From: Romanomermis culicivorax | Lineage: Eukaryota > Nematoda > Enoplea > Mermithida > Mermithidae | Assembly: GCA_963922205.1 (NCBI GenBank) | Contig: CAWUHX010000022.1 | Span: 496,001-560,000, forward strand | Reading direction: 5' to 3' | DNA: 64,000 bases | In this document: piece after piece, positions 1 through 64,000 of the stretch | How the letters are laid out: each line of letters starts with the position of its first letter | Numbering within the stretch: the stretch's first letter is position 1 | Made by a program: the position numbers and the translations under genes | The notes under the pieces: generated by a model | Told to the model about the DNA's origin: nothing | Database searches by the model: none | The model's input: the letters and a program-made list of their open reading frames with translations, nothing else

Positions 1-170
1 TCGGACTCCAGCAGCGCATTGGCTTGTGCCAAATCCTTTTTGGCTACATTTATCAGAATTTTACCTTTATTATCGCTTTCGAATGTCGGCACTTACTCCT
101 GTTCAATTTCCAGTTTTATTGGTTTTTCTCGATCATGATTTATCCTCTAATGCATATTGAGAAGTTGCAT
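1..170 (-). pseudogene. Unrecognised coding-like fragment cut by the window edge
   Basis: Read on the - strand, the first 120 bases give a protein-like stretch (ESDNKGKILINVAKKDLAQ and onward to the window edge). It is preceded in the same frame by IKLEIEQE and one stop codon. The composition looks like real coding sequence, but I do not recognise the family. The in-frame stop suggests a decayed exon or a mobile-element remnant whose remainder lies outside the window. It could also be chance. Confidence 0.25.
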
Positions 171-2509
171 ATATTTCATGTTTCTCTTCCTCTTTGATTG
201 TTGGATAATGAAATAAATTTTCATTTTCTCACCCAAGATTGAACACATCTTTTCACCAGCAGTGCCTAGCTTAAACAAGTTGTGAAGCACAAGCATCATT
301 CTTTAGTATGGATTCTTTTTAAAGGTATAACTGGAAGTTACGATGGAAAATTAAAGAGAAATATAAAGAAATTGACTGAAATTTCAAACCAAAACATGGG
401 GGACGGTCTATCATCAAACGCAGTTTAACAACTGTCTTAACTCGGTCTAACAGTTTTTTCAGTTTCTCAAACGCGGTTTTCGTTAGACTGAGTTGCGTTA
501 AACCGAGTTTTAAAATTACCCGTACATACAATTTTTATATCTTCGTTTTGGTAGGTTTTTTAAGACTGTAAACAGGTCGTAGGTTTTTTAAGTTACATTG
601 GATAGCTGATTTCTTGTTTTTTTCTCTGGAACATGAGATGTTATTGTGAAAAAGAAGCCGGAATGGATGGAGTGGTACGATTTTTCTTATTCAATGCACA
701 TTTTTTTCGCTAGAAAAAACCTTTGTCGGAAACAATTTTTGGTCAGCTATAAAACTGAATTTTATCAAATTGAGGTTTAATTCGGTTTGAGGGTAAAATT
801 CGGTTTAATACAATTTTCTTTAAGAAACTCGCTCTATAAGTCTCTATAATTAAGATGAATGTTCAGGATACATCCGCAAAAGCCCTTTAGTCTCCCTGAT
901 TACTATGCCTCTCTTAGTATCTCGACCTAGGAAAGAAACTGGCCGAAGCTGACGCATACTTCATTGAAAAGTTCAACTGAAAATGCTGCCTGTGAGCCTG
1001 GAGAACACCTGTTTAAAAAGTTCATATATTACTATGATTTTTTCTATCACAAAAACACTAAAATTGTTCACTTACCAACTAGAAATGTAAAAGAAGAGGA
1101 TTCTTGGATCTTGACAAGTTGTATGAAATTTTTAACTCTATTCTGCAGAAAATAACCTACTCCCAAGAAAATTCTATTTTGCACCTTGAAAATGGTGCTG
1201 AAGCATGGCTTTTAGCAGAAACAGCAAATAAAACTCTTGGTGCACTAGTAAAGATAGCACAGCAACAGCCATTATATACTTGTTCTCGAAAAAATACTTT
1301 GATCATAATATTATAACTAACCAGAGAAATCTAGAAAATATTGTTCTAGCATCTAATATAGAATGTGTGAATGAATTTCTTTGTAATAGTAGTGTTGGTA
1401 TGAGTACTGCAACACATGCAGAGTATAATATAACTCTGAAAACAATAGACCCATAAACATCAATATAACATGTCAACCACCACTTTCAAATACGGCATAG
1501 CCAAATGGTTGGCATCGACGCCGGAATTCTGAACCTGAAGTGCACGTTTCTGTTCTCATCCCAGAGAAAATTTTCATTCTAGAAAAATGACGTGATCCGA
1601 TGAAAAGTTTGGAACACACCCTGTCAACCATCATAAGGTGCAAGGCTTAAATACTCACATAACAGCTTATTACTACTGAGTTTCCCATCTCACCTTACCA
1701 CAACTAACGATACTCCCGGAATATCAAAGGAAAAATTGCCACCTGGTTAATGCCAAACTAATAGTTTTTGTACACTAAAACTTGCTCGAGTAGGAATGTT
1801 CTGAATATTACTTATCTGTTATATGCTCGTACCTGATCTCAGCAGCACTGTAAATACCATATTGAACATCTTGAAAACTGCAAAAATGTTCATAATGTAA
1901 TAATGTTCGGGGTTACTAAGTAAAAACGATGCAATCTATCATTGAGTTTCATCAAAACTGATTTAATTCATGTCCTTATCGATTGTTGTTCCTGTGATGA
2001 TTTATGACAATAGTTTTACATTTGTTACCATATTTATGCACCTTCAGTGCAAATGGCTACGAGTAACAGTGAAAGTGTAATATTACTCAGATCGTATGGG
2101 AAATCTTACGCAAAACATTTCATAGGCTCAACAGTTGGAGACCTTAACTTTGTGCAAAGATCCATAGATCATAGCAGAATGTTTATCAGATGAGTTGCTA
2201 ATGTTGATGAGTTGAGTTAAACTTAGCCGATAAGACATTTCTCCTTTCTGAACAGTGATCTTGTCGCATATTTAGCTAAATGCTCAAATAATATTAAGTT
2301 CGTAATTAATGTGAAATATAAGGATGATCTTTGATGACTTCTGACAAGGAAGCGGAAATAACATATTCGAGTGGTTCAAATTCATGAAATATTTTGTGGT
2401 AATGGGAGGTGGTATATTTTGGTAGGTCTACTATGTGCGATAGAAATAAGCTGTAGAAATGATGAAAAGACTGTTACGGGAGAAAGGGAAATATTCCTTT
2501 CACATTCTT
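171..2509. other. Stretch without a recognisable gene; coding-like patch near 964-1316
   Basis: Most of this stretch is AT-rich sequence with no feature I can name. Between 964 and 1316 (+) two overlapping short frames have protein-like composition (the second contains ILHLENGAEAWLLAETANK). This suggests a small frameshifted relic, but I cannot assign a family and see no splice structure around it. Confidence 0.35.
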
Positions 2510-5500
2510 AGGCTCTCCGGCCGAAAAAATCCCATCACCGCCTACTCGTGGTGCAGGCTGGATACAACGACGAGTCGCAACCAATGGCGAAGGTCTCAAA
2601 CCTCAGGCAGAGAGATGCGCTAAATGGAGTATTAGCAGTCACATCAAATGGCAATGTCTCATCAAAATTTGGATCAAATGGCTAGGGCTTCCCCATTGGC
2701 GACCGGCATCACCCTCGCCCGAGTGGTGTGAGATGTCAGCAAGGGCTAAAAAAGTCAGTCCAATTGCGATTTGGAACCATCAAGGTCGGCACCATGATGG
2801 GAAGAAGTTGTGTGCATTCATCGTGTGCATCCAAGAAACAGAGTGGAAAGGAGCAATAGCGAGAGAAGTTGGCAAAGGATTCAAACTGTTCTACAATGAA
2901 GGACGACAGACCCACAATGGCATTAAGATTTTGGTCAGTGAGCAGCTTCGAGACAGCATTGTGGAAGTCAATTGAATCTCCCATTGGCTCATGTTCATCA
3001 AACTTGACCCTGGCGAAGTATTCCTCTATGTCGTTTTATGTTATGTCCCACAAATCAACTGTTCAGATAGCGAAAAATTCTGGAACAGCCTTGATGCTCA
3101 CCTCTGATCATTCGAATCAAGTGATCATCTTGGAATTGGAGGCGACTTCAACGGACATGTCAGTTTGACAAGTGATGGCTATGATTGACACCACGGTTGC
3201 CTTGGTTTTGGGACTTGCAACAACAACGGCAGTTGCGTCCTAGGCTGAGTGGAGGCGCACAACCTCATTGTGACTAATACTTTCTTCAAGAAACGGGAAA
3301 TGCATCTGATCACTTAACACGGTGGAGGGTGAATTCTCAAATAGACTACAGTCTTATCCGACAGCACAATCATAAACTATTGATCAATGCGAAGGTGATA
3401 GCATCCGATAACATTGTCCCCAGCATCAACAATTGGTCGTGAATATCCAGTTAAATCTTGATTAAAAGCAAAGAGCTCAAAGGATGGTGACAGAGAAGAT
3501 CAAGTGATCAAGTGGTGGTGCTTGCCCGAACATAAGGTCTTGCTTTCAACCAGCCTTGGCACAATCAATGCAGATCCAGAGCAATCAGCAATGGTTAGGT
3601 GGGATGAAGACACCGGTCAAATCTGTGAGGTCTCAGCCGCCATCTTCGGAGAGACAAAGCCCAGAGCGAAATTCATCAACAAGCAGATATGGTGGTGGAA
3701 CAAAGAAGTGCTAAGTGCTGTGAAGCAGAAGATGGTATTTAAGACATGAATCCAGTTGGGCACTGACAAAGATTATCAATGATATAAAAACCTTGAGTCA
3801 GTGGCGAAGAGATCAGTGATGAACGCAAAGTTTGTGAACTGGGCCAAACTTCATGAGGAACTAGACAGGCCTGTGGGAACGAATAGAATCTATCGCTGGC
3901 AAATACAAGCCATCATCAGATGCAGGACATTGGTCAAGTCATGCAAGCCAAGGACAACAACCACCAGATACTGTGAGACCCACCTGCCAGCCTTGAGCTT
4001 TGGGGCGATTATTTTGCAGGGATCTGCAATGAAGAATTTCCTCATTCTCCAATACAACGCACCAATCCCATTATTGGACCGTTCCCACTGATTAACAGTG
4101 TGCAAGTCCAGGTAGCCACTAAACAAATAAAGAAAGGCAAAGTCCCTGGACCCGACAATATCCCTGCTGAAGAGTGGAAAATCCGTGATGGCCAAGGATC
4201 TGGCATCCTAGCAGCCCTCTTCAACAAAATCATCACTGAAGGCTCTATCCCACCGATCTGGTTGACCAGTATTACAGTGCCTATTTGGAAGGGCAAAGGC
4301 GATATCATGGAGTGCTCAAACTACCAATCAATACAATCGCTGTGTCATGCGATGAAGATTTTCGAATGAGTCCAGGATACCAAACTTTGAAAACTAGTCA
4401 GCATCACACCAAATCAATGCAGGTTTACCAAATGATCTGGAACAACGGATGCTATCCATCCAGCCAATCTACTCCTGGAGAAACATCGAGAGAAAAATAA
4501 GCTCATTCGCATAGCATTCTTGAATCTAGAGAAAACATTCGACGGTGTTCCGCATGAACTTATATGGCATGCCCTTCATTTACACAATATCCCCAAAACC
4601 TACATTCAACGGATCAAGCTGCTCTACCACAACGTGACCAGCACTGCCTGATGCCCACTCCGCCTATCACCACTCTTTGCCATCAACGTTGGCGTGCATC
4701 AAGGATCGGCCCTATCCACCTGCTCTTTATTTTTTGCATGGACGCAGCAACAATTCCTTCAAGTGTCCTGGTCATTGCTTTATGCCAACGATGTCTTCCT
4801 GGCAGAGGTAGACTGTCGGGAACTTCAACACCAAAGAAACCAATGGAGAGCCAAGTTGGATGATAAGAGAATGCACCTCAACATCAAGAGGACCAAGTAT
4901 ATGGAGTGTGTACCCCAAACGAAAGGAACCATCCTCATTGGCGGAGATGATCTCAAGAAAGTTACGGAATTCAAGTACCTGGGCTCCATCACATGCAGCA
5001 ACAGAGATACCATTCCAGACGTGGCGTGAGCTGCGTCAGGCGTCTTATGCGACCATTGGATGCACATTTACCTCAAGGCCAAGATTTACAAAAGTTTAGT
5101 GCACCCCATCACCCTCTATAAAGTAGAGTGTCGGCCAGTGACAACCAAACACGAGCAAGTCCTCAGCATCATTGAGATGAAGATGCTTTGACAGTGTCTC
5201 AGCCTTAAAAGGTTCGACCAAGTCCCCAACAAAGATGTCTGCAATTGAATTGGAGTGGCTTCAGTAGCCAAGAAGGTGCATGAGGGGAGGCCTCAGTGAC
5301 ATGGCCATGTGATGTGAAGCGACGAGGATACAATGGTATGGGTAGCAATGCGATTGAACCTGCCAGGTCGAAGGCTGAAGATGGCCAAAGAAACGTTGGA
5401 TGGATAGAATCGTAGAAGACATACAGATAGCCAATGTCACCCCAGACGATGCCTTTAACCGAACCAAGTTTAGACAGACATGCCAGTGAGTGGACCCTGT

Positions 5501-5530
5501 GATGTGGAATCAACATCAGGAAGAAGACGC
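2510..5530 (+). pseudogene. Decayed RTE-like non-LTR retrotransposon (LINE)
   Basis: A series of + strand fragments in different frames reads through one endonuclease/reverse-transcriptase polyprotein. At 2733-2975 there is an AP-endonuclease-like part (QETEWKGAIARE then GIKILVSEQLRDS). Near 3139-3170 the motif GGDFNGHV appears. At 4100-4369 is the start of the RT domain (KVPGPDNIPAEEWK, VPIWKGKGDIMECSNYQSI). At 4694-5029 the catalytic-loop region reads LYANDVFLAEVDCRELQ, so the usual YADD has become YAND, followed by EFKYLGSIT. At 5080-5510 is a C-terminal region with KIYKSLVHPITLYK and GHVMRSDEDT in broken frame. These strings match the RTE-type LINEs common in nematodes and other invertebrates. 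Frame changes, stops and the altered YADD show that it is dead. Element ends were not defined. Confidence 0.8.
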
Positions 5531-7036
5531 TCTTAGGTTCTTGTTATAAGTTGTATCATGTCCAAAAATTAATTTGCATAAAAAAAACAACATTAACACA
5601 AATGATTTGTTACAATGGTAAGAGTAAGGCCAAAGGTCGAGCAAAGAAGCAATAATCCAAGGAAATATTAATTTTTTTATATATTAAATAAGGTTTAGCC
5701 TGTTCTTTACAAAATGCTTGTAAATTAAAAATCGACAAAAATATAACTGTCGTCAAAATTTGTTCGCATAGAGTCTTTACTGTAGAATTTTTAATCAAAA
5801 ATTTGTTAATGCTTGTCGCGATGCTCACAGATTTCCAATCCCACGTGACGTGGCAATCGTTAAAATTTTAAATAGTACTTGATTTCCACTTTCATTATCT
5901 ACAAGCATTTCAAGAATAACAGACTATATATTCGTTAATGCTGCTTTCTCACCAAAATTACATTTAATTGGATCAACTACGAAAAGAATGATGGATGGGT
6001 AATGAGGACTGTATCCGTCTACGCTAATGCTACAAATGAAAAAACGAATTTTTGAAAAATCTAGTACGACGCAATTAGAAAAGACGTTATGAGATACGTC
6101 GAGCAAAACTTGACAGGTTCCACTGCGTCTGTACAAATCTAACAGAAGCATACCGTAAAGTATGATGTAGCCATACATTCTTATTGGAACGGAAAATTAT
6201 AATTCAGCTAACGACATCAAAATGAACCATTGAACAAATAAAACATAACGACTCTTTCACCCACATAATTATAATAGATGGAAATTTCTGGCAACATGCA
6301 TTCGAGTTAATGACTGTTATGTAAAGAATAAAACACCTATTTATAGATTTTCTTCCGTGGGAATATGCATCAAATGGTTGAAAGAATGTTGCAGACAGGA
6401 GACGACCATAGCTACGCACATCATGCCGTGATAATGAGACACAGTAAAATGCATGCATAGTCGATTGCACTTAATGATTCGGCACGTAAGCTAATGTAAG
6501 CATTTTCTTTTCTACAGTGAATCTATGTCTCTACTTCTCTATGCATGCATCGTCTACTGGACGCAACATAAGCCTATTTGCATATTATCACGGGACCCAC
6601 TAAGAATCGGTAATAGTCGTCAGCCGTGGCTAAATATCAATAAGTACGTGTGCGATATGGCAAAAATTTGTACGTTCAGTCTGAAAAACTGACAAGGAAT
6701 ATACAGTAGACAATTTAACGGATTATTATTCAGCATAGAAAACTAATTTCACTTTCTAGGCTTTGCCAAGTATGATGTGTTAGCGCAATGATGAAATTAC
6801 TTTTCATATCTCACGCAATCAGTGGTCATTTTCTTTCAGGCTAAAAGCAGTCGTTATGCATCCAAACAAATCATAAATAGCATGATAAGGAACGGTACAC
6901 ATAAAATTTCATTAATTTGTGTTCTGCAAATTAGTGACACTACAGGCCTATTTCAGAAGACATCTCTAGAAATTCAAAACCATATCGGTCGTACATTGTG
7001 AAAGCGGTGCTCCAGGTTAACATATCAACTATCTAC
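5531..7036. other. Intergenic AT-rich stretch with one MITE copy
   Basis: Apart from the MITE copy at 5695-5930, I see no gene, no tRNA-like structure and no further clear repeat. The short frames here have no recognisable composition. Confidence 0.4.
5695..5930. mobile_element. MITE, CTATAGTCTG family, copy 1
   Basis: The left end reads TAGCCTGTTCTTTACAAAAT GCTTG and the right end CAAGCATTTCAAGAATAACA GACTATA, an imperfect terminal inverted repeat. The interior shares family blocks with the other copies: a segment near TTACTGTAGAATTTTT, and TTTCCACTTTCATTAT just before the right end. Non-coding. Confidence 0.7.
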
Positions 7037-7287
7037 CTATAGTCTGTTTTTTATAAAATGCTTCCAAATAGAAAAGTGACACAAATCAGTACTGTCATCA
7101 AAATCGTTTACATAAAGATCTTACTGTAAAATTTTTCACTCGAAAAATTGTTAAAGGTTAGGTCGGTATGCTCAAAAATTTCCAGTCCGACATGATATTT
7201 TGTTTATCAAAAAATCGCAAAAATCTGAAATACTACTTGCTTTCCACTTTCATTATTTGGAACCATTTTAAGAAAAACAGACTATAG
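7037..7287. mobile_element. MITE, CTATAGTCTG family, copy 2 (best preserved)
   Basis: Ends are CTATAGTCTGTTTTTTATAA and AGAAAAACAGACTATAG, inverted relative to each other. Length is about 250 bp. The interior carries the family blocks (TTACTGTAAAATTTTTCACT, TTGCTTTCCACTTTCATTAT). It has no coding capacity, as expected of a non-autonomous element. This copy is a good reference for the family. Confidence 0.8.
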
Positions 7288-7305
7288 ATGCTATGATTAG
7301 CAAAT

Positions 7306-7781
7306 CTATAGTCCGTTTATCTTGAAATGCGTGTTAATATCAAGAGTAGAAAGTACGTAACATTTCGCATGCTTACACTTTCTTGCTAAATCATATGACG
7401 CATAGGACTATAAATTTGTGCGGCTAATCAACTAAAGGGTTATTTATACTTGTGTTTTTCGGCGGAACGGAACGGAACGGAAAGAAATCGGTACAACGTT
7501 ACTGAACGAAAAGGAAATTTTCGTTTCGTTCGATTCGGTTGGAGGTTACCGTCGGTCATTTTCAATAAATTTGCAGTTATCCTTTCCGACCGAAAGTGGA
7601 TTTTCAGGCTGAACGTTTCAAACTATTGGCGATCGGTTCCGTTCCCTTCCGTCGAAAAAGGCAAGTATAAATGACCTTTTACCCTCACTTTTTTAATAAA
7701 AAAGCCTTCTGTAGTAGCTTTGTGTAAGCGTACTCATTTTTGGGATTTTTCAATTTTTACGCGTTTAAAAACAGACTATAG
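7306..7781. mobile_element. MITE, CTATAGTCTG family, copy 3, interrupted by another MITE
   Basis: It starts CTATAGTCCGTTTATCTTGA and ends AAACAGACTATAG. Between these ends lies a separate 239-bp TIR element (7438-7676). Subtracting it leaves about 237 bp, the usual size of this family, which supports a nested insertion. It sits only about 20 bp to the right of copy 2. Confidence 0.65.
7438..7676. mobile_element. 239-bp MITE with about 40-bp inverted termini, nested
   Basis: The left terminus reads GGTTATTTATACTTG then GTTTTTCGGCGGAACGGAAC. The right terminus is its imperfect inverse (GTTCCCTTCCGTCGAAAAAG then GCAAGTATAAATGACC). The interior holds repeats of GGAACGGAAC type. A target duplication is not clear. 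It lies within an older MITE. Confidence 0.75.
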
Positions 7782-10700
7782 TTCTTCGAATCCACGTTTG
7801 AATTTAAAATTCAATAAATGTCACATTTAGAACAACTAAGAATCGTGAACAGAGACGCATTGGTTAGACAATTTGGCTTTGTCTTTTGAAAAGTGAATAT
7901 CTATGGACAACAAGAAATCAGTTCAGAAAGTAACATCGGACTATAATGTTTAACTGACGTTGTATAGACTTCATAGCAACTGTTAAACGTGACGTTCCGG
8001 TTTGAATGCTCGAAATTAACTAGCCATTGCAATCGGCCCAAACATGCAACATTAGATTTCAGAGAACGTCCAGTCGGTCAACGCGTGATGGTACAAACAG
8101 ACGGTAGTTCAGACTATCCAACCAATCAAAGTTATCTTATCTTTTCTGAACTAATTATCGTTCCGTATTGTACCCTAGTGCGTCTACAGCACTTCGTTCA
8201 TGCAAAAATGCTTCACGGTTGAGCTAGAGCGTAGAAGTCACAGTAAGCTTCTGACAGGAAGCAATTAGAGTCAAACTTAGTATTACCAGTGATTAAAAAT
8301 TTTCGCCTATCGCCTTACTCAGAACGTTAGCGTATACATACGAGTAGAATGTTACTTTTCGCGATGGCCAAGTATAACAAGTCTAGCCGAAGAAATACAT
8401 AAAAAGTCTGAAATCAATGTTAAACGGAGCATTGCCGAACGATGTTCTTCAAAAAAAGTTAGATCAAGCACAAGGTCTGGCAGAGGAAGTTCATTTTAAC
8501 GCACATTCATTTTTTGTTTGAATATAACACCGCACTTAAGCATATGATGTATAAAAAACGTGAAGACAGGAAATCGAAAGTCACTCATTTGCATATCAAA
8601 TCACGAATTTCAGAAAGTCTATGTATAGCTTCAAGCCGTAAATATGCAATGAAATTACTCTGGACGACGATTTCGTCACTCGAGGAACATAAAATTGATG
8701 AAATTTATCAATGACATCAAAAGCAAACCCGCATCAATGTAGCAGCTGCTGATTTTTTATGCTCACGAGAATATGAGATAACATGGTTTTCTAATTGCTT
8801 TTTCAGCTCAGGCATTGAATGTAGAATATTGTACAAACGAAATTAACATAAATAAAGGTATTGAAGCTAAAGCCAAGAAAATTGGCACGGTTTGATCAAA
8901 GTGACTTAGCTACAACTGAGCTGCAGCTTAAGTTGCAACTTTGTTTACATGCTCTACAATTACCATCAATTTGCAACTCACCTGCAATTCAACTCCTACT
9001 CAGTGCATATGCAAAAAGTTGAGCTCCACCATAAGCTTTAACTTAACGGCAATGCAAGCGTACAGAATTACTGCAGTTTTTGACGTAGATCATCCTCATA
9101 TGTTTTGTGTGGGACTCAAAAAAAGGTTCAGCGCAATTTTCTAGTTATAGAAAATGTTTTTATGGAACACTGTGCGGACTTAAACAAAAAAAATTTTGTT
9201 TGGTTACAGGTTTTTTACAGCTGAAGCACGGTTGTTCGCCTTTTTTCGCGGGGCGACCAGAAAAAACTGAAATTCTATGTTTAGCGGCAGTGGAACGAGT
9301 AAAACGTAAGTTAAACTGCAACTTAAGCTTCGTCATGGCTACGAATCATATTTGCAAAAAACAGCTACATAATCACGATAGAAAAGAATTTTCACAGTCG
9401 AATTAAATAACTTCTCAAAATACTTTTGTGATTTCCACCATTTGTTCCGCAATGTAGAGTAATGATACTGCTGACACAAATTTCAAATGTTCGTATTTAA
9501 AAAACAACTTCGAGGATTAATTTTTCGACTGTCTGGTGGCAGAGTCATACATAGTCAAGGAAGATAATCAAGAATGCAAAAATGCGTCCCGGAGACTTAT
9601 TAGGTAGGAGCAGGGAGCAGGTAATTGAGACCTAATCGAGGCGAACGCACTGAATGACAAAGTCTCATGATAGTTGCATAACCGAATATCATTGTCTTCG
9701 CGAAGTGGTACGTTGTTTTGAAACTTGATACTGAAACATCCTTTATTACGATAAACCGGTTCAAGTCTAACGAGGGAACGCTTTCATTATGAGACATGTT
9801 ACAGTGCATTTGATGGCGCGAAACGAACTGTGTAATGTTAAATAAGTCATTCTTTCCAGTGGAATTTATTTATGCCGTAATTTGCATTAAGTATTTTAAT
9901 CTAGTTATACTTGATCTCAGCAACCACGATGAATACAAACATTCGGAAAAAGGAATTTGATAGAGCACACCGAGATCAAAAAATTACTTCTCACGCTCGT
10001 GAACCGATCTCGTGCCGTTACAAATTTGGAGCTGTTCAAACTTTAGTGAAATTCAGGCTCATAGATTTCGGAGAAAGAAAATGGTCGGCAGCCAATCACA
10101 CGAACAATATTACAATTGTCAGAAATGCATTTTCATTGAATGCACTTGCATGTCTTCCGCTTATCTGGTTGCTTAGATCAACTATAGTTGGACTTGCGGT
10201 AATTAATCACATTTATGCAGTTTTCTAGTAAATAGGCTCCATTGGTAAGAACGACTAGTGTAACATTACTCGGTTCGCTTTGACTATCGATTGTACAATA
10301 ACATGATTTATCGGCTGATTTATTTTATTCCATTGGATTTACATAATTGGTGCTCTGACCGTAGTACTTCCTCGAATCTGAGTTTCTTTTTTAATGCATT
10401 ATAATATACCATAGGATTACAGTACGCACGAAAAAAGAAGAGAGAAAGTGCTGAATCTACGCATCATTGACCATATTCGACTTTTGTTGGCGAAAAATAA
10501 CCTGATAAGCACTTACTCCGTGAGAATGTCCGATATGTTTGACTTTTCGTACTGGATGCCTAGTATTGAATATGGATATTCTACTTTCTTCCATAGGTTA
10601 TATTCCAGCGTATGACCCCAGCGTTGTTTCTTCCAATGGAAATAGGGAATTTCACTGTCCACGTGTATGAAATTAATGAGTCTGTCTCGTGTATCATGAA

Positions 10701-11640
10701 TTCCGTGCTGTAGTCCAATCTAAAAACCAATGGAAATTAAAAAGATATGAAGATTATTTTCAAGGGCTTTAATAGATTGATCAAGAGGTTAATCGCCATT
10801 GTTTTAGAAATTTTTTAATCCTCAGAATGGCAGAGAGCAGACAAACCCATGAGAAGGTATGGGAAGTAATACCCCAACCTAGGTCCTAAACATGCACCCC
10901 TATATACCCAATATAGGTAGCTGCAAAAATATGGTATTATCCTGCAATTAATTTTGAAATATCTCTTGGTGTCATAAATGACTACATTTATTTAAGAGTG
11001 CTTTTTGACCAATTCCTGTTTCATATTCGAGTCTACTAAACATTTAACCCTATGTTTCGCTATTTAAATTCCAGATTAAATGCCAGTATGATAAAAACAA
11101 TTTGTGCTATATAAAATAAACTGACATAAGACAGTATATTGGGTATGTCACGTACTGTATAACAATTTGATAAGCTCCTTCTGTCAAAGGCGAAATTTGG
11201 CACAATTTGAGGCTTCACCATAAATTTTAATATCTTTATTTTAGTCCGTACAACTTGTATCTTAGAGTTTATACGCTTCAGCATGAGTTAAATAATCTGG
11301 GAAAAAATTTGTTCAGAATGTCCTTCGTTACTTGGTGAATGACTTTTGTAACTTTAATTATTAGATGATTAATTCCGTTGTTCACTTTTTCAAAATATCC
11401 TGTGGAAGGCAAAAAGACTCTCCCGCAAATTACAAACCTGCCGAATAAGACAACATTTTTTCCAAAATTCCCTGCAAGGATCAGAATTTGCGATGCCAGT
11501 TTATTACCTGCCTGCTAATGCTTTTGCATTACAACAATCACCTAAAATAAACAAAATTTTTAGACCCAGCTCTGATGCTGCTTAACTTTTTCCACATATT
11601 TGTGTGCATGAGTTGATCTGTGGCCGTGCACCTTAACCGC
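7782..11640. other. Intergenic stretch, no gene recognised
   Basis: Short frames here (for example 9911-10228 and 9107-9406) show no recognisable protein family. Between about 8912 and 9340 the words GCAGCTTAAGTTGCAACTTT and, inverted, a related GAAGCTTAAGTTGCAGTTTA could be weak termini of a decayed TIR element. I could not establish ends. Confidence 0.35.
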
Positions 11641-11827
11641 AATGGTAAAAGATACAGAATCAAGCTTCAGCTTCAGCTTCAGCTTAAGCTGTAGCTCAAC
11701 TGGAGTCAGTGTTAAGCAGGATGGCATGTCGGTGTTATGCGTAATGAGAGTACGGAAATTGACAGATTTGTCATCATTTTATGTTCTTAGCACTTTGAGA
11801 AAAGCCAAGTTGCTGATAAATCATACG

Positions 11828-12132
11828 GCTTTGATCAGGGTATGTCTGAAGAGCGAAATCTCCCTGTGAATGCGGACGGCGGATTGTGTATGAAAGGCGG
11901 ATGCGGATGGCAGACACGGAATCCGCATCGGATTTTGGTGTCTGACAGGCGGATCAGGCACCAAAATCTGCGAAAAATGCGTATTCCGTCATTCACAATC
12001 TGCCCTTTAGCCATGTTCGTCTCAAAAAACGCAGATTCTGTGTCTGCTATCCGCATCCGCCTTTCAGACACAATCTACCATCTACATTCGCAGGCTGATT
12101 CCGCCGTTCAGTCATAAGCGTTTGATCAAAGC
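11828..12132. mobile_element. 305-bp palindromic MITE (foldback-like)
   Basis: The two halves are imperfect inverses for roughly 100 bp per arm. The left begins GCTTTGATCAGGGTATGTCT and the right ends with the inverse (AGTCATAAGCG then TTTGATCAAAGC). Both arms carry the word GAAAGGCGGATGCGGAT followed by GCAGACAC. Only a short central spacer separates them. No convincing target duplication was seen. GC content is well above the flanks. Confidence 0.75.
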
Positions 12133-12408
12133 AAATATTCCATTTTTCTGTCTTATCTACTTTTCTTTGTTATATTGTTTGCTTCATTCTTTTTATGCTA
12201 TCTCGGGTTCTCATGTTTCAATTCGTACCCTTGACTTTAATGACACTCGTATGTGTTCCATGTTCGATTTTTGTGCACACTTTGTTATTTTAATTCCCTT
12301 AGTTTGCTCTCGTGCACACGTGTGCTTGTTTCTCTCGGCCTTGCTGATTTCCTCAGTTTTGTTTGGTTTTTGTATTTTTTTCATTTGTTCGTATTTGATG
12401 GTCTGTTC

Positions 12409-12626
12409 CCAAGTGAGAGATTCCCAATTGAGTGATTCCCATGTGAGCGATTCCCGAGTGAGCGAATTCCCACGTGAGCGAATTCCCAATTGAGCGATTG
12501 CCATGTGAGCAATTCCCAATTGAGCGAATTCTCAAGTGAGCAAGTTCCCATTTGCGCGATTGTCATGTGAGCGATTCCCAATTGAGCGAATTCCCAAGTG
12601 AGCGAATTCCCAATTGGGCGATTCTA
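12409..12626. repeat. Minisatellite of 15-17 bp units
   Basis: About 13 tandem units of the form GAGCGATTCCCAATT or GAGCGAATTCCCAAGT, each diverged slightly and alternating in length. The repeat encodes only artefactual frames. A short stretch in the opposite orientation (TTGCTCGCTTGGGAATTGCT) lies at 13282-13301, on the far side of an inverted repeat. Confidence 0.8.
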
Positions 12627-12820
12627 AACAAGCGATCGAGAATGTAATAACACTTTCTTCATATTTTCTTTTTTTATTTAACATTTATCTTTGTATGTAT
12701 TTCTTTTTTCTTTCGTTGTCTTGGTGTATTGTTGATGTTTTCGTTTATGTATGTTTTAACGTTTTCATCTTTTGTCTCTGCTTTTTTTCGTTTTTCTTGT
12801 CATTTACTTTTTTATTTTTT

Positions 12821-13256
12821 GCTCATGAAACAACACATTACAAATTGTCATTTTAAATAATCATAGTCTCCTGTATAATTCTACTACAGTTCGACAAGCT
12901 TGAGTCTTTCGTCGTTATAAGTGTGAAAATCTTCATAAAAAAATAAACAAAAGAATGCTGTAACAAAGTGAAAATTGGTGGAATAGCATTAAAAAAAGAA
13001 ACAAAACACGAAGACGGTGACAAGAAAGGAGAAGCAACATAGAGAAAGCAGCAAGAAAGAAAGAAAAAATGTGAAACAAGAACAAAAAAAGAAAAAATCA
13101 GGAGAGATTGAAAGCAAAAACTAAGATGAAAAATAATGAAGAAAAATCACAAAGAATAAAATTATGTAGAAAATAGAGCGTGCCGAATTGTATAAGAACT
13201 ATACGGGAGACTATGCTTATTAAAAATAAGAAGTTGTAGTTTGCTGTTTCATGAGC
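12821..13256. repeat. Inverted repeat with pyrimidine- and purine-rich surroundings
   Basis: The arm at 12821-12895 (GCTCATGAAACAACACATTA, then CATAGTCTCCTGTATAATTC) is matched in inverse by 13176-13256 (GGGAGACTATGCTTATTA, then TGCTGTTTCATGAGC). The loop between the arms is about 280 nt and strongly purine-rich. The sequence left of the first arm is strongly pyrimidine-rich. With the minisatellite outside it, this may be the core of a foldback element spanning roughly 12.1-13.3 kb. Confidence 0.6.
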
Positions 13257-14145
13257 AAAAGAGTTTCATGAGCAAAAAAATTGCTCGCTTGGGAATTGCT
13301 GACATGGAAATACCCCGGCGCTAAAATGACCAGCACCGCAATGTTATAGACAGGCGCATTTCGAGGATTTTAAGCATGTGAGTTACACAAAATTTTCCGC
13401 TCCAAGGCCATATTTAAATTAAAATTCGCATATATGCGGTCTTCGGTGGTAGGCTGTCCTATAAGACTTACGGTTTAAACCGATAATAGCGATTACTACA
13501 ATAATGTCCCTAGACGAAACGAAAAATCATCTCTGATACGCTACGGAGTACACAGTTCTGAACTTTGATGAAGTTCAAAAGCTCTCAGATCGGAAATGGG
13601 TCAAGATTCCTGTGTGAAACTTTCCTGATTCCAGTGAGTCCTATCGAATGCAATTTTTTACCCGTACCTTTTACGTTTCCAAGGTGTAAGCAAACTTTCG
13701 ATTGTTTAGCACATTATGCAAATTTCAGTGTAAAGCAGATCTATAGGCAAAAGTGGTTAGTGTAAAATACTCGGGTTGCCTTCGGCTATCAATGCACTAT
13801 TACATCTAGGATTTCTGAATTTATACTTTGAGATCCTCCCTAATCACTCAAACTTGATTAGAAGATCGAGTCAGCCACATTTGCTGATTACGATAAGTAA
13901 AACAAATCAATAATGTTACAACAGTCATGTCCACTGATAAACTAATAATATTTTGAACGTGTAACCTGTGAATGACGACCTAATATGCGCACGGTAAAAT
14001 TTTTCAACACTTCATCAAAATTGAAAAATCAAAGCATATATTTTTGCACGTCAATGTTGTAATGTATATTTGAGACACATTACACCTCTGAACTCCATCG
14101 TCACGAGAAATAATTATCATTAATAAGACATATAATGTTGAGAAA
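13257..14145. other. Intergenic stretch, no gene recognised
   Basis: AT-rich sequence. The short + frame at 13565-13765 has no recognisable family. Nothing else is supported. Confidence 0.4.
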
Positions 14146-14385
14146 AAAGTACCCCAAATGTTTGGAAAGCGAAAAATGATCAAAATAAGTACCGCCCTCA
14201 AAGTCGTCTACACAAGGCTTTTGCTGTTGGATCTATTACTCAAAAAATTCCAAGAATTAGTTTAGTAGGCTCAAAAGTTTTCAGTCTCATGCGACATATG
14301 GTTTAGCTGGAAATAGTAAAAATAAGATTTATCACTTGCTTTCCACTCTCAAATTTACAAGCATTTCAAGAAAAACAGACTATAG
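14146..14385. mobile_element. MITE, CTATAGTCTG family, copy 4
   Basis: The right end is intact (ACAAGCATTTCAAGAAAAAC AGACTATAG), and interior blocks match other copies (AAGTACCGCCCTCAAAGTCG, TTGCTTTCCACTCTC). The left end is degenerate, so its coordinate is approximate. Confidence 0.65.
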
Positions 14386-14978
14386 AACACGATTTCTGAG
14401 AGGATAAGTTGAAAATTAATTATCTCTCAAAAATGGGATGTATTGGGAAGTTTCGTGCTCTGAATTTTATGGCAGCACTGGTTTTGCTGAAAAATGAAAA
14501 TTCACGCGGCTACAGTATACCAAAGTTTGAAAATAGATTATTTTTTGGCATTTTTCAGTGGTCTTGCTAGCTAAAGCGATATTTCGGGATTGAAAATATC
14601 TTATTCGATAAATAAATATTCATTCTACATAGGAGAGGATAAACTTCCTTTTGGTGTAACTTTGCAGTAAATTGTTGCATCGAGCCAGAAAAATTTTGCT
14701 CATGAACATTCCCGAGCACCATCCCATCGGTTGTCACAGAATTTTATTTTCTTATTTTGTAGCTCGTGCATTCTTACTGTACTAGTATAATTATCATCAA
14801 AACGTTTGTATGTTTGGGTACAGCTCTGAAAAAGGTATACTTTTGGGAATCGCTCAGAAGTTAGTGGATTTTCCTGGTGGCTCTTGTCCACCTCTTGCGA
14901 TACATTTATTATCTGTACTATAGAATTATCAAATAACTATCAGACTATAGTTTAATGTACTAATTATTTCAACATTTT

Positions 14979-15600
14979 GATTGTGTGTCGATACCCCGAC
15001 CATCCCTTTATCCCGACCATCCCTTTACCCCAACCATCCCGTTATGCCGACCATCCCGTTACCCCGATTAATGTTAAAAGTGAAATAAAAACAAATCCCT
15101 TTATCCCAACCGTCCCTTTCCCCGACCGTACCTTTACCTCGACTCCCTTGATACTATTTTAACTAACAACTTCATTTGGAAGAGCCTCAACAGTAGCCTA
15201 AGCCTAAGGAAAATTTTAAAGGAAACATAAATGCCTACTCACTAATCACAGAAATCCATGATCAAAACTAACAAACAACTCATATACAGTAATTAGGCTG
15301 AAGGCCGTATTTATTTTTTTGATTTGGTCTGAATTATATGAAAAATAAATGAATCAGAAACGTTGTAGTACCTGTAATATCATTTTTCATAATCAATTAA
15401 TTAATTTTGTTTTGCACTAAAGGATGTAAATCTGTAAGTTCCTAATTATAACGTAAATACAGACTTGCAAAAAACAACACCCGGGGTAACGGGATTATTA
15501 TAAAAAAGGAGCCTTTCATGAAATTTTGCATTGGTCGGAATATCGGAAGTTTAATGCATTAGTCGGGGTAACGGGATGGTCGGGGTAAGGGGACACAACG
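14979..15600. mobile_element. TIR element A with subterminal repeat words and 9-bp target duplication
   Basis: The 622-bp element starts GATTGTGTGTCGATACCCCG and ends GTAAGGGGACACAACG. It is flanked on both sides by CAACATTTT (14970-14978 and 15601-15609), an exact 9-bp duplication. Inside each end is a tandem series of words of the type CGACCATCCCTTTACCC, pointing inward as inverted arrays. There is no ORF of note, so it is non-autonomous. A 9-bp duplication is typical of Mutator-like elements; that assignment is inference. Confidence 0.85.
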
Positions 15601-15783
15601 CAACATTTTACACTGTGCAGAGGAGCAAAAAAATCCTTTTCAATAGCGCTCCCGAACACCTTCAGCTGTCATGGCGCGAAATTTTATATTTTTATTCTCT
15701 ATTTCAAATATCTTACACCTGTTGTGAAAGTAACTTTATCATCATCGCGCACCGTTTTGGGAGCTGTAGAAATTTGCACGCAT

Positions 15784-16817
15784 GATTGTGTGCCCTTTCT
15801 TCGACTATCGCTTTTCCCGACCGTCCCTTTTCCCGACTAATGCTAAGAATAAATACAAAAAATCACCTTTCCCCGAGCACCCCTTTTCCCCGACCATCCC
15901 TTTTTCACGACTAATGTCATAAAAAAAGTAAGAAAAATTTATGTCTTATTACAAAAGCTTGCCTACAAGAAAATTTAAACTGAGCTACACATTATTTTCC
16001 AATGGATGTTTTCCCACTGTGCTTTACAAAACTTCAAGCCCAGAGCAGATATATAAAGCAAAGAATGTCTGATTAATTTGGTCTTAGTTCTTTAATTTCT
16101 TCTCAAAAATGGAAGATTATGGTCCTGCAACATTTATTCTTACCAAACATCGAAAATCGAATTTATTAAAATGGGAGAGTTTGGCTAATCCGAATCATTT
16201 TTTTCTTTTTCAAGAATAAATCTTACGTACCCACTTTTTTAAAGTGTGTCACAATGATAAAAATGTATGATAATGCAAAAAATATGGCCCTAAATCAAAG
16301 CAAATCGAAGTTCCTACATGAAAGTATATCAAATCACCAAGTTTTCAACAACTGATTCATGGCCATGAATCTGTAATAATATGTCCTGCTGCGCTGAAAT
16401 GATATTCACTTACAGCACTGGAAGCTAGAATCACCATAATTTCCATAGCCAATTTGGTTTAATTCCTCAAAATCTTTCTTTATAGATATGTAAAGGGTTA
16501 TCTGTTGAAGCAATCAAAATTTTACATTCTGATTTACTCTGCAACGAAATAGCCATGCGCATCTTTTTTTATGTAACACTCTGTATGTAATTGCTTTCGT
16601 GATTAAGAAATTTTAAACAAAAAAATTGTGCGATAAATGTCAACGTTCGCGGAATCGGGATTATTACAAAAATTGAGTCGTCCGAGAAACTTCATATTGC
16701 TCGGGTAATCGGGAATTTGAAGCATTGGTCGTGGAAAAAGGATAGTCGGGAAAAAAGAATGGTCGGGAAAAAGAGATGGTTGGGGAATGGGAATGTTCGG
16801 GGAATGAAGATACAACC
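15784..16817. mobile_element. TIR element B, relative of A
   Basis: It starts GATTGTGTGCCCTTTCTTCG and ends GAATGAAGATACAACC. Near the left end the words read CGACCGTCCCTTTTCCC, and near the right end GGTCGGGAAAAAGAGATGG in inverse orientation. The element is about 1.03 kb, with no coding capacity seen. Flanks GCACGCAT and GCTGGCAT agree at 6 of 8 positions, a possible worn target duplication. Confidence 0.75.
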
Positions 16818-16984
16818 GCTGGCATTACACTTTAATTCAAATCTGTTTTTGAATCTGAATAAATACCCAACCAGTTAAGTTCTGGGAATACAAGATGCAT
16901 CTTTACCTTATACATCATAGGAAAAAAATATCGAAAAAATAAATAAAAAAAATATTTTCTGATATTATTAATTTTCAAATTATT

Positions 16985-17167
16985 ATAGGTCAATAGAACA
17001 ATAAGTCAAATCTATCAGAAATCGTGGCTCAAAAAATTAGTAAACAGTAGTTGAGTAGGCTCACAAATTTTCAGTCCCGTGTGACACACGGTTTAGCAGA
17101 AAATCAAGGAAACATAGAATCAAAACTTTCTGCTCTGATTACTCACAATATTCCAAGAAAAATAGAT
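16985..17167. mobile_element. MITE, CTATAGTCTG family, worn copy 5
   Basis: Interior blocks AGTTGAGTAGGCTCACAAAT and TTTTCAGTCCCGTGTGACAC match other family copies, and the right end reads TTCCAAGAAAAATAGATTA. The left end is lost, so limits are approximate. Confidence 0.5.
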
Positions 17168-17228
17168 TAAGGTGATAGTTCGACCAATCAGCATGTTTAG
17201 AATGCTAGTTTGATGATAATTCCAGGAA

Positions 17229-17440
17229 TCAAAACGTAAAATCCGCTTTTTACAAAATGCTTGCAGATTGAAAATAGACAAAAGCAAGTACCGCTTTCCT
17301 AGTATTTATACAAACCTTTGCCGTATAATTTTTCTTGAAAAATTTGTAATTTAGTCGAGTAGGCTCACAAATTTCAAGTCTATTGTAAAAATATGAAAAA
17401 TTCTTGTTTTCCATTTTTATTATATACAAATTCTAATCGA
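17229..17440. mobile_element. MITE, CTATAGTCTG family, worn copy 6
   Basis: The left end reads CCGCTTTTTACAAAATGCTT, followed by family blocks (GTACCGCTTTCCTAG, AGTCGAGTAGGCTCACAAAT). The right end is degenerate. It lies immediately left of element C. Confidence 0.5.
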
Positions 17441-17492
17441 CTTTTTAATCATCCCCTGATACAGCTGTTGATCAAAAATTTTTATAAAATTT

Positions 17493-18366
17493 GATTGTAT
17501 GCCGGGTTGGCGAAAGTGCCGGGTTGGCGAAAGGACCGGGTTGTCGAAGAGACCGGGTTGGCGAAAGGACCGGGTTGTCGAATAATGTTATAAAATTCCG
17601 AGTTGTCGAATGAGTTTAACAGATAGTAAAAAAGCGTACCGGGTTGTCGAACAACACATTAGAACATTATACATTATTTGACTATGACGTTTGATCTTCA
17701 GTCTTCACTGTCCAGGATGGCTAAAGAAAGAACTCATGTTTCCTCAACAATATATTTACGTTAAATAAAACGGTGATAGAAAAATCATAGCATCTGACAA
17801 GTGACAACATTCTTGAGTGATTTAGAATCGAACTAAGTTTGTTTATGATCTCAAGAGAAATTCATATTTTCGATCAAAAAGCGTGAACAAATGTTTTTAT
17901 TCAGAATGCAATACTATTCAACCAAGTAAATATACAAGTTGACGCATGAAAATTTGAATATCTGAAAACAGCTTCACCGTAATCAGCCTGCATTATTGCA
18001 AATTGCAATCAACAATGATGATATTAATAATAATAATAATAATATTGAACATAAAACTACGTTTTAGCATTAAGAATCGTTTAACATTGTGAGAAAAATT
18101 TTCTATTGCAACAAAATAATGTCTATTTTTATCCTACAAACTGACTTTACCTAATTTGCATGAGTACCGGATGTCGAGTGCTTTTTTCGACAACCCGGTA
18201 CACTTAATTTAAAGCGTTATTCGACAAGGCGGTACACTTTTAAAAAACGATTTTCTGCTTTCTTTTTATAACATTATTCGACAACCCGGTCCTTTCGCCA
18301 ACCCGGTCTCTTCGACAACCCGGTCCTTTCGCCAACCCGGCACTTTCGCCAACCCGGCATACACCC
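17493..18366. mobile_element. TIR element C with near-perfect 100-bp repeat-word termini
   Basis: The left end (GATTGTATGCCGGGTTGGCG) and the inverted right end agree almost base for base for about 100 bp. Each end is built from five tandem words alternating CCGGGTTGGCGAAAG and CCGGGTTGTCGAA in the same order. It is flanked by TAAAATTT on both sides (17485-17492 and 18367-18374), eight exact bases, with the next base mismatched. The interior is AT-rich, contains a short AAT microsatellite near 18027-18045, and has no ORF. The terminal bases resemble elements A and B although the repeat words differ. Confidence 0.85.
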
Positions 18367-18719
18367 TAAAATTTATCTGCTAATTTTATTTTGCGATCGA
18401 CATTTCTTGTATAAAAGAAAAAACGTCGTAGTCTTCTATTTTGAGAATGCTAGCTAGATTACATAAGGTGAAAAAGTCACACCCATACATTGGCATGGAG
18501 GTTCGGGGAGAGTTTTGACCTCCTCCAGATAGTAAAATTTTAAGGTGAGAAGGAATATGTTTCTTCCAAAACGTGACAAATCAGGTATTAATTGGTAGCT
18601 CTTGTTGAGGTCTACTTAAAAAGCATGACGAATGGTGTAGCCTTATTTCTAACAGAGTTATGGATGGTTAAAGTTTTTTAAAATTTGATTGACTTCTCCT
18701 AGATTTTCCTTGCTGCTGA

Positions 18720-19375
18720 AGTGTGGTGACAATACGACAGTCCAGTTACCTCGACTGTCCCGTTACCTCGACTACGTTGTGGCGTCAAAAAAATTACAAA
18801 GTAAAATTTACAACTCGTATTATTTTCCCCCAGGCTTCTCTCATATAACTATAGCATCAATATTTTACAAGAAATTACATCTGATCTTCTTCTGAACTAT
18901 CCATAAAGTTGCAGTTGAATTTCGGCCCAAATGGAAGATTATGGTCAGAAGAACTGATTTATTGAAATGCGAAAGTGGGGCTCAGCCAAATTATTTCTAC
19001 CTTTTGCACTAAAATAAATCTGTTAGATTGACTGATGGATCAACTAATGATTGCCATCAGTGTAGAATCGTGATAAACTCGGGGACAAAAAAGGAAGAAC
19101 AGAGGTCAAAAATAATTGAATCATTAGCAATCCCGAAGTTGGTCACAACCATCTTGTGCCCCAATGGATGATGTGACTATTGAAACATTAGCATTGACCA
19201 GTAAGATGATAGAAGGAACGGAATCTATTAGAGCGTATTGAGATTCATAGTATACGTAGCACAGTCGCGAGGTAACGGAATAGTGAAAAAAGGATTCATT
19301 GGTGGATGTAACGGGTTTAAGTCGAGGTAACGGGACGGTCGAGGTAACGGGACAGTCGAGGCATCGGGACACAAC
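18720..19375. mobile_element. TIR element D, relative of A
   Basis: Left-end words are CAGTTACCTCGACTGTCCCG and onward. The right end reads GGTCGAGGTAACGGGACAGT then CGAGGCATCGGGACACAAC, the inverse pattern. The right terminus GGGACACAAC matches element A. The left terminus is worn, so its coordinate is approximate and no target duplication could be set. Confidence 0.7.
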
Positions 19376-20780
19376 TTCCATCAACAACTGGTTATTATCA
19401 GACAATATTTCAGAATGGGGAACAATACGGATGAATCGATTGATAAGACATAGTTTTCTAATATGAATAAATATAGCCTGATTTGAGTTCCTTTTTCAGT
19501 CATCTAAATTTGAAAGCAAAACCTTCATGCTAAAAATTTAGATTTATTCATGACGAATGTACTAAATTTTGATTGAGCAATTATTGATTTCGAAATCTGC
19601 ATTTGAAGCTAAGCTACAAAAAAATTTACACCATAATCAGACCAGATTTTGGTGAAAGTAGTCTATATCATCAAATCTCAATTTTTTGACAGAATTCAGG
19701 AAGTTCAATACTCGTTTGAAATAGCTGAATCAAGGAATCGAGGACGCACTAATCTATAATATTTCCATGTCACATAGTTGTTAAACCTGAGAATCATAAA
19801 TCTGTAGTTCAAGATCCAACCCTGACGGCATCAAACACCACAAAGTTGCACTTCGTCAGCTTCGTAGCTTCACTCTTGGAACAATATAAAATTAATTTAT
19901 CCTTACTTTTCAGTTTCACGGAACATCATAAACAAGAGGTATTTAAAAATGAATGATCGAGTTCGGAGTTCGGAACCGATGTAATTGGAGAAACATCGGT
20001 CCTGTCGGAGGAATGTGCATGCAAAGATACAAGCACATCATGAATACAAAAAACCTTTCGACTTTTGTCCGTACTCAATCGGAAAAAAGACATTCCAACA
20101 TTCTAGAATGATAAGCATTTTTCTACATTCTACTAATCTTATTCACGGATGCCTGAAGCCTTTAAATGTCGCCATAAGTTCAACGTTAGCGCCGAGGGAA
20201 ATTGAATTATTTTAGTAAAAACAAGGGGAAAAGAATCATTCATAGCATGTAGCACTGATTGCTTCCTTTTGATAGATACATGTAGACATTCATTTGTATG
20301 TAAAATGTGCGTTATATATTTTATAAAAGGAAGGGAAAGCAATAAAAAAAGATTTGAATATCCCCATTCTTTGTTTTCTAGTGGAAAAGGTCTGATCACA
20401 AAGATGTCGAAAAAGGTACGGGATATGAAATCATCTGAAGTTTCAAAAATTTATATAGCCCATTTACTTTCGACAACCAAAAAACTAAATTCAATTTGAA
20501 ACGCAATTTTTTGGAGTGGCAAATTCTACACTGTAGGAAAACGCTGAATTTTTCAACAATGAGAAGACCAAAATCATAGGAAAATCTCAATGCTTATGCC
20601 CTTTTGCTTCAGATTAAACTGTGTTTTACGTTTGAATTTTTACATCGTTTGTCGTATTTGTTTGGAAGAGGTTAAAGCTTTTTGATGCGATTGAGTTCAA
20701 TGAATAAAACGACTTCACGTTAATTATGTTTCTTTTGGCATTTGCATAATTTAAAACTCACTTTTTGGGTAGCACTTTGA
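19376..20780. other. Intergenic stretch, no gene recognised
   Basis: Small frames at 19985-20215 and 20139-20590 show no recognisable family. No structured RNA or further clear repeat was seen. Confidence 0.35.
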
Positions 20781-20784
20781 TCTG

Positions 20785-20915
20785 CACCACACATTCGGGT
20801 ATCGGGAAGCCTTCTCAAAACATTGTCTGAAAAATTTTCATCGGTTAGGTTAACAGGAATTTTGTTATTAGTCGAGCGGAAAGGTGCGGTCGGGTTAAAA
20901 GGGGACACAACCGAA
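20785..20915. mobile_element. Solitary right end of an A-type TIR element (E)
   Basis: The sequence ends AGTCGAGCGGAAAGGTGCGG TCGGGTTAAAAGGGGACACAACC, which is the right-end pattern of elements A and D. I did not find a matching left end upstream, so this is a fragment or has a badly worn partner. Confidence 0.5.
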
Positions 20916-21970
20916 CTTAGTAATATGCAACGATTTCGAATTTTCATCGAAAACATGAATTAATAATTATTCTGCTCAAGTGCCCGGAGCTACGCATTTT
21001 GAACTTATTTCAAATGTTCTTGAGAAAGCTGGAATGTTTCTAAACCATAGTACCGGATTTGTAACGGCAAGACGACAAATTTCGTGCTGTGTGGTTAAGC
21101 CATAAACACCGCAGGATTGGGACCCTCGTCAGTATTTCCCACCTCTTAGAAAAGATCAAAGTATATAAGATGAAAATATGAAATTTGATAATCGAACTAT
21201 GATTAACACTTTTTTAATAAGACAAGTCGAAATTTACAATCGTGCGATGCTGATTCCCAGCAGAGGGAAATGCTCGACTGGTACTGAAGAACTACAACAA
21301 TAAAATTCTGTTGTAGTATAAACGATATCCTGAGAAGATATAAAATGTAAGTCTATGTTGGACGACAGATAGTATGCAAAATCTTGAATTTCACTTGAAA
21401 ACTGTTTCCCCAACTTTTTTTAGCATGTGATGGCCAAAAGCACAATTTTTAGGATGTGATGGCCAAAAACTTGAAATAGGTCCATGTTGAATTTACTTTA
21501 TTGAAGTAGTTATTGAAGTTACTTCCTGAATTCTGAAATAACAAGCGCAAATAGATGACATAAATCTAGAAAAAAGACAAGCTGCCGTCGTCGTCCATAC
21601 ATGATACTGTAATGCAAAAGAACTCAATGAGAAATATCCTAATGAACGTATCACACTTTGACATTTACTTCGGCTTTCCAAACCCTACTATTAGTTGTTT
21701 GAAAATCCTTCTTTATGCACAAACGAATGTAAAAGCTCGAGTTCTCCAGGGATTAATTTATATTACTTCTAGGGTAGGCGTCAATGTGGTTTTGAAATCT
21801 TTATGCACACATGCGGATCAAAACATCCAGATGAGTCAGAAATCTATATGAAATAAAAATCACGGGTTTACAATGACTTTCACTGTAGGTACATCCAAAG
21901 AGGAGAAAACTTTTTTCAGATAAACGCTGCAAGGAGCTACTTCGAAAGTAGTTAAAGCAATCATGATATT
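20916..21970. other. Intergenic stretch, no gene recognised
   Basis: AT-rich sequence. The short frames at 21493-21851 on both strands have no recognisable family. Nothing further is supported. Confidence 0.35.
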
Positions 21971-22224
21971 TATAATCTATTCTTCAAAATGCTTGCAAAT
22001 TTGTAAATCGACAAGTGAGACAAATTGAAATACTATCGTAAAAATCGTTTACAATGAACTTTTAATAAAACGTTCACTTAAAGGCTTGTCAATGATCAGC
22101 TGTGTATATATTCACAAGGGTTTAATCATATGTGACATATGATCTAGCTCAAAATCGTAAACATATGAAATAGTACATCTTTCCAGTTTGATTATAAGCA
22201 TTGGAAAGAAAAACATGCAGTTAG
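21971..22224. mobile_element. MITE, CTATAGTCTG family, copy 7
   Basis: The left end reads TATAATCTATTCTTCAAAAT GCTTG, and the right end GCATTGGAAAGAAAAACATGCAG is worn. Interior blocks match the family (ATCGTTTACAATGAAC, TGTGACATATGATCTAGC). Confidence 0.55.
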
Positions 22225-22534
22225 TTTAGTGAGAAGTTAAGGCCGATGTATGTATAGTCGTCCCGATCCTCAATAAAATGGCTTTCCCTGAGTCAGGAAA
22301 GCTCGTTCCCTAAATTTTCGATAGTGACACAATCCGTCATTCTACAATCATGATCGGACAGCATTCCCGACCTTATAAGGAAATGTTGTCCTGATGTCTT
22401 TCTGATCGGGAAAGGATGTCTTTCTTGACGTCGGGAACAAAGTACAAGCTTTCACGACTTTTTAGGGCTCGGGAAAGCTACAAGCTACAGTAAATACTCA
22501 TCAAATGTGCAACAGCTTTAGCCTGCGCATCGTC

Positions 22535-23093
22535 CTATAGTCTGTTTTTTTCAAATGCTTGTAACGCAAAAATGGTGAAAGTAAGTACGCATGCAGAATT
22601 TCGTGTCAAGACGATATCGTTGTTGACTGTATGTTAGGAATCCATCGACCGGCGGCTGTGAACTATTACTAAACTCTCAACTCAACTCGATAAATCTTCT
22701 AAAAATACTTTCCGTCCGATGCGAGAAATGTCCAAAAAAATCTCGCATGGATAAAAAAAAATTTCACTGCTCAGAAAAATCACTCACCTTTTCTGCGCAG
22801 AAAAAGCTAAGCAAATGACCAGAGCTGTGGCGCGATGCGTCGGATTTTGAGACTTAACCTTCCCAAAGCACACCAATTGTATCACGATCTCGATTCCCGA
22901 ATTTTTTTTCATTTTTTTTCTAATTTCCAACTTTTTTCTGAACAAATAGCCTTCAATTCGGTCAATAATTTCAATTATCGCGTTTTTTATTGTAATACAG
23001 TATAGTGTGCGCACGCGCGTTAATTGAACAAGCAATGTATACTTCATTTCATCTTTTTTCGGTTACAAGCATTCCAAAAAAAGCAGACTATAG
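22535..23093. mobile_element. Long (559-bp) member of the CTATAGTCTG TIR family
   Basis: The ends are the best-preserved inverted pair of the family: CTATAGTCTGTTTTTTTCAA ATGCTTGTAAC, and GGTTACAAGCATTCCAAAAA AAGCAGACTATAG. It is about twice the usual length. The interior has an unrelated middle with no recognisable protein. It may be closer to the parent element or carry an insertion. Confidence 0.6.
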
Positions 23094-23339
23094 TTGCACT
23101 TTTCCGCAATTGGAATTTTAAGTGAAGCGAAATTAGCAAACACAAAGAATTTGCTACAAGATTAGATGAAGTAGCCAACTACGAAGTAGTTTTTTATTTT
23201 ATTTTTTTTTTGGTGAAATATGCGCACTTTACGCAAGTGCAATCCTTTGCAACTACATCACGTTCTAATATTGCAGCCATGCTTGTTTATAACAAAACGG
23301 CAGATTTGCTGATTTTGTTAATTGATACCAGCGTTTTTA

Positions 23340-23485
23340 ATTTAAAAAAATTAATCAATTTAAAAAATTAATTAATAAAACTGAATGTTTAAAAATTTGA
23401 AAATTTGAAATTTAAAAATTCAAAAATTTAAAAATTTAAAATTTAAAGATTGGTAAATTTTTAAATTTTAAAACATTAGTTATAA
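23340..23485. repeat. Low-complexity AT tract
   Basis: Runs of AATTTAAAAATT-type words make up almost the whole stretch. Confidence 0.7.
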
Positions 23486-24179
23486 AAAATTAATTAAGCG
23501 GGAATTAAAATATGACAAATAAACGAAAAAAACCCGCAAACAAAATCAATATAATGTCCAAGATAAATAAAATGTATAAAATGTGCTGTCTGGTCGTCTT
23601 CTTTTATACAACTGATTTATCTGAATATCTGATCTTACTGTAAAATATTTGCCATGTAGTCATCTCGATCCTTAAGCCTTATTCAAAAGTGAAAAATCCT
23701 ACGATTTTTGTCGGCGACAATCGGCGACAGTCAGAGACTGTACATCTGAGTTGGGCTTTAATGTAAGGACAACTACACCTGGTCCTTTCCTGATCCTTAT
23801 CGGGTCAGGAACTCGGGATTAAGGATCTATTCAATACTATACATCGGCCTTTAGATTCAGCGATCTCAGGAAGGCAAATAAATTCAACACGGAAAAGCTA
23901 GTCAGCATATTACTGTAATAGATGGAAAAAAATTTTCGTCCATGGGCTTCAAACAGAATAATTGAAAATTTCCTTCAATAACGTTTAAAATGTTAAGATT
24001 TGTGGAGTAACACTTTGTTGTCGAGATACAGTTGTGTTCGAGACGAAATGGATAAGCATGATGATTTTTCAATCATTCTGACCATCCCTTTTGTCTCGAA
24101 GGAATTCGTCGTTTTTTACAGTTATAAAGTTTTTCACTGCATAAAAACAAGATGTCAAATTGAACCAACTTGCTCGATT

Positions 24180-24217
24180 TTTGCTGCGTCTATCATTTCA
24201 AAATAAACAGGCTATAG
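24180..24217. mobile_element. MITE, CTATAGTCTG family, right end only
   Basis: ATCATTTCAAAATAAACAGG CTATAG matches the family right terminus. No matching left end was found nearby. Confidence 0.45.
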
Positions 24218-24579
24218 ATTTAAAAGTTAATCTTCTACTATCGAGCGTGAGGTAGCCCTTATTGGAATCAAATATATTCAGAGAATTACATAAGTGACAC
24301 ATATCGGTATCTTGCTGCAAGTGTCACGATAAAATCGGCTCAATTCGTTCCTGTAAATTTATTATAGTATGGTCTACTAATTTTGAAAATGTAGGAGCAG
24401 CAAGAGTGGATTGGCTCTTTAGAGATCAGAAAACTTTTGAACCTTCGCATTGAATAAATTGTTATTAAGGAATCTCAATCAGGAATGAAACATGTCTTGA
24501 TTGTTGTTGATAAGCGCACCTTTTTTTAAATACAGCTTGCGCTACAACTTCGCTGCATCAGCCATTAAGAAAACATATT

Positions 24580-24760
24580 GACCTGTTTTTTATGAAATTT
24601 TTCTAAACAAAAATGGTACTAATATCTAATTTTGAAGACGTTTAGACGAAGATTTCACTGTAAAATTTTTCATCTATAAGAATATTAAGGATCACTTGAA
24701 TGGCCTCATAAACTTGTAATATAAAATAGCACTTCAGTTTCCTAACTAATGCACTCAAAA
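24580..24760. mobile_element. MITE, CTATAGTCTG family, left part
   Basis: The left end reads GACCTGTTTTTTATGAAATT, followed by the family block CACTGTAAAATTTTTCATCT. The right end is missing or worn. Confidence 0.5.
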
Positions 24761-24918
24761 AAAATCTATAATGAGTTTACGTCACCTATGTATGGAAACT
24801 TTGTTCCTCCTTTTATGGACAACCTCCGATCATTTTTGATCTCTTAAAAAAAGATATAATTCCAAAAAAACACAGGTGAAGTAATCCTTCTTAAAACTAG
24901 TGTCATGGTCATGTGGTG

Positions 24919-25406
24919 TAAGGCCCCTGCTATACTTCGCCGGCGGGCGCCGGTTGCAAATTTTCGCCGCTATACTTCATCCGGTGCCGTCTGGGTAGTA
25001 GTTTGAAACTGAATAATCTGTTTGTTTATTTTCTCCGATTTTTATGATTATGATTATAATTATTATTCAGATAAATATGGATTCAAATTCGGAACTTATG
25101 CTATATCAACTCTTTAGCTGAAATTTAAGATTAAATTTAACCTATTATCTGATGGAACATTTAAAAAATCTCTCCCAACCATTCCGACAATTCACTAAAC
25201 CAGGTGTGGACGAGGAGGGGTGATACAACCCCCAATAGTGAGATACCTACTGCAAACCTACGGCAAAACAATAGAAGACCAAGATGCATTGTTTGCATCA
25301 TAATTCATATGTTATAACATAAGGGCCGGCTAACGCCGGTTCAGAAATTTATATTCAACCGAAATTGACAACCGGCACCGGCCGTCGGAGTATAGCAGGG
25401 GCTTTA
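24919..25406. mobile_element. 488-bp TIR element H, GC-rich ends
   Basis: The left end TAAGGCCCCTGCTATACTTC and the right end GGAGTATAGCAGGGGCTTTA are inverses. The subterminal parts are rich in GCCGGCGGGCGCCGG-type words. The middle is AT-rich and non-coding. The terminal pattern resembles element G (AAGGCCCTGTCATACTTC followed by CGCG words), suggesting one broad family. A neighbouring hAT-like element abuts the right end. Confidence 0.75.
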
Positions 25407-25411
25407 GTGTA

Positions 25412-26310
25412 CAGGGCCGTGCCAAGGATTTTTGCAGCCCGGTGCGAAGTAGATTTTTGCGGCCCTATTTTTTAAAATTAGTAGGTATATACATCTATAC
25501 AGTCCTAAACGTCTATGCAGTCATTTTCACGTGAAATAAGTCTTAAATGGGAAATTCTATTGGTGTTGCACATCTCATATTGCAGAAAAAAGTTTTTTTC
25601 TTGCATCACGAATCAGGATACATAAAGAAATAGCAAGAATTTACCATGCTTCAGAATTCAGATGCCAAAATTGTTTGATTTTAAAAGCAAAAGAATAAGA
25701 CTGTGTATGTTGCGAAGAACCAATATGTATGTTATTCAAAAGATCATAACATGAACTTTCCTAAGCTGGAGCTCGATTTGATATCGCTTAAGGGGACAAA
25801 AGTAACAAGCGTTTGTACATTAGCAAAAAAGTTATGCGTGAAAAACTTTTAAAAATCACAAGTAAGGCAAAATGGAAGGCCGCAAAGATTAGTAAAAAAC
25901 AGCAGTAATCTACATACAATACAACATGAAGCTGGCGAGTATGATAACATTATAGGAAACAGTTAAATACGTGCTGAGATACATACAGACAAATGTGTAA
26001 AACTATCGATACAGACTTTACACAGTGAAACACAAAGGCGTGCTCCTGCCTTGTCGAGTACAGTATGACACCTATGTAAGCTAGTTCAGCTCAAGTTCTT
26101 GCGGCCCCTAGTGAATGATGAAACATCAAATTTTCTGTTACACAGAAGTGCACATTATTATTTTTATTCGTGTTCGCATTGTCCAGCATACATATAGTGT
26201 ACAATATATGTATACAAAGTACAAACTTAGGTCAGTTAAGTTTTTGCGGCCCCTAATTCTTTGCGGCCCGGTGCGGCTGTACCCTTCGCACCCCCCAAGG
26301 CACGGCTCTG
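25412..26310. mobile_element. hAT-like non-autonomous element I, 8-bp target duplication
   Basis: The 899-bp element starts CAGGGCCGTGCCAAGG and ends CCAAGGCACGGCTCTG. It is flanked by exact copies of TTAGTGTA (25404-25411 and 26311-26318). The 8-bp duplication and CAGRGCCGTGCC termini fit the hAT superfamily. The word TTGCGGCCC recurs inside both ends. No transposase reading frame is present. It inserted within a few bases of the right end of element H. Confidence 0.85.
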
Positions 26311-26318
26311 TTAGTGTA

Positions 26319-28190
26319 TCTGCGATGTTCCTGGCGAAAACTGAATTTCCAGATACGATAATCATGAAAGCAAGACAAGACTCAATAACTTGGGCATATA
26401 CGTTCTTAGCATCATTCAATGGTGGGGCAGAAATTTTGCGTGTTTGAGTAATGAGGTCTGCAGGAGTTGATAAGAGTTTGATTCAACGTATTCGCCTGAT
26501 ACTCAGTGATCTTTACACGCCCGGCTCACTGCAGCTCATGATGGGAGGAAGTGAATAGGTAGACCAGAGAATATTACCTGCTGGTCTTTTTAAGAACGCT
26601 GTAATGATGCAACTGCTGGCACCACAAATTAGACGCGTATGCGTGTGCAAAAGTTGTGTGAATGAAATCGTAAAAAAGCAAAGACATAGTAACAACAACG
26701 AAAAATATGCACTTTTTAACTTAAGGTGGTCGATTAGCCTGCTTTAACCATGAGCAAATAAACAATGGCGCCTTTTTATCTGGCTTTATAAGCCCGAATA
26801 GACAATCCTAGATAACCGAAAAAATGGAAAGCCAAATACAAAACGACCATCAGAATCATGTCTTTATTGAAATTGGCCTACAAAAAAGGAAACGTATTAA
26901 TGCACCACAAAATATATGGAGGATTAATCGAAGGGTGAAACTTTTTCACTAGAAATTGCACAATCAAAGCTTATGGATCATATTAGGGGTAAAAGATTGG
27001 AAAACACAAGAAAAATTACTGCCTCCTGGGCTTTATGCCGTCAATTATCGGGGACTTTTATTTGGGTTGGGTTCAGATAATAAAACTATCGAACATTAAG
27101 AAATATGGAAATTGTTTAACACTCCGAGCTCGTGTTGTGCATTGTCAGTTTAGTTGATCTCCTGGTGGTTTCCAAACTGGTAGCAGATGCTTTATTTTTC
27201 TTCTTTATTTCGTAGATCGCGCATTTATTCTGCAAATGAGGTGTCAAGTTTCCAACTTTTTGATCCCAACGATTTGCAGATAAATTATTCTGAAATATGT
27301 GCATGGTTGTACCATTTTCCTCCTTAAATTCAACAATTGCTTCAAATGTACCAGCTTTCCTATAACACTAGAAAGTAAGTACGCATATAGCTCAAAATTG
27401 CAACAACTCCTTTAATCCTTGTGGTGAGAATTTCGCATATTTTCCAAACATAAATTTTTTATTTGTACGCCCACCGATCCTGACTACCCTGCTGAAATCT
27501 AGAAGAAACATTATGTAGAAATCGTAAATATTACAATATTGATAGCACACACTGGCATCGAAAGATATCGATCTTGCAGTGTTTTTGAGTATTAAAGTCT
27601 CAAACTCACTGAAATTCAAAAATTCGAGGTGATTCAGGCAAAAAACATCGTTTTTCATTTACAAAATGAGTCGTTGAGATTTTCGTTGTAATCTTGTTGG
27701 TCAGGGGCCGATTTTGATTGCGTATAAGTTATATCGTTTAATAGCAAATTACTTGCTGATTGGCATGCAAAACATTCTATCGAAATCGATGATCTATAGC
27801 AAAAATTGAGCATAAAGTCTGCAAGAATTTTTTGGCCCAGAATGATTGAACATTGGCTGCAGACAATATCACCGTGTTCACAAAGATCCATCGGATCAAT
27901 ATTTCGATACACTAAGGTCAATGGGCTAGTGAAACCACATGTGGCCGATTTTGACATGATCGCTCATGTTTATGTAAATTCTATTGAACGCAAATATAGC
28001 TGACAGGGAAACAATACAGTTGTGAAATTGCCCAGACAGCTAAGGGCAATGGTAAAAATGGACCGAGACGAATCTAACGACGAAATGAATTCTATATTTG
28101 CGTGGATATTGAAATTTCAAGAGACACTTTCTGTAAAAATCAGCGCGAGGTCGGATAAAGTTACCTTAACACACAAGCTGTTCAGTTTTT
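26319..28190. other. Intergenic stretch, no gene recognised
   Basis: Frames on the - strand at 27392-27658 and 27655-27957 are open, but I recognise no family. The second has several cysteines and could be a relic exon. No splice structure or repeat was established. Confidence 0.3.
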
Positions 28191-28194
28191 GACG

Positions 28195-29850
28195 TTGATT
28201 ATCATGGCAATAATTATTTTACACAAAAATCATTTGTCACAGAGTTATGGGCATATAAATTTACGAAAATTTGCATAAAATTGCAAAAATGGTTGACGTA
28301 CCGTTCTGGCAGTTTGCATTATACTTTGTTCGGTTTTTTTAAAATGAAAGAGTAGGTGTTGTGTTACAACCTTATGCTATATTCAATGCAAAAAGTTATA
28401 CATCAATTTTTTTATGAACAAAAGAACGCAAATTCTAAAATTTATCAATCAAAATTTCACACATTTTGGCCTACAGTAACCCAAATATGTTCGATGAGCA
28501 AAAAATAAAAAAACAAAAGTACCTTTTATTGAGCTATAGTACTTCAAAATATAACACCTCATTAACATTGTAGTTTTAGTCAGAATAAATATTGGTACAA
28601 ACGTACATGCACATAGGCATGTATGGACCCCAAGCAGATTTTGATTGACCCTCGGCAGAGTCATGCTGATCCCCAGCAGATTCGATCAACTAGCATTGAT
28701 AAGGAAGATGATGAAGGAAAACGAGAAAAAATGGAAAGATGTCATAAAAATGAAAATAATAACGGTGTTTCTAAGCAAAGCATAATTGATGTCAAGGGAG
28801 TATTATTAAAACTTTAAAAATTGTTGACCATGGGAATAATTTCACATATTTTACTAATATAGATGGAAGAATATGATACTTAGATATCAGAAGATCGATC
28901 TTCCTCTCATCAAGATACCAAACAAATTTGCACCGTATCCTCTGTCCAGCCTGACCCCCAACAGAATTTATATGGTGTGCATTTATGGCTAAGTTAATAA
29001 CTATTCTGCTGCCGAAAACATACCTACAAACCAAAATATTTTAAAGCTCATATTTTTTACATCAGGAATTGCTTTTGCGAAATTTATCAAATTATAAACT
29101 GTGTGCAAGAAAACCAAAATAATTACGTGCAAAAAACATCTTGAAAAATCTGAGTCCACGTGCGACAGGGTCAAGACTGCAGAAAATCGTCGGTGTTTCC
29201 AAGAAAATCCTCTGAGAATCTGAACCAAATCACATAATTGGTGTAACTTGATGCGCTAGGAACGAAATTGATATTCATTTCATCTGAAAATCAAAACTCA
29301 CTTAGCTACAGTAAGGCAAAAGTTGACAATTTTCAATTTTTTCGAATTTTGACATGTACGTCTTTCAACTTTTGCAAGTTCAAGTATGTCACACATCGTG
29401 TTCTGGAAATCTACCCAATACTAGGCCAATCGATGGGCCACAATTGGTTGTAGAATTCATTAGTGTAAAGTATTAATTAAGAATACGGTGATGCTCGAGA
29501 CATCAAATTTTAAGAGCAAGTTAAAGCTCAGAGGCACCAAAAAATTCCCTATACAATAGATAGTTTACGATGTCTTTTACCCGCTGACAAAAAAATTACG
29601 GAAATTGATGTACTGCTAGAGGGTCGCTGGACTTGTAGTATAAATACCATCTTATAATCGCATTTTCTGATAATTGTGACCCCAATTGTGGAAGAATCAC
29701 AGCTTGTTAAATTTCAAAAATGGGACATTGGAAAAAGTTTTGTATGCAAAATATTAATGTAATGCTCATCATGCATAAAAATTAAGAATCGTATAGCTAC
29801 AGTACCCAAAAGCTGGGAATTTTCGCATTTTTTGGCCTTTATCGGTCTAT
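28195..29850 (+). repeat. Left arm of a large inverted duplication
   Basis: Several blocks here recur as reverse complements at 38003-39390. Examples are the segment around 29720-29850 (TAATGTAATGCTCATCATGC), the one around 29370-29450 (GTTCTGGAAATCTACCCAAT), the one around 28630-28790 (CAATCTGCTTGGGGTC in inverse), and the one around 28210-28290 (GGCAATAATTATTTTACACA). They appear in reversed order, so this is one inverted structure with indels, about 8 kb apart. Non-coding. Part of the segment is repeated again at 30030-30180. Confidence 0.7.
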
Positions 29851-30029
29851 TTACGAGACTTGAAACGTATTGGCCTGGACATGACCTAGCTTTATGATTG
29901 AACATTTATTAGATGTGGAATACAATGCTCTTTAATGTGGTATAAACATTTTTTTCTTATTTTGCATTTTAAACTTTTCAACGAGATTTAAAATGTTGAA
30001 AATAAGGGGATAAAAATGGTTAAAAAGCT

Positions 30030-30240
30030 GATGGTTTCCACAGTAATGACTATTTCTACTGCTAAAGTCCAAAAGAACTGAAAACTTCCTCATGCAGTGC
30101 ATAGTTCACCATGTCTTCTAGTTGCCCACGAAAAATGATAAAACTTCATGTACTGCTATGGGGTTAAATCTGCAAAAAACAGCTAACTATTTTATTTGAT
30201 AAATTTCGATTTTCAATTCTTGATCAACAAACGTTAGCTT
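30030..30240. repeat. Extra diverged copy of part of the 28-39 kb repeat
   Basis: GTGCATAGTTCACCATGTCT and TTCATGTACTGCTATGGGGT match in order the segment near 29560-29630 (ATAGTTTACGATGTCTTTTA, TTGATGTACTGCTAGAGGGT), in the same orientation. The copy is diverged and lacks clear ends. Confidence 0.5.
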
Positions 30241-30517
30241 TTCTGGAACTTTTATGTCTCAGCTTAGAAGTTTTTGCACTGTTAGTTCATCTTTGGAAAC
30301 TGTCCTGTTTTATGCATCAGTCTGAATATCGTTACAGGGTCAAACTCTTATTTGAGACAAGGTCATTCATCAAACTTTCTTGGCAGAGACTTCTTTTGCT
30401 GTGGCATGAGCATGTTCTTTGACTTTTGAGTGCTCATTCCTATCCTACAATATTTGTGCGCCCTACAGTGCAGATTTCTTCTAATGCTTTTAGAGGATGT
30501 GCGATTAATAGCGTCAA

Positions 30518-31236
30518 TAGTGGTGGACGCAGGAATTTTTTAAGGGGGCGGAATTTTTTTTAAAATTTTTATATTTTTGTTAAATTACTTGCATCGACAT
30601 ACGAACGATTTTTTTGATTTAGAAAGATCAGACGTTACAATAAAAAATATCAAATAATCGAGCCGATTAAATGATTGGCGGAAAAATTGTTGGATTATAT
30701 CACTATCTGAAACGCTGGAAAATGAACCTTCACAACGTTGAGAAATAAATTAAAATCAAATTAATAAAATGTAATTCGTTCCTTATTCTGGCGCGAATAT
30801 CCTTGAATAGAAACTCTAAAATTCCAGAATGATGGCTTCAATCTTTAACATCTATAAATGCAAAAGTTCATGTTGGAAAAATTTATAGAATTACAAGGCC
30901 AGAGACAAAACATTGAGAGAATTGATAAAAAATCTTAATTTTCGGTGAAATATTGACTGTAATTAATTACAAAATGAGACGACGTCTTTCATTTGATGGA
31001 AACTGTTGACGGTTAATTAGTAAGTGGAAGTAGATATGCTAACGGCCACGTCTGACAGAAAATAATTATTATTATACCCATGGCCGGCGCGAAGCGCAGG
31101 AAAATTTTGAGATCTTGACTTTCTAAAGTTCACCAAAATGCATCTTTTCGGTTTTGAGTTCCTCTTGAACCATAATATTGATAATGAGTTTGGGGGAGCG
31201 GCCGCCCCCCCCGCCCCCGCCCTAAGTCCGCCACTG
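30518..31236. mobile_element. hAT-like non-autonomous element J
   Basis: The 719-bp element starts TAGTGGTGGACGCAGG and ends CCTAAGTCCGCCACTG. It is flanked by AGCGTCAA (30510-30517) and AGCTTCAA (31237-31244), an 8-bp duplication with one mismatch. The termini (CAGTGGCGGA type) and duplication length fit the hAT superfamily. The right end carries a C-rich run (about 31200-31221). No transposase frame is present. Confidence 0.8.
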
Positions 31237-31244
31237 AGCTTCAA

Positions 31245-32129
31245 ACGGACAGTTTCATTTTAAGTGCACCAACAAGAATTTATTCACTGTGCAATTGCTT
31301 TTGGTGGAGTTAAAGGTACAATATTAATCCAAGGTTGACTCGAATATCCTGCATTCTAAAAGACGTATAGGTGCTCAAAGTCAAATAATGTGTAAAGCGT
31401 TCAAACAAAGCAGAAGCAGATTTTACAAGAAAAATTGATGAAGGAATTCACCTCAAACAAAAAGTTGACGCTGAAATGATTACCAGACTTATGTGCCAAG
31501 CTTGAGTTTTCCAAAGAGGAGTTTCTAACAATGCAACAAGTTGCAAGTTTCTGGTCATCGGAAAAAGGTCAGTCGCCTTCCTGAAAACAGAGAGCCCTAC
31601 TACTATCCTATTGAAGCAGACGATTTAGGTAAGGAGAAGCAGAAGATATGACTGGACTGAAGTATATGACGCGAAGTAGTTTCTTAGGAGCCTATTTCCT
31701 TCAAAAGATTCTAATGCGTGCTCTTCTATTTATGCTCATTTCCAATGCTTTACTATCCTTTAATCTGAAACATAAAATTACAAGGAAAGCTAATTTTTGT
31801 TGATGGAAAATTGCAAATCAAACTTTATCGACAAGAATAAGATAGCAGTTTTTTGTAGATTTAACCCCTAGCGGTACGTGAATTTTTTAATTTTTTGCAG
31901 GCATTTAGGCGAAGCCGCGCGGTCCCACTTTCGAAGTTCGACTGAAACGAAATTTTCGAACAATTCGTGAGTTATAAAGCTGTAATATATTGTTGCTGCT
32001 ATAGCGTACTGATGCATACTATAACATCTGTATATGCAGTTCAATCATATTTTTTACATGAATAGTGAATTATGACACTTTTCAAGTATTATTTTATCAA
32101 GCCTCTTAATAATACATGCACAACATAGA
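31245..32129. other. Intergenic stretch, no gene recognised
   Basis: Nothing coding was identified. Near 31905-31930 a short GCCGCGCGGTCCCACTTTCG word recalls the CGCG-rich ends of element G, but no element could be delimited. Confidence 0.3.
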
Positions 32130-32530
32130 AATTCTGTGGGTGCTCAGCCAGTGCAAGCAGCATGTTTTTCTAACATCCAAGCAGCATGTTCTTCAACATA
32201 TATTAGCCAAATATGTGAAATTATTTGCTTGGTCAGCATTTTTTAAAGTTTCAACACTATTTCTTTGAATCAAGTATTCGTTTGGAGAGATCATTTAACT
32301 ACGGTATCATTTTCATTCATGATGATTTTCTCTTCTCTCTTGATCATTTTTTCATTCGTCATCTTCTGAATCATTGCAGGGGGGTCAGATCTCCTGGGGG
32401 TCGATACCCTCAAAACCCTCTCCACGTGCATGTATGCTACATTCGGAAAAAATTCATCCTACATTCTAAAAAATCCATGATTGACAAGTTTTGGCCATGC
32501 ACACAGAAATTTTCCCAGTGAAGTGTTTTC
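32130..32530. repeat. Third copy of part of the 28-39 kb repeat
   Basis: The stretch from about 32270 to 32450 parallels 38720-38920. A pyrimidine-rich run with TTCATTTTTAT-like words is followed by a GGGGGTC or GGTCAGCAAG region and then CACGTGCATGTATGCT. The orientation matches the right arm. This shows the inverted arms belong to a dispersed repeat family rather than being a unique pair. Confidence 0.5.
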
Positions 32531-32599
32531 TGTAATTTTATCCCAGAGGTATTATTAATGAAGTTTTCAGAAATAGATTTTCAGTAGGATTGAAAATAT

Positions 32600-32809
32600 G
32601 TATAGTTCGTTTTTATGAAATGTTTGTAAATTGAAAATTGACAAAAAATGGACCGCCCTCAAAGTGTTTTACACAAACCGTTTACTATAGGATTTTTGGC
32701 GTGAAAAAATCGTGAGGATCAGTTGAGCAGACTCTAAATTATAGAAATATAAAATGATACTTGCTTTCCACTTTTTTACCTACAAGCATTCTTAGAAAAA
32801 GCGACTATA
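32600..32809. mobile_element. MITE, CTATAGTCTG family, copy in the 32-kb region
   Basis: The left end reads TATAGTTCGTTTTTATGAAA and the right end ACAAGCATTCTTAGAAAAAG CGACTATA. Interior blocks GACCGCCCTCAAAGTGTTTT and TTGCTTTCCACTTTTTTACC match the family. Confidence 0.65.
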
Positions 32810-32814
32810 AGTTT

Positions 32815-33101
32815 TGTTGTGATTCCAATTTACAATGGAGATATGAATGTGAAAAAATTATTAATACGCAAAGTAGGTGTAAACACGTTTCGACGGCCTG
32901 ATATTGTCTTAGCAATAAGCCAAGTGCAATTAGCAGCTCCAAAAAGGATAAAAAACAAGAGTCTGGCAAATTTTTCGAGAAAGTTTTTATTCAGAGTGCA
33001 AAATCCGAAAGTAAAAAACCGCACGCCGCCGCACGGCGAAGTATGACAAGGCACCGCGCGGTCGCGCGGTACCTCGCGGTGATGTATGATAGGGCCTTAA
33101 G
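32815..33101. mobile_element. Right end of a CGCG-rich TIR element (G type)
   Basis: The terminus GATGTATGATAGGGCCTTAA faces right and is preceded by GCACCGCGCGGTCGCGCGGT-type words and by TTTGCACTCTGAATAAAAAC in inverse. This is the same arrangement as the left end of element G at 36.9 kb. No left terminus was found. The MITE at 32600-32809 may have replaced it. Confidence 0.55.
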
Positions 33102-33523
33102 GTTATCGGTCTTTTTGAGCTTCTGCAGTGGGTGTAGTAATTTTTAGGAAAAACCCAGCTTTTTAAACATTTTTGTCGTCTCATTTTCAACACTTCAAAA
33201 CTTGCTGAAAAGTGTAAAATGCAAAATAGAGAGAAAAAACATTTATACTATGTTATAGAACGTTGTATTTTGCATCTAATGAAGGTTCAACCATAAAGTT
33301 AGGTAATACATCTTTTTTTTGACGACTTTTTATCCTGAAAGAGCAAAATAAAGCATGCACAAAAATTAACTTTAAGACGACCCTAAAAAAATAATTTACG
33401 CCGGAAGCGATGTTATGCAATTAAATAAGCACGACCTGATTTTTAAATAATGATTGACGAACGAAAAGTAAAACACATTTTGTATGAATCGAAAAATATA
33501 TGGTAAGGAATTCAAAAATTAAT
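33102..33523. other. Short intervening stretch, possibly the LINE 3' end
   Basis: This lies downstream of the LINE stop codon on the - strand. It is AT-rich, with no clear poly(A) tail or target duplication recognised. Confidence 0.3.
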
Positions 33524-36500
33524 TCAAAAATGAATCACAGGTTTATCAAGCTTACTAATTTTCACAATCTTATGCTTCAAAAAGTAATTCTCAAAAGCTT
33601 TTTGGTCCATGATTTCAAAAAGTCGAAGCACAGTTTTTTGCATATTTTTCCTAAACAATTCCCAAATATCTACCAAACTATCATTCTTTTCATACCGTTG
33701 TCTCGTCAGCCATATACAATTTTGTGCCATATGTAAAACAATATTGGCCACAGTCAGTTGTTCCTCACTACAAGAATCTAGTTTCAAACCAAAGACAAAA
33801 TTCAGTATATTTACTTTGAAATTTTTATAATTTTTTTTCAAGAGTTGTACAATCTTTACCCAAAAATCTGTCAGTCTTGGACATAAGACTATTATGTGCA
33901 AAACATCTTCTTTACAGGACTCATTTTGTGATATACAAAATTTACAGTTTGGATCTTTGTAGTTATTCATATGATTAATTTTGGATCTAGTCAGAAGTAA
34001 CCGGTGTACAATTGCAAAATGAAGATTTCTTGTACCACCATCCAAAAATTTGCACTTTGATAAGCTTAAAAGTTTATTTATATCCAATAAACTTTCATTT
34101 AAATTTATTACCCAATAGGACATTGGCTTTTCATTGGTCAGATTTCCTTTTCTAATACAAAAATACAACAGTTTTGTGGTTACTTTATTCAAACTGATCA
34201 CTTTATTATTCAAGATAACTTCATTTTTATCTGTGTATCTGAGACCAGTTTTAATTTCTGCTAATCTAATTTTTTTGTACAATTCTGGAACATTTAGTGT
34301 GTTCAATTGCCTTTTAGAAGTATTTCTATCTTTTTCATAAAAGTATTCAAAAATTTGCATGTTCGTCATTTTCAACCTTCTGTATCTAAGTAAAAGCATC
34401 AAGCTCATGGCTTTAATTTTCGCAGGAACATCAGTAAGATTTATGCCTCCCAATTCTACAGGTAGTTTTAACGTTTTAGTTGCAACAAAACTCCCTTGGC
34501 TAGATGTTGCCCAAATGAAACTTGCAGAAGATCGTTCAATGTTTTTTACGAAACCTGGTGAGACCTTACAAAAAATGGATGCATACCATAACTTGGAGAG
34601 ACAATACGTATCAATTATTTTTGCTCGTGCATAATAGGAAACATTCAAACTAATAGTTTTTGTTTTAATCTTCTCAAATTCGTGAGAAATACCATTAAGG
34701 TTTTCTAGACTGCTAGTGCCTAGTTTATCGAAATAGATTCCATAAATTTTAATCTTTTCTACAATAAATTCTTTATAAATATCGGGAACCTGGATATTTA
34801 TAGCATTGCCAAAAAGTAAAATTTTTGTCTTTGCTTTTTTTAGAAATGCACCACTAATCTTTTGGAACATTTCATATATTTGAAAGATTCTTTGTACAGA
34901 TTGAAAATCTCCAACAAAGAAGTTTGTGTCATCAGCATAATTGCATAGTTTTACTGATTGGCTTAAAATTTTTATTCCATTAACTGAAATATCCCTTCTA
35001 ATAAAATTACAAAGTACCTCAGAAGCCAAAACATAGATTAAAGCTGAAAGTGGACAACCTAGCCTAATTCCTCGACCGATTTTAAAAGGGAACGTTTCAT
35101 AACCATTAATCAATAAAGACGAAGTTACATATCCACTTTTGTATATCATTTTTATCCACCTTATAAATTTTGAACTAAAATTAAAATACTCTAATGTTCA
35201 AAATACAAAATGCCATTCTATTATATCAGGAGCAGACATTTGATCCACTGAAAGTAAAATTCCAGTTAGGTCTTTCTCATTTACATAATTGATTGCACTG
35301 TAAATGATATTCAAGCCATCTCTAATGTCTCTTCCTTGTACTGCACATGTTTGATTTTGATGAACAATTTTAGGCATAACTTTTTTAAGACGATTAACAA
35401 GAATTTTTGCCAAAATTTTATATTCAACATTTAACATGGAAATTGGTCTCCAATTGCTTCTCTCAGTTTTGTCTCTATTGTTTCCTTTATAAATTTGAGA
35501 GATGATACTGTGATACATAGACTCACAAAGTTTACCTTCTTTAAACATGGTCATGTAAACATTTTTTAAAACAGGAACTAGTTGATCCAAAAATTTTAGA
35601 TAAAATTCTATAGGGAGACCATCACTACCTGGAGACTTTCCCTTTTTAAAGGATTTTATAGCAAGTTTTACTTCAGTTTCAGAGATGTCTTTTTCAAAAT
35701 CTTGATTGTCACTTTTGTCTACTGTATTAGGAGGCTTGACATCAAAGAAGGAAGTCTTCTTATTTGTGTCCTCAATAGTTCATGTATAAAGTGTACAATA
35801 CTGATTATTGAATTCGCTTAAGACTTCCAACTGATCTTCCAAAAGAGTACCATCTTGCTTTTAAATGCTAGATATTATCCTATTTTCAGCAGATCTCTTT
35901 TGCAACATTTTTTCTGTTGCAAGAGAAACTCTATCGGAGAGAATATCTTGGTAATGTGTTTTCCTTAATTTGGCTTTAATGTCAGATTTAGTTAAAATTT
36001 TAAATTCATTTTTACTCTCTTTCAAAGATTTCAAAAATTCAAGATTTCCTTGTCTTTCCCTTATTCTGTCTTGTAGCATATTTTTTATTTTCTCAAGTTT
36101 TATTTTTTTCTGACACAAAATTTTTTGTTGTTGCCTTTTAATTCGGGCAAATTCCCATTTGAAATCAACTTTAAAATTTCCCCATTTATCCAGTGAATTT
36201 TCAGCAGACTCACTGTTTACTCTATTCAAAAGCTTTAAAAAGTACTTTTGATCAACTCATTCAACTTTTGATCTTTTGTTTCTGAAAGACTTATATCCAT
36301 TTTCCAAAAGGATAGACCAATTTTGACATCAAGAAATTTTGTGTTAAATTTGATAACAAAACATTTATGATCATTAATTGTATAATCAATTACACTGTGT
36401 GACTTGTAGGCATCAGAAAGTGGTCGACTTGAATAAATTCTATCAATTCGAGAACCAGTTTTATGAGCATGTGAAACATGGGTGAACAACTTTAACTTTG

Positions 36501-36900
36501 GGTTATGAAATCTAAAAACATCCAAGAGATTCAATTTATTTTTAATCAACTCAAAAATATCGGCACCAGTTTCTTCTTGCTTAGAATTTCTTAAGGAATT
36601 TCGATTTAGATCTCTATTTTCAACAAAATTAAAATTACCTGGTACTAAAATTTCATCATGATGTCGAAAATTAGTCGAAATGTCCTGGTAGAGTTTCTCA
36701 TAAAACGGTTTTCTTTGAGTTTCATTTGCTGGAGCATAAAGTACCAATATATAAAAAACGTTTTCCTCAACTTTGCAGATAAAAGCAAAAGCTCGACCTT
36801 TAATTTCAAAAATTTTTCTCTCAATTTTCAGTCTGGAAGAAAGATTCACTAACAAAGCTATTCCTGCAGAATGTTCAAAAGGTGAAAAAGGCCCTGTCAC
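33524..36900 (-). pseudogene. Broken L1/Tx1-like LINE polyprotein (endonuclease-RT)
   Basis: Four - strand segments make one LINE ORF2 broken by frame changes. At 36235-36900 is the AP-like endonuclease (EHSAGIALLVNL, LYAPANETQRKPFYEKL, VPGNFNFVEN, SRIDRIYSS, NDHKCF), without its N-terminal part. At 35861-36229 is a lysine-rich linker. At 35198-35640 is the RT start (GKSPGSDGLPIEFY, SNWRPISMLNVEYKILAK). At 33524-35149 is the rest of RT (GIRLGCPLSALIYVLASE, NYADDTNFFV) and a C-terminal cysteine/histidine region (NCKFCISQNESCKEDVLHII). The FADDT-like box and C-terminal CCHC-like region point to the L1/Tx1 group. The reverse transcriptase A box reads VDQMSAPD, and the endonuclease GDFN and SDH motifs read PGNFN and NDH, so several catalytic motifs are altered. 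The 5' end stops where element G begins. Confidence 0.8.
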
Positions 36901-37982
36901 TTGGCCACCAGGTACCGCGCGGCGCCGCTTTTTCTATTCATACTAACAAGCGGTACCGCGCGGCACCGCGCGTCGTCGCGCTGTGCCTTGTCATACTTTA
37001 CCGCGCGGTACCGCGCGGCGCCTTACGGCGCCGCTTTTTTACTTTTGGATTTTGCTCTTGTCAAAAAATGTATATTGCTCGTCTCGACAAATGCGAAATA
37101 CAAAAAATACGAAAAAGATGAAAAAAACCGAGAAAGTCGAAAAATAAAAAGCGCAAAAGAAAAATCAAATCAATCATTCCTGCACGGTGTAGATAGAAGC
37201 TTGCAAAAAGCCTAGTCTAAAGATTTGGGCTCTTGCTTCAATTTGCTTCTCATTCCAACGATTAATAGGTCTTGAATTGCTAAGAAGTATCAATTTATAT
37301 AAATTAATTTTAAAAAATTGAATATATATACACGATTATTCATTCACATATGTGCTATATACAGGATTCAGATCTGATCTGGGTCCGGTCGGACCTGCTG
37401 TTTAGGACCCAGATTCAAAGTCGATCCATTCTTTCCCTAGTATTCGGGAAATCGGGGCGTTCAGGGAATAGGAACTAATGAATTTTTCGGGGAAATAGGA
37501 AATTTATTCATTATTCGGGGAATCGGGACCTACAGGGAATATAGATTTTCGGACAATCGGGATATTTGCGGAAAAGGGACGTTGGGGGAATAAAGACACA
37601 ATCAAAATGTGTGAGTACACTTGCTATAGGAATATATGTACACCTACTTTGGATATTCATAATTTTTACACATTAATGTCTTCATTGCAAATTAAGTGAT
37701 CAACTTCAAAGTAAATCTCATTGAAAATTGAATAATCAATTTGGTAAAATATTTTGGAAAGTGTCAGAATTCACCATTCAAGTGAAAATTATCATTCAAC
37801 TACATGTATGGATGTCACAGTATGCAAGAATATGTTACAACAACAGTATGCTGCAACTTTACAACACATAACTTGTGCGAAAATTTCGTTTCAGTTGAAA
37901 CTTGATGGCGGCGCCTCAAAAGTTACAAAAACCTATTCATACTTCAAACGTGGTACCGCGCGGTGAAGTATGACAGGGCCTT
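36888..37982. mobile_element. About 1.1-kb TIR element G with GGTACCGCGCGG words
   Basis: The left terminus AAGGCCCTGTCACTTGG and the right terminus GGTGAAGTATGACAGGGCCTT are inverses. The left subterminal region holds several copies of GGTACCGCGCGGCGCCG-type words, and the right end holds one. An A-type element end (37.4-37.6 kb) lies within. There is no transposase frame. It interrupts or abuts the LINE. The LINE 5' part does not continue on its other side. Confidence 0.65.
37430..37605. mobile_element. Solitary right end of a B-type TIR element (F)
   Basis: Repeated words such as TTCGGGGAATCGGGAC lead to a terminus AAAGACACAATC, the right-end pattern of elements A and B (GATACAA or GACACAA). 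No left partner was found. It lies inside element G. Confidence 0.45.
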
Positions 37983-38002
37983 AAGTATTGCAAACAGACA
38001 GA

Positions 38003-39390
38003 AAAATGCCAAAAATGCAAAAATTCCGGATTTTGAGGTACTTTAGCTATGCGAATCTTAATTTTTATGCATGGTGAGCATTACATTAATATTTATCATA
38101 CAAAACTTGCTGTAATGTCTCATTTTTTGAAATTTATCAAGCTGTGATTCTCTCACAATCAAGGTCGCAATTATCAGAAAATGCAATTATAAGATTACAA
38201 GTCCTGCTACCCTCTGGCAGTACATGAATTTCGGCAATTTTTTGTCAGCAGGTAGAAGACATAGTTAACTATCTATTGTATAGGGATTTTTTGGTGCTTC
38301 TAAGTTTCAATGGCAGATAAGGTGATGTTTGTAAAAAAATGATAATTTTTGCTCTCAAAATTTTATGTTTCGAGTCCACGGTATTCTTAATACGTACTTT
38401 ACACTAATGAATCCTACAGTAAATTGTGGCCCATCGATTGGCGTAATATTGGGTAGATTTCCAGAACACGATGTCTGACGTTCTTAAACTTGTGAAAGTT
38501 GAAAAAAGTGTGTCAAAAAAAATCAAAAATTGTTAACTTTTGCCTAGTGCGAGTTTTGATTTTAAGACGAAAAGAATATCATTTTCGTGCCTAGCACATC
38601 AAGTTACACCAAGGTAGGGTTAATTTTTTACATATCACAACATCAGGTAGGGTTAATTTTTTACGTATCAGAACTAAGTTGAATCTTATCAGAAATCGTG
38701 TTTTGATGTTACTTTCTAGGTATCAAGAATGCTTCGTTTAGAAAAATCGTTATCTTTTTTTCATTTTTATGGCATGTTCTCATTTTTTCTCATTTTACTT
38801 TACCATCTTCCTTATCAAGGCTGGGTGGTCGAATTTGTCGGAGGTCAGCAAGAATCTGCGCAGTCAATCAAAGTCTGCCTGAGGTGCAGACCCCCCCTAT
38901 GTGCATGTATGCTTCTATTATTATTCATTTTGCCCTAAAATTATAATATTATGCATGATTAGATTATATACTTTGAAGCACTATAGTTCAATGAACGATA
39001 GTATTTTCCTGATTTTTGGCTCATAGGAGGTCATATGGTTGTTCAGTATGCTGATGAATTTTAAAGTTCGAGCCGAACCTATTTGGGTTACTATCGGCCA
39101 CAATGTGCGAAATTTTGGCAGGTAAATATTAAAATTTTTGCGTTCTTTAGTTCATGAAAAAAGTCGGAAAACGATTTTTTGTCATGATTATGACACGTAA
39201 ACGTCGTGCAACATCTGCTCTATCATTTAAAGAAAAATCGAACAAAATATAATACAAATTGACGGAACTACGCTTGAAAATGCATATTTTCGCAACTTTA
39301 CATGCTCATAACATCGTGAAAAATGATTTTTATGTAAAATAATTGTTATCATAATAATCGGCGTCAAAAACTGAACAACATATGTAAAAT
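38003..39390 (-). repeat. Right arm of the large inverted duplication
   Basis: Reverse complement of blocks at 28195-29850, in mirrored order. Examples are CATGGTGAGCATTACATTAA, GTGGCCCATCGATTGGCGTA and TGATTTTTATGTAAAATAAT. The arm is shorter than the left one by several indels. It ends within about 300 bp of the last recognisable ABCG exon. Confidence 0.7.
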
Positions 39391-39644
39391 TCAGAACAAT
39401 TTTTCGGGTTATCCCCCTTAATAATATTGCTGGAGTAATTCTTACAGACATTGACTCAAATATTTCGGTCTCACTATTTATTGTACCCTAAATGAAACTT
39501 ATAAATTATTGGCATTCGAATTGCTAATCAGATAAAATTTGAGCTTATTGTGGTTCAGATCTATTTGAGTCGAATTTTGTTTTGGTCCTCTTTATATTAA
39601 ATCATTAAAACAAAGAATTAATTTATTAAAGACGTGTTCATTAC

Positions 39645-39715
39645 CGGTTCAAAGTTGAACTTTCGCAAAACGGCCGCCCCATTTGACACACATGATAATT
39701 CAGGGTTACGGCAAG
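39645..39715 (-). CDS. ABCG transporter exon: extracellular loop after the fifth membrane segment (partial gene)
   Basis: Translation on the - strand gives CRNPELSCVSNG followed by AAVLRKFNFEP. This is the cysteine-containing loop typical of white/ABCG half-transporters just before the last membrane segment. The acceptor is TTTAG before CTTGCC and the donor is GTAATGA after CCG. The phase fits the preceding exon exactly (A joined to CT gives Thr). The exon is 71 nt. The expected last exon with the final membrane helix was not found between here and 26 kb; the inverted duplication begins about 260 bp further on. Confidence 0.75.
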
Positions 39716-39783
39716 CTAAACGTAAATGGGCAAGACAAAAATTTGAATACTAAAAACTAGGGGGAATTTTTTGAAAGCATTAC

Positions 39784-39884
39784 TTATATTTGCAACGGAT
39801 TCCCACTGTACTATAAACATTGCTTCGTACCCGTATCGGAACCACGAAATGTATTGCGACCACGACAAGTAGAATGGAATGGTC
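39784..39884 (-). CDS. ABCG transporter exon: PVYxSWxxYxSWFxYxxEA signature
   Basis: Translation gives IPFYLSWSQYISWFRYGYEA and then MFIVQWESVANI. This is the conserved stretch of insect-type ABCG proteins in which a Trp-rich segment precedes the large loop. The acceptor is GATTTAG before GACCATT and the donor GTAATG after AATATAA. The exon is 101 nt and both phases match the neighbouring exons. Confidence 0.85.
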
Positions 39885-40494
39885 CTAAATCACAAATTAT
39901 TCTTCGGAATAATAGTTGCATCCGTAACGCATCGTTAAACTGTGCATGTTGTTCAAACCTTACGTGATCAAGCTACACTTGGGAATCAAATGAATATTGG
40001 AGAACAGAAATTTTTGTACTACGTAATCAAAATGGCTTCAATGCCTTTTGAAAGTCGCGGAAACCAGAAATAATTTCAAACCTTCACTTAGCTTGCGGAA
40101 GTAGAATACCGCATGATTCCGCATATTGCATTCATTTACTGTAAACTATTTTACCTTTGGTGTCAACTCATGCGTACTTATATGAAAATCATGAACAATA
40201 TGCAATCATCTCATGTGGATCTTGCTGCACTGCATCGCACGAAAAAAGAGACAAGAATAAAGCTGATCACTTGCTCCTTATAGCTACAGTTGCTTTTGTG
40301 ATTATTGGAAGCAATATTATTAGTTTTCAGAAAAATTTGACTTCTCCTGAATTTCCGATACTTCTTTCACTCTAGAGCATTTATGAGATCAGATTGAAGC
40401 TAGTTTAGTCCATTTCATTTGAAACGATAGACCAGCGATAATTAAAAAAATGCGTTAATTTGACGCGCAATTTCCATATAGTGAAAACTATAAG

Positions 40495-41180
40495 TAGGAA
40501 AGATGCCCAATTTTTTCATGGAAATGGTTAGGCCAAAATGTCAAGCTTGTCCACTTTTGACTTGATTAGAATTATGTCGACACATAAACGCTACTCGAGA
40601 GATTTTAACATTTAACAGGGCTGTTGAAGGAAATTTTAAGTTATTCTGTTTTCAGCTCATGGACGAAAATAATTTTTTTCATTGATAACAATAAGTTTGT
40701 TTGGTTTTCTCGTCTACCATTTAAAAAAAACGGACTATAAAATCTCATTCTGTTACCATTTTTTAAACATTTTTATTGCAAATTAAAATTTGCAACAGTG
40801 TCTTCCTTGATTTCGGAATATTGTGGAATCTTTTTCGGAAATTAATCAAGATGCATGAAAAAATCATATGAATGCGTTGCCATATTTAATGGTATCACGA
40901 TCAGTCTACGACTTTCGAACACGAATGTATCTAAAATATGATACTGTAATAAACTGACATTGAAATCCATAGTCTATAATATCTCGGAGCGCAGAAAGAT
41001 TGTCCGTGCAAATAATGAGCAACCCGCGTACACGGCAAAATTTTTTCTCTTGTTGACTGAAACAGTCAAAAGAACAACTTGAGAAAAAAATCTGCCAGCT
41101 ATGCAGGTTAACTCACGGATTTCTTCTGACTATTTTGCATTCCGAAGCTCATTTAAAAACAAATAGACTGTAGTAGTCAT
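40495..41180. repeat. Worn ends of CTATAGTCTG-family elements within an ABCG intron
   Basis: ACCATTTAAAAAAAACGGAC TATAA near 40710-40740 and TCATTTAAAAACAAATAGAC near 41150-41172 resemble the family right terminus. Left ends could not be placed. The rest of this intron (39885-41268) holds no gene I recognise. Confidence 0.35.
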
Positions 41181-41268
41181 ATAACCTCAGATCTGTTTTG
41201 GTTGCCGTAAATACGACCGATTTTGGCGGATCGTTAGTTTATCTCCCGATATCAGCTGAATTTCTTAC

Positions 41269-41452
41269 GCTATATTAATGAAAAGACCTCCGGTCATTTC
41301 TATAACGGTCATTATGGGTCCGACAATCGTAACAGCCAAAGCGAATGAAGGTGACACTGCGGACATCATGGTTCCAAAAGCGCTAGAACATTGCTCCAAT
41401 AGCACGCCAATCAAGAGTGTCCATAAAAAAGCCGACAAAGTCCTACGTAAAC
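41269..41452 (-). CDS. ABCG transporter exon: membrane domain helices
   Basis: The 184-nt exon encodes LRRTLSAFLWTLLIGVLLEQ followed by CSSAFGTMMSAVSPSFALAV and a segment ending GGLFINI. The C(S/T)xAFGxMxSAxSPS string and the GGxFIN string are hallmarks of the ABCG/white ABC2 membrane domain. The acceptor is ATTTTAG before GTTTACG, the donor GTAAGA. The first two bases complete a Gly codon started by the previous exon. Confidence 0.9.
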
Positions 41453-41650
41453 CTAAAATTATAGAACTTTTCAGACAGGCTATCCCACTAACAAAGTTTT
41501 TTATCATGACTTCCTATTTCACTTTCATATAAATTTCCACATTCATATGGCTGTAGTCCGTAGGACTGTCTTCCTGTACAATTTCTCTTCAGAAGTCACT
41601 TTGGCATCATGGCCTCGAAATAAAATGAGCAAAAAGATTGGAATCAATGC

Positions 41651-41880
41651 TACAGTCTGTTTTTCTTTGAATACTTCTTAGTAATAAAAATGCTGAACAT
41701 GTAGTTTTTCGCAGTTTTTCGATTTTCTACAAGATCGTGTCACTTGAGACCCGCGTGCATAATTTAAACGACCTTTAGAAAGTTCTTGAAGGAGTATTAC
41801 GTTGTAAAAGCTCTGTGCAGATACTTTAGACGACGGTGCTACTTTTTGTTAATTTTCAATTCTTAAGTACTTTATAAAAT
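41651..41880. mobile_element. MITE, CTATAGTCTG family, partial copy within an ABCG intron
   Basis: The left end reads TACAGTCTGTTTTTCTTTGA and the remainder is worn. It lies in the roughly 720-bp intron between the exons ending at 41452 and beginning at 42177. Confidence 0.4.
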
Positions 41881-42176
41881 TAATATATATGTGAAAATTA
41901 CGCTCTTCAAATTCAGTTAATTGAGAATAAAGCTAATAATTTTAAATACTCTCGAATTTCCGCTACTAAAAGACTGATGATTCTTCGAACTTCGATTGAA
42001 GTCGACCATAAAAAAAGTAAGTTTTAAAAATTGACCTTCTCCTTAAGAACTCTGATTTTTTCATCATGTGCCTCAACGTTTCAGAAATGAGTAAAATTAT
42101 GTATGTGTGTTCAAATTTGTTTTGTAATATCAACTTTTAGACGAGTCAGTTTTCTAGCACCCTGAATATAACATAC

Positions 42177-42234
42177 CTATCATGAAGTAACAGATACATG
42201 TGAAAATAATTCCGTCAAGGCTGTAAATAGGAAT
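42177..42234 (-). CDS. ABCG transporter exon: short membrane-segment exon
   Basis: This 58-nt exon encodes IPIYSLDGIIFTCICYFMI plus the first base of a Gly codon. It lies between two family-typical exons in the right order. The acceptor is TTTTTCAG and the donor GTATGT. Introns on both sides are about 60 and 720 bp. Confidence 0.85.
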
Positions 42235-42293
42235 CTGAAAAATACGAAAATCGTTGCACGATATTCGCAATCATACATGTTAGATTTACTCAC

Positions 42294-42386
42294 GAAAGAA
42301 ATGACTTTGCTGAGGTAGTAAGTCAATACTCGATACATGCCGTTATGATGTTCACGTACGACCACTGGGAATTCTAGCGGAAGAAT
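42294..42386 (-). CDS. ABCG transporter exon: REHxNGMYR motif
   Basis: The 93-nt exon encodes ILPLEFPVVVREHHNGMYRV followed by LTYYLSKVISF. The string P-x(3)-REHxNGMYR is one of the most conserved in ABCG half-transporters and lies in the first cytoplasmic loop of the membrane domain. The acceptor is CTCATAG before ATTCTT, chosen over a later AG because only this one keeps the frame. The donor is GTGAGT. Confidence 0.9.
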
Positions 42387-42448
42387 CTATGAGATTGAAA
42401 TTGAAAATTTATGAACACTTTTCAAAGATTCAATCATTAAAATCTTAC

Positions 42449-42580
42449 CGTAATAACGCCGAATATGGCCGGAAAGCTGTACTCAGCCAAAATGAAGAAA
42501 AGACCACCGTTGATATTCATGACACCTTCTTGATCGTAGGTAGTATTCAGGTAGATTAGTCCAACGAATATAGCCATAAC
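42449..42580 (-). CDS. ABCG transporter exon: first membrane segments
   Basis: The 132-nt exon encodes VMAIFVGLIYLNTTYDQEGV followed by MNINGGLFFILAEYSFPAIF and GVIT. The YDQEGxMNINGxLFxxL block is diagnostic of ABCG proteins. The acceptor is ATCCAG, the donor GTAAGA, and it is phase 0 at both ends. Confidence 0.9.
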
Positions 42581-42641
42581 CTGGATCGAATTTATAAAGC
42601 ATTTCGATCAAGAACCATTCCAGAATGATAGAATATCATAC

Positions 42642-42747
42642 AATTTTCTGAACCGTCCTGACATACAGAACCCTGGGATTACGGAAGTTATTGAGCATTG
42701 AACGCTTTGACAAGGTGATGATTTGGGTTACTGCACCCGATTTATAT
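42642..42747 (-). CDS. ABCG transporter exon: entry into the membrane domain
   Basis: The 106-nt exon encodes YKSGAVTQIITLSKRSMLNN followed by FRNPRVLYVRTVQKI, matching the usual S/TQ-x-x-x-L-x-x-RS...NP...VR-x-x-Q segment of ABCG proteins. It joins the next exon in phase 0 (KI to VMAIF). It begins with one base of a split codon, so the exon before it must end in phase 2. Neither visible exon at 62 kb does. Confidence 0.85.
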
Positions 42748-42867
42748 CTGAACATATAAATGTGGAGTAAATGCACCATATAGTATGAATATTTTCAGAA
42801 TGTTTCTATGCCTGTAGTCTAAAGTTCTGTGACATGATGTTTTTATGAAAACCTGATGTGTAAGATT

Positions 42868-42891
42868 ATGCTAACCGGCCTTCCACCATGA
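42868..42891 (-). pseudogene. 24-bp relic of an ABCG nucleotide-binding-domain exon
   Basis: This 24-bp string agrees at 22 of 24 positions with 62669-62692, the start of the MAEGRLA-coding exon. In translation it reads MVEGRLA and then hits a stop (TAA). The flanks are unrelated to the 62-kb exon. It lies just upstream, in gene direction, of the first membrane-domain exon. It suggests a decayed duplicate exon and hence tandem ABCG paralogues, or a local duplication. Confidence 0.45.
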
Positions 42892-43769
42892 TCGTTGAAT
42901 ATTTAGGGCAACTTTGAGAATACGACTCTTGAAAAATGCGTTATCAGTAGTGCCGCTCTACATATACAGGTAGAGCTTATGAATCAATAATATTTAAAAT
43001 TTTCTGTATTTACAAGGTTCGAAAACATGTTCAAAAAGGGTTTTATTGATTTAGACGAAGGTGTACATCTAAAGACTATCACAATTCGCGAAATATCCGC
43101 GAGCTTAAACTTTTAAACCCTTATGTGTAACAGAGTCCAGATCCAGCTCAAGGTAGAATATTCCCTGAATAGGCCGTTGATTTCAGGGATGATTTCAACA
43201 TATAAATCATAAATCATACATTCAGCCAGCATATAAATGTGAAACTCGTGGAGAGATGAAAATGTTTTACGTCATGATGCAGCAGGCAAGAATTCCGATA
43301 GGTGGCGCGATAGCGTCAACCTAAAATATACTTGGCCCCTAAATTTCACGTCGCCCCACCCCAGAGCCAAGACGGTGAGAGCTAGAACCTTCGGGTTTTT
43401 TTGCATAATATCGGGCATAGGGGCAAATTATGGGGTGCCTTTTGTCATTTCGCCTCTATCTGCAAGTGGTGCTCGGTGGGGCCCCGAAAACATGCAAAAA
43501 CGCACTTTTGAGGCCACCCAGTTCCAGCATGCCCAGCAATGGGTGTGGCATATCCAAACTTTATACTTCGGCCAGAGCATCTTAGGACTGCAATCTCAAA
43601 TGAGATTTTTTATTTTTTTAAAATATGGCCTCAATTCAATTATATGGTGGTCCAAAGTCCCGGGAAACGCGAAATTCCCCAGTTTTGTAATATAATACAT
43701 ACGGCTTCAAAAAAAATTTTTTTTGCAGCATGATGCACTACTAATTTTTTGCAGTTTCAATTTAACCGG
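42892..43769. other. Intronic or intergenic stretch left of the retrotransposon
   Basis: There is no recognisable gene. From about 43315 to 43690 the base composition is clearly more GC-rich (with runs such as GGGGCCCCGAAAACATG), and a + frame of 106 codons is open, but I recognise no protein. A decayed mobile element is the likeliest explanation. Confidence 0.35.
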
Positions 43770-43824
43770 AAGCCTTATTGGGACTTTTGGGCTGTAAGGG
43801 TTTTCAACCATTGGGAATTCGATG
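43770..43824. repeat. Left remnant of the 97-bp array, split by the retrotransposon
   Basis: AGCCTTATTGGGACTTTTGG and then GCTGTAAGGGTTTTC match the leader at 58722-58755 that opens the second array. The remainder of this unit continues at 57277 beyond the element, beginning with the duplicated GATG. Confidence 0.8.
43821..43824. repeat. Target-site duplication GATG, left copy
   Basis: It matches 57277-57280. The uninterrupted paralogous array unit at 58760-58775 reads TTTGATGGACACGGTC with a single GATG, confirming that the second copy arose at insertion. Confidence 0.85.
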
Positions 43825-44618
43825 TGTCAGAGGGTCAATTCCTCTGACCTTTGGTCCTCTAATTACCTCACTTTCATTTTCTAAAGTTCCTTTGTTGTTA
43901 AAGTGCTTTCATTTATTCTTAGGTAAACAAACCGGTAAAACGGTTTGTGTCACATACATTTTTTTGGTTCAAAATACATAAATGGTGGCGCGAATGTATT
44001 GCATGCAACTGGCAAGTCGATGTTAGACGCATTGCAGTATGTTTTTTTCATTATTAATTTTACTTATTATTGTCATCTGGTCGCTCTTTTTATTGCGTCT
44101 TCGGAGAAGACTCGCGGTAACTGAGGAAGGATTGAGAGCGCATTCGCCATTCGGATTATTGTGCGCTTTTGGATTTCGCGTCGCGGATTCATCTTGAGGA
44201 CTCCCGCGACCTGAGGAGATTTTCGATGTTCAAACTTGATCGAGGAGATTAGTGAGTAGTGGTTCAGGAGTTAGATAGACCGTTTTGTCTTTGGACAAAC
44301 GTTCAGCTTAGGTTGTGGATTGAGATACCCAGAAGTCCCTGGGGCTCTGTGCACAGGGACGAAAAGAAGGGTCAGCGACATAGGGAGGAAACCAGCGTTT
44401 GTGTTCACACTTTGGCACTTTGCATTCCGTTTATCACTTGCTCTCACTGTTGTATTTACACTGTTGTCATTTCCAAAATAAATATCTTCGTTCATCAAGT
44501 CTCCGTGACCTGCAGTAGGATCGTAGTCAGTACCGGGTTAGCATCAGGGGCCGTACCAGATTGGATCTCCCGAGAACCGCAGCTAGGTAGCCGAGGGCAT
44601 ACAACCACATATACGACA
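43825..44618 (+). repeat. 5' long terminal repeat (794 bp)
   Basis: It begins TGTCAGAGGGTCAATTCCTC and ends CACATATACGACA. It is nearly identical to 56484-57276. The first 24 bases form a hairpin (GTCAGAGG then CCTCTGAC, loop of 7). A polyadenylation-type signal AATAAA lies at 44477-44482. It should carry the promoter for the element; I did not identify a convincing TATA box. Confidence 0.95.
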
Positions 44619-44637
44619 TTGGTGACTTGTACAGCTA
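44619..44637 (+). other. Candidate tRNA primer-binding site
   Basis: Immediately after the LTR comes T and then TGGTGACTTGTACAGC. A TGG start at this position is the standard form, since it pairs with the CCA end of a tRNA. The identity of the tRNA is not resolved. Confidence 0.6.
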
Positions 44638-44642
44638 CAAAG

Positions 44643-44648
44643 GTAAAG
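44643..44648 (+). promoter_or_regulatory. Candidate splice donor just before the gag start
   Basis: AAAG followed by GTAAAG lies directly upstream of the gag-pol ATG at 44650. A donor here could make a subgenomic message for the downstream exonuclease ORF, as env messages are made in errantiviruses. This is inference from position and sequence only. Confidence 0.3.
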
Positions 44649-44649
44649 G

Positions 44650-47600
44650 ATGAAGAAAGTATCGAAACCGAAATTAACGGTGCGGAAACAACCTGGAAGA
44701 CGACCAAAGGTAACATTATTACAAACCGAAGTGACTAAAGAAGATCACGCCGAACGAATGGCAAATATGGAAGCAACCATCGAGCAAGTAGCAAAGAAAT
44801 TCGCGAATCTACCCGAGGATAGTGATAAAGATCAAACTATTGATGCGGAAACATATGATTATGCGAATCACCGGATACAGATGTCCTCTGATTCAGTATC
44901 ATCCTTCGAGAAAATTAGTTTACCCCCCGAAACGAATGCGGTATCATTTTATAATTCAAGATATACGCCTACAATACCGAAAAGTGATGCGAAGATCGAT
45001 ATCGAAACAAAACCAAAGAACGAAACTGAAAGGCTAACGAATGGAAATTTACAAGATGTGGCCACTTTAGCTATCCTGGAATCCATGCAAAGAGCAGTGG
45101 ATAAATTGACGAATGCTGTTAATGTAGAAAGAACGAAAGCAGCACTTCGAGAACAAGAAATACTCGAGCAACTAATGCGAGAAAGAGCAGAACGTAAATT
45201 ATGGGAAGAAAAATTTCGTGAGCAAGAGCAACAAAACTCAAGAAAGATCATGGAAGAAGTTGAAAAGCAAATGCGGGAATTGATGAAGAAAATGAATACG
45301 AAACCCGACGAAAAGATATATAATCCCGGAGATATGGAAATACTTCAGTCTGAACCAGTCAAAGACCATTTAGACAGGAGTTTGGAAAGAAAATTGAATT
45401 GGTTTGAAAACCATTTGGCTCAGGCTCAGGCTCAAGGTGCCCAACATCGAATGATGGAAGAGGAAATACCAACCACGTCATGGAATCATGGAAGAGAACA
45501 ACCCACATCTGGAGGCAGCCCTCGAAATCGGCAAGAGTATGGAAGATATTGTGAAGATCCCGAAAAAAGAATGAAGATAATTCTAAGCCGAATGAAAAAT
45601 AAAGAAATATCCGATAAAATGGAGGCCCCAGAAATACTCAATTTTTTCGCCTGTTTGGAAGGCACATTTAAACCTGAAGATACAGAAGACCTAAGAATTG
45701 AAGTACTCTGGCGGTGTTGCGATTTTGAAACTTCGACTTATGTGGACAAGAACGGCAGCTATGAAGAAGGAAAAGCAAGTGTAATTAGAATGATCGCCCC
45801 CAAAATGGACACTCCTGCACTTAGAAGGGAACTACATGATATGAAAAAACGAAAAGGGGAAACTACAAAAGATTTTTTGCCACGAATAAAGACTTATGTG
45901 CATTTATTGAACTATGAAAAAACGGAAAATGAAAGAAATCGAATTGTTATCGAAACATATTTTCACAAGGCTCCAGTATACGTCCAAACTCGAATGGAAG
46001 GTCGGCTCCACGAATTCAAAAATATCGCCTCTTTGGCAGAATTCGTAAATAAATTGAAAGCCAATACGACGGCCTGGAAGGAATTCAGCGAAGAACAAGA
46101 AGACAGCGAAGACGATCGGCTGAATCAAGTCTATGAAAATAGAAGATTTAATAATTTGCAAATTCGTCAGCAAGATAGCAGTATAGGTCAACAAAAACAA
46201 ATTGCAAGGCCTCAGCAAATTTTCCCACCGCCATCAGTATTTCAAAACCCCGTATCTCATCAAGATATTATGAAGATGGTCAATGATGCAATTAGGAATC
46301 AGGGCCCTTCAGCTCTTAATCCTTGGGGAGTCAATAGTAATCCTAATAATGTTCAATACAATAATTTACCTGACCGAGTTTTGGGAAATCCATATCGTCG
46401 ACCATATTGTTCCTACCATAAATTGAATAGCCACTCGTCCGAAAATTGTTTTATTCTTCACCCTGAATTGATTCAACCAACGGATCAGGGAAGGTCGTGG
46501 AATCGTGGTAACAATTTTTATAATCGAAATTTCGACCATCGTGGTGGCTTCGTAAATCGTGGACGAGCTGGTTTCGCAAATTTTGGTCAACGGATGCCAT
46601 ATCATAATAATGTGGAACAGAATTCAAATGTGGCATATTATTATCGTCAAAATAATGTCCCGCAGCCACCGCCAAATATCGTACCGTCAACATCATCGCA
46701 ACCGATCAACAATCCTCCGAATAATTCCATAAATGTCATAAATTCACAAGAGGCTAAAAAACAAGATAAACCGGAGGTTATAGCCTTAGATGGAGTTCTT
46801 ATAGAAAATTATGAGCTAAGTCTGGCGAATGTTATCAATTCTACCTCAGAAGCAAAACCTAGACTCGCCAATGATAACGAACATCTATTTTTGGAAAATT
46901 TTCGCAAATGTCAACCATTATTAATACCCGTCAAAATATGTGGAGAAGAATTCAAAGCTCTAATCGATACGGGAGCGCAATCTAGCTTTATGAGGACAGA
47001 TACAGCATCGAGATTACTGAATATATCAAAGACAAAATTTCCTATTTTAAATTCAGTAGTAACAGCGGTTGGAAAACGCGTAACAACATATGGTCCTACA
47101 TTTATATACGTCGGAACTGGTTTTGGAAATTTTCTCGCTAGATTCGCATTGCTAGATAACCTGAACGAAGGTATTATATTGGGTCTAGATTTTCTAACCC
47201 ATCCTAGTATACAGGCGTCTATTGATTTTCGAAAAGGCCACATACGCCTAGTGAATGTAGAAAGACAGATAATTAGTGAAATGTTATTCGATGATGCGCA
47301 AATGCCGTCGCGGTTGCCAATCCCTACAAATCCGATGGTTTTGGATTATGTATCTATAAAGGAGGAAATTAAGGAAGAAGATCTGCCTGAATTAGAAAGT
47401 GACGACGATCAAGAACAAGTAATGCGAATTACCGAAATGAACGAGGAAACTTTTATTTGGACAAAAAATGGGACATATATTCCCCCGAATACCACTTCTT
47501 TTGTGCAAGCTGTGGTTTGGCCACAGAAAGATTGGACAAAGGGTCCCATAGTGGTAGAAGAAACAGGGAAGGATACTTTATTCGACGTCGATGCCTCAAT

Positions 47601-50112
47601 TGTGGACGCTAGAAATAACAATTTCCGAATTCTACTCATAAACGAAACGAACAAAGGGATAAAATTGCGTAGCAATGAGTTGATAGCAAAATCAAAAACG
47701 AAAGTCGTGGGGCCAGAATTCGACGAAAAGATACATCAACTTCAGTCAGAACCTCAAATTCAACAGCAGAGTGAACCAGAATTCATCAAAATCATAACGC
47801 AACTAGTGAAAGAATCAAGTATCGATCGAGAAGGGCAACAACAACTTATGAACGTCCTACTTAAACATAGGCATGCATTTAGTATGAAAAACAACCCTTT
47901 GACGATGACCCATGAGGCACAACATAGAATCGACACAGGAGACGCGTTGCCGGTCCAAAAGCACTACTGGAGAGCCCCTATAATGCAAAGAGATATTATC
48001 CGTGAACATGTAAAGGATATGATGGAAAAAGGGGTCATTGAGCCCTCTAGAAGCCCTTGGGCTGCACCATTGTTTTTAGTGGGCAAGAAAGATGGCACTT
48101 TGAGACCAGTAGTTGATTACAGAGGAATTAACCAAGTAACGAAAGATGATAAATTTCCGATACCACGAATTGACGACTACTTAGATGCGTTAGGAGGTGC
48201 ATGCTATTTTTCGACTTTGGATTTAAAGTCCGGGTACTGGCTGGTACCAATGCATTCAGAATCGAAGGAAAAGACAGCATTTATATGCCAAGATGGTCTT
48301 TTCCAGTTCAAAGTAATGCCATTCGGGCTTAAAAATGCTCCCGCAGAATTTCAGCGTCTCATGGAGCGAATCCTGTATCCCTATGTGTGGAAAATATGTT
48401 TAGTATATATCGACGATGTGATAATTTTCTCAAAAACCGTCGAGGAGCATTTAGAAAATATAGAGACTATTTTTCGATGTCTGACAAATGCGAACCTTAC
48501 ATTGAAACCTGACAAATGTTCCTTTATGCCAGCCAGCGTAAAATTTTTAGGCCACATATTGGATAGAAATGGAATGTCAGTTGATCCCCAGAAAATAGAA
48601 GCGGTCAAAAATTTTGAAGTACCGAAATCCATCAAGCAGCTACAGAAGTTCTTGGGATTGGTACAATGGTCTAAACGGTTCATACATAACTTAGCTTTCA
48701 TCGCCCAGCCTTTATTTAAAGCCCTCGTAAAGAAGAATAGGAAGGAGAAGTTCGAACTTTCGGAAGAACAGTTAACGGCGTTTAAGGATGTAAAAAACGC
48801 CCTAATGATGGCACCCTTCCTTCGGTACCCAATATTTGATGGATCGGCGAAATTTGTGATTCAAACTGACGCCTTGGGGACAGCGATAGGTGCGATTTTG
48901 TACCAGGAAACACAAAATGATCGCTGGACAATAGCCTATTCGAGTAGAGTTCTAAACGATGCTGAAACAAGATATTCCACAACAGAGAGAGAGTGTCTAG
49001 CCGTGGTCTATGGGTTCAAGCAATACCCACACTACGTTATGGGGTTTAGGGTCACAATTAGAACAGATCATAAACCCCTTACGTGGCTTTCCGCAGAAAA
49101 ACAACAAAATCAAAGGTTGTTGAAATGGGCTTTATATCTTGGACAGTTTAACTATACATTCGAATATGTAGCCGGATGCGAAAATGCCTTTGCAGATTTT
49201 TTATCAAGATCCAAAGAGAAAGAGAAGATCCGAAACAAGAAGCAAGAAAGTAATGAAGAAATTGAGGATAAAAATGTGAATATAGAACCAGAATGCATGG
49301 CAGTAATGAGAGCCATGACGAGACAAATGCTTGAGCCCGAAGCACAAGAGACATTCATTGACCCCCCACCACCAACGCAAAAAGAAATAGATCAAACGCC
49401 AGAGGAAGCGAAAAAGGAGTCCGAATTATTCTCTCTGGAATTGATCAAGAAACAACAGCGATTAGACTCGAAGTTGGTGGATATTTTCCGGAATATCGGT
49501 GAAAATAGCTCAAGAAAATACTTCAACAGTTTTCACTTGGAAAATGAAGTACTATACCGGGAAAATATCCATGGAAGAAATCAGTTAGTAATTCCCTCCA
49601 AGCTTAGGCACCTGGTTCTGCATCAATACCACGGCGATACCTTAATGGGCCATCAAGGGATAGATAGAATTATTGCCGCAATTGGGAATAAATTTTGGTG
49701 GTCAAATATGGAAGACGACATTATTAAGTGGATAAAATCCTGCGTCGTATGCCAATTATGTCGCCCAATAGCAAACCCAATTCAACCACTCAACCCCATA
49801 CCTGTTTCCTACCCTTGGGAAATAGTAGCTACCAATGTGGTTAGTATTTCGCCCCTACGAGAAAAGAGACCATACGTTATCGTATTTATGGATTATTTCA
49901 CGAAATGGGTGGAGGCCAAATGTATTCCCGACCAAAAAGCCGATACCATAGTAAAGGCATTCATGGAAAAAGTAATTTATACCCACGGGACGCCAAAACA
50001 CTTGCTGAGCGACCAGGGCTCAGCATATATGTCTGAATTAATGCGCGACGTGTGCGATCTCCTGAAAATAAAGAAAATAAATATGACACCATACCACCCG
50101 CTCCCCCCATAG
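44650..50112 (+). CDS. Gag-Pol polyprotein (Gag, protease, RT, RNase H, truncated integrase)
   Basis: One frame of 1,820 codons from ATG at 44650. Gag occupies roughly residues 1-690, with a charged coiled-coil-like region (about 150-270) and a CX2HX4HX4C zinc-knuckle variant near residue 587 ([14 protein letters not shown]). The protease has DTGA at about 773. The reverse transcriptase has YIDD at 1253-1256, preceded by [12 protein letters not shown]. RNase H begins near 1400 ([16 protein letters not shown]). The integrase has the zinc domain (about 1657-1700, ending CVVCQLC) and a core. In the core, the first catalytic Asp position reads Asn (VATNVV, residue 1729), the second is present (LLSDQGSAY, 1788), and the frame ends just before the catalytic Glu. 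Gag and Pol are fused with no frameshift. The copy is therefore defective for integration. Confidence 0.93.
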
Positions 50113-50533
50113 TCTATTGTATGGACACGAGGCAAGGTTTCAGATAGATAATGATATCCCAAGGCCAATAATTGTTCAAAACAATTACGAGACGTATAAA
50201 TACATGTTAACGGAACACCTCCTTAACACGTACAAAATTATAAATGAAAATCATAAAAAATCGGCGGCCGAAAGAAAATTACAGTATGACAGGAAGGCTC
50301 GCGAAAAGACGTTCCAAACGGGTGAACTTGTCCTCTATCAGAAAGGAATTATAAAAGGGAAAGCCGACACAACAAATGACGGTCCCTATGAAGTAATTGA
50401 AACACAGAATTTAGATAAAAATGTCATAAAAATACGCTGCGCCGGGAAACCAGATTCGTGGGTACAAATAGTTTCTGTAAATCGCGTAATGCCTTTTGTT
50501 ACGCGGACACCTGATTTTTACTGTAGTTTATAA
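50113..50533 (+). pseudogene. C-terminal integrase fragment, out of frame with gag-pol
   Basis: From [10 protein letters not shown] onward the frame resumes Ty3/Gypsy integrase sequence and ends with a GPY/F-type module (GPYEVIETQNLDKN). Compared with the family, the stretch between TPYHP and SLLYGHE, several dozen residues that include the catalytic Glu, is missing, and the reading frame shifts by one at a C-rich junction (CCGCTCCCCCCATAG). An internal deletion in this copy is the simplest reading. An assembly error at the C run is possible. Confidence 0.85.
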
Positions 50534-51230
50534 TTCATTTTATCGTTTTATTTGTGCGTTCCGTTCAAATTTTGTTTTATGTGTCCTTTTTTTTAATGTT
50601 CCCTGTATTATACCTTTCCCATTTTTTTCCCTTTTTCTCCCTTCGAATTTTTTATCGTTCTAACTTATTTTTGGCAATTTTATGGCAGTTTTAGGCAGTT
50701 ATCAAAAAACTACGATGCCGAAAAATTTTTTTTAATGGGCAAAATTATATTTTTTCACGCGCTCGGTGTGAAGAAATCAAAATGTTTATAAGTCCCGAGA
50801 AAACCCTCCCCGAGTTATAGATCCCATAAAGTCGAAGGCGTTATGGAGCTATTTTTTAGATTTCATTTGCAAAATATTACTATATTAATTATTTTCGTTG
50901 ACTGGAGGATTTTTGAAGTCCAAATTCGAACGTGTTATGGCCACGTCCAATTTCGTCGAAGTAGACAATAGTTTCGGGCAGCCGCAAGACCGCCAAGACA
51001 GTACCAATTTTCAAATCAGTAGTAAGTATGAAAGGGTAAAATATGTGGTAGAAATTTTTATTCGGAATGGGACTCTAAATTGACTGCGCGGCAATTTATA
51101 TGCCGAGGATTTTGGGTATTTGAGAGACTGATCAACTCGCCTATGTACAAATTTATTCTTGAGCATTTGAGTCATTTTGTTTCGAAGTTATTATCAAAAG
51201 AATAGGTAAAAAGTTGTGTGAAAATTTTAA
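50534..51230 (+). other. Untranslated spacer between pol and the exonuclease ORF
   Basis: About 700 bp with no long frame. A T-rich stretch at 50575-50660 could serve as a polypyrimidine region for an acceptor, but no single AG stands out. A 61-codon frame (50898-51083) lacks an ATG at its start and is not supported. Confidence 0.5.
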
Positions 51231-51239
51231 GATTATAAC

Positions 51240-54200
51240 GTGCGAAGATTGGTGCGGTCAACAGACATTTTTAATTATTTCACGTCGTTATTCGGTGGGC
51301 CTCACACGGCCATCGAAGAACCTATGTTCCTCACGCCCGAAAATATTAAAGCGTTTAATAAGGCGATAAACCAATCCAAATTCAGAGGACGAATAGTCAT
51401 CGCGTTAGATACCGAAAGTGGAAGGAAACCCAAAACGCCGGGTTCGAAACCCAGCGACACGTTGAGACTCCTAACGATTTGGACTATGTGTGGGAAGAAC
51501 TTCATAGTAGATTTAAAGTTTTGGGACAAGGAACATTTTCATAAGATATACGGCACAATTTTTCGCCAGGAGAATATCATCGTTGGCTTTCACATTCGCG
51601 AAGACATCATGCTAGTCCTGACTAGATTCGGATATTTAGATCAGGAAAGAGAGCTAGCCCGAAAAAAGCGTGACAATATCGATTATATCTTATCATGCTG
51701 TGTCTACGATCTGGAAATCGTATTGGCCGAAATGAAGGATAAAGCAAAAACAAGAATGATAGGAATTAGTCCGGAAGCCCTGAACTTAAAGGCCCTTATG
51801 ACGGAAATTTTATTTCTGTGGGCTGATGCCTTTAAAATTTCGTGGGGCCAATTGAGCTCTTTAGAATTTCGGCAGCTAATGGAAGCGGACAAACTTAACA
51901 TAGAAGTTTTGCGATACGCGACGCTCGACGCGCGCGGATCCCTTCTATGTTTCTTGGCATTGCTACGGTACGGATTCGCCATTGATGTGCAAAACTGTTT
52001 CAAGTTGTATCCTCACAATACCATGGAACCAGAGTTGGTTGCCGATTTAGCTCGAAGATTTCGAGAAACGTTTGAAGATAAATATACGGACCCGCAGTGG
52101 AAAGGTGCATACGGAGTAGAGGAAATGACGGGCAATATCAATGCGTTATATTTTATGATGCGTGGGGAAGCAATCGCAACTTATAAATTATCGGAAGAAC
52201 AAGCGCCTGGAAATTTCTATTGCCCTCCGCATTTCTCGAATAGTGACATCGACCCGCAACCAGTACCCCGCGGTTGGTACCCGTGGATAGAAAGAAAGGT
52301 AAAAGCATCACGGAAAAGGAAAGATACAGAAGAATCGGAAGAAGGGCCCATCAACGATTGGGATTTAGAAGATATACTAGCTGCACGGCAATTCGGACGA
52401 CCAATAGAACCAAGAGAGATGGAAATGAAACAAGGAAGGTGGCCTAGTAAAGTGATTCACTTTACAAATAATGTACGGGAACAGGTATCGTCGCTTAGGG
52501 ACTATTACCATAAAAAAATCAATCGATCGATTGTCCCTGTGGTCAAGGAGTTGTATGAGAAGAATATAAATCCCCTCATTTATTTCTTGTGGCCTCATTC
52601 GGCGCAAGAATGGAGATCTTGGGTGCCAGGATTTACGTCGGGTATGTGGTCCTCGGTATGGAGAAACGAGCAAGAACGAATTGAATTTATGAAATGGATG
52701 GGCCAAGATCTTGTGAACAACAAAATGACCGAGCAAGCAGAACAAATGATGGAACGATATCCGAAGGTACGCACGCAGAAGTCGGTCCAAAATATTTTCT
52801 GCGTACTACCTATAAAATGGATACCGCGTTCCTTAAAGGAACCCGAAGAAGAAATAGAAACGGATTTATGCGAAAATTCTATTTATTTTTTGAATCATAA
52901 CTTTTATAATGTGTTTCACTTTTTGCATGTTCACCCGGCTAGCAAGAATCTCATTTATTGGAATGTTTCCCCGTCTATATTCGAGGCTAAGGACCTATGG
53001 GTCCCCAGCACTTCTACAACTTTCAAATCTGTAACTAAGTGGGACGACTCGGATCTGTTTCCTCAAGTAGAAGTTGTGGTCCCCGCTAGCCAGGGTCCTA
53101 CGGAAAAAACTTCGAAGGAACAGATGGAAATTGTACCCTCTAAAACCGATAATTTGAATGTTTCAGGTACCGAAATGGAACAGGAAAAGCCCGTAGAGGT
53201 GATCATCGCGGATCCCCCTATTGCCAATATACCCGCTACTGATAGTAAAAGTGTCGTAGAGGAGGAAAAAGTAATGGAAATAGTCGAGCCGGAAAGCAAA
53301 ATACAACCTGATGTGGAAAAGCTGACCGAGCAGATAAAAGAGATGAAAGAAAAGATAGAAACGTTGGAAAAAGAGAAATATGGAAAGGCTGCGATTGAGC
53401 TAGCAAAGCAATTGGAGAATGTTAATGCCGAAGAAGAAGAGACAAGCGAAGAACCATATGTGGAAGTCGTTGCCGAAATCGGGAGTGAGGACGAAACTCC
53501 TGAAACTAATGTTTTGCCCGCACCGCCGGTATATGCCAAGGCTGGTGGGCAGAATGTAGAAAATATAACCAACCCCGAGAAATTCGCGAGAGTAATGTAC
53601 AACAAAAGGCAAGAAAAAGAGAAACGAATGGCGCAAGAGGAGAATAAAGCCGAATTGGACAAAGTGAAAAATGGAAAGTTCCAACAACCAGCAGGAAATC
53701 CGAATGACAAAATCAAGTATAGACGAGGCCTCGGAAAACGCGGGCAAGTCCTGAAAAAAGCTTTAAAAGAAGAAAAATACGTCGTAGATTTCCAATATGG
53801 TAGAGTATCTCTGTCGAATCCGTGTGTTCAGAAATACCTTGCGCACATGGATCCCGCTTTGGATGAAGAGGTAGCTCTTATGACAACGGACTTGATAAAT
53901 CGTATCTACGATGAAGCGGGAGTCGAAATAGAAACAATACGCTACTATGAATTGCAATTCCACGTGTTGCAGGCGAATCTACCTGAAAAATTGTGGAACA
54001 TTTTCGAACTTCAATTGGCCGAATGGACTACAACTCGGCCTCCATGGAAAGCGTACGAAGCCGCGGTATGGGCCTGCGCCTGTTTATTCATGAAATTGTC
54101 GCGGTTAAGCAGAATTCCACAAAATTTCGCCGGATTCCACTATCAGGCTCATGCTTACGTTACTATGAAATTACACCGCGAATTTAACGCCAGACAAGAA

Positions 54201-54794
54201 GGAGCAGGTAGTAATTTTCATACATTATACGCCTCTTGCCAGTCTAAGGCAGCGGGACTAGCATATACAATTGCTAAGGCCGTCCTGCAGGATAAGAAAG
54301 ACCCCAAACCGAAATATGCGAATATTCAAGTCTGGAAGAAAGAAACTGATAATACTGATCCCCTCATATGTTTTTGGGAAGTGATCGATAGAAAGAAGGC
54401 TCATGATCTTTTAGAAGTCGAAAAAAGCTTAAAAAAGAAAATCGGATACCGAGTCAAGCACCCCTACAGTAGGCCTGCGGCAGGTAGGGTATCCAAACAT
54501 TGGACTAGAAAAGATGATGATAAACGAAAAAGAGAAAAATCGGTGACGCCAGAGAAGGAAAGGAAAAGGAGATACGAAAGTCGGCACCGGGACGAAAGTC
54601 GCTATGAAAAATCGATGTCGAAAGAAAAAAGACAAAGAGAAAATGAAGAAGAAAGTTGGCGCAAAGAAATTGAAGAGTATGAAGAAAAGTTCAAACGAAA
54701 GGAAAAAGAGAAAAGAGAATTGGAAGAACGGAAGGGGAACCGAAAGTCTCGAAGCCGAAAGAGGACACCGGGATATTATCAACATGATGATTGA
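51240..54794 (+). CDS. ORF3: RNase D/WRN-like DEDDy exonuclease protein of an LTR retrotransposon
   Basis: The open frame starts after a stop at 51228-51230. The first in-frame ATG is at 51324, giving 1,156 residues (numbering below counts from 51240). Residues 50-245 form a DEDDy 3'-5' exonuclease domain. ExoI is IVIALDTESG with D57 and E59. ExoII is IVGFHIREDIMLV with D122. ExoIII is YATLDARGSL with Y226 and D230. Between them lies the usual L-x-L...W...L helical region (ISWGQLSSLEF). All four metal-binding acids and the Tyr are present. Residues 260-580 are Trp-rich and of unknown fold. Residues 590-750 are acidic with a coiled coil. Residues 840-1060 form a second unknown domain (NPCVQKYLAHMDPALDEEV). 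Residues 1075-1184 are an Arg/Lys/Glu/Ser-rich tail. It lies where env sits in errantiviruses. It likely acts on nucleic acid during replication or against host RNA; the role is inference. Confidence 0.9.
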   Translation: MRRLVRSTDIFNYFTSLFGGPHTAIEEPMFLTPENIKAFNKAINQSKFRGRIVIALDTESGRKPKTPGSKPSDTLRLLTIWTMCGKNFIVDLKFWDKEHFHKIYGTIFRQENIIVGFHIREDIMLVLTRFGYLDQERELARKKRDNIDYILSCCVYDLEIVLAEMKDKAKTRMIGISPEALNLKALMTEILFLWADAFKISWGQLSSLEFRQLMEADKLNIEVLRYATLDARGSLLCFLALLRYGFAIDVQNCFKLYPHNTMEPELVADLARRFRETFEDKYTDPQWKGAYGVEEMTGNINALYFMMRGEAIATYKLSEEQAPGNFYCPPHFSNSDIDPQPVPRGWYPWIERKVKASRKRKDTEESEEGPINDWDLEDILAARQFGRPIEPREMEMKQGRWPSKVIHFTNNVREQVSSLRDYYHKKINRSIVPVVKELYEKNINPLIYFLWPHSAQEWRSWVPGFTSGMWSSVWRNEQERIEFMKWMGQDLVNNKMTEQAEQMMERYPKVRTQKSVQNIFCVLPIKWIPRSLKEPEEEIETDLCENSIYFLNHNFYNVFHFLHVHPASKNLIYWNVSPSIFEAKDLWVPSTSTTFKSVTKWDDSDLFPQVEVVVPASQGPTEKTSKEQMEIVPSKTDNLNVSGTEMEQEKPVEVIIADPPIANIPATDSKSVVEEEKVMEIVEPESKIQPDVEKLTEQIKEMKEKIETLEKEKYGKAAIELAKQLENVNAEEEETSEEPYVEVVAEIGSEDETPETNVLPAPPVYAKAGGQNVENITNPEKFARVMYNKRQEKEKRMAQEENKAELDKVKNGKFQQPAGNPNDKIKYRRGLGKRGQVLKKALKEEKYVVDFQYGRVSLSNPCVQKYLAHMDPALDEEVALMTTDLINRIYDEAGVEIETIRYYELQFHVLQANLPEKLWNIFELQLAEWTTTRPPWKAYEAAVWACACLFMKLSRLSRIPQNFAGFHYQAHAYVTMKLHREFNARQEGAGSNFHTLYASCQSKAAGLAYTIAKAVLQDKKDPKPKYANIQVWKKETDNTDPLICFWEVIDRKKAHDLLEVEKSLKKKIGYRVKHPYSRPAAGRVSKHWTRKDDDKRKREKSVTPEKERKRRYESRHRDESRYEKSMSKEKRQRENEEESWRKEIEEYEEKFKRKEKEKRELEERKGNRKSRSRKRTPGYYQHDD

Positions 54795-55316
54795 TTGGAC
54801 GTGTCCTACTCCAGTCGAACGGCTTCACTGGATAGGCCTAGAGCCAATGAATCGAGTCAACAAGGAGTATCCATGGCCGACCGGAATGCAATGATGAAAG
54901 CGCAGCAGCAGCAATTACCGTATATGCCGCCGAACTACCCGGGATTGCCTATGGTAGGAGTTGATTGTATGAATCGCCCTCTTTTTTCAGGCCAAGTATT
55001 GCCCAATCCAATGATACCTCCTCCACCGCAATTTCAAGTACCGCAATTTCCGGTTTTGCAATTCCAGCCGGGGCAACCGCAATATTATCATCAATTCTTG
55101 GTTCTGCCCAGCCTTCAAATGCGGCTGCCCACGATGATTCCGCCGATACGTAATGTACAAAGTGAAGAAAGAATGGAAATTCCGGGGACTTCGACGGGTA
55201 CGCAACCGCCCCAAAGACCGCCGTCAACGGGAAACCCCGATTACATATCGCCGATGAAGAGAGAAAACGGTATCGGTCAGCCTGGGCGGGACCACAGTGG
55301 TAATAGACAAAAGTAA
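54795..55316 (+). CDS. ORF4: proline/glutamine-rich extension in frame with ORF3
   Basis: This frame begins directly after the TGA stop of ORF3 (54792-54794) with no frame change and runs 173 codons to TAA. The first ATG is at 54873 (MADRNAMMKAQQQQLPYMPP). The composition is Pro-, Gln- and Phe-rich (PPPQFQVPQFPVLQFQPGQP). It has no known domain, membrane segment or signal. Either it is translated separately from 54873, or by readthrough of the UGA, or ORF3 and ORF4 were once one ORF of about 1,358 codons split by a nonsense mutation in this copy. Confidence 0.6.
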   Translation: MDVSYSSRTASLDRPRANESSQQGVSMADRNAMMKAQQQQLPYMPPNYPGLPMVGVDCMNRPLFSGQVLPNPMIPPPPQFQVPQFPVLQFQPGQPQYYHQFLVLPSLQMRLPTMIPPIRNVQSEERMEIPGTSTGTQPPQRPPSTGNPDYISPMKRENGIGQPGRDHSGNRQK

Positions 55317-56470
55317 ATTTTTTGTTAAAAGTGACCCCGCTCTTTGTGAGGTCATCATAAAAGTAATTATTTCACTTTGTAAATTTTTCCGATATTTCAA
55401 AGGTTACTTATTTTTTCTTTTCCGAGCGTTAGTATTACCAAATGAAAAAACCAGTTGTGCCACTTTAAAATTTGCCTTAAAATTGCCTCTCGTACTAATC
55501 TCAGTAGTTTGTTTCGTTTATTTTTCCGTCTGTGTTTTGTTTTATTCGAATCTGCGCGAAGATATTTTGTACCTCTTTTTCGGTGAATTTGTAAATTATA
55601 ATCCAATTTTTGTATTTTCGTAAATTTTGACCATTCTTTTCCTTCCAAAGCAGTCACCAACTAACATCGTGCAGGGTGTAGGCAGCTTTCACGCAACCAT
55701 TTCTATATTTTTCTTTATCCTTTTTTCCAAAACATATTTTCACTTCAAATTCTTTTTTTTTGTGGCACAGACCGTGTTATCGGTTTAAGCTTACCTTTTA
55801 ATAAGGCAGATTCACTTTAACAACAAATACCATAAATATTTTTGGTTCAAAATCTAGACAGCCAAAGGGCCAGAGGATTTGGTTTTCAGGCATCCTTTCT
55901 CCCTGGGGCCAGATAATACCAAAGGCGTTGGGGGGCCAGTGTCCGGCCAAGGGGCCAGAGGAGCAACGGCGGCGGAAATTTCGAAAGTCTTGCGGGCTCT
56001 CCACATTCAACAACCCCCCCTCCGGAGAGGACGGAGACGAAGGCCACAATCGGTGATGGAGGAGCCGCCAATACTAAGCACATCGACAGCAGTGGGGAGC
56101 AGCCCACAACCTAACTCGGGCACCGCGGGGGTCGCCGCCGGTCAAATGATTTTATTTTTATTTTTGGTCAAATTCAGCCCGAGTGCCGCGAATGCTATTC
56201 GTTCAAACATTCTATTCTTTTTATTCGGGTAAATGGGCCCACGGGGCATTCTTATTAGTGAACTTTTAGCGTTGGGGGTAGCATCGGGCGCCATCGACCC
56301 CATAGTTGGAAAGATACCGTTCGATACGGGCGTTTTAGTTTTATTGGTTTTATTGCGTCAACGGCGTGTAGCGTCGTTTTTGAACATTTGGAGTCCTCGG
56401 CATCGGGAGTCTGGGGCCCTTGGGGGACCTCCTGACTTTTCCCTTCGCTGGCGGGAAAAGTCTTGCCTTT
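55317..56470 (+). other. 3' region of the retrotransposon without a secure gene
   Basis: A T-rich stretch (55320-55800) is followed by a GC-rich one (55900-56480). An ATG-less frame with one hydrophobic segment (LVLISVVCFVYFSVCVLFYS) spans 55297-55623. A frame at 55879-56232 (first ATG 56056) ends in TAA directly before an ATG at 56233, whose frame (MGPRGILISELLALG) is hydrophobic and runs into the LTR. These could be remnants of a small membrane protein, but I cannot support any as a gene. Confidence 0.4.
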
Positions 56471-56483
56471 GGGGGGGGAGGGA
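56471..56483 (+). other. Polypurine tract
   Basis: GGGGGGGGAGGGA directly abuts the 3' LTR, the standard site for plus-strand priming. Confidence 0.85.
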
Positions 56484-57276
56484 TGTCAGAGGGTCAATTC
56501 CTCTGACCTTTGGTCCTCTAATTACCTCACTTTCATTTTCTAAAGTTCCTTTGTTGTTAAAGTGCTTTCATTTATTCTTAGGTAAACAAACTGGTAAAAC
56601 GGTTTGTGTCACATACATTTTTTTGGTTCAAAATACATAAATGGTGGCGCGAATGTTTTGCATGCAACTGGCAAGTCGATGTTAGACGCGTTGCAGTATG
56701 TTTTTTCATTATTAATTTTACTTATTATTGTCGTCTGGTCGCTCTTTTTATTGCGTCTTCAGAGAAGACTCGCGGTAACTGAGGAAGGATTGAAAGCGCA
56801 TTCGCCGTTCGGATTATTGTGCGCTTTTGGATTTCGTGTCCCGGATTCATCTTGAGGACTCCCGCGACCTGAGGAGATTTTTGACGTTCAAACTTGATCG
56901 AGGAGATTAGTGAGTAGTGGTTCAGGAGTTTGATAGACCATTTTGTCTTTGGACAAACGTTCAGCTTAGGTTGTGGATTGAGATACCCGGAAGTCCCTGG
57001 GGCTCTGTGCACAGGGACGAAAAGAAGGGTCAGCGACATAGGGAGGAAACCAGCGTTTGTGTTCACACTTTGGCACTTTGCATTCCGTTTATCACTTGCT
57101 CTCACTGTTGTATTTACACTGTTGTCATTTCCAAAATAAATATCTTCGTTCATCAAGTCTCCGTGACCTGCAGTAGGATCGTAGTCAGTACCGGGTTAGC
57201 GTCAGAGGCCGTACCAGATTGGATCTCCCGAGAACCGCAGCTAGGTAGCCGAGGGCATACGACCACATATACGACA
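56484..57276 (+). repeat. 3' long terminal repeat (793 bp)
   Basis: It starts TGTCAGAGGG and ends TATACGACA. It matches the 5' LTR with about 17 substitutions and one T-run length difference by eye. It is followed by GATG. Confidence 0.95.
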
Positions 57277-58020
57277 GATGGACGTGGTCACTTTACACGG
57301 AAAATGACTCTGGGTGTAAACAAGTGTATTTTCGTGATTTTTTAGTGGAAGGAGTTTTCGAATGCGGGGAATTCATTAGATGCGGTCACTTTACACAAAA
57401 AGATTATCCCGGTTGTAAACAAGCGTATTCCCGTAATTTTTGTGGAAGGGGTTTTCGACTGCGGGGAATTTGATGAATGTGATCACTTTACACAAAAAAT
57501 TATCCCGGGTGTAAACAAACGTATTTTCCTGATTTTTTGGTGGAAGGGGTTTTCGATCACGGGAATTAGATTAATGCGATTACTGTACACAAAAAATTAT
57601 CTCAGCTGTAAACATGTTTATTTTCGTAATTTTTGTGGGGATAGGTTTTTGAATACGAAGAATTTGATGAATGCGATCACTTTACACAAAAAATTATTCT
57701 GGGTGTAAACAGGCGTATTTTCGTGACTTTTTTGTGAAAGGTGTTTTCGACCACAGGGAATTTAATGAACTTCCACTTTACACACAGAATTATATTGAGT
57801 ATATTTCAAATGTATTTCTGCGATTTTTTTGGGGAGAGGTTTCTGACCATGCGGAATTCAATGGACACAATCCCTTCACACAAAAAAATTTCTGTGTGTA
57901 TTTAAAACAAAGGTATTTCACCGGTTTTTTTGTGCTGAGGGGTTCTTGTTTATGGGGAATTCAACGAAAATGGTCACTTTACACTCTGTTTACAACGTGT
58001 TTAAAGTTCTATGCGGTTTA
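57277..58020. repeat. 97-bp tandem array, first block
   Basis: About seven and a half units. The motif CACTTTACAC recurs at 57289, 57387, 57484, 57581 (as TACTGTACAC) and 57679, giving a period of 97-98 bp. Each unit contains TTTACAC and, about 16 bases on, GTGTAAA, an inverted pair able to form a stem of 7 bp. Units near the right end are more diverged. The period is not a multiple of three, and the peptide frames seen are artefacts of repetition. Confidence 0.9.
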
Positions 58021-58721
58021 AACATCTTTTTCTTTCACCGAAAGTGAGAATTCGTAGCTTTAAGATTTTTTATTGTTTCTTTGATGTGAAGATGACCAAA
58101 TTTAAAACTTCAATGCGCTTCTATGAAGGTTCTCAGGCATGGTAGAGGCCCACTAAAAAGAGGTGAACTAGTTTATTAGACAATGCACCGATAGGGCAGA
58201 AAAAAGAAGGATATACTTGCTTGGATAGTTGCCAAGCTAAAAAAGGATCGAACTAGATTTTTCAGGTTTTGGGTTGGAATTGGAAAAAATTCACTTTCCT
58301 TATAATGGATTTTCATTCTTTCTCAAAAAAAATTTTCCATGTCTGTGAAATAATGTATTCTGCAGCTGAGTGCACCAACACACTTTCCAACCCAGCATGT
58401 GGATCTCCGAAATTTTGAGGAGAGCACAGGGCTGGACCTTGGTTTTTGGAGTTTTTTGAGACAAAAAATTCAAAAAAAATTGACCAACTATTTTTTCTCG
58501 TAGCAAATTTTCCAGTTTCAAAACCTTTGGGGTAGTTTGTACCCCCATGTCTTCCCTCACTTATGTGTGCTTCTAACTGCGTTGAACTTTTTTGCTAAAT
58601 TTAGTGTCAATAAAACAGGAATCAACTGTGGGAAAATGGCACATAAAATTCCACTCAGCTTTTTTAGAAAAAGTCTTCTTAGAACTGAATCGATTGTGCA
58701 AGATCAAATATACCTGTAGCC
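58021..58721. repeat. Non-tandem tail segment, copy 1
   Basis: About 700 bp following the first array, repeated at 60061-60790. Shared strings include GATGACCAAATTTAAAACTT, GAGGCCCACTAAAAAGAGGT and TGTATTCTGCAGCTGAGTGC. It has no recognisable coding content. Array plus tail forms a higher-order unit of about 2 kb. Confidence 0.85.
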
Positions 58722-60060
58722 TTATTGGGATTTTTGGGCTGTAAGGGTTTTCGACTATTGGGAATTTGATGGACACGGTCACTTTACACGAAAAATTATC
58801 CCGGGTGTAAACAAGCGTATTTCCGTGATTTTTCAGTGGAGGGAGTTTTCGACCGCGGGGAATTCAATAGACGTCCTCACTTTACACAAAAAAATTATCC
58901 ACAGTGTAAACAAGTGTACTGCCGTAATTTTTTTGTGGAGGGGATTTTCGACCACGAGGAATTCAATGAATGTGATCACTTTACACCAAAAATTATCCCG
59001 TGTGTAAACAAACGTATTTTCGTGATTTTTTGCTGGAAGGGGTTTTCGACTACGGGGAATTTGATGAATGCGATCACTTTACACAAAAACTTATCATGGT
59101 TGTAAACAAACGTATTTTTGTGATTTTCTATGGAAGGGGTTTTCGACTGCGGGGAATTCAATGGATGCTTCACTTTAAACAAAAAAGTTATCTAGGGTGT
59201 AAACAGGCGTATTGCCGTAATTTTCTTGTGGAGGGGATTTCCGACCACAATGAATTCCATGAATGTGATCACTTTACACAAAAAAATTATCCCGTGAGTA
59301 AACAAGCGTATTTTCGAGATTTTTCAGTGGAAGGGGTTTTCGACTGCGGAAAATTCAATGGATACGTCTTTTTACACAAAAATCTATATGGGGTGTAAAC
59401 AAGCATATTTTTGTGATTTTCTATGGAAGGGGTTTTCGACTGCGGGGAATTCAATGGATGCGTCACTTTACACAAAAAAATTATTCTGAATTTAACCAAA
59501 CCTATTTTTGTAATTTTTTGTGGAAGGGGTTTTCGACCATTGGTAATTTAATGAATGCGATCACTTTACGCAAAAAAATTTTCTTAGGGCGGGGTTTTCG
59601 ATCACAGAGAATTTGATGAATGCGATCATCTTACAAAAAAACTATCGTGGGTGTAAACAATCGTATCTTCGTGATTTTTATGGAAAAGGTTTTCGACTGC
59701 GGGGAATTCAATTCAACGAATTCAATGCATGTGTCACTTTACACAAAAAAATTATTCCGGATTTAACCAAGAATGTTTTCGTGAGTTTTTTGAGGGAGGG
59801 GTTTTCGACCACTGGGAATTTAATGAAAGTGATCACTTTACACACTAATTCATATTGAGTGTAAACAAATGTATTTCTGCGATTTTTGAGGGAAGATGTT
59901 TCTGACCAGGGGAAATTCAATGAACGGAGTCAGTTTACACGAAAAAAGTCATTTGTGTAAACAAAGGTATTTCTGCGATTTTTTGGGTTGAAGGATTCTA
60001 AACTATGAGGAATTCAATAGATATGGTCACCTTTCAGTATCTTTACAACGTTTTTTGAGT
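58722..60060. repeat. 97-bp tandem array, second block
   Basis: It opens with the leader AGCCTTATTGGGATTTTTGG and contains about 13-14 units of the 97-bp repeat, including some deleted units (for example near 59580). The first unit gives the uninterrupted version of the retrotransposon target. Confidence 0.9.
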
Positions 60061-60790
60061 ACTATGCGGTTTACACGTCCTTTACCTTTGCCGGAGGTGA
60101 GAATTCGTTGCTTGAAGTTTTTTTTATTGTTTTTTTGAAGTGCAGATGACCAAATTTAAAACTTCAATGTGCTTCTATGATAGTTCTCGTGCATGGTTGA
60201 GGCCCACTAAAAAGAGGTGAACTAGTTTATTAGAAAATGCCCCGATGGGGCAGAAAAAAAGGAGAATATACTTGCTTCGACAGTTGTCATGGTAGAAAAA
60301 GAAGTGGACTAGATTTTTGAGAACTTGGGTCAAAATTGGAAAAAATTCACTTCCTCTATATTGGATTTTCATTCTTTGTCAAAAAAAAATGTCTATGTCT
60401 GTGAGAAAGTATATTCTGCAGCTGAGTGCATCAACACACTTTCCAACCAATGTGCATCTCTGAAATTTTCAGGTGGGTACAGGCGTGGATGTTGGTGTTT
60501 TAGCATTTTGTGGGACAAAAAATTCAAAAAAAGTTGACCAAAAAATTTTTTGCGTAACAAATTTTCCAGTTTCAAAACCCTTGTGGAAGTTTATACCCTC
60601 ATGTCACCTCTCACACATGTTTGCTTCCAACTGTGTTAAACATTTTTACTGAATTTGGTGTCAACAAAAGGAATCATGTGGGAAAGTGGCACATAAAATC
60701 CCATTCAGCTTTTTCAGAAAAAGAGCTACAGCACAAAGTCTTCTCAAAACTAAATCGATTGAGCAAGATATGTTTGATTCATTCATCTTA
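60061..60790. repeat. Non-tandem tail segment, copy 2
   Basis: Direct repeat of 58021-58721 with scattered differences (for example GATGACCAAATTTAAAACTT and GAGGCCCACTAAAAAGAGGT are identical in both). Confidence 0.85.
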
Positions 60791-61741
60791 TATAACATAT
60801 CACACAGAATTCACTCTGTAAGTTCTACTGATTACAAGCTATAAACAAATTTATTCTCTTCTATTTAACTATTCAACAAAATAGCATCATTCACAGTTTT
60901 TGGATTTAAACTGAAATCAGCAGAAAGAGCGCTTTTTGTGGGATTGCAGACGGGAAGCAATTTCACCTATCTCTGTCACTCTGGTCCTGCTTTCAAGAAA
61001 GTCGTACTGTTGCAGTGGGACTGCGAGTAGAGTCAGGGAGAACCGGGTACGGGATTTGGGGCACACCCCTAATATAGGCATGGCTGAATCAGGAGCATTT
61101 TTGTATGCTTTACCCTGTTTTCCCATTTGCAGATCGGTGCCTAATGACTGTAACCATGGCCAAGTTGCCCCAAAGGGGTCTAAACTCGAGCCCAAGATAA
61201 TCCCGAACAAAAAGACAACTCGGTTTGATCTCAAGTTCGATATAATTTGAATGTCATCAGGATCATTACGAGCTCAATGTCGAGATTATCCCCAACTCGA
61301 GCAGTCAGATGGCACTAACATTTTCGCATAATTTTCTTATCCCTAAAGCAAATAAATACAAAAATTTGTGCAATTCCCAAACTCGAACTTAAACCTCAGT
61401 ATTAGTTAATCCTAAAGTGAGTATTGTTGGTGCACTGGAAGAGGATAATTTTGACAGTACGATTAGCACAAACTCAGGATCAACAATTTAATTCCAATAT
61501 TGAGATTATCTTCATGTTGGGTTAGAGTCAACCAACCTCATATTTCTTTATAGTTCTGAAAATGACTATAATATGCCTGCCTTACTATTATTCAGCTAGT
61601 GCAAGAGCCAGGAGTTTTGAATCGGTCGGGAGTTAGAAAGCTATTGGTTTACCATTTCTTTACATTTGAAATCATGTGCATATAATTTTCATATAGAAAA
61701 ATTTTGCTGTAGTTAATGCCAGGGGAAGGACAAAATGCACG
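60791..61741. other. Stretch between direct and inverted tail copies, no gene recognised
   Basis: Part of it (60936-61250) is more GC-rich and open in both orientations, but no protein family is recognisable. Nothing else is supported. Confidence 0.35.
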
Positions 61742-61960
61742 ATGCTGCAGAATATAGTTTTTCACAGACATGGAAAATCTTTTTTGAGAAAGAATGAAAA
61801 TTCAATATAACGAGAGTGAATTTTTTCCAACTCCAACCCAAGTTCGCAAAAATCTAGTTCAAATCCTTTTTTTATCTTGGCAACTATCCTAGCAAGTATA
61901 TTCTTCTTTTTTCTGCCCTATCGGGGCATTTTCAAATAAACTATTACACTATATTTCGGG
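61742..61960 (-). repeat. Inverted partial copy of the tail segment
   Basis: Read in reverse it matches about 58190-58380: GGCAGAAAAAAGAAG, TATACTTGCT, GGATAGTTGCCAAG, and TTTTCATTCTTTCTCAAAAA. The inverted placement gives the whole satellite-bearing unit foldback-like ends on the right side. Confidence 0.8.
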
Positions 61961-62363
61961 TTCTTTTTTTCCATCCAAGATTTCAAAAATCGTAACCTTG
62001 TGTCAAGAATTTTGATTCCGCTTTTCATTCTCAGCACATTTTTGTCCTTCTGATTCCCTATGATGCGCTATTAGCAGAAGTGTCAAAAATAACACCCTGA
62101 AATTCGCATACTATACGTCTTTTCGAAGTTTTTTTACTGGAATAATCAACGTGGTTTCATGACGGGCAGTGTGATTGTGGAACACACCCTGATATTGTAT
62201 GTGAGTAGAAATCATTGTACAATTGACGCACCTTGAAGTTTTTTGCGGTTTCTCCATGTCCATAATATTATTCTGAAATTGGAGACTTCGATAAATTTTT
62301 TATACGAGACCGACAGGAGGGAAAAAATACGCATCTACAATAGCCTTTAGTAATCAATCATAC

Positions 62364-62453
62364 CGTTTCCTCTCCACTTCTTCGTTGATTGCAGGCTATC
62401 AAGTTCGACATTTCTTTGTAATATTCAGATTCAACGTATTTCCCGCAAATGTT
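62364..62453 (-). CDS. ABCG transporter exon: linker after the nucleotide-binding domain
   Basis: The 90-nt exon encodes NICGKYVESEYYKEMSNLIA followed by CNQRRSGEET, like the ICDxF/Y...S linker that follows the ABCG nucleotide-binding domain. The acceptor is TTGTGCAG and the donor GTATGA. It is phase 0 on both sides and joins the 62526-62700 exon in frame. Its phase does not fit the 42.7-kb exon directly. Confidence 0.75.
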
Positions 62454-62525
62454 CTGCACAAGAAGCAAAAATTCGAAAAATGCAGTATATCACAATGTAC
62501 ACGTTTAAATTTGTAACTCCCATAC

Positions 62526-62700
62526 GTTCAATCTTTCACGACATTCTTCCTCTTTGCCCGGTTGAATAGCTAGCATGTGAACGAAAAAATCCGCAGGATT
62601 GAAATCCGTAGGGCACGGATAACCCAGAGATGCAAAGAAAGTCAATGCGTCCTTGTTGGATCCGAAATATGCTAACCGACCTTCCGCCATGAATAAAATT
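62526..62700 (-). CDS. ABCG transporter exon: end of the nucleotide-binding domain
   Basis: The 175-nt exon encodes ILFMAEGRLAYFGSNKDALT followed by FFASLGYPCPTDFNPADFFV and HMLAIQPGKEEECRERLN. The AEGRxAYxG...FFxSLGxPCPxxxNPADFFVxxLA string is characteristic of the white branch of ABCG half-transporters, which act as dimers moving lipophilic substrates or pigment precursors across membranes. The acceptor is TTTCACCGCAG and the donor GTATGG. Upstream exons with Walker A and signature motifs must lie beyond 64 kb. Confidence 0.9.
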
Positions 62701-63474
62701 CTGCGGTGAAATAATTTGGTTGAACTTTTTTTTAATAATCTAATGCTGACGCTAATAAGCAACTTCGTAAAAACACTTCCTTTTGTTTACTGCTGAATTT
62801 GATTTATTTCTTTCTGACGTCAAGTCTAACCAGCTCTATTCTCAATCAAAGATATCGACTAGGGAAAGCTCGCAAGATAATTGTAAATTTTTGGAAATCT
62901 GGAATCGGAACTGATAGCGGCATTACAAGATCTGTATGGAACATGAGAAAGAAGGAAATTAAGAAAGAAATATGAAAACATAAGAAATATTAAAATATGA
63001 GAAATATGAGCATGTGAAAAAATATTCGGAAAAAGTGGGGTTGTTTTTAGGATAGCAAACTTTGTTTCAGAATTGAATTTCAAAATACATGATCAAGTTT
63101 ATTACAAAACTATGAAAATCAGGATGGAACGATTCTGTTTTAGCAGAGTAGGCAGTTTTGGTTGCCGAATTCAAGCGCATATTTGTCAGCAAAAGCTCAA
63201 GTTTTCACAACGTTTGCATAGTATGAAAAGAAAACATTGATCCAGGGAGACTCTGTATTCTATTCATTTTCAAGTGAAACTCGAAACTCAAAAAAGTTCA
63301 AAGAAATCTTGAGCAAGTGATCACCATGCATCGCAAGTCAACAATGTCAAATTTTTCAAGTTGTAATCCTGATCGCCTAGTGTCAAAAGACGGCCGCTGA
63401 GGCAAATTGTTTATTAAGTTGTTGTTTTTATAATTTTTAGAAGTCGGTAGTTTCCTTGCCTATTCTTCCAACAT
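62701..63474. other. Probable intron of the ABCG gene, no other feature
   Basis: AT-rich, with no further ABCG exon recognised and no other gene. Confidence 0.4.
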
Positions 63475-63686
63475 TATTCTGTTTTGTATAAAATATTGTA
63501 CACAGAAAAATGAAGACCACAATCGAAATTTTATATACAATGCTTTTACTGCAAAAAAATTGTGAGGGCTAGTTGAGCAAATTTTCAGTCCGATGTGACC
63601 TATGGCCTAGCAGAAAATGGCAAAAATATGAAATAATTCTTGCTTTCTACGCTTAAATTTACAGACATTTCAAAAATAGACTATTC
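63475..63686. mobile_element. MITE, CTATAGTCTG family, copy near the right edge
   Basis: The left part reads TTCTGTTTTGTATAAAATAT and the right end ACAGACATTTCAAAAATAGAC TATTC. The interior block TTTTCAGTCCGATGTGACCT matches other copies. Confidence 0.6.
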
Positions 63687-64000
63687 GTTGACCCTGAATT
63701 GACCCTGGTAGGGGCAAACTAGTTTGAATATACAACTGGATGATGATCTTTTCATTTTTTTGAATTTTCGACAACTGGAAAAAAATTTGTGAAAAGTGTG
63801 GTTGTTGATTTTTCAGCATTAAGTCTTGAAGTTTTTTAAAGCGTTCAATCGAAGAATTGATGTACGTATTCAGGGTGGCCCAACACAGGAATTAAATGGC
63901 ATCACTGTTGTATATCCCCTCAACGGAGCATATTTTCTATGTCCACATATTTTTTATTCGTTATCTAATTTTTGGTTTTTACAATGTATATGGCACACAA
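63687..64000. other. Right-edge stretch, no feature recognised
   Basis: AT-rich sequence with no exon, repeat or RNA gene that I can support. Confidence 0.4.

Follow-up and report, generated by a model that had tools for sequence, protein, structure and literature searches.

What might an LTR retrotransposon encode in a long reading frame beyond pol, and to what benefit? Romanomermis culicivorax is a mermithid nematode that kills mosquitoes, and the question is raised by a 64,000-nucleotide stretch of its genome (assembly GCA_963922205.1, contig CAWUHX010000022.1, positions 496,001 to 560,000 of the forward strand; hereafter, the window), in which a long frame, here termed ORF3, lies between pol and the 3' LTR of such an element. 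A previous reading of the DNA, made without database searches (hereafter, the sequence-only reading), had proposed that ORF3 codes for an RNase D-like exonuclease. The evidence presented here makes it probable that ORF3 specifies the third protein of a high-copy Ty3/Gypsy element, with a DEDDy 3'-5' exonuclease of the RNase D/WRN/MUT-7 type in its N-terminal 240 residues.

Architecture of the element and structure of ORF3

The element at positions 43825-57276 is a Ty3/Gypsy LTR retrotransposon, delimited by two LTRs and a target-site duplication and provided with a polypurine tract (Table 1). Its coding regions follow the order gag, protease, reverse transcriptase (RT), RNase H and integrase, and the identification made in the sequence-only reading is borne out by this order from protease to integrase, together with the LTRs, the GATG duplication and the polypurine tract. 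The integrase of the window copy is broken, and a Pfam scan of the window gag-pol (E up to 1) revealed no dUTPase between protease and RT.

Table 1. Coordinates, within the window, of the features of the element and of ORF3.
Feature	Position	Strand	Basis or remark
Target-site duplication GATG, left	43821..43824	.	direct reading; identical to 57277-57280
5' LTR, 794 bp, TG...CA	43825..44618	+	97.7% identity with 3' LTR
Candidate primer-binding site TGGTGACTTG...	44620..44637	+	inferred from position directly after LTR
gag-pol ORF of 1820 codons with domains for aspartic protease, RT, RNase H and integrase (zinc, core)	44650..50112	+	Pfam
Integrase C-terminal part, different frame	50087..50533	+	integrase interrupted in window copy
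ORF3 exon 1, predicted, ATG, N-terminal 28 residues	50937..51021	+	resembles N-termini of annotated R. culicivorax relatives
ORF3 intron, predicted, GTAAGT...AG	51022..51231	+	GTAAGT at about the same place in 27/27 distinct copies
ORF3 exon 2 to in-frame stop; predicted spliced reading 1215 aa	51232..54794	+	
Putative DEDDy exonuclease domain, residues 29-267	51324..52040	+	motifs, selection, profile comparison
Exo I motif DTE (D57, E59)	51408..51416	+	D57 in 27/27, E59 in 25/27 distinct copies
Exo II candidate catalytic D122 in GFHIRED	51603..51605	+	27/27 distinct copies; paired by hhalign with SED of E. coli RNase D
Exo III motif YATLD (Y226, D230)	51915..51929	+	27/27 distinct copies for each residue
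ORF3 frame continuing past stop, 173 codons, Pro/Gln-rich	54795..55316	+	longer frames in other copies
Polypurine tract	56468..56483	+	direct reading
3' LTR, 793 bp	56484..57276	+	compared with 5' LTR
Target-site duplication GATG, right	57277..57280	.	direct reading

ORF3 occupies the position that env has in retroviruses and comprises 1184 codons on the + strand (51240-54794). From base composition, the probability of a stop-free run of this length is about 10^-34, and the longest such run in 300 shuffles reached 206 codons. The frame had been described as intact, with about 1,180 codons, and it is indeed open and located between pol and the 3' LTR; the description overlooked, however, an in-frame stop and a predicted upstream exon. 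By a count made by eye, 45 of the 150 genomic rows are free of stops over the matched part and have a frame of 1355-1361 codons, which corresponds to the 1187 codons of the ORF3 frame in the window, its stop and the 173 codons beyond it. The window ORF3 is thus open but not complete, since it carries a stop where longer copies read through, and the third protein encoded by the longest copies would be about 1,360-1,390 residues long. Since the upstream exon 1 is indicated by annotated relatives as well as by the sequence, translation probably does not begin at the GTG at 51240, and ORF3 is probably expressed from a spliced mRNA that joins this exon to the main frame.

ORF3 is a selected component of a large family

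The ORF3 family is large in the R. culicivorax genome (assembled from long reads in 595 scaffolds, 359.1 Mb), with 150 of 2453 candidate matches scored here. In all 30 best-scoring loci fetched, the window's own included, pol is found just upstream and on the same strand. A comparison of 23 ORF3 match rows with 41 LTR matches placed 9 of the former between two LTRs and 4 beside a single one, at mostly constant distances, while 19 LTR matches were not paired with any ORF3 match. These results establish that other Gypsy copies carry ORF3, a point that the sequence-only reading had asked to be checked. That reading had also contemplated a host gene fused by assembly error and, together with a single local insertion, this explanation has become negligible: nothing was found in its favor, and it is contradicted by the 150 scored matches, by the adjacency of pol in 30 of 30 loci and by the long-read nature of the assembly. 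ORF3 is, therefore, part of the element in many copies.

Protein searches with the whole ORF3 returned no match. The exonuclease-like domain alone retrieved 22 proteins and its profile 30, all of them from R. culicivorax. Two of 31 gene models fuse parts of the element (P0017, gag, pol and ORF3; P0027, integrase and ORF3), and two of the 31 relatives bear the UniRef name 3'-5' exonuclease domain-containing.

The dN/dS comparison across copies suggested by the sequence-only reading was carried out on 27 distinct copies among the 30 closest, and reveals strong purifying selection on the exonuclease-like domain: in the 290 of 351 pairs, not independent of each other, with 0.05<dS<2, dN/dS has a median of 0.040 and a maximum of 0.170.

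The candidate exonuclease domain

The residues previously proposed as the DEDDy set (D57, E59, D122, Y226 and D230) are present in the window ORF3 exactly as claimed and are near-invariant in the closest copies; the two distinct copies (of 27) without E59 both have a stop inside the domain. The motif by itself is weak evidence, because its spacing, to within 5 residues, also arises by chance: 5000 shuffles of the whole protein produced it 205 times (4%) and 5000 of the first 300 residues 28 times, with a looser spacing reached in 1658 of 5000. Likewise, the invariance of the candidate catalytic residues says little on its own, given that 174 of the 239 domain columns are invariant across genomic copies anyway. 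Of 12 gene models, 9 retain D230, and the conservation of the five catalytic columns does not clearly exceed that of others (2117 of 20000 random sets equal them).

Comparison by hhalign against 21 RNase D sequences puts D122 in the Exo II register, a result equaled by none of 100 column shuffles, at a match probability of 2.3% and with no sensible alignment in global mode. Of 22 members scanned, one (P0001) matches the Exo I-Exo II half of the exonuclease family PF01612, in a scan that lists unrelated families at similar E-values; at 15.6 bits it scores highest among the relatives and, like the rest of the family, lies below the curated cut-off of 23.6. Neither the window protein nor its domain matches any entry in Pfam, NCBIfam or the PDB, none of 10 other genomic copies matches a Pfam family, and family profiles retrieved no exonuclease from the PDB. 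AlphaFold models are poor (mean pLDDT of 39.0 without and 44.5 with a 21-row alignment), and Foldseek gave no match at E<=0.001.

With these data, a DEDDy fold for the N-terminal domain is likely, but not proven. The position of ORF3, the lack of database matches for the window protein and the frequency of the motif spacing in whole-protein shuffles would all suit a structural or env-like product that resembles DEDDy enzymes by chance. We nonetheless regard such a product as quite improbable, in view of the in-register RNase D match, of the alignment of P0001 with PF01612 across Exo I-Exo II and of a clear exonuclease at the same position in a second family of elements, described below.

A second LTR family with an exonuclease

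Besides the window family (family A), the R. culicivorax genome contains an LTR family with unrelated LTRs, here termed family B, which at the position of ORF3 encodes a PF01612 exonuclease above the Pfam curated cut-off. Among PDB entries, WRN and MUT-7 score best for this exonuclease, and the full DEDDy set is present in all five aligned loci. Selection is again apparent, with dN/dS of 0.04-0.13 in 10 of 10 pairs (from five of eight loci). Matches to element genes occur at 4 of the 8 loci with the window pol and at 7 of the 8 with the integrase of family B itself. Profile comparison links families A and B weakly, with a score equaled by 6 of 100 shuffles, and MAFFT could not align the two.

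Family B apparently lacks an RT of its own. Pfam identified none when one ORF1 was scanned. With the window pol as query, tblastn recovered no more than parts of RNase H and integrase in two copies, and no part of the element in two others.

The exonuclease identity of ORF3 put forward in the sequence-only reading is hence backed by the motifs, the RNase D register and the family B enzyme, and stays unproven for the window protein, which has no Pfam match. A rather unlikely alternative is that the domain is DEDD-like in fold but non-catalytic, as part of an RNA-binding or RNP-assembly protein. Its divergence from every cellular family searched and the long charged C-terminal part read from the ORF3 sequence are compatible with that alternative, for which Maelstrom and EXD1 are named as precedent (PMC5408684), whereas the retention of D57, D122, Y226 and D230 in every distinct copy (and of E59 in all but two), as well as the intact set of family B, speak for an active enzyme.

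Relationship to known systems

The sequence-only reading knew of no described LTR element with such a domain, but Rodriguez, Kenefick and Arkhipova reported in 2017 that the Juno and Vesta elements of bdelloid rotifers carry RNase D-like DEDDy ORF3s, acquired at least twice within a single animal group; rotifer ORF3s are typically expressed through spliced messages (PMC5408684). The window family shares with them an ORF3 downstream of pol in an LTR element and may share the DEDDy fold. It differs in its host phylum, Nematoda, in a frame far longer than a single exonuclease domain, and in the absence from the window gag-pol, by Pfam, of the dUTPase found in three rotifer lineages. It differs also in strong selection: the rotifer survey, which covers env-like and GDSL but not DEDDy ORFs, found no significant departure from neutrality. 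Terminons (Athena Penelope-like elements), compared here by description only, also bear a DEDDy 3' exonuclease but are another class of retroelement (PMC6431247, PMC5408684). Cellular RNase D, WRN, MUT-7 and Rrp6 (PF01612) present the Exo I, II and III motifs in the same order; the window family, in contrast, falls short of the family cut-off and has a very long additional C-terminal part. For accessory domains including a DnaQ-like exonuclease, PMC6338049 cites Novikova 2008 and Ustyantsev 2017.

A search of titles and beginnings of abstracts in the open-licence PubMed Central literature yielded no report of a DEDDy ORF3 in a nematode LTR element. Within the reach of these searches, four points are new: the host phylum, the abundance, the evidence of selection and the occurrence of two families in one genome. 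In the papers found, the DEDDy ORF3s of LTR elements are described from bdelloid rotifers and come without evidence of importance to the element. In R. culicivorax, a member of a different phylum, two LTR families have an ORF3 at this position, in many copies and with dN/dS of about 0.04, and this combination renders testable what an exonuclease does for a retrotransposon.

Possible roles of the ORF3 product

The most likely role of the ORF3 product, proposed tentatively and at somewhat less than an even chance, is to trim or degrade the 3' ends of RNA in a way that favors the element. It may do so in the maturation of the element's RNA or RNP, or else by eliminating the small or antisense RNAs with which the host would silence it. 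The editing of reverse transcripts, also suggested by the sequence-only reading, is less likely than action on RNA 3' ends, because family B retains its exonuclease while RT went undetected in the copies examined. DNA ends are among the possible substrates of DEDDy enzymes, as with WRN and the proofreading subunits of polymerases (PMC5408684), and the family B exonuclease could still serve an RT supplied in trans. Proofreading or trimming of reverse transcripts within the particle is, even so, distinctly improbable, since the family B enzyme is maintained at the low dN/dS given above though RT was found neither by Pfam in one ORF1 nor by tblastn in four copies; family B thereby argues against what would be the obvious role. 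More speculatively, and in our opinion unlikely in its full extent, the retention of a selected DEDDy ORF3 by two LTR families with unrelated LTRs, one of them apparently devoid of RT, could mean that the enzyme acts outside reverse transcription, the most exciting possibility being the destruction of silencing small or antisense RNAs.

Structure and recurrence of the ORF3-bearing element

The window element is flanked on either side by GATG and carries a polypurine tract directly before its 3' LTR (see table). Pfam identifies protease, RT, RNase H and integrase domains in its gag-pol, and the integrase is broken in this copy, its C-terminal part running on in a different frame.

Coordinates of features in the window and of the second LTR family in the same genome (family B)
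Feature	Position	Strand	Remarks
5' LTR	43825-44618	+	LTRs 97.7% identical; TG start, CA end
3' LTR	56484-57276	+
Gag segment	45127-45312		weak DUF7774 likeness
Integrase, C-terminal part	50087-50533		different frame
Predicted ORF3 intron	51022-51231		GTAAGT...AG
ORF3 frame	51240-54794	+	interrupted copy
Tandem-repeat array, ~97 bp	43765-43824 (left); 57288-59983 (right)		hosts element
LINE-like RT element	33524-36933	-	RVT_1 in 33527-35197
Minisatellite, 16-17 bp	14992-19371	both	separate short arrays
Family B loci	L083-L098, e.g. L093:4626-10000 + L094:1-2152		LTR family with PF01612 exonuclease ORF
Another Gypsy-type pol	L094:5897-10000		40-46% identical to window pol

Romanomermis culicivorax is a mermithid nematode parasitic on mosquito larvae, and its published genome is described as a long-read assembly of 359.1 Mb in 595 scaffolds (PMC10879605). 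The assembly searched here (G000) comprises 359,112,060 bases in 595 contigs and holds 2453 candidate places for the exonuclease domain; the 150 that were scored are all 87-100% identical over residues 1-238 or 1-239. The sequence-only reading had proposed looking for copies of ORF3 between pol and an LTR, and this arrangement does recur: in all 30 fetched copies (the best-scoring ones, the window's own included) the domain is closely preceded, on its own strand, by pol or the C-terminus of the integrase. Among 41 matches listed for the LTR (40 of 1339 candidates scored), 22 are paired with an ORF3 row and 19 unpaired; of 23 exonuclease rows set against these matches, nine fall between two LTRs and four have one. 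The distance from the upstream LTR to the exonuclease is 7499-7651 in 9/11 rows, and the downstream distance 5120-5165 in 10/11. The window 5' LTR starts 7499 bp before the domain; ten other copies have an LTR match upstream, at 7507-7651 in eight of them and at 9263 and 18543 in the other two. Gag/pol or integrase is fused to ORF3 in two of 31 gene models.

The frame first described as intact is real, and frames of 1355-1361 codons occur in 45 of 150 genomic rows, without a stop in the match (by-eye count). Since this length equals the window's 1187 codons plus the stop and 173 codons beyond it, the window copy is cut short by its stop, and other copies have longer frames. Same-species gene models that include the N-terminus start in the manner of MATS/METS...QPQDRQDN...NYNVRRLV; a like N-terminus is encoded in the window from an ATG at 50937, split by the predicted intron, and splicing would give 1215 residues before the stop at 54794. 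GTAAGT lies at about the same place in all 27 distinct ORF3 copies.

Selection on the ORF3 domain

The comparison of dN/dS across copies, likewise suggested from the sequence, gave a median of 0.040 and a maximum of 0.170 among the 290 of 351 pairs with 0.05<dS<2 (27 distinct domain sequences; pairs not independent), the window domain giving 0.03-0.17 against the 26 others. Such selection says that the ORF3 protein is used. The candidate catalytic residues D57, D122, Y226 and D230 are identical in 27/27 distinct copies and E59 in 25/27, both exceptions occurring where a stop breaks the domain (as one does in 3/30 fetched copies). This invariance adds little beyond dN/dS, because 174 of 239 columns are invariant in the genomic copies. 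D230 is present in only 9 of 12 database gene models.

Probable assignment to the DEDDy exonucleases and a second LTR family

The order and spacing of the DEDDy motifs are found in the window ORF3 domain. The window protein had no match in the databases searched, Pfam among them, nor had ten of ten further genomic copies a Pfam match. One of 22 members scanned gave a PF01612 match spanning the Exo I-Exo II half (15.6 bits, below the 23.6 cut-off), with unrelated Pfam families giving close E-values. Protein database searches, in a database probably poor in animals, returned relatives of the domain from R. culicivorax exclusively, two of 31 being named "3'-5' exonuclease domain-containing" in UniRef. 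Compared locally with a profile of 21 RNase D sequences (one from E. coli, one from a phage and 19 relatives out of 80 fetched), the ORF3 profile puts GFHIRED opposite HAGSED of E. coli RNase D, whose D85 is catalytic, and none of 100 column shuffles did as well; hhalign's own probability for this match is 2.3% and global mode fails. AlphaFold models were poor and Foldseek gave no significant match.

Searching the genome with PF01612 yielded 80 matches at E<=0.001, all above the Pfam cut-off (best 50.1 bits); because eight were examined, some of the remainder may be host genes. A family B integrase lies upstream of the exonuclease in seven of these eight loci, none being detected at L085. Each of the four copies fetched as a longer stretch carries two LTRs, with 96.6-99.8% identity over the aligned pieces (>99% in two copies), measures ~7.52 kb and shows, read by eye, 4-bp duplications. 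No similarity was detected between their LTR and that of the window element. The exonuclease ORF carries LDAEF or LDTEF, NCD and YAALD, matches WRN and MUT-7 in the PDB, and shows dN/dS of 0.04-0.13 in 10/10 pairs (five of eight loci; dS >1 in six pairs). Profile comparison of the two families sets YATLD opposite YAALD, with 6/100 shuffles as good. Leaning on family B, we judge it highly probable that the ORF3 domain has the DEDDy fold, and fairly probable that it would be catalytic.

The one family B ORF1 scanned (open, 1155 codons) contains a zinc knuckle and RNase H, with an integrase zinc domain just below cut-off, and Pfam found no RT in it. With the window pol, tblastn detected parts of RNase H and of integrase in C440 and C344, two of the four longer copies, and nothing of the element in the other two, so that family B likely, though not certainly, lacks RT. 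One family B copy is followed, after ~3.7 kb, by another Gypsy-type pol.

Known elements and possible roles

The sequence-only reading knew of no LTR element with this domain, a view contradicted by published work: the bdelloid Juno and Vesta carry RNase D-like DEDDy ORF3s, gained at least twice, and such ORFs are also described in Athena Penelope-like elements (Rodriguez et al. 2017, PMC5408684; rotifer cases restated in PMC5718144 and PMC6431247). The DnaQ-like exonuclease is counted among the well-known accessory domains of LTR transposons (PMC6338049). The kind of element being known, the new parts, as far as literature searches show, are the nematode case, its abundance, the selection signal and the second family.

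Rodriguez et al. propose that the enzyme processes the 3' ends of RNA or acts in the manner of mut-7, and regard catalysis as undemonstrated (PMC5408684). Here, family B keeps its exonuclease without detected RT, which makes it less likely that the enzyme serves reverse transcription of the element itself; help in trans is possible. The exonuclease might instead mature 3' ends of element RNA, assist RNP assembly or interfere with host small-RNA silencing.

Other features of the window

The Gag likeness to DUF7774 has an E-value of 0.0027, below cut-off. The LINE-like element, so labelled from a reading of its sequence, consists of several open pieces (RVT_1, E 1.3e-9).
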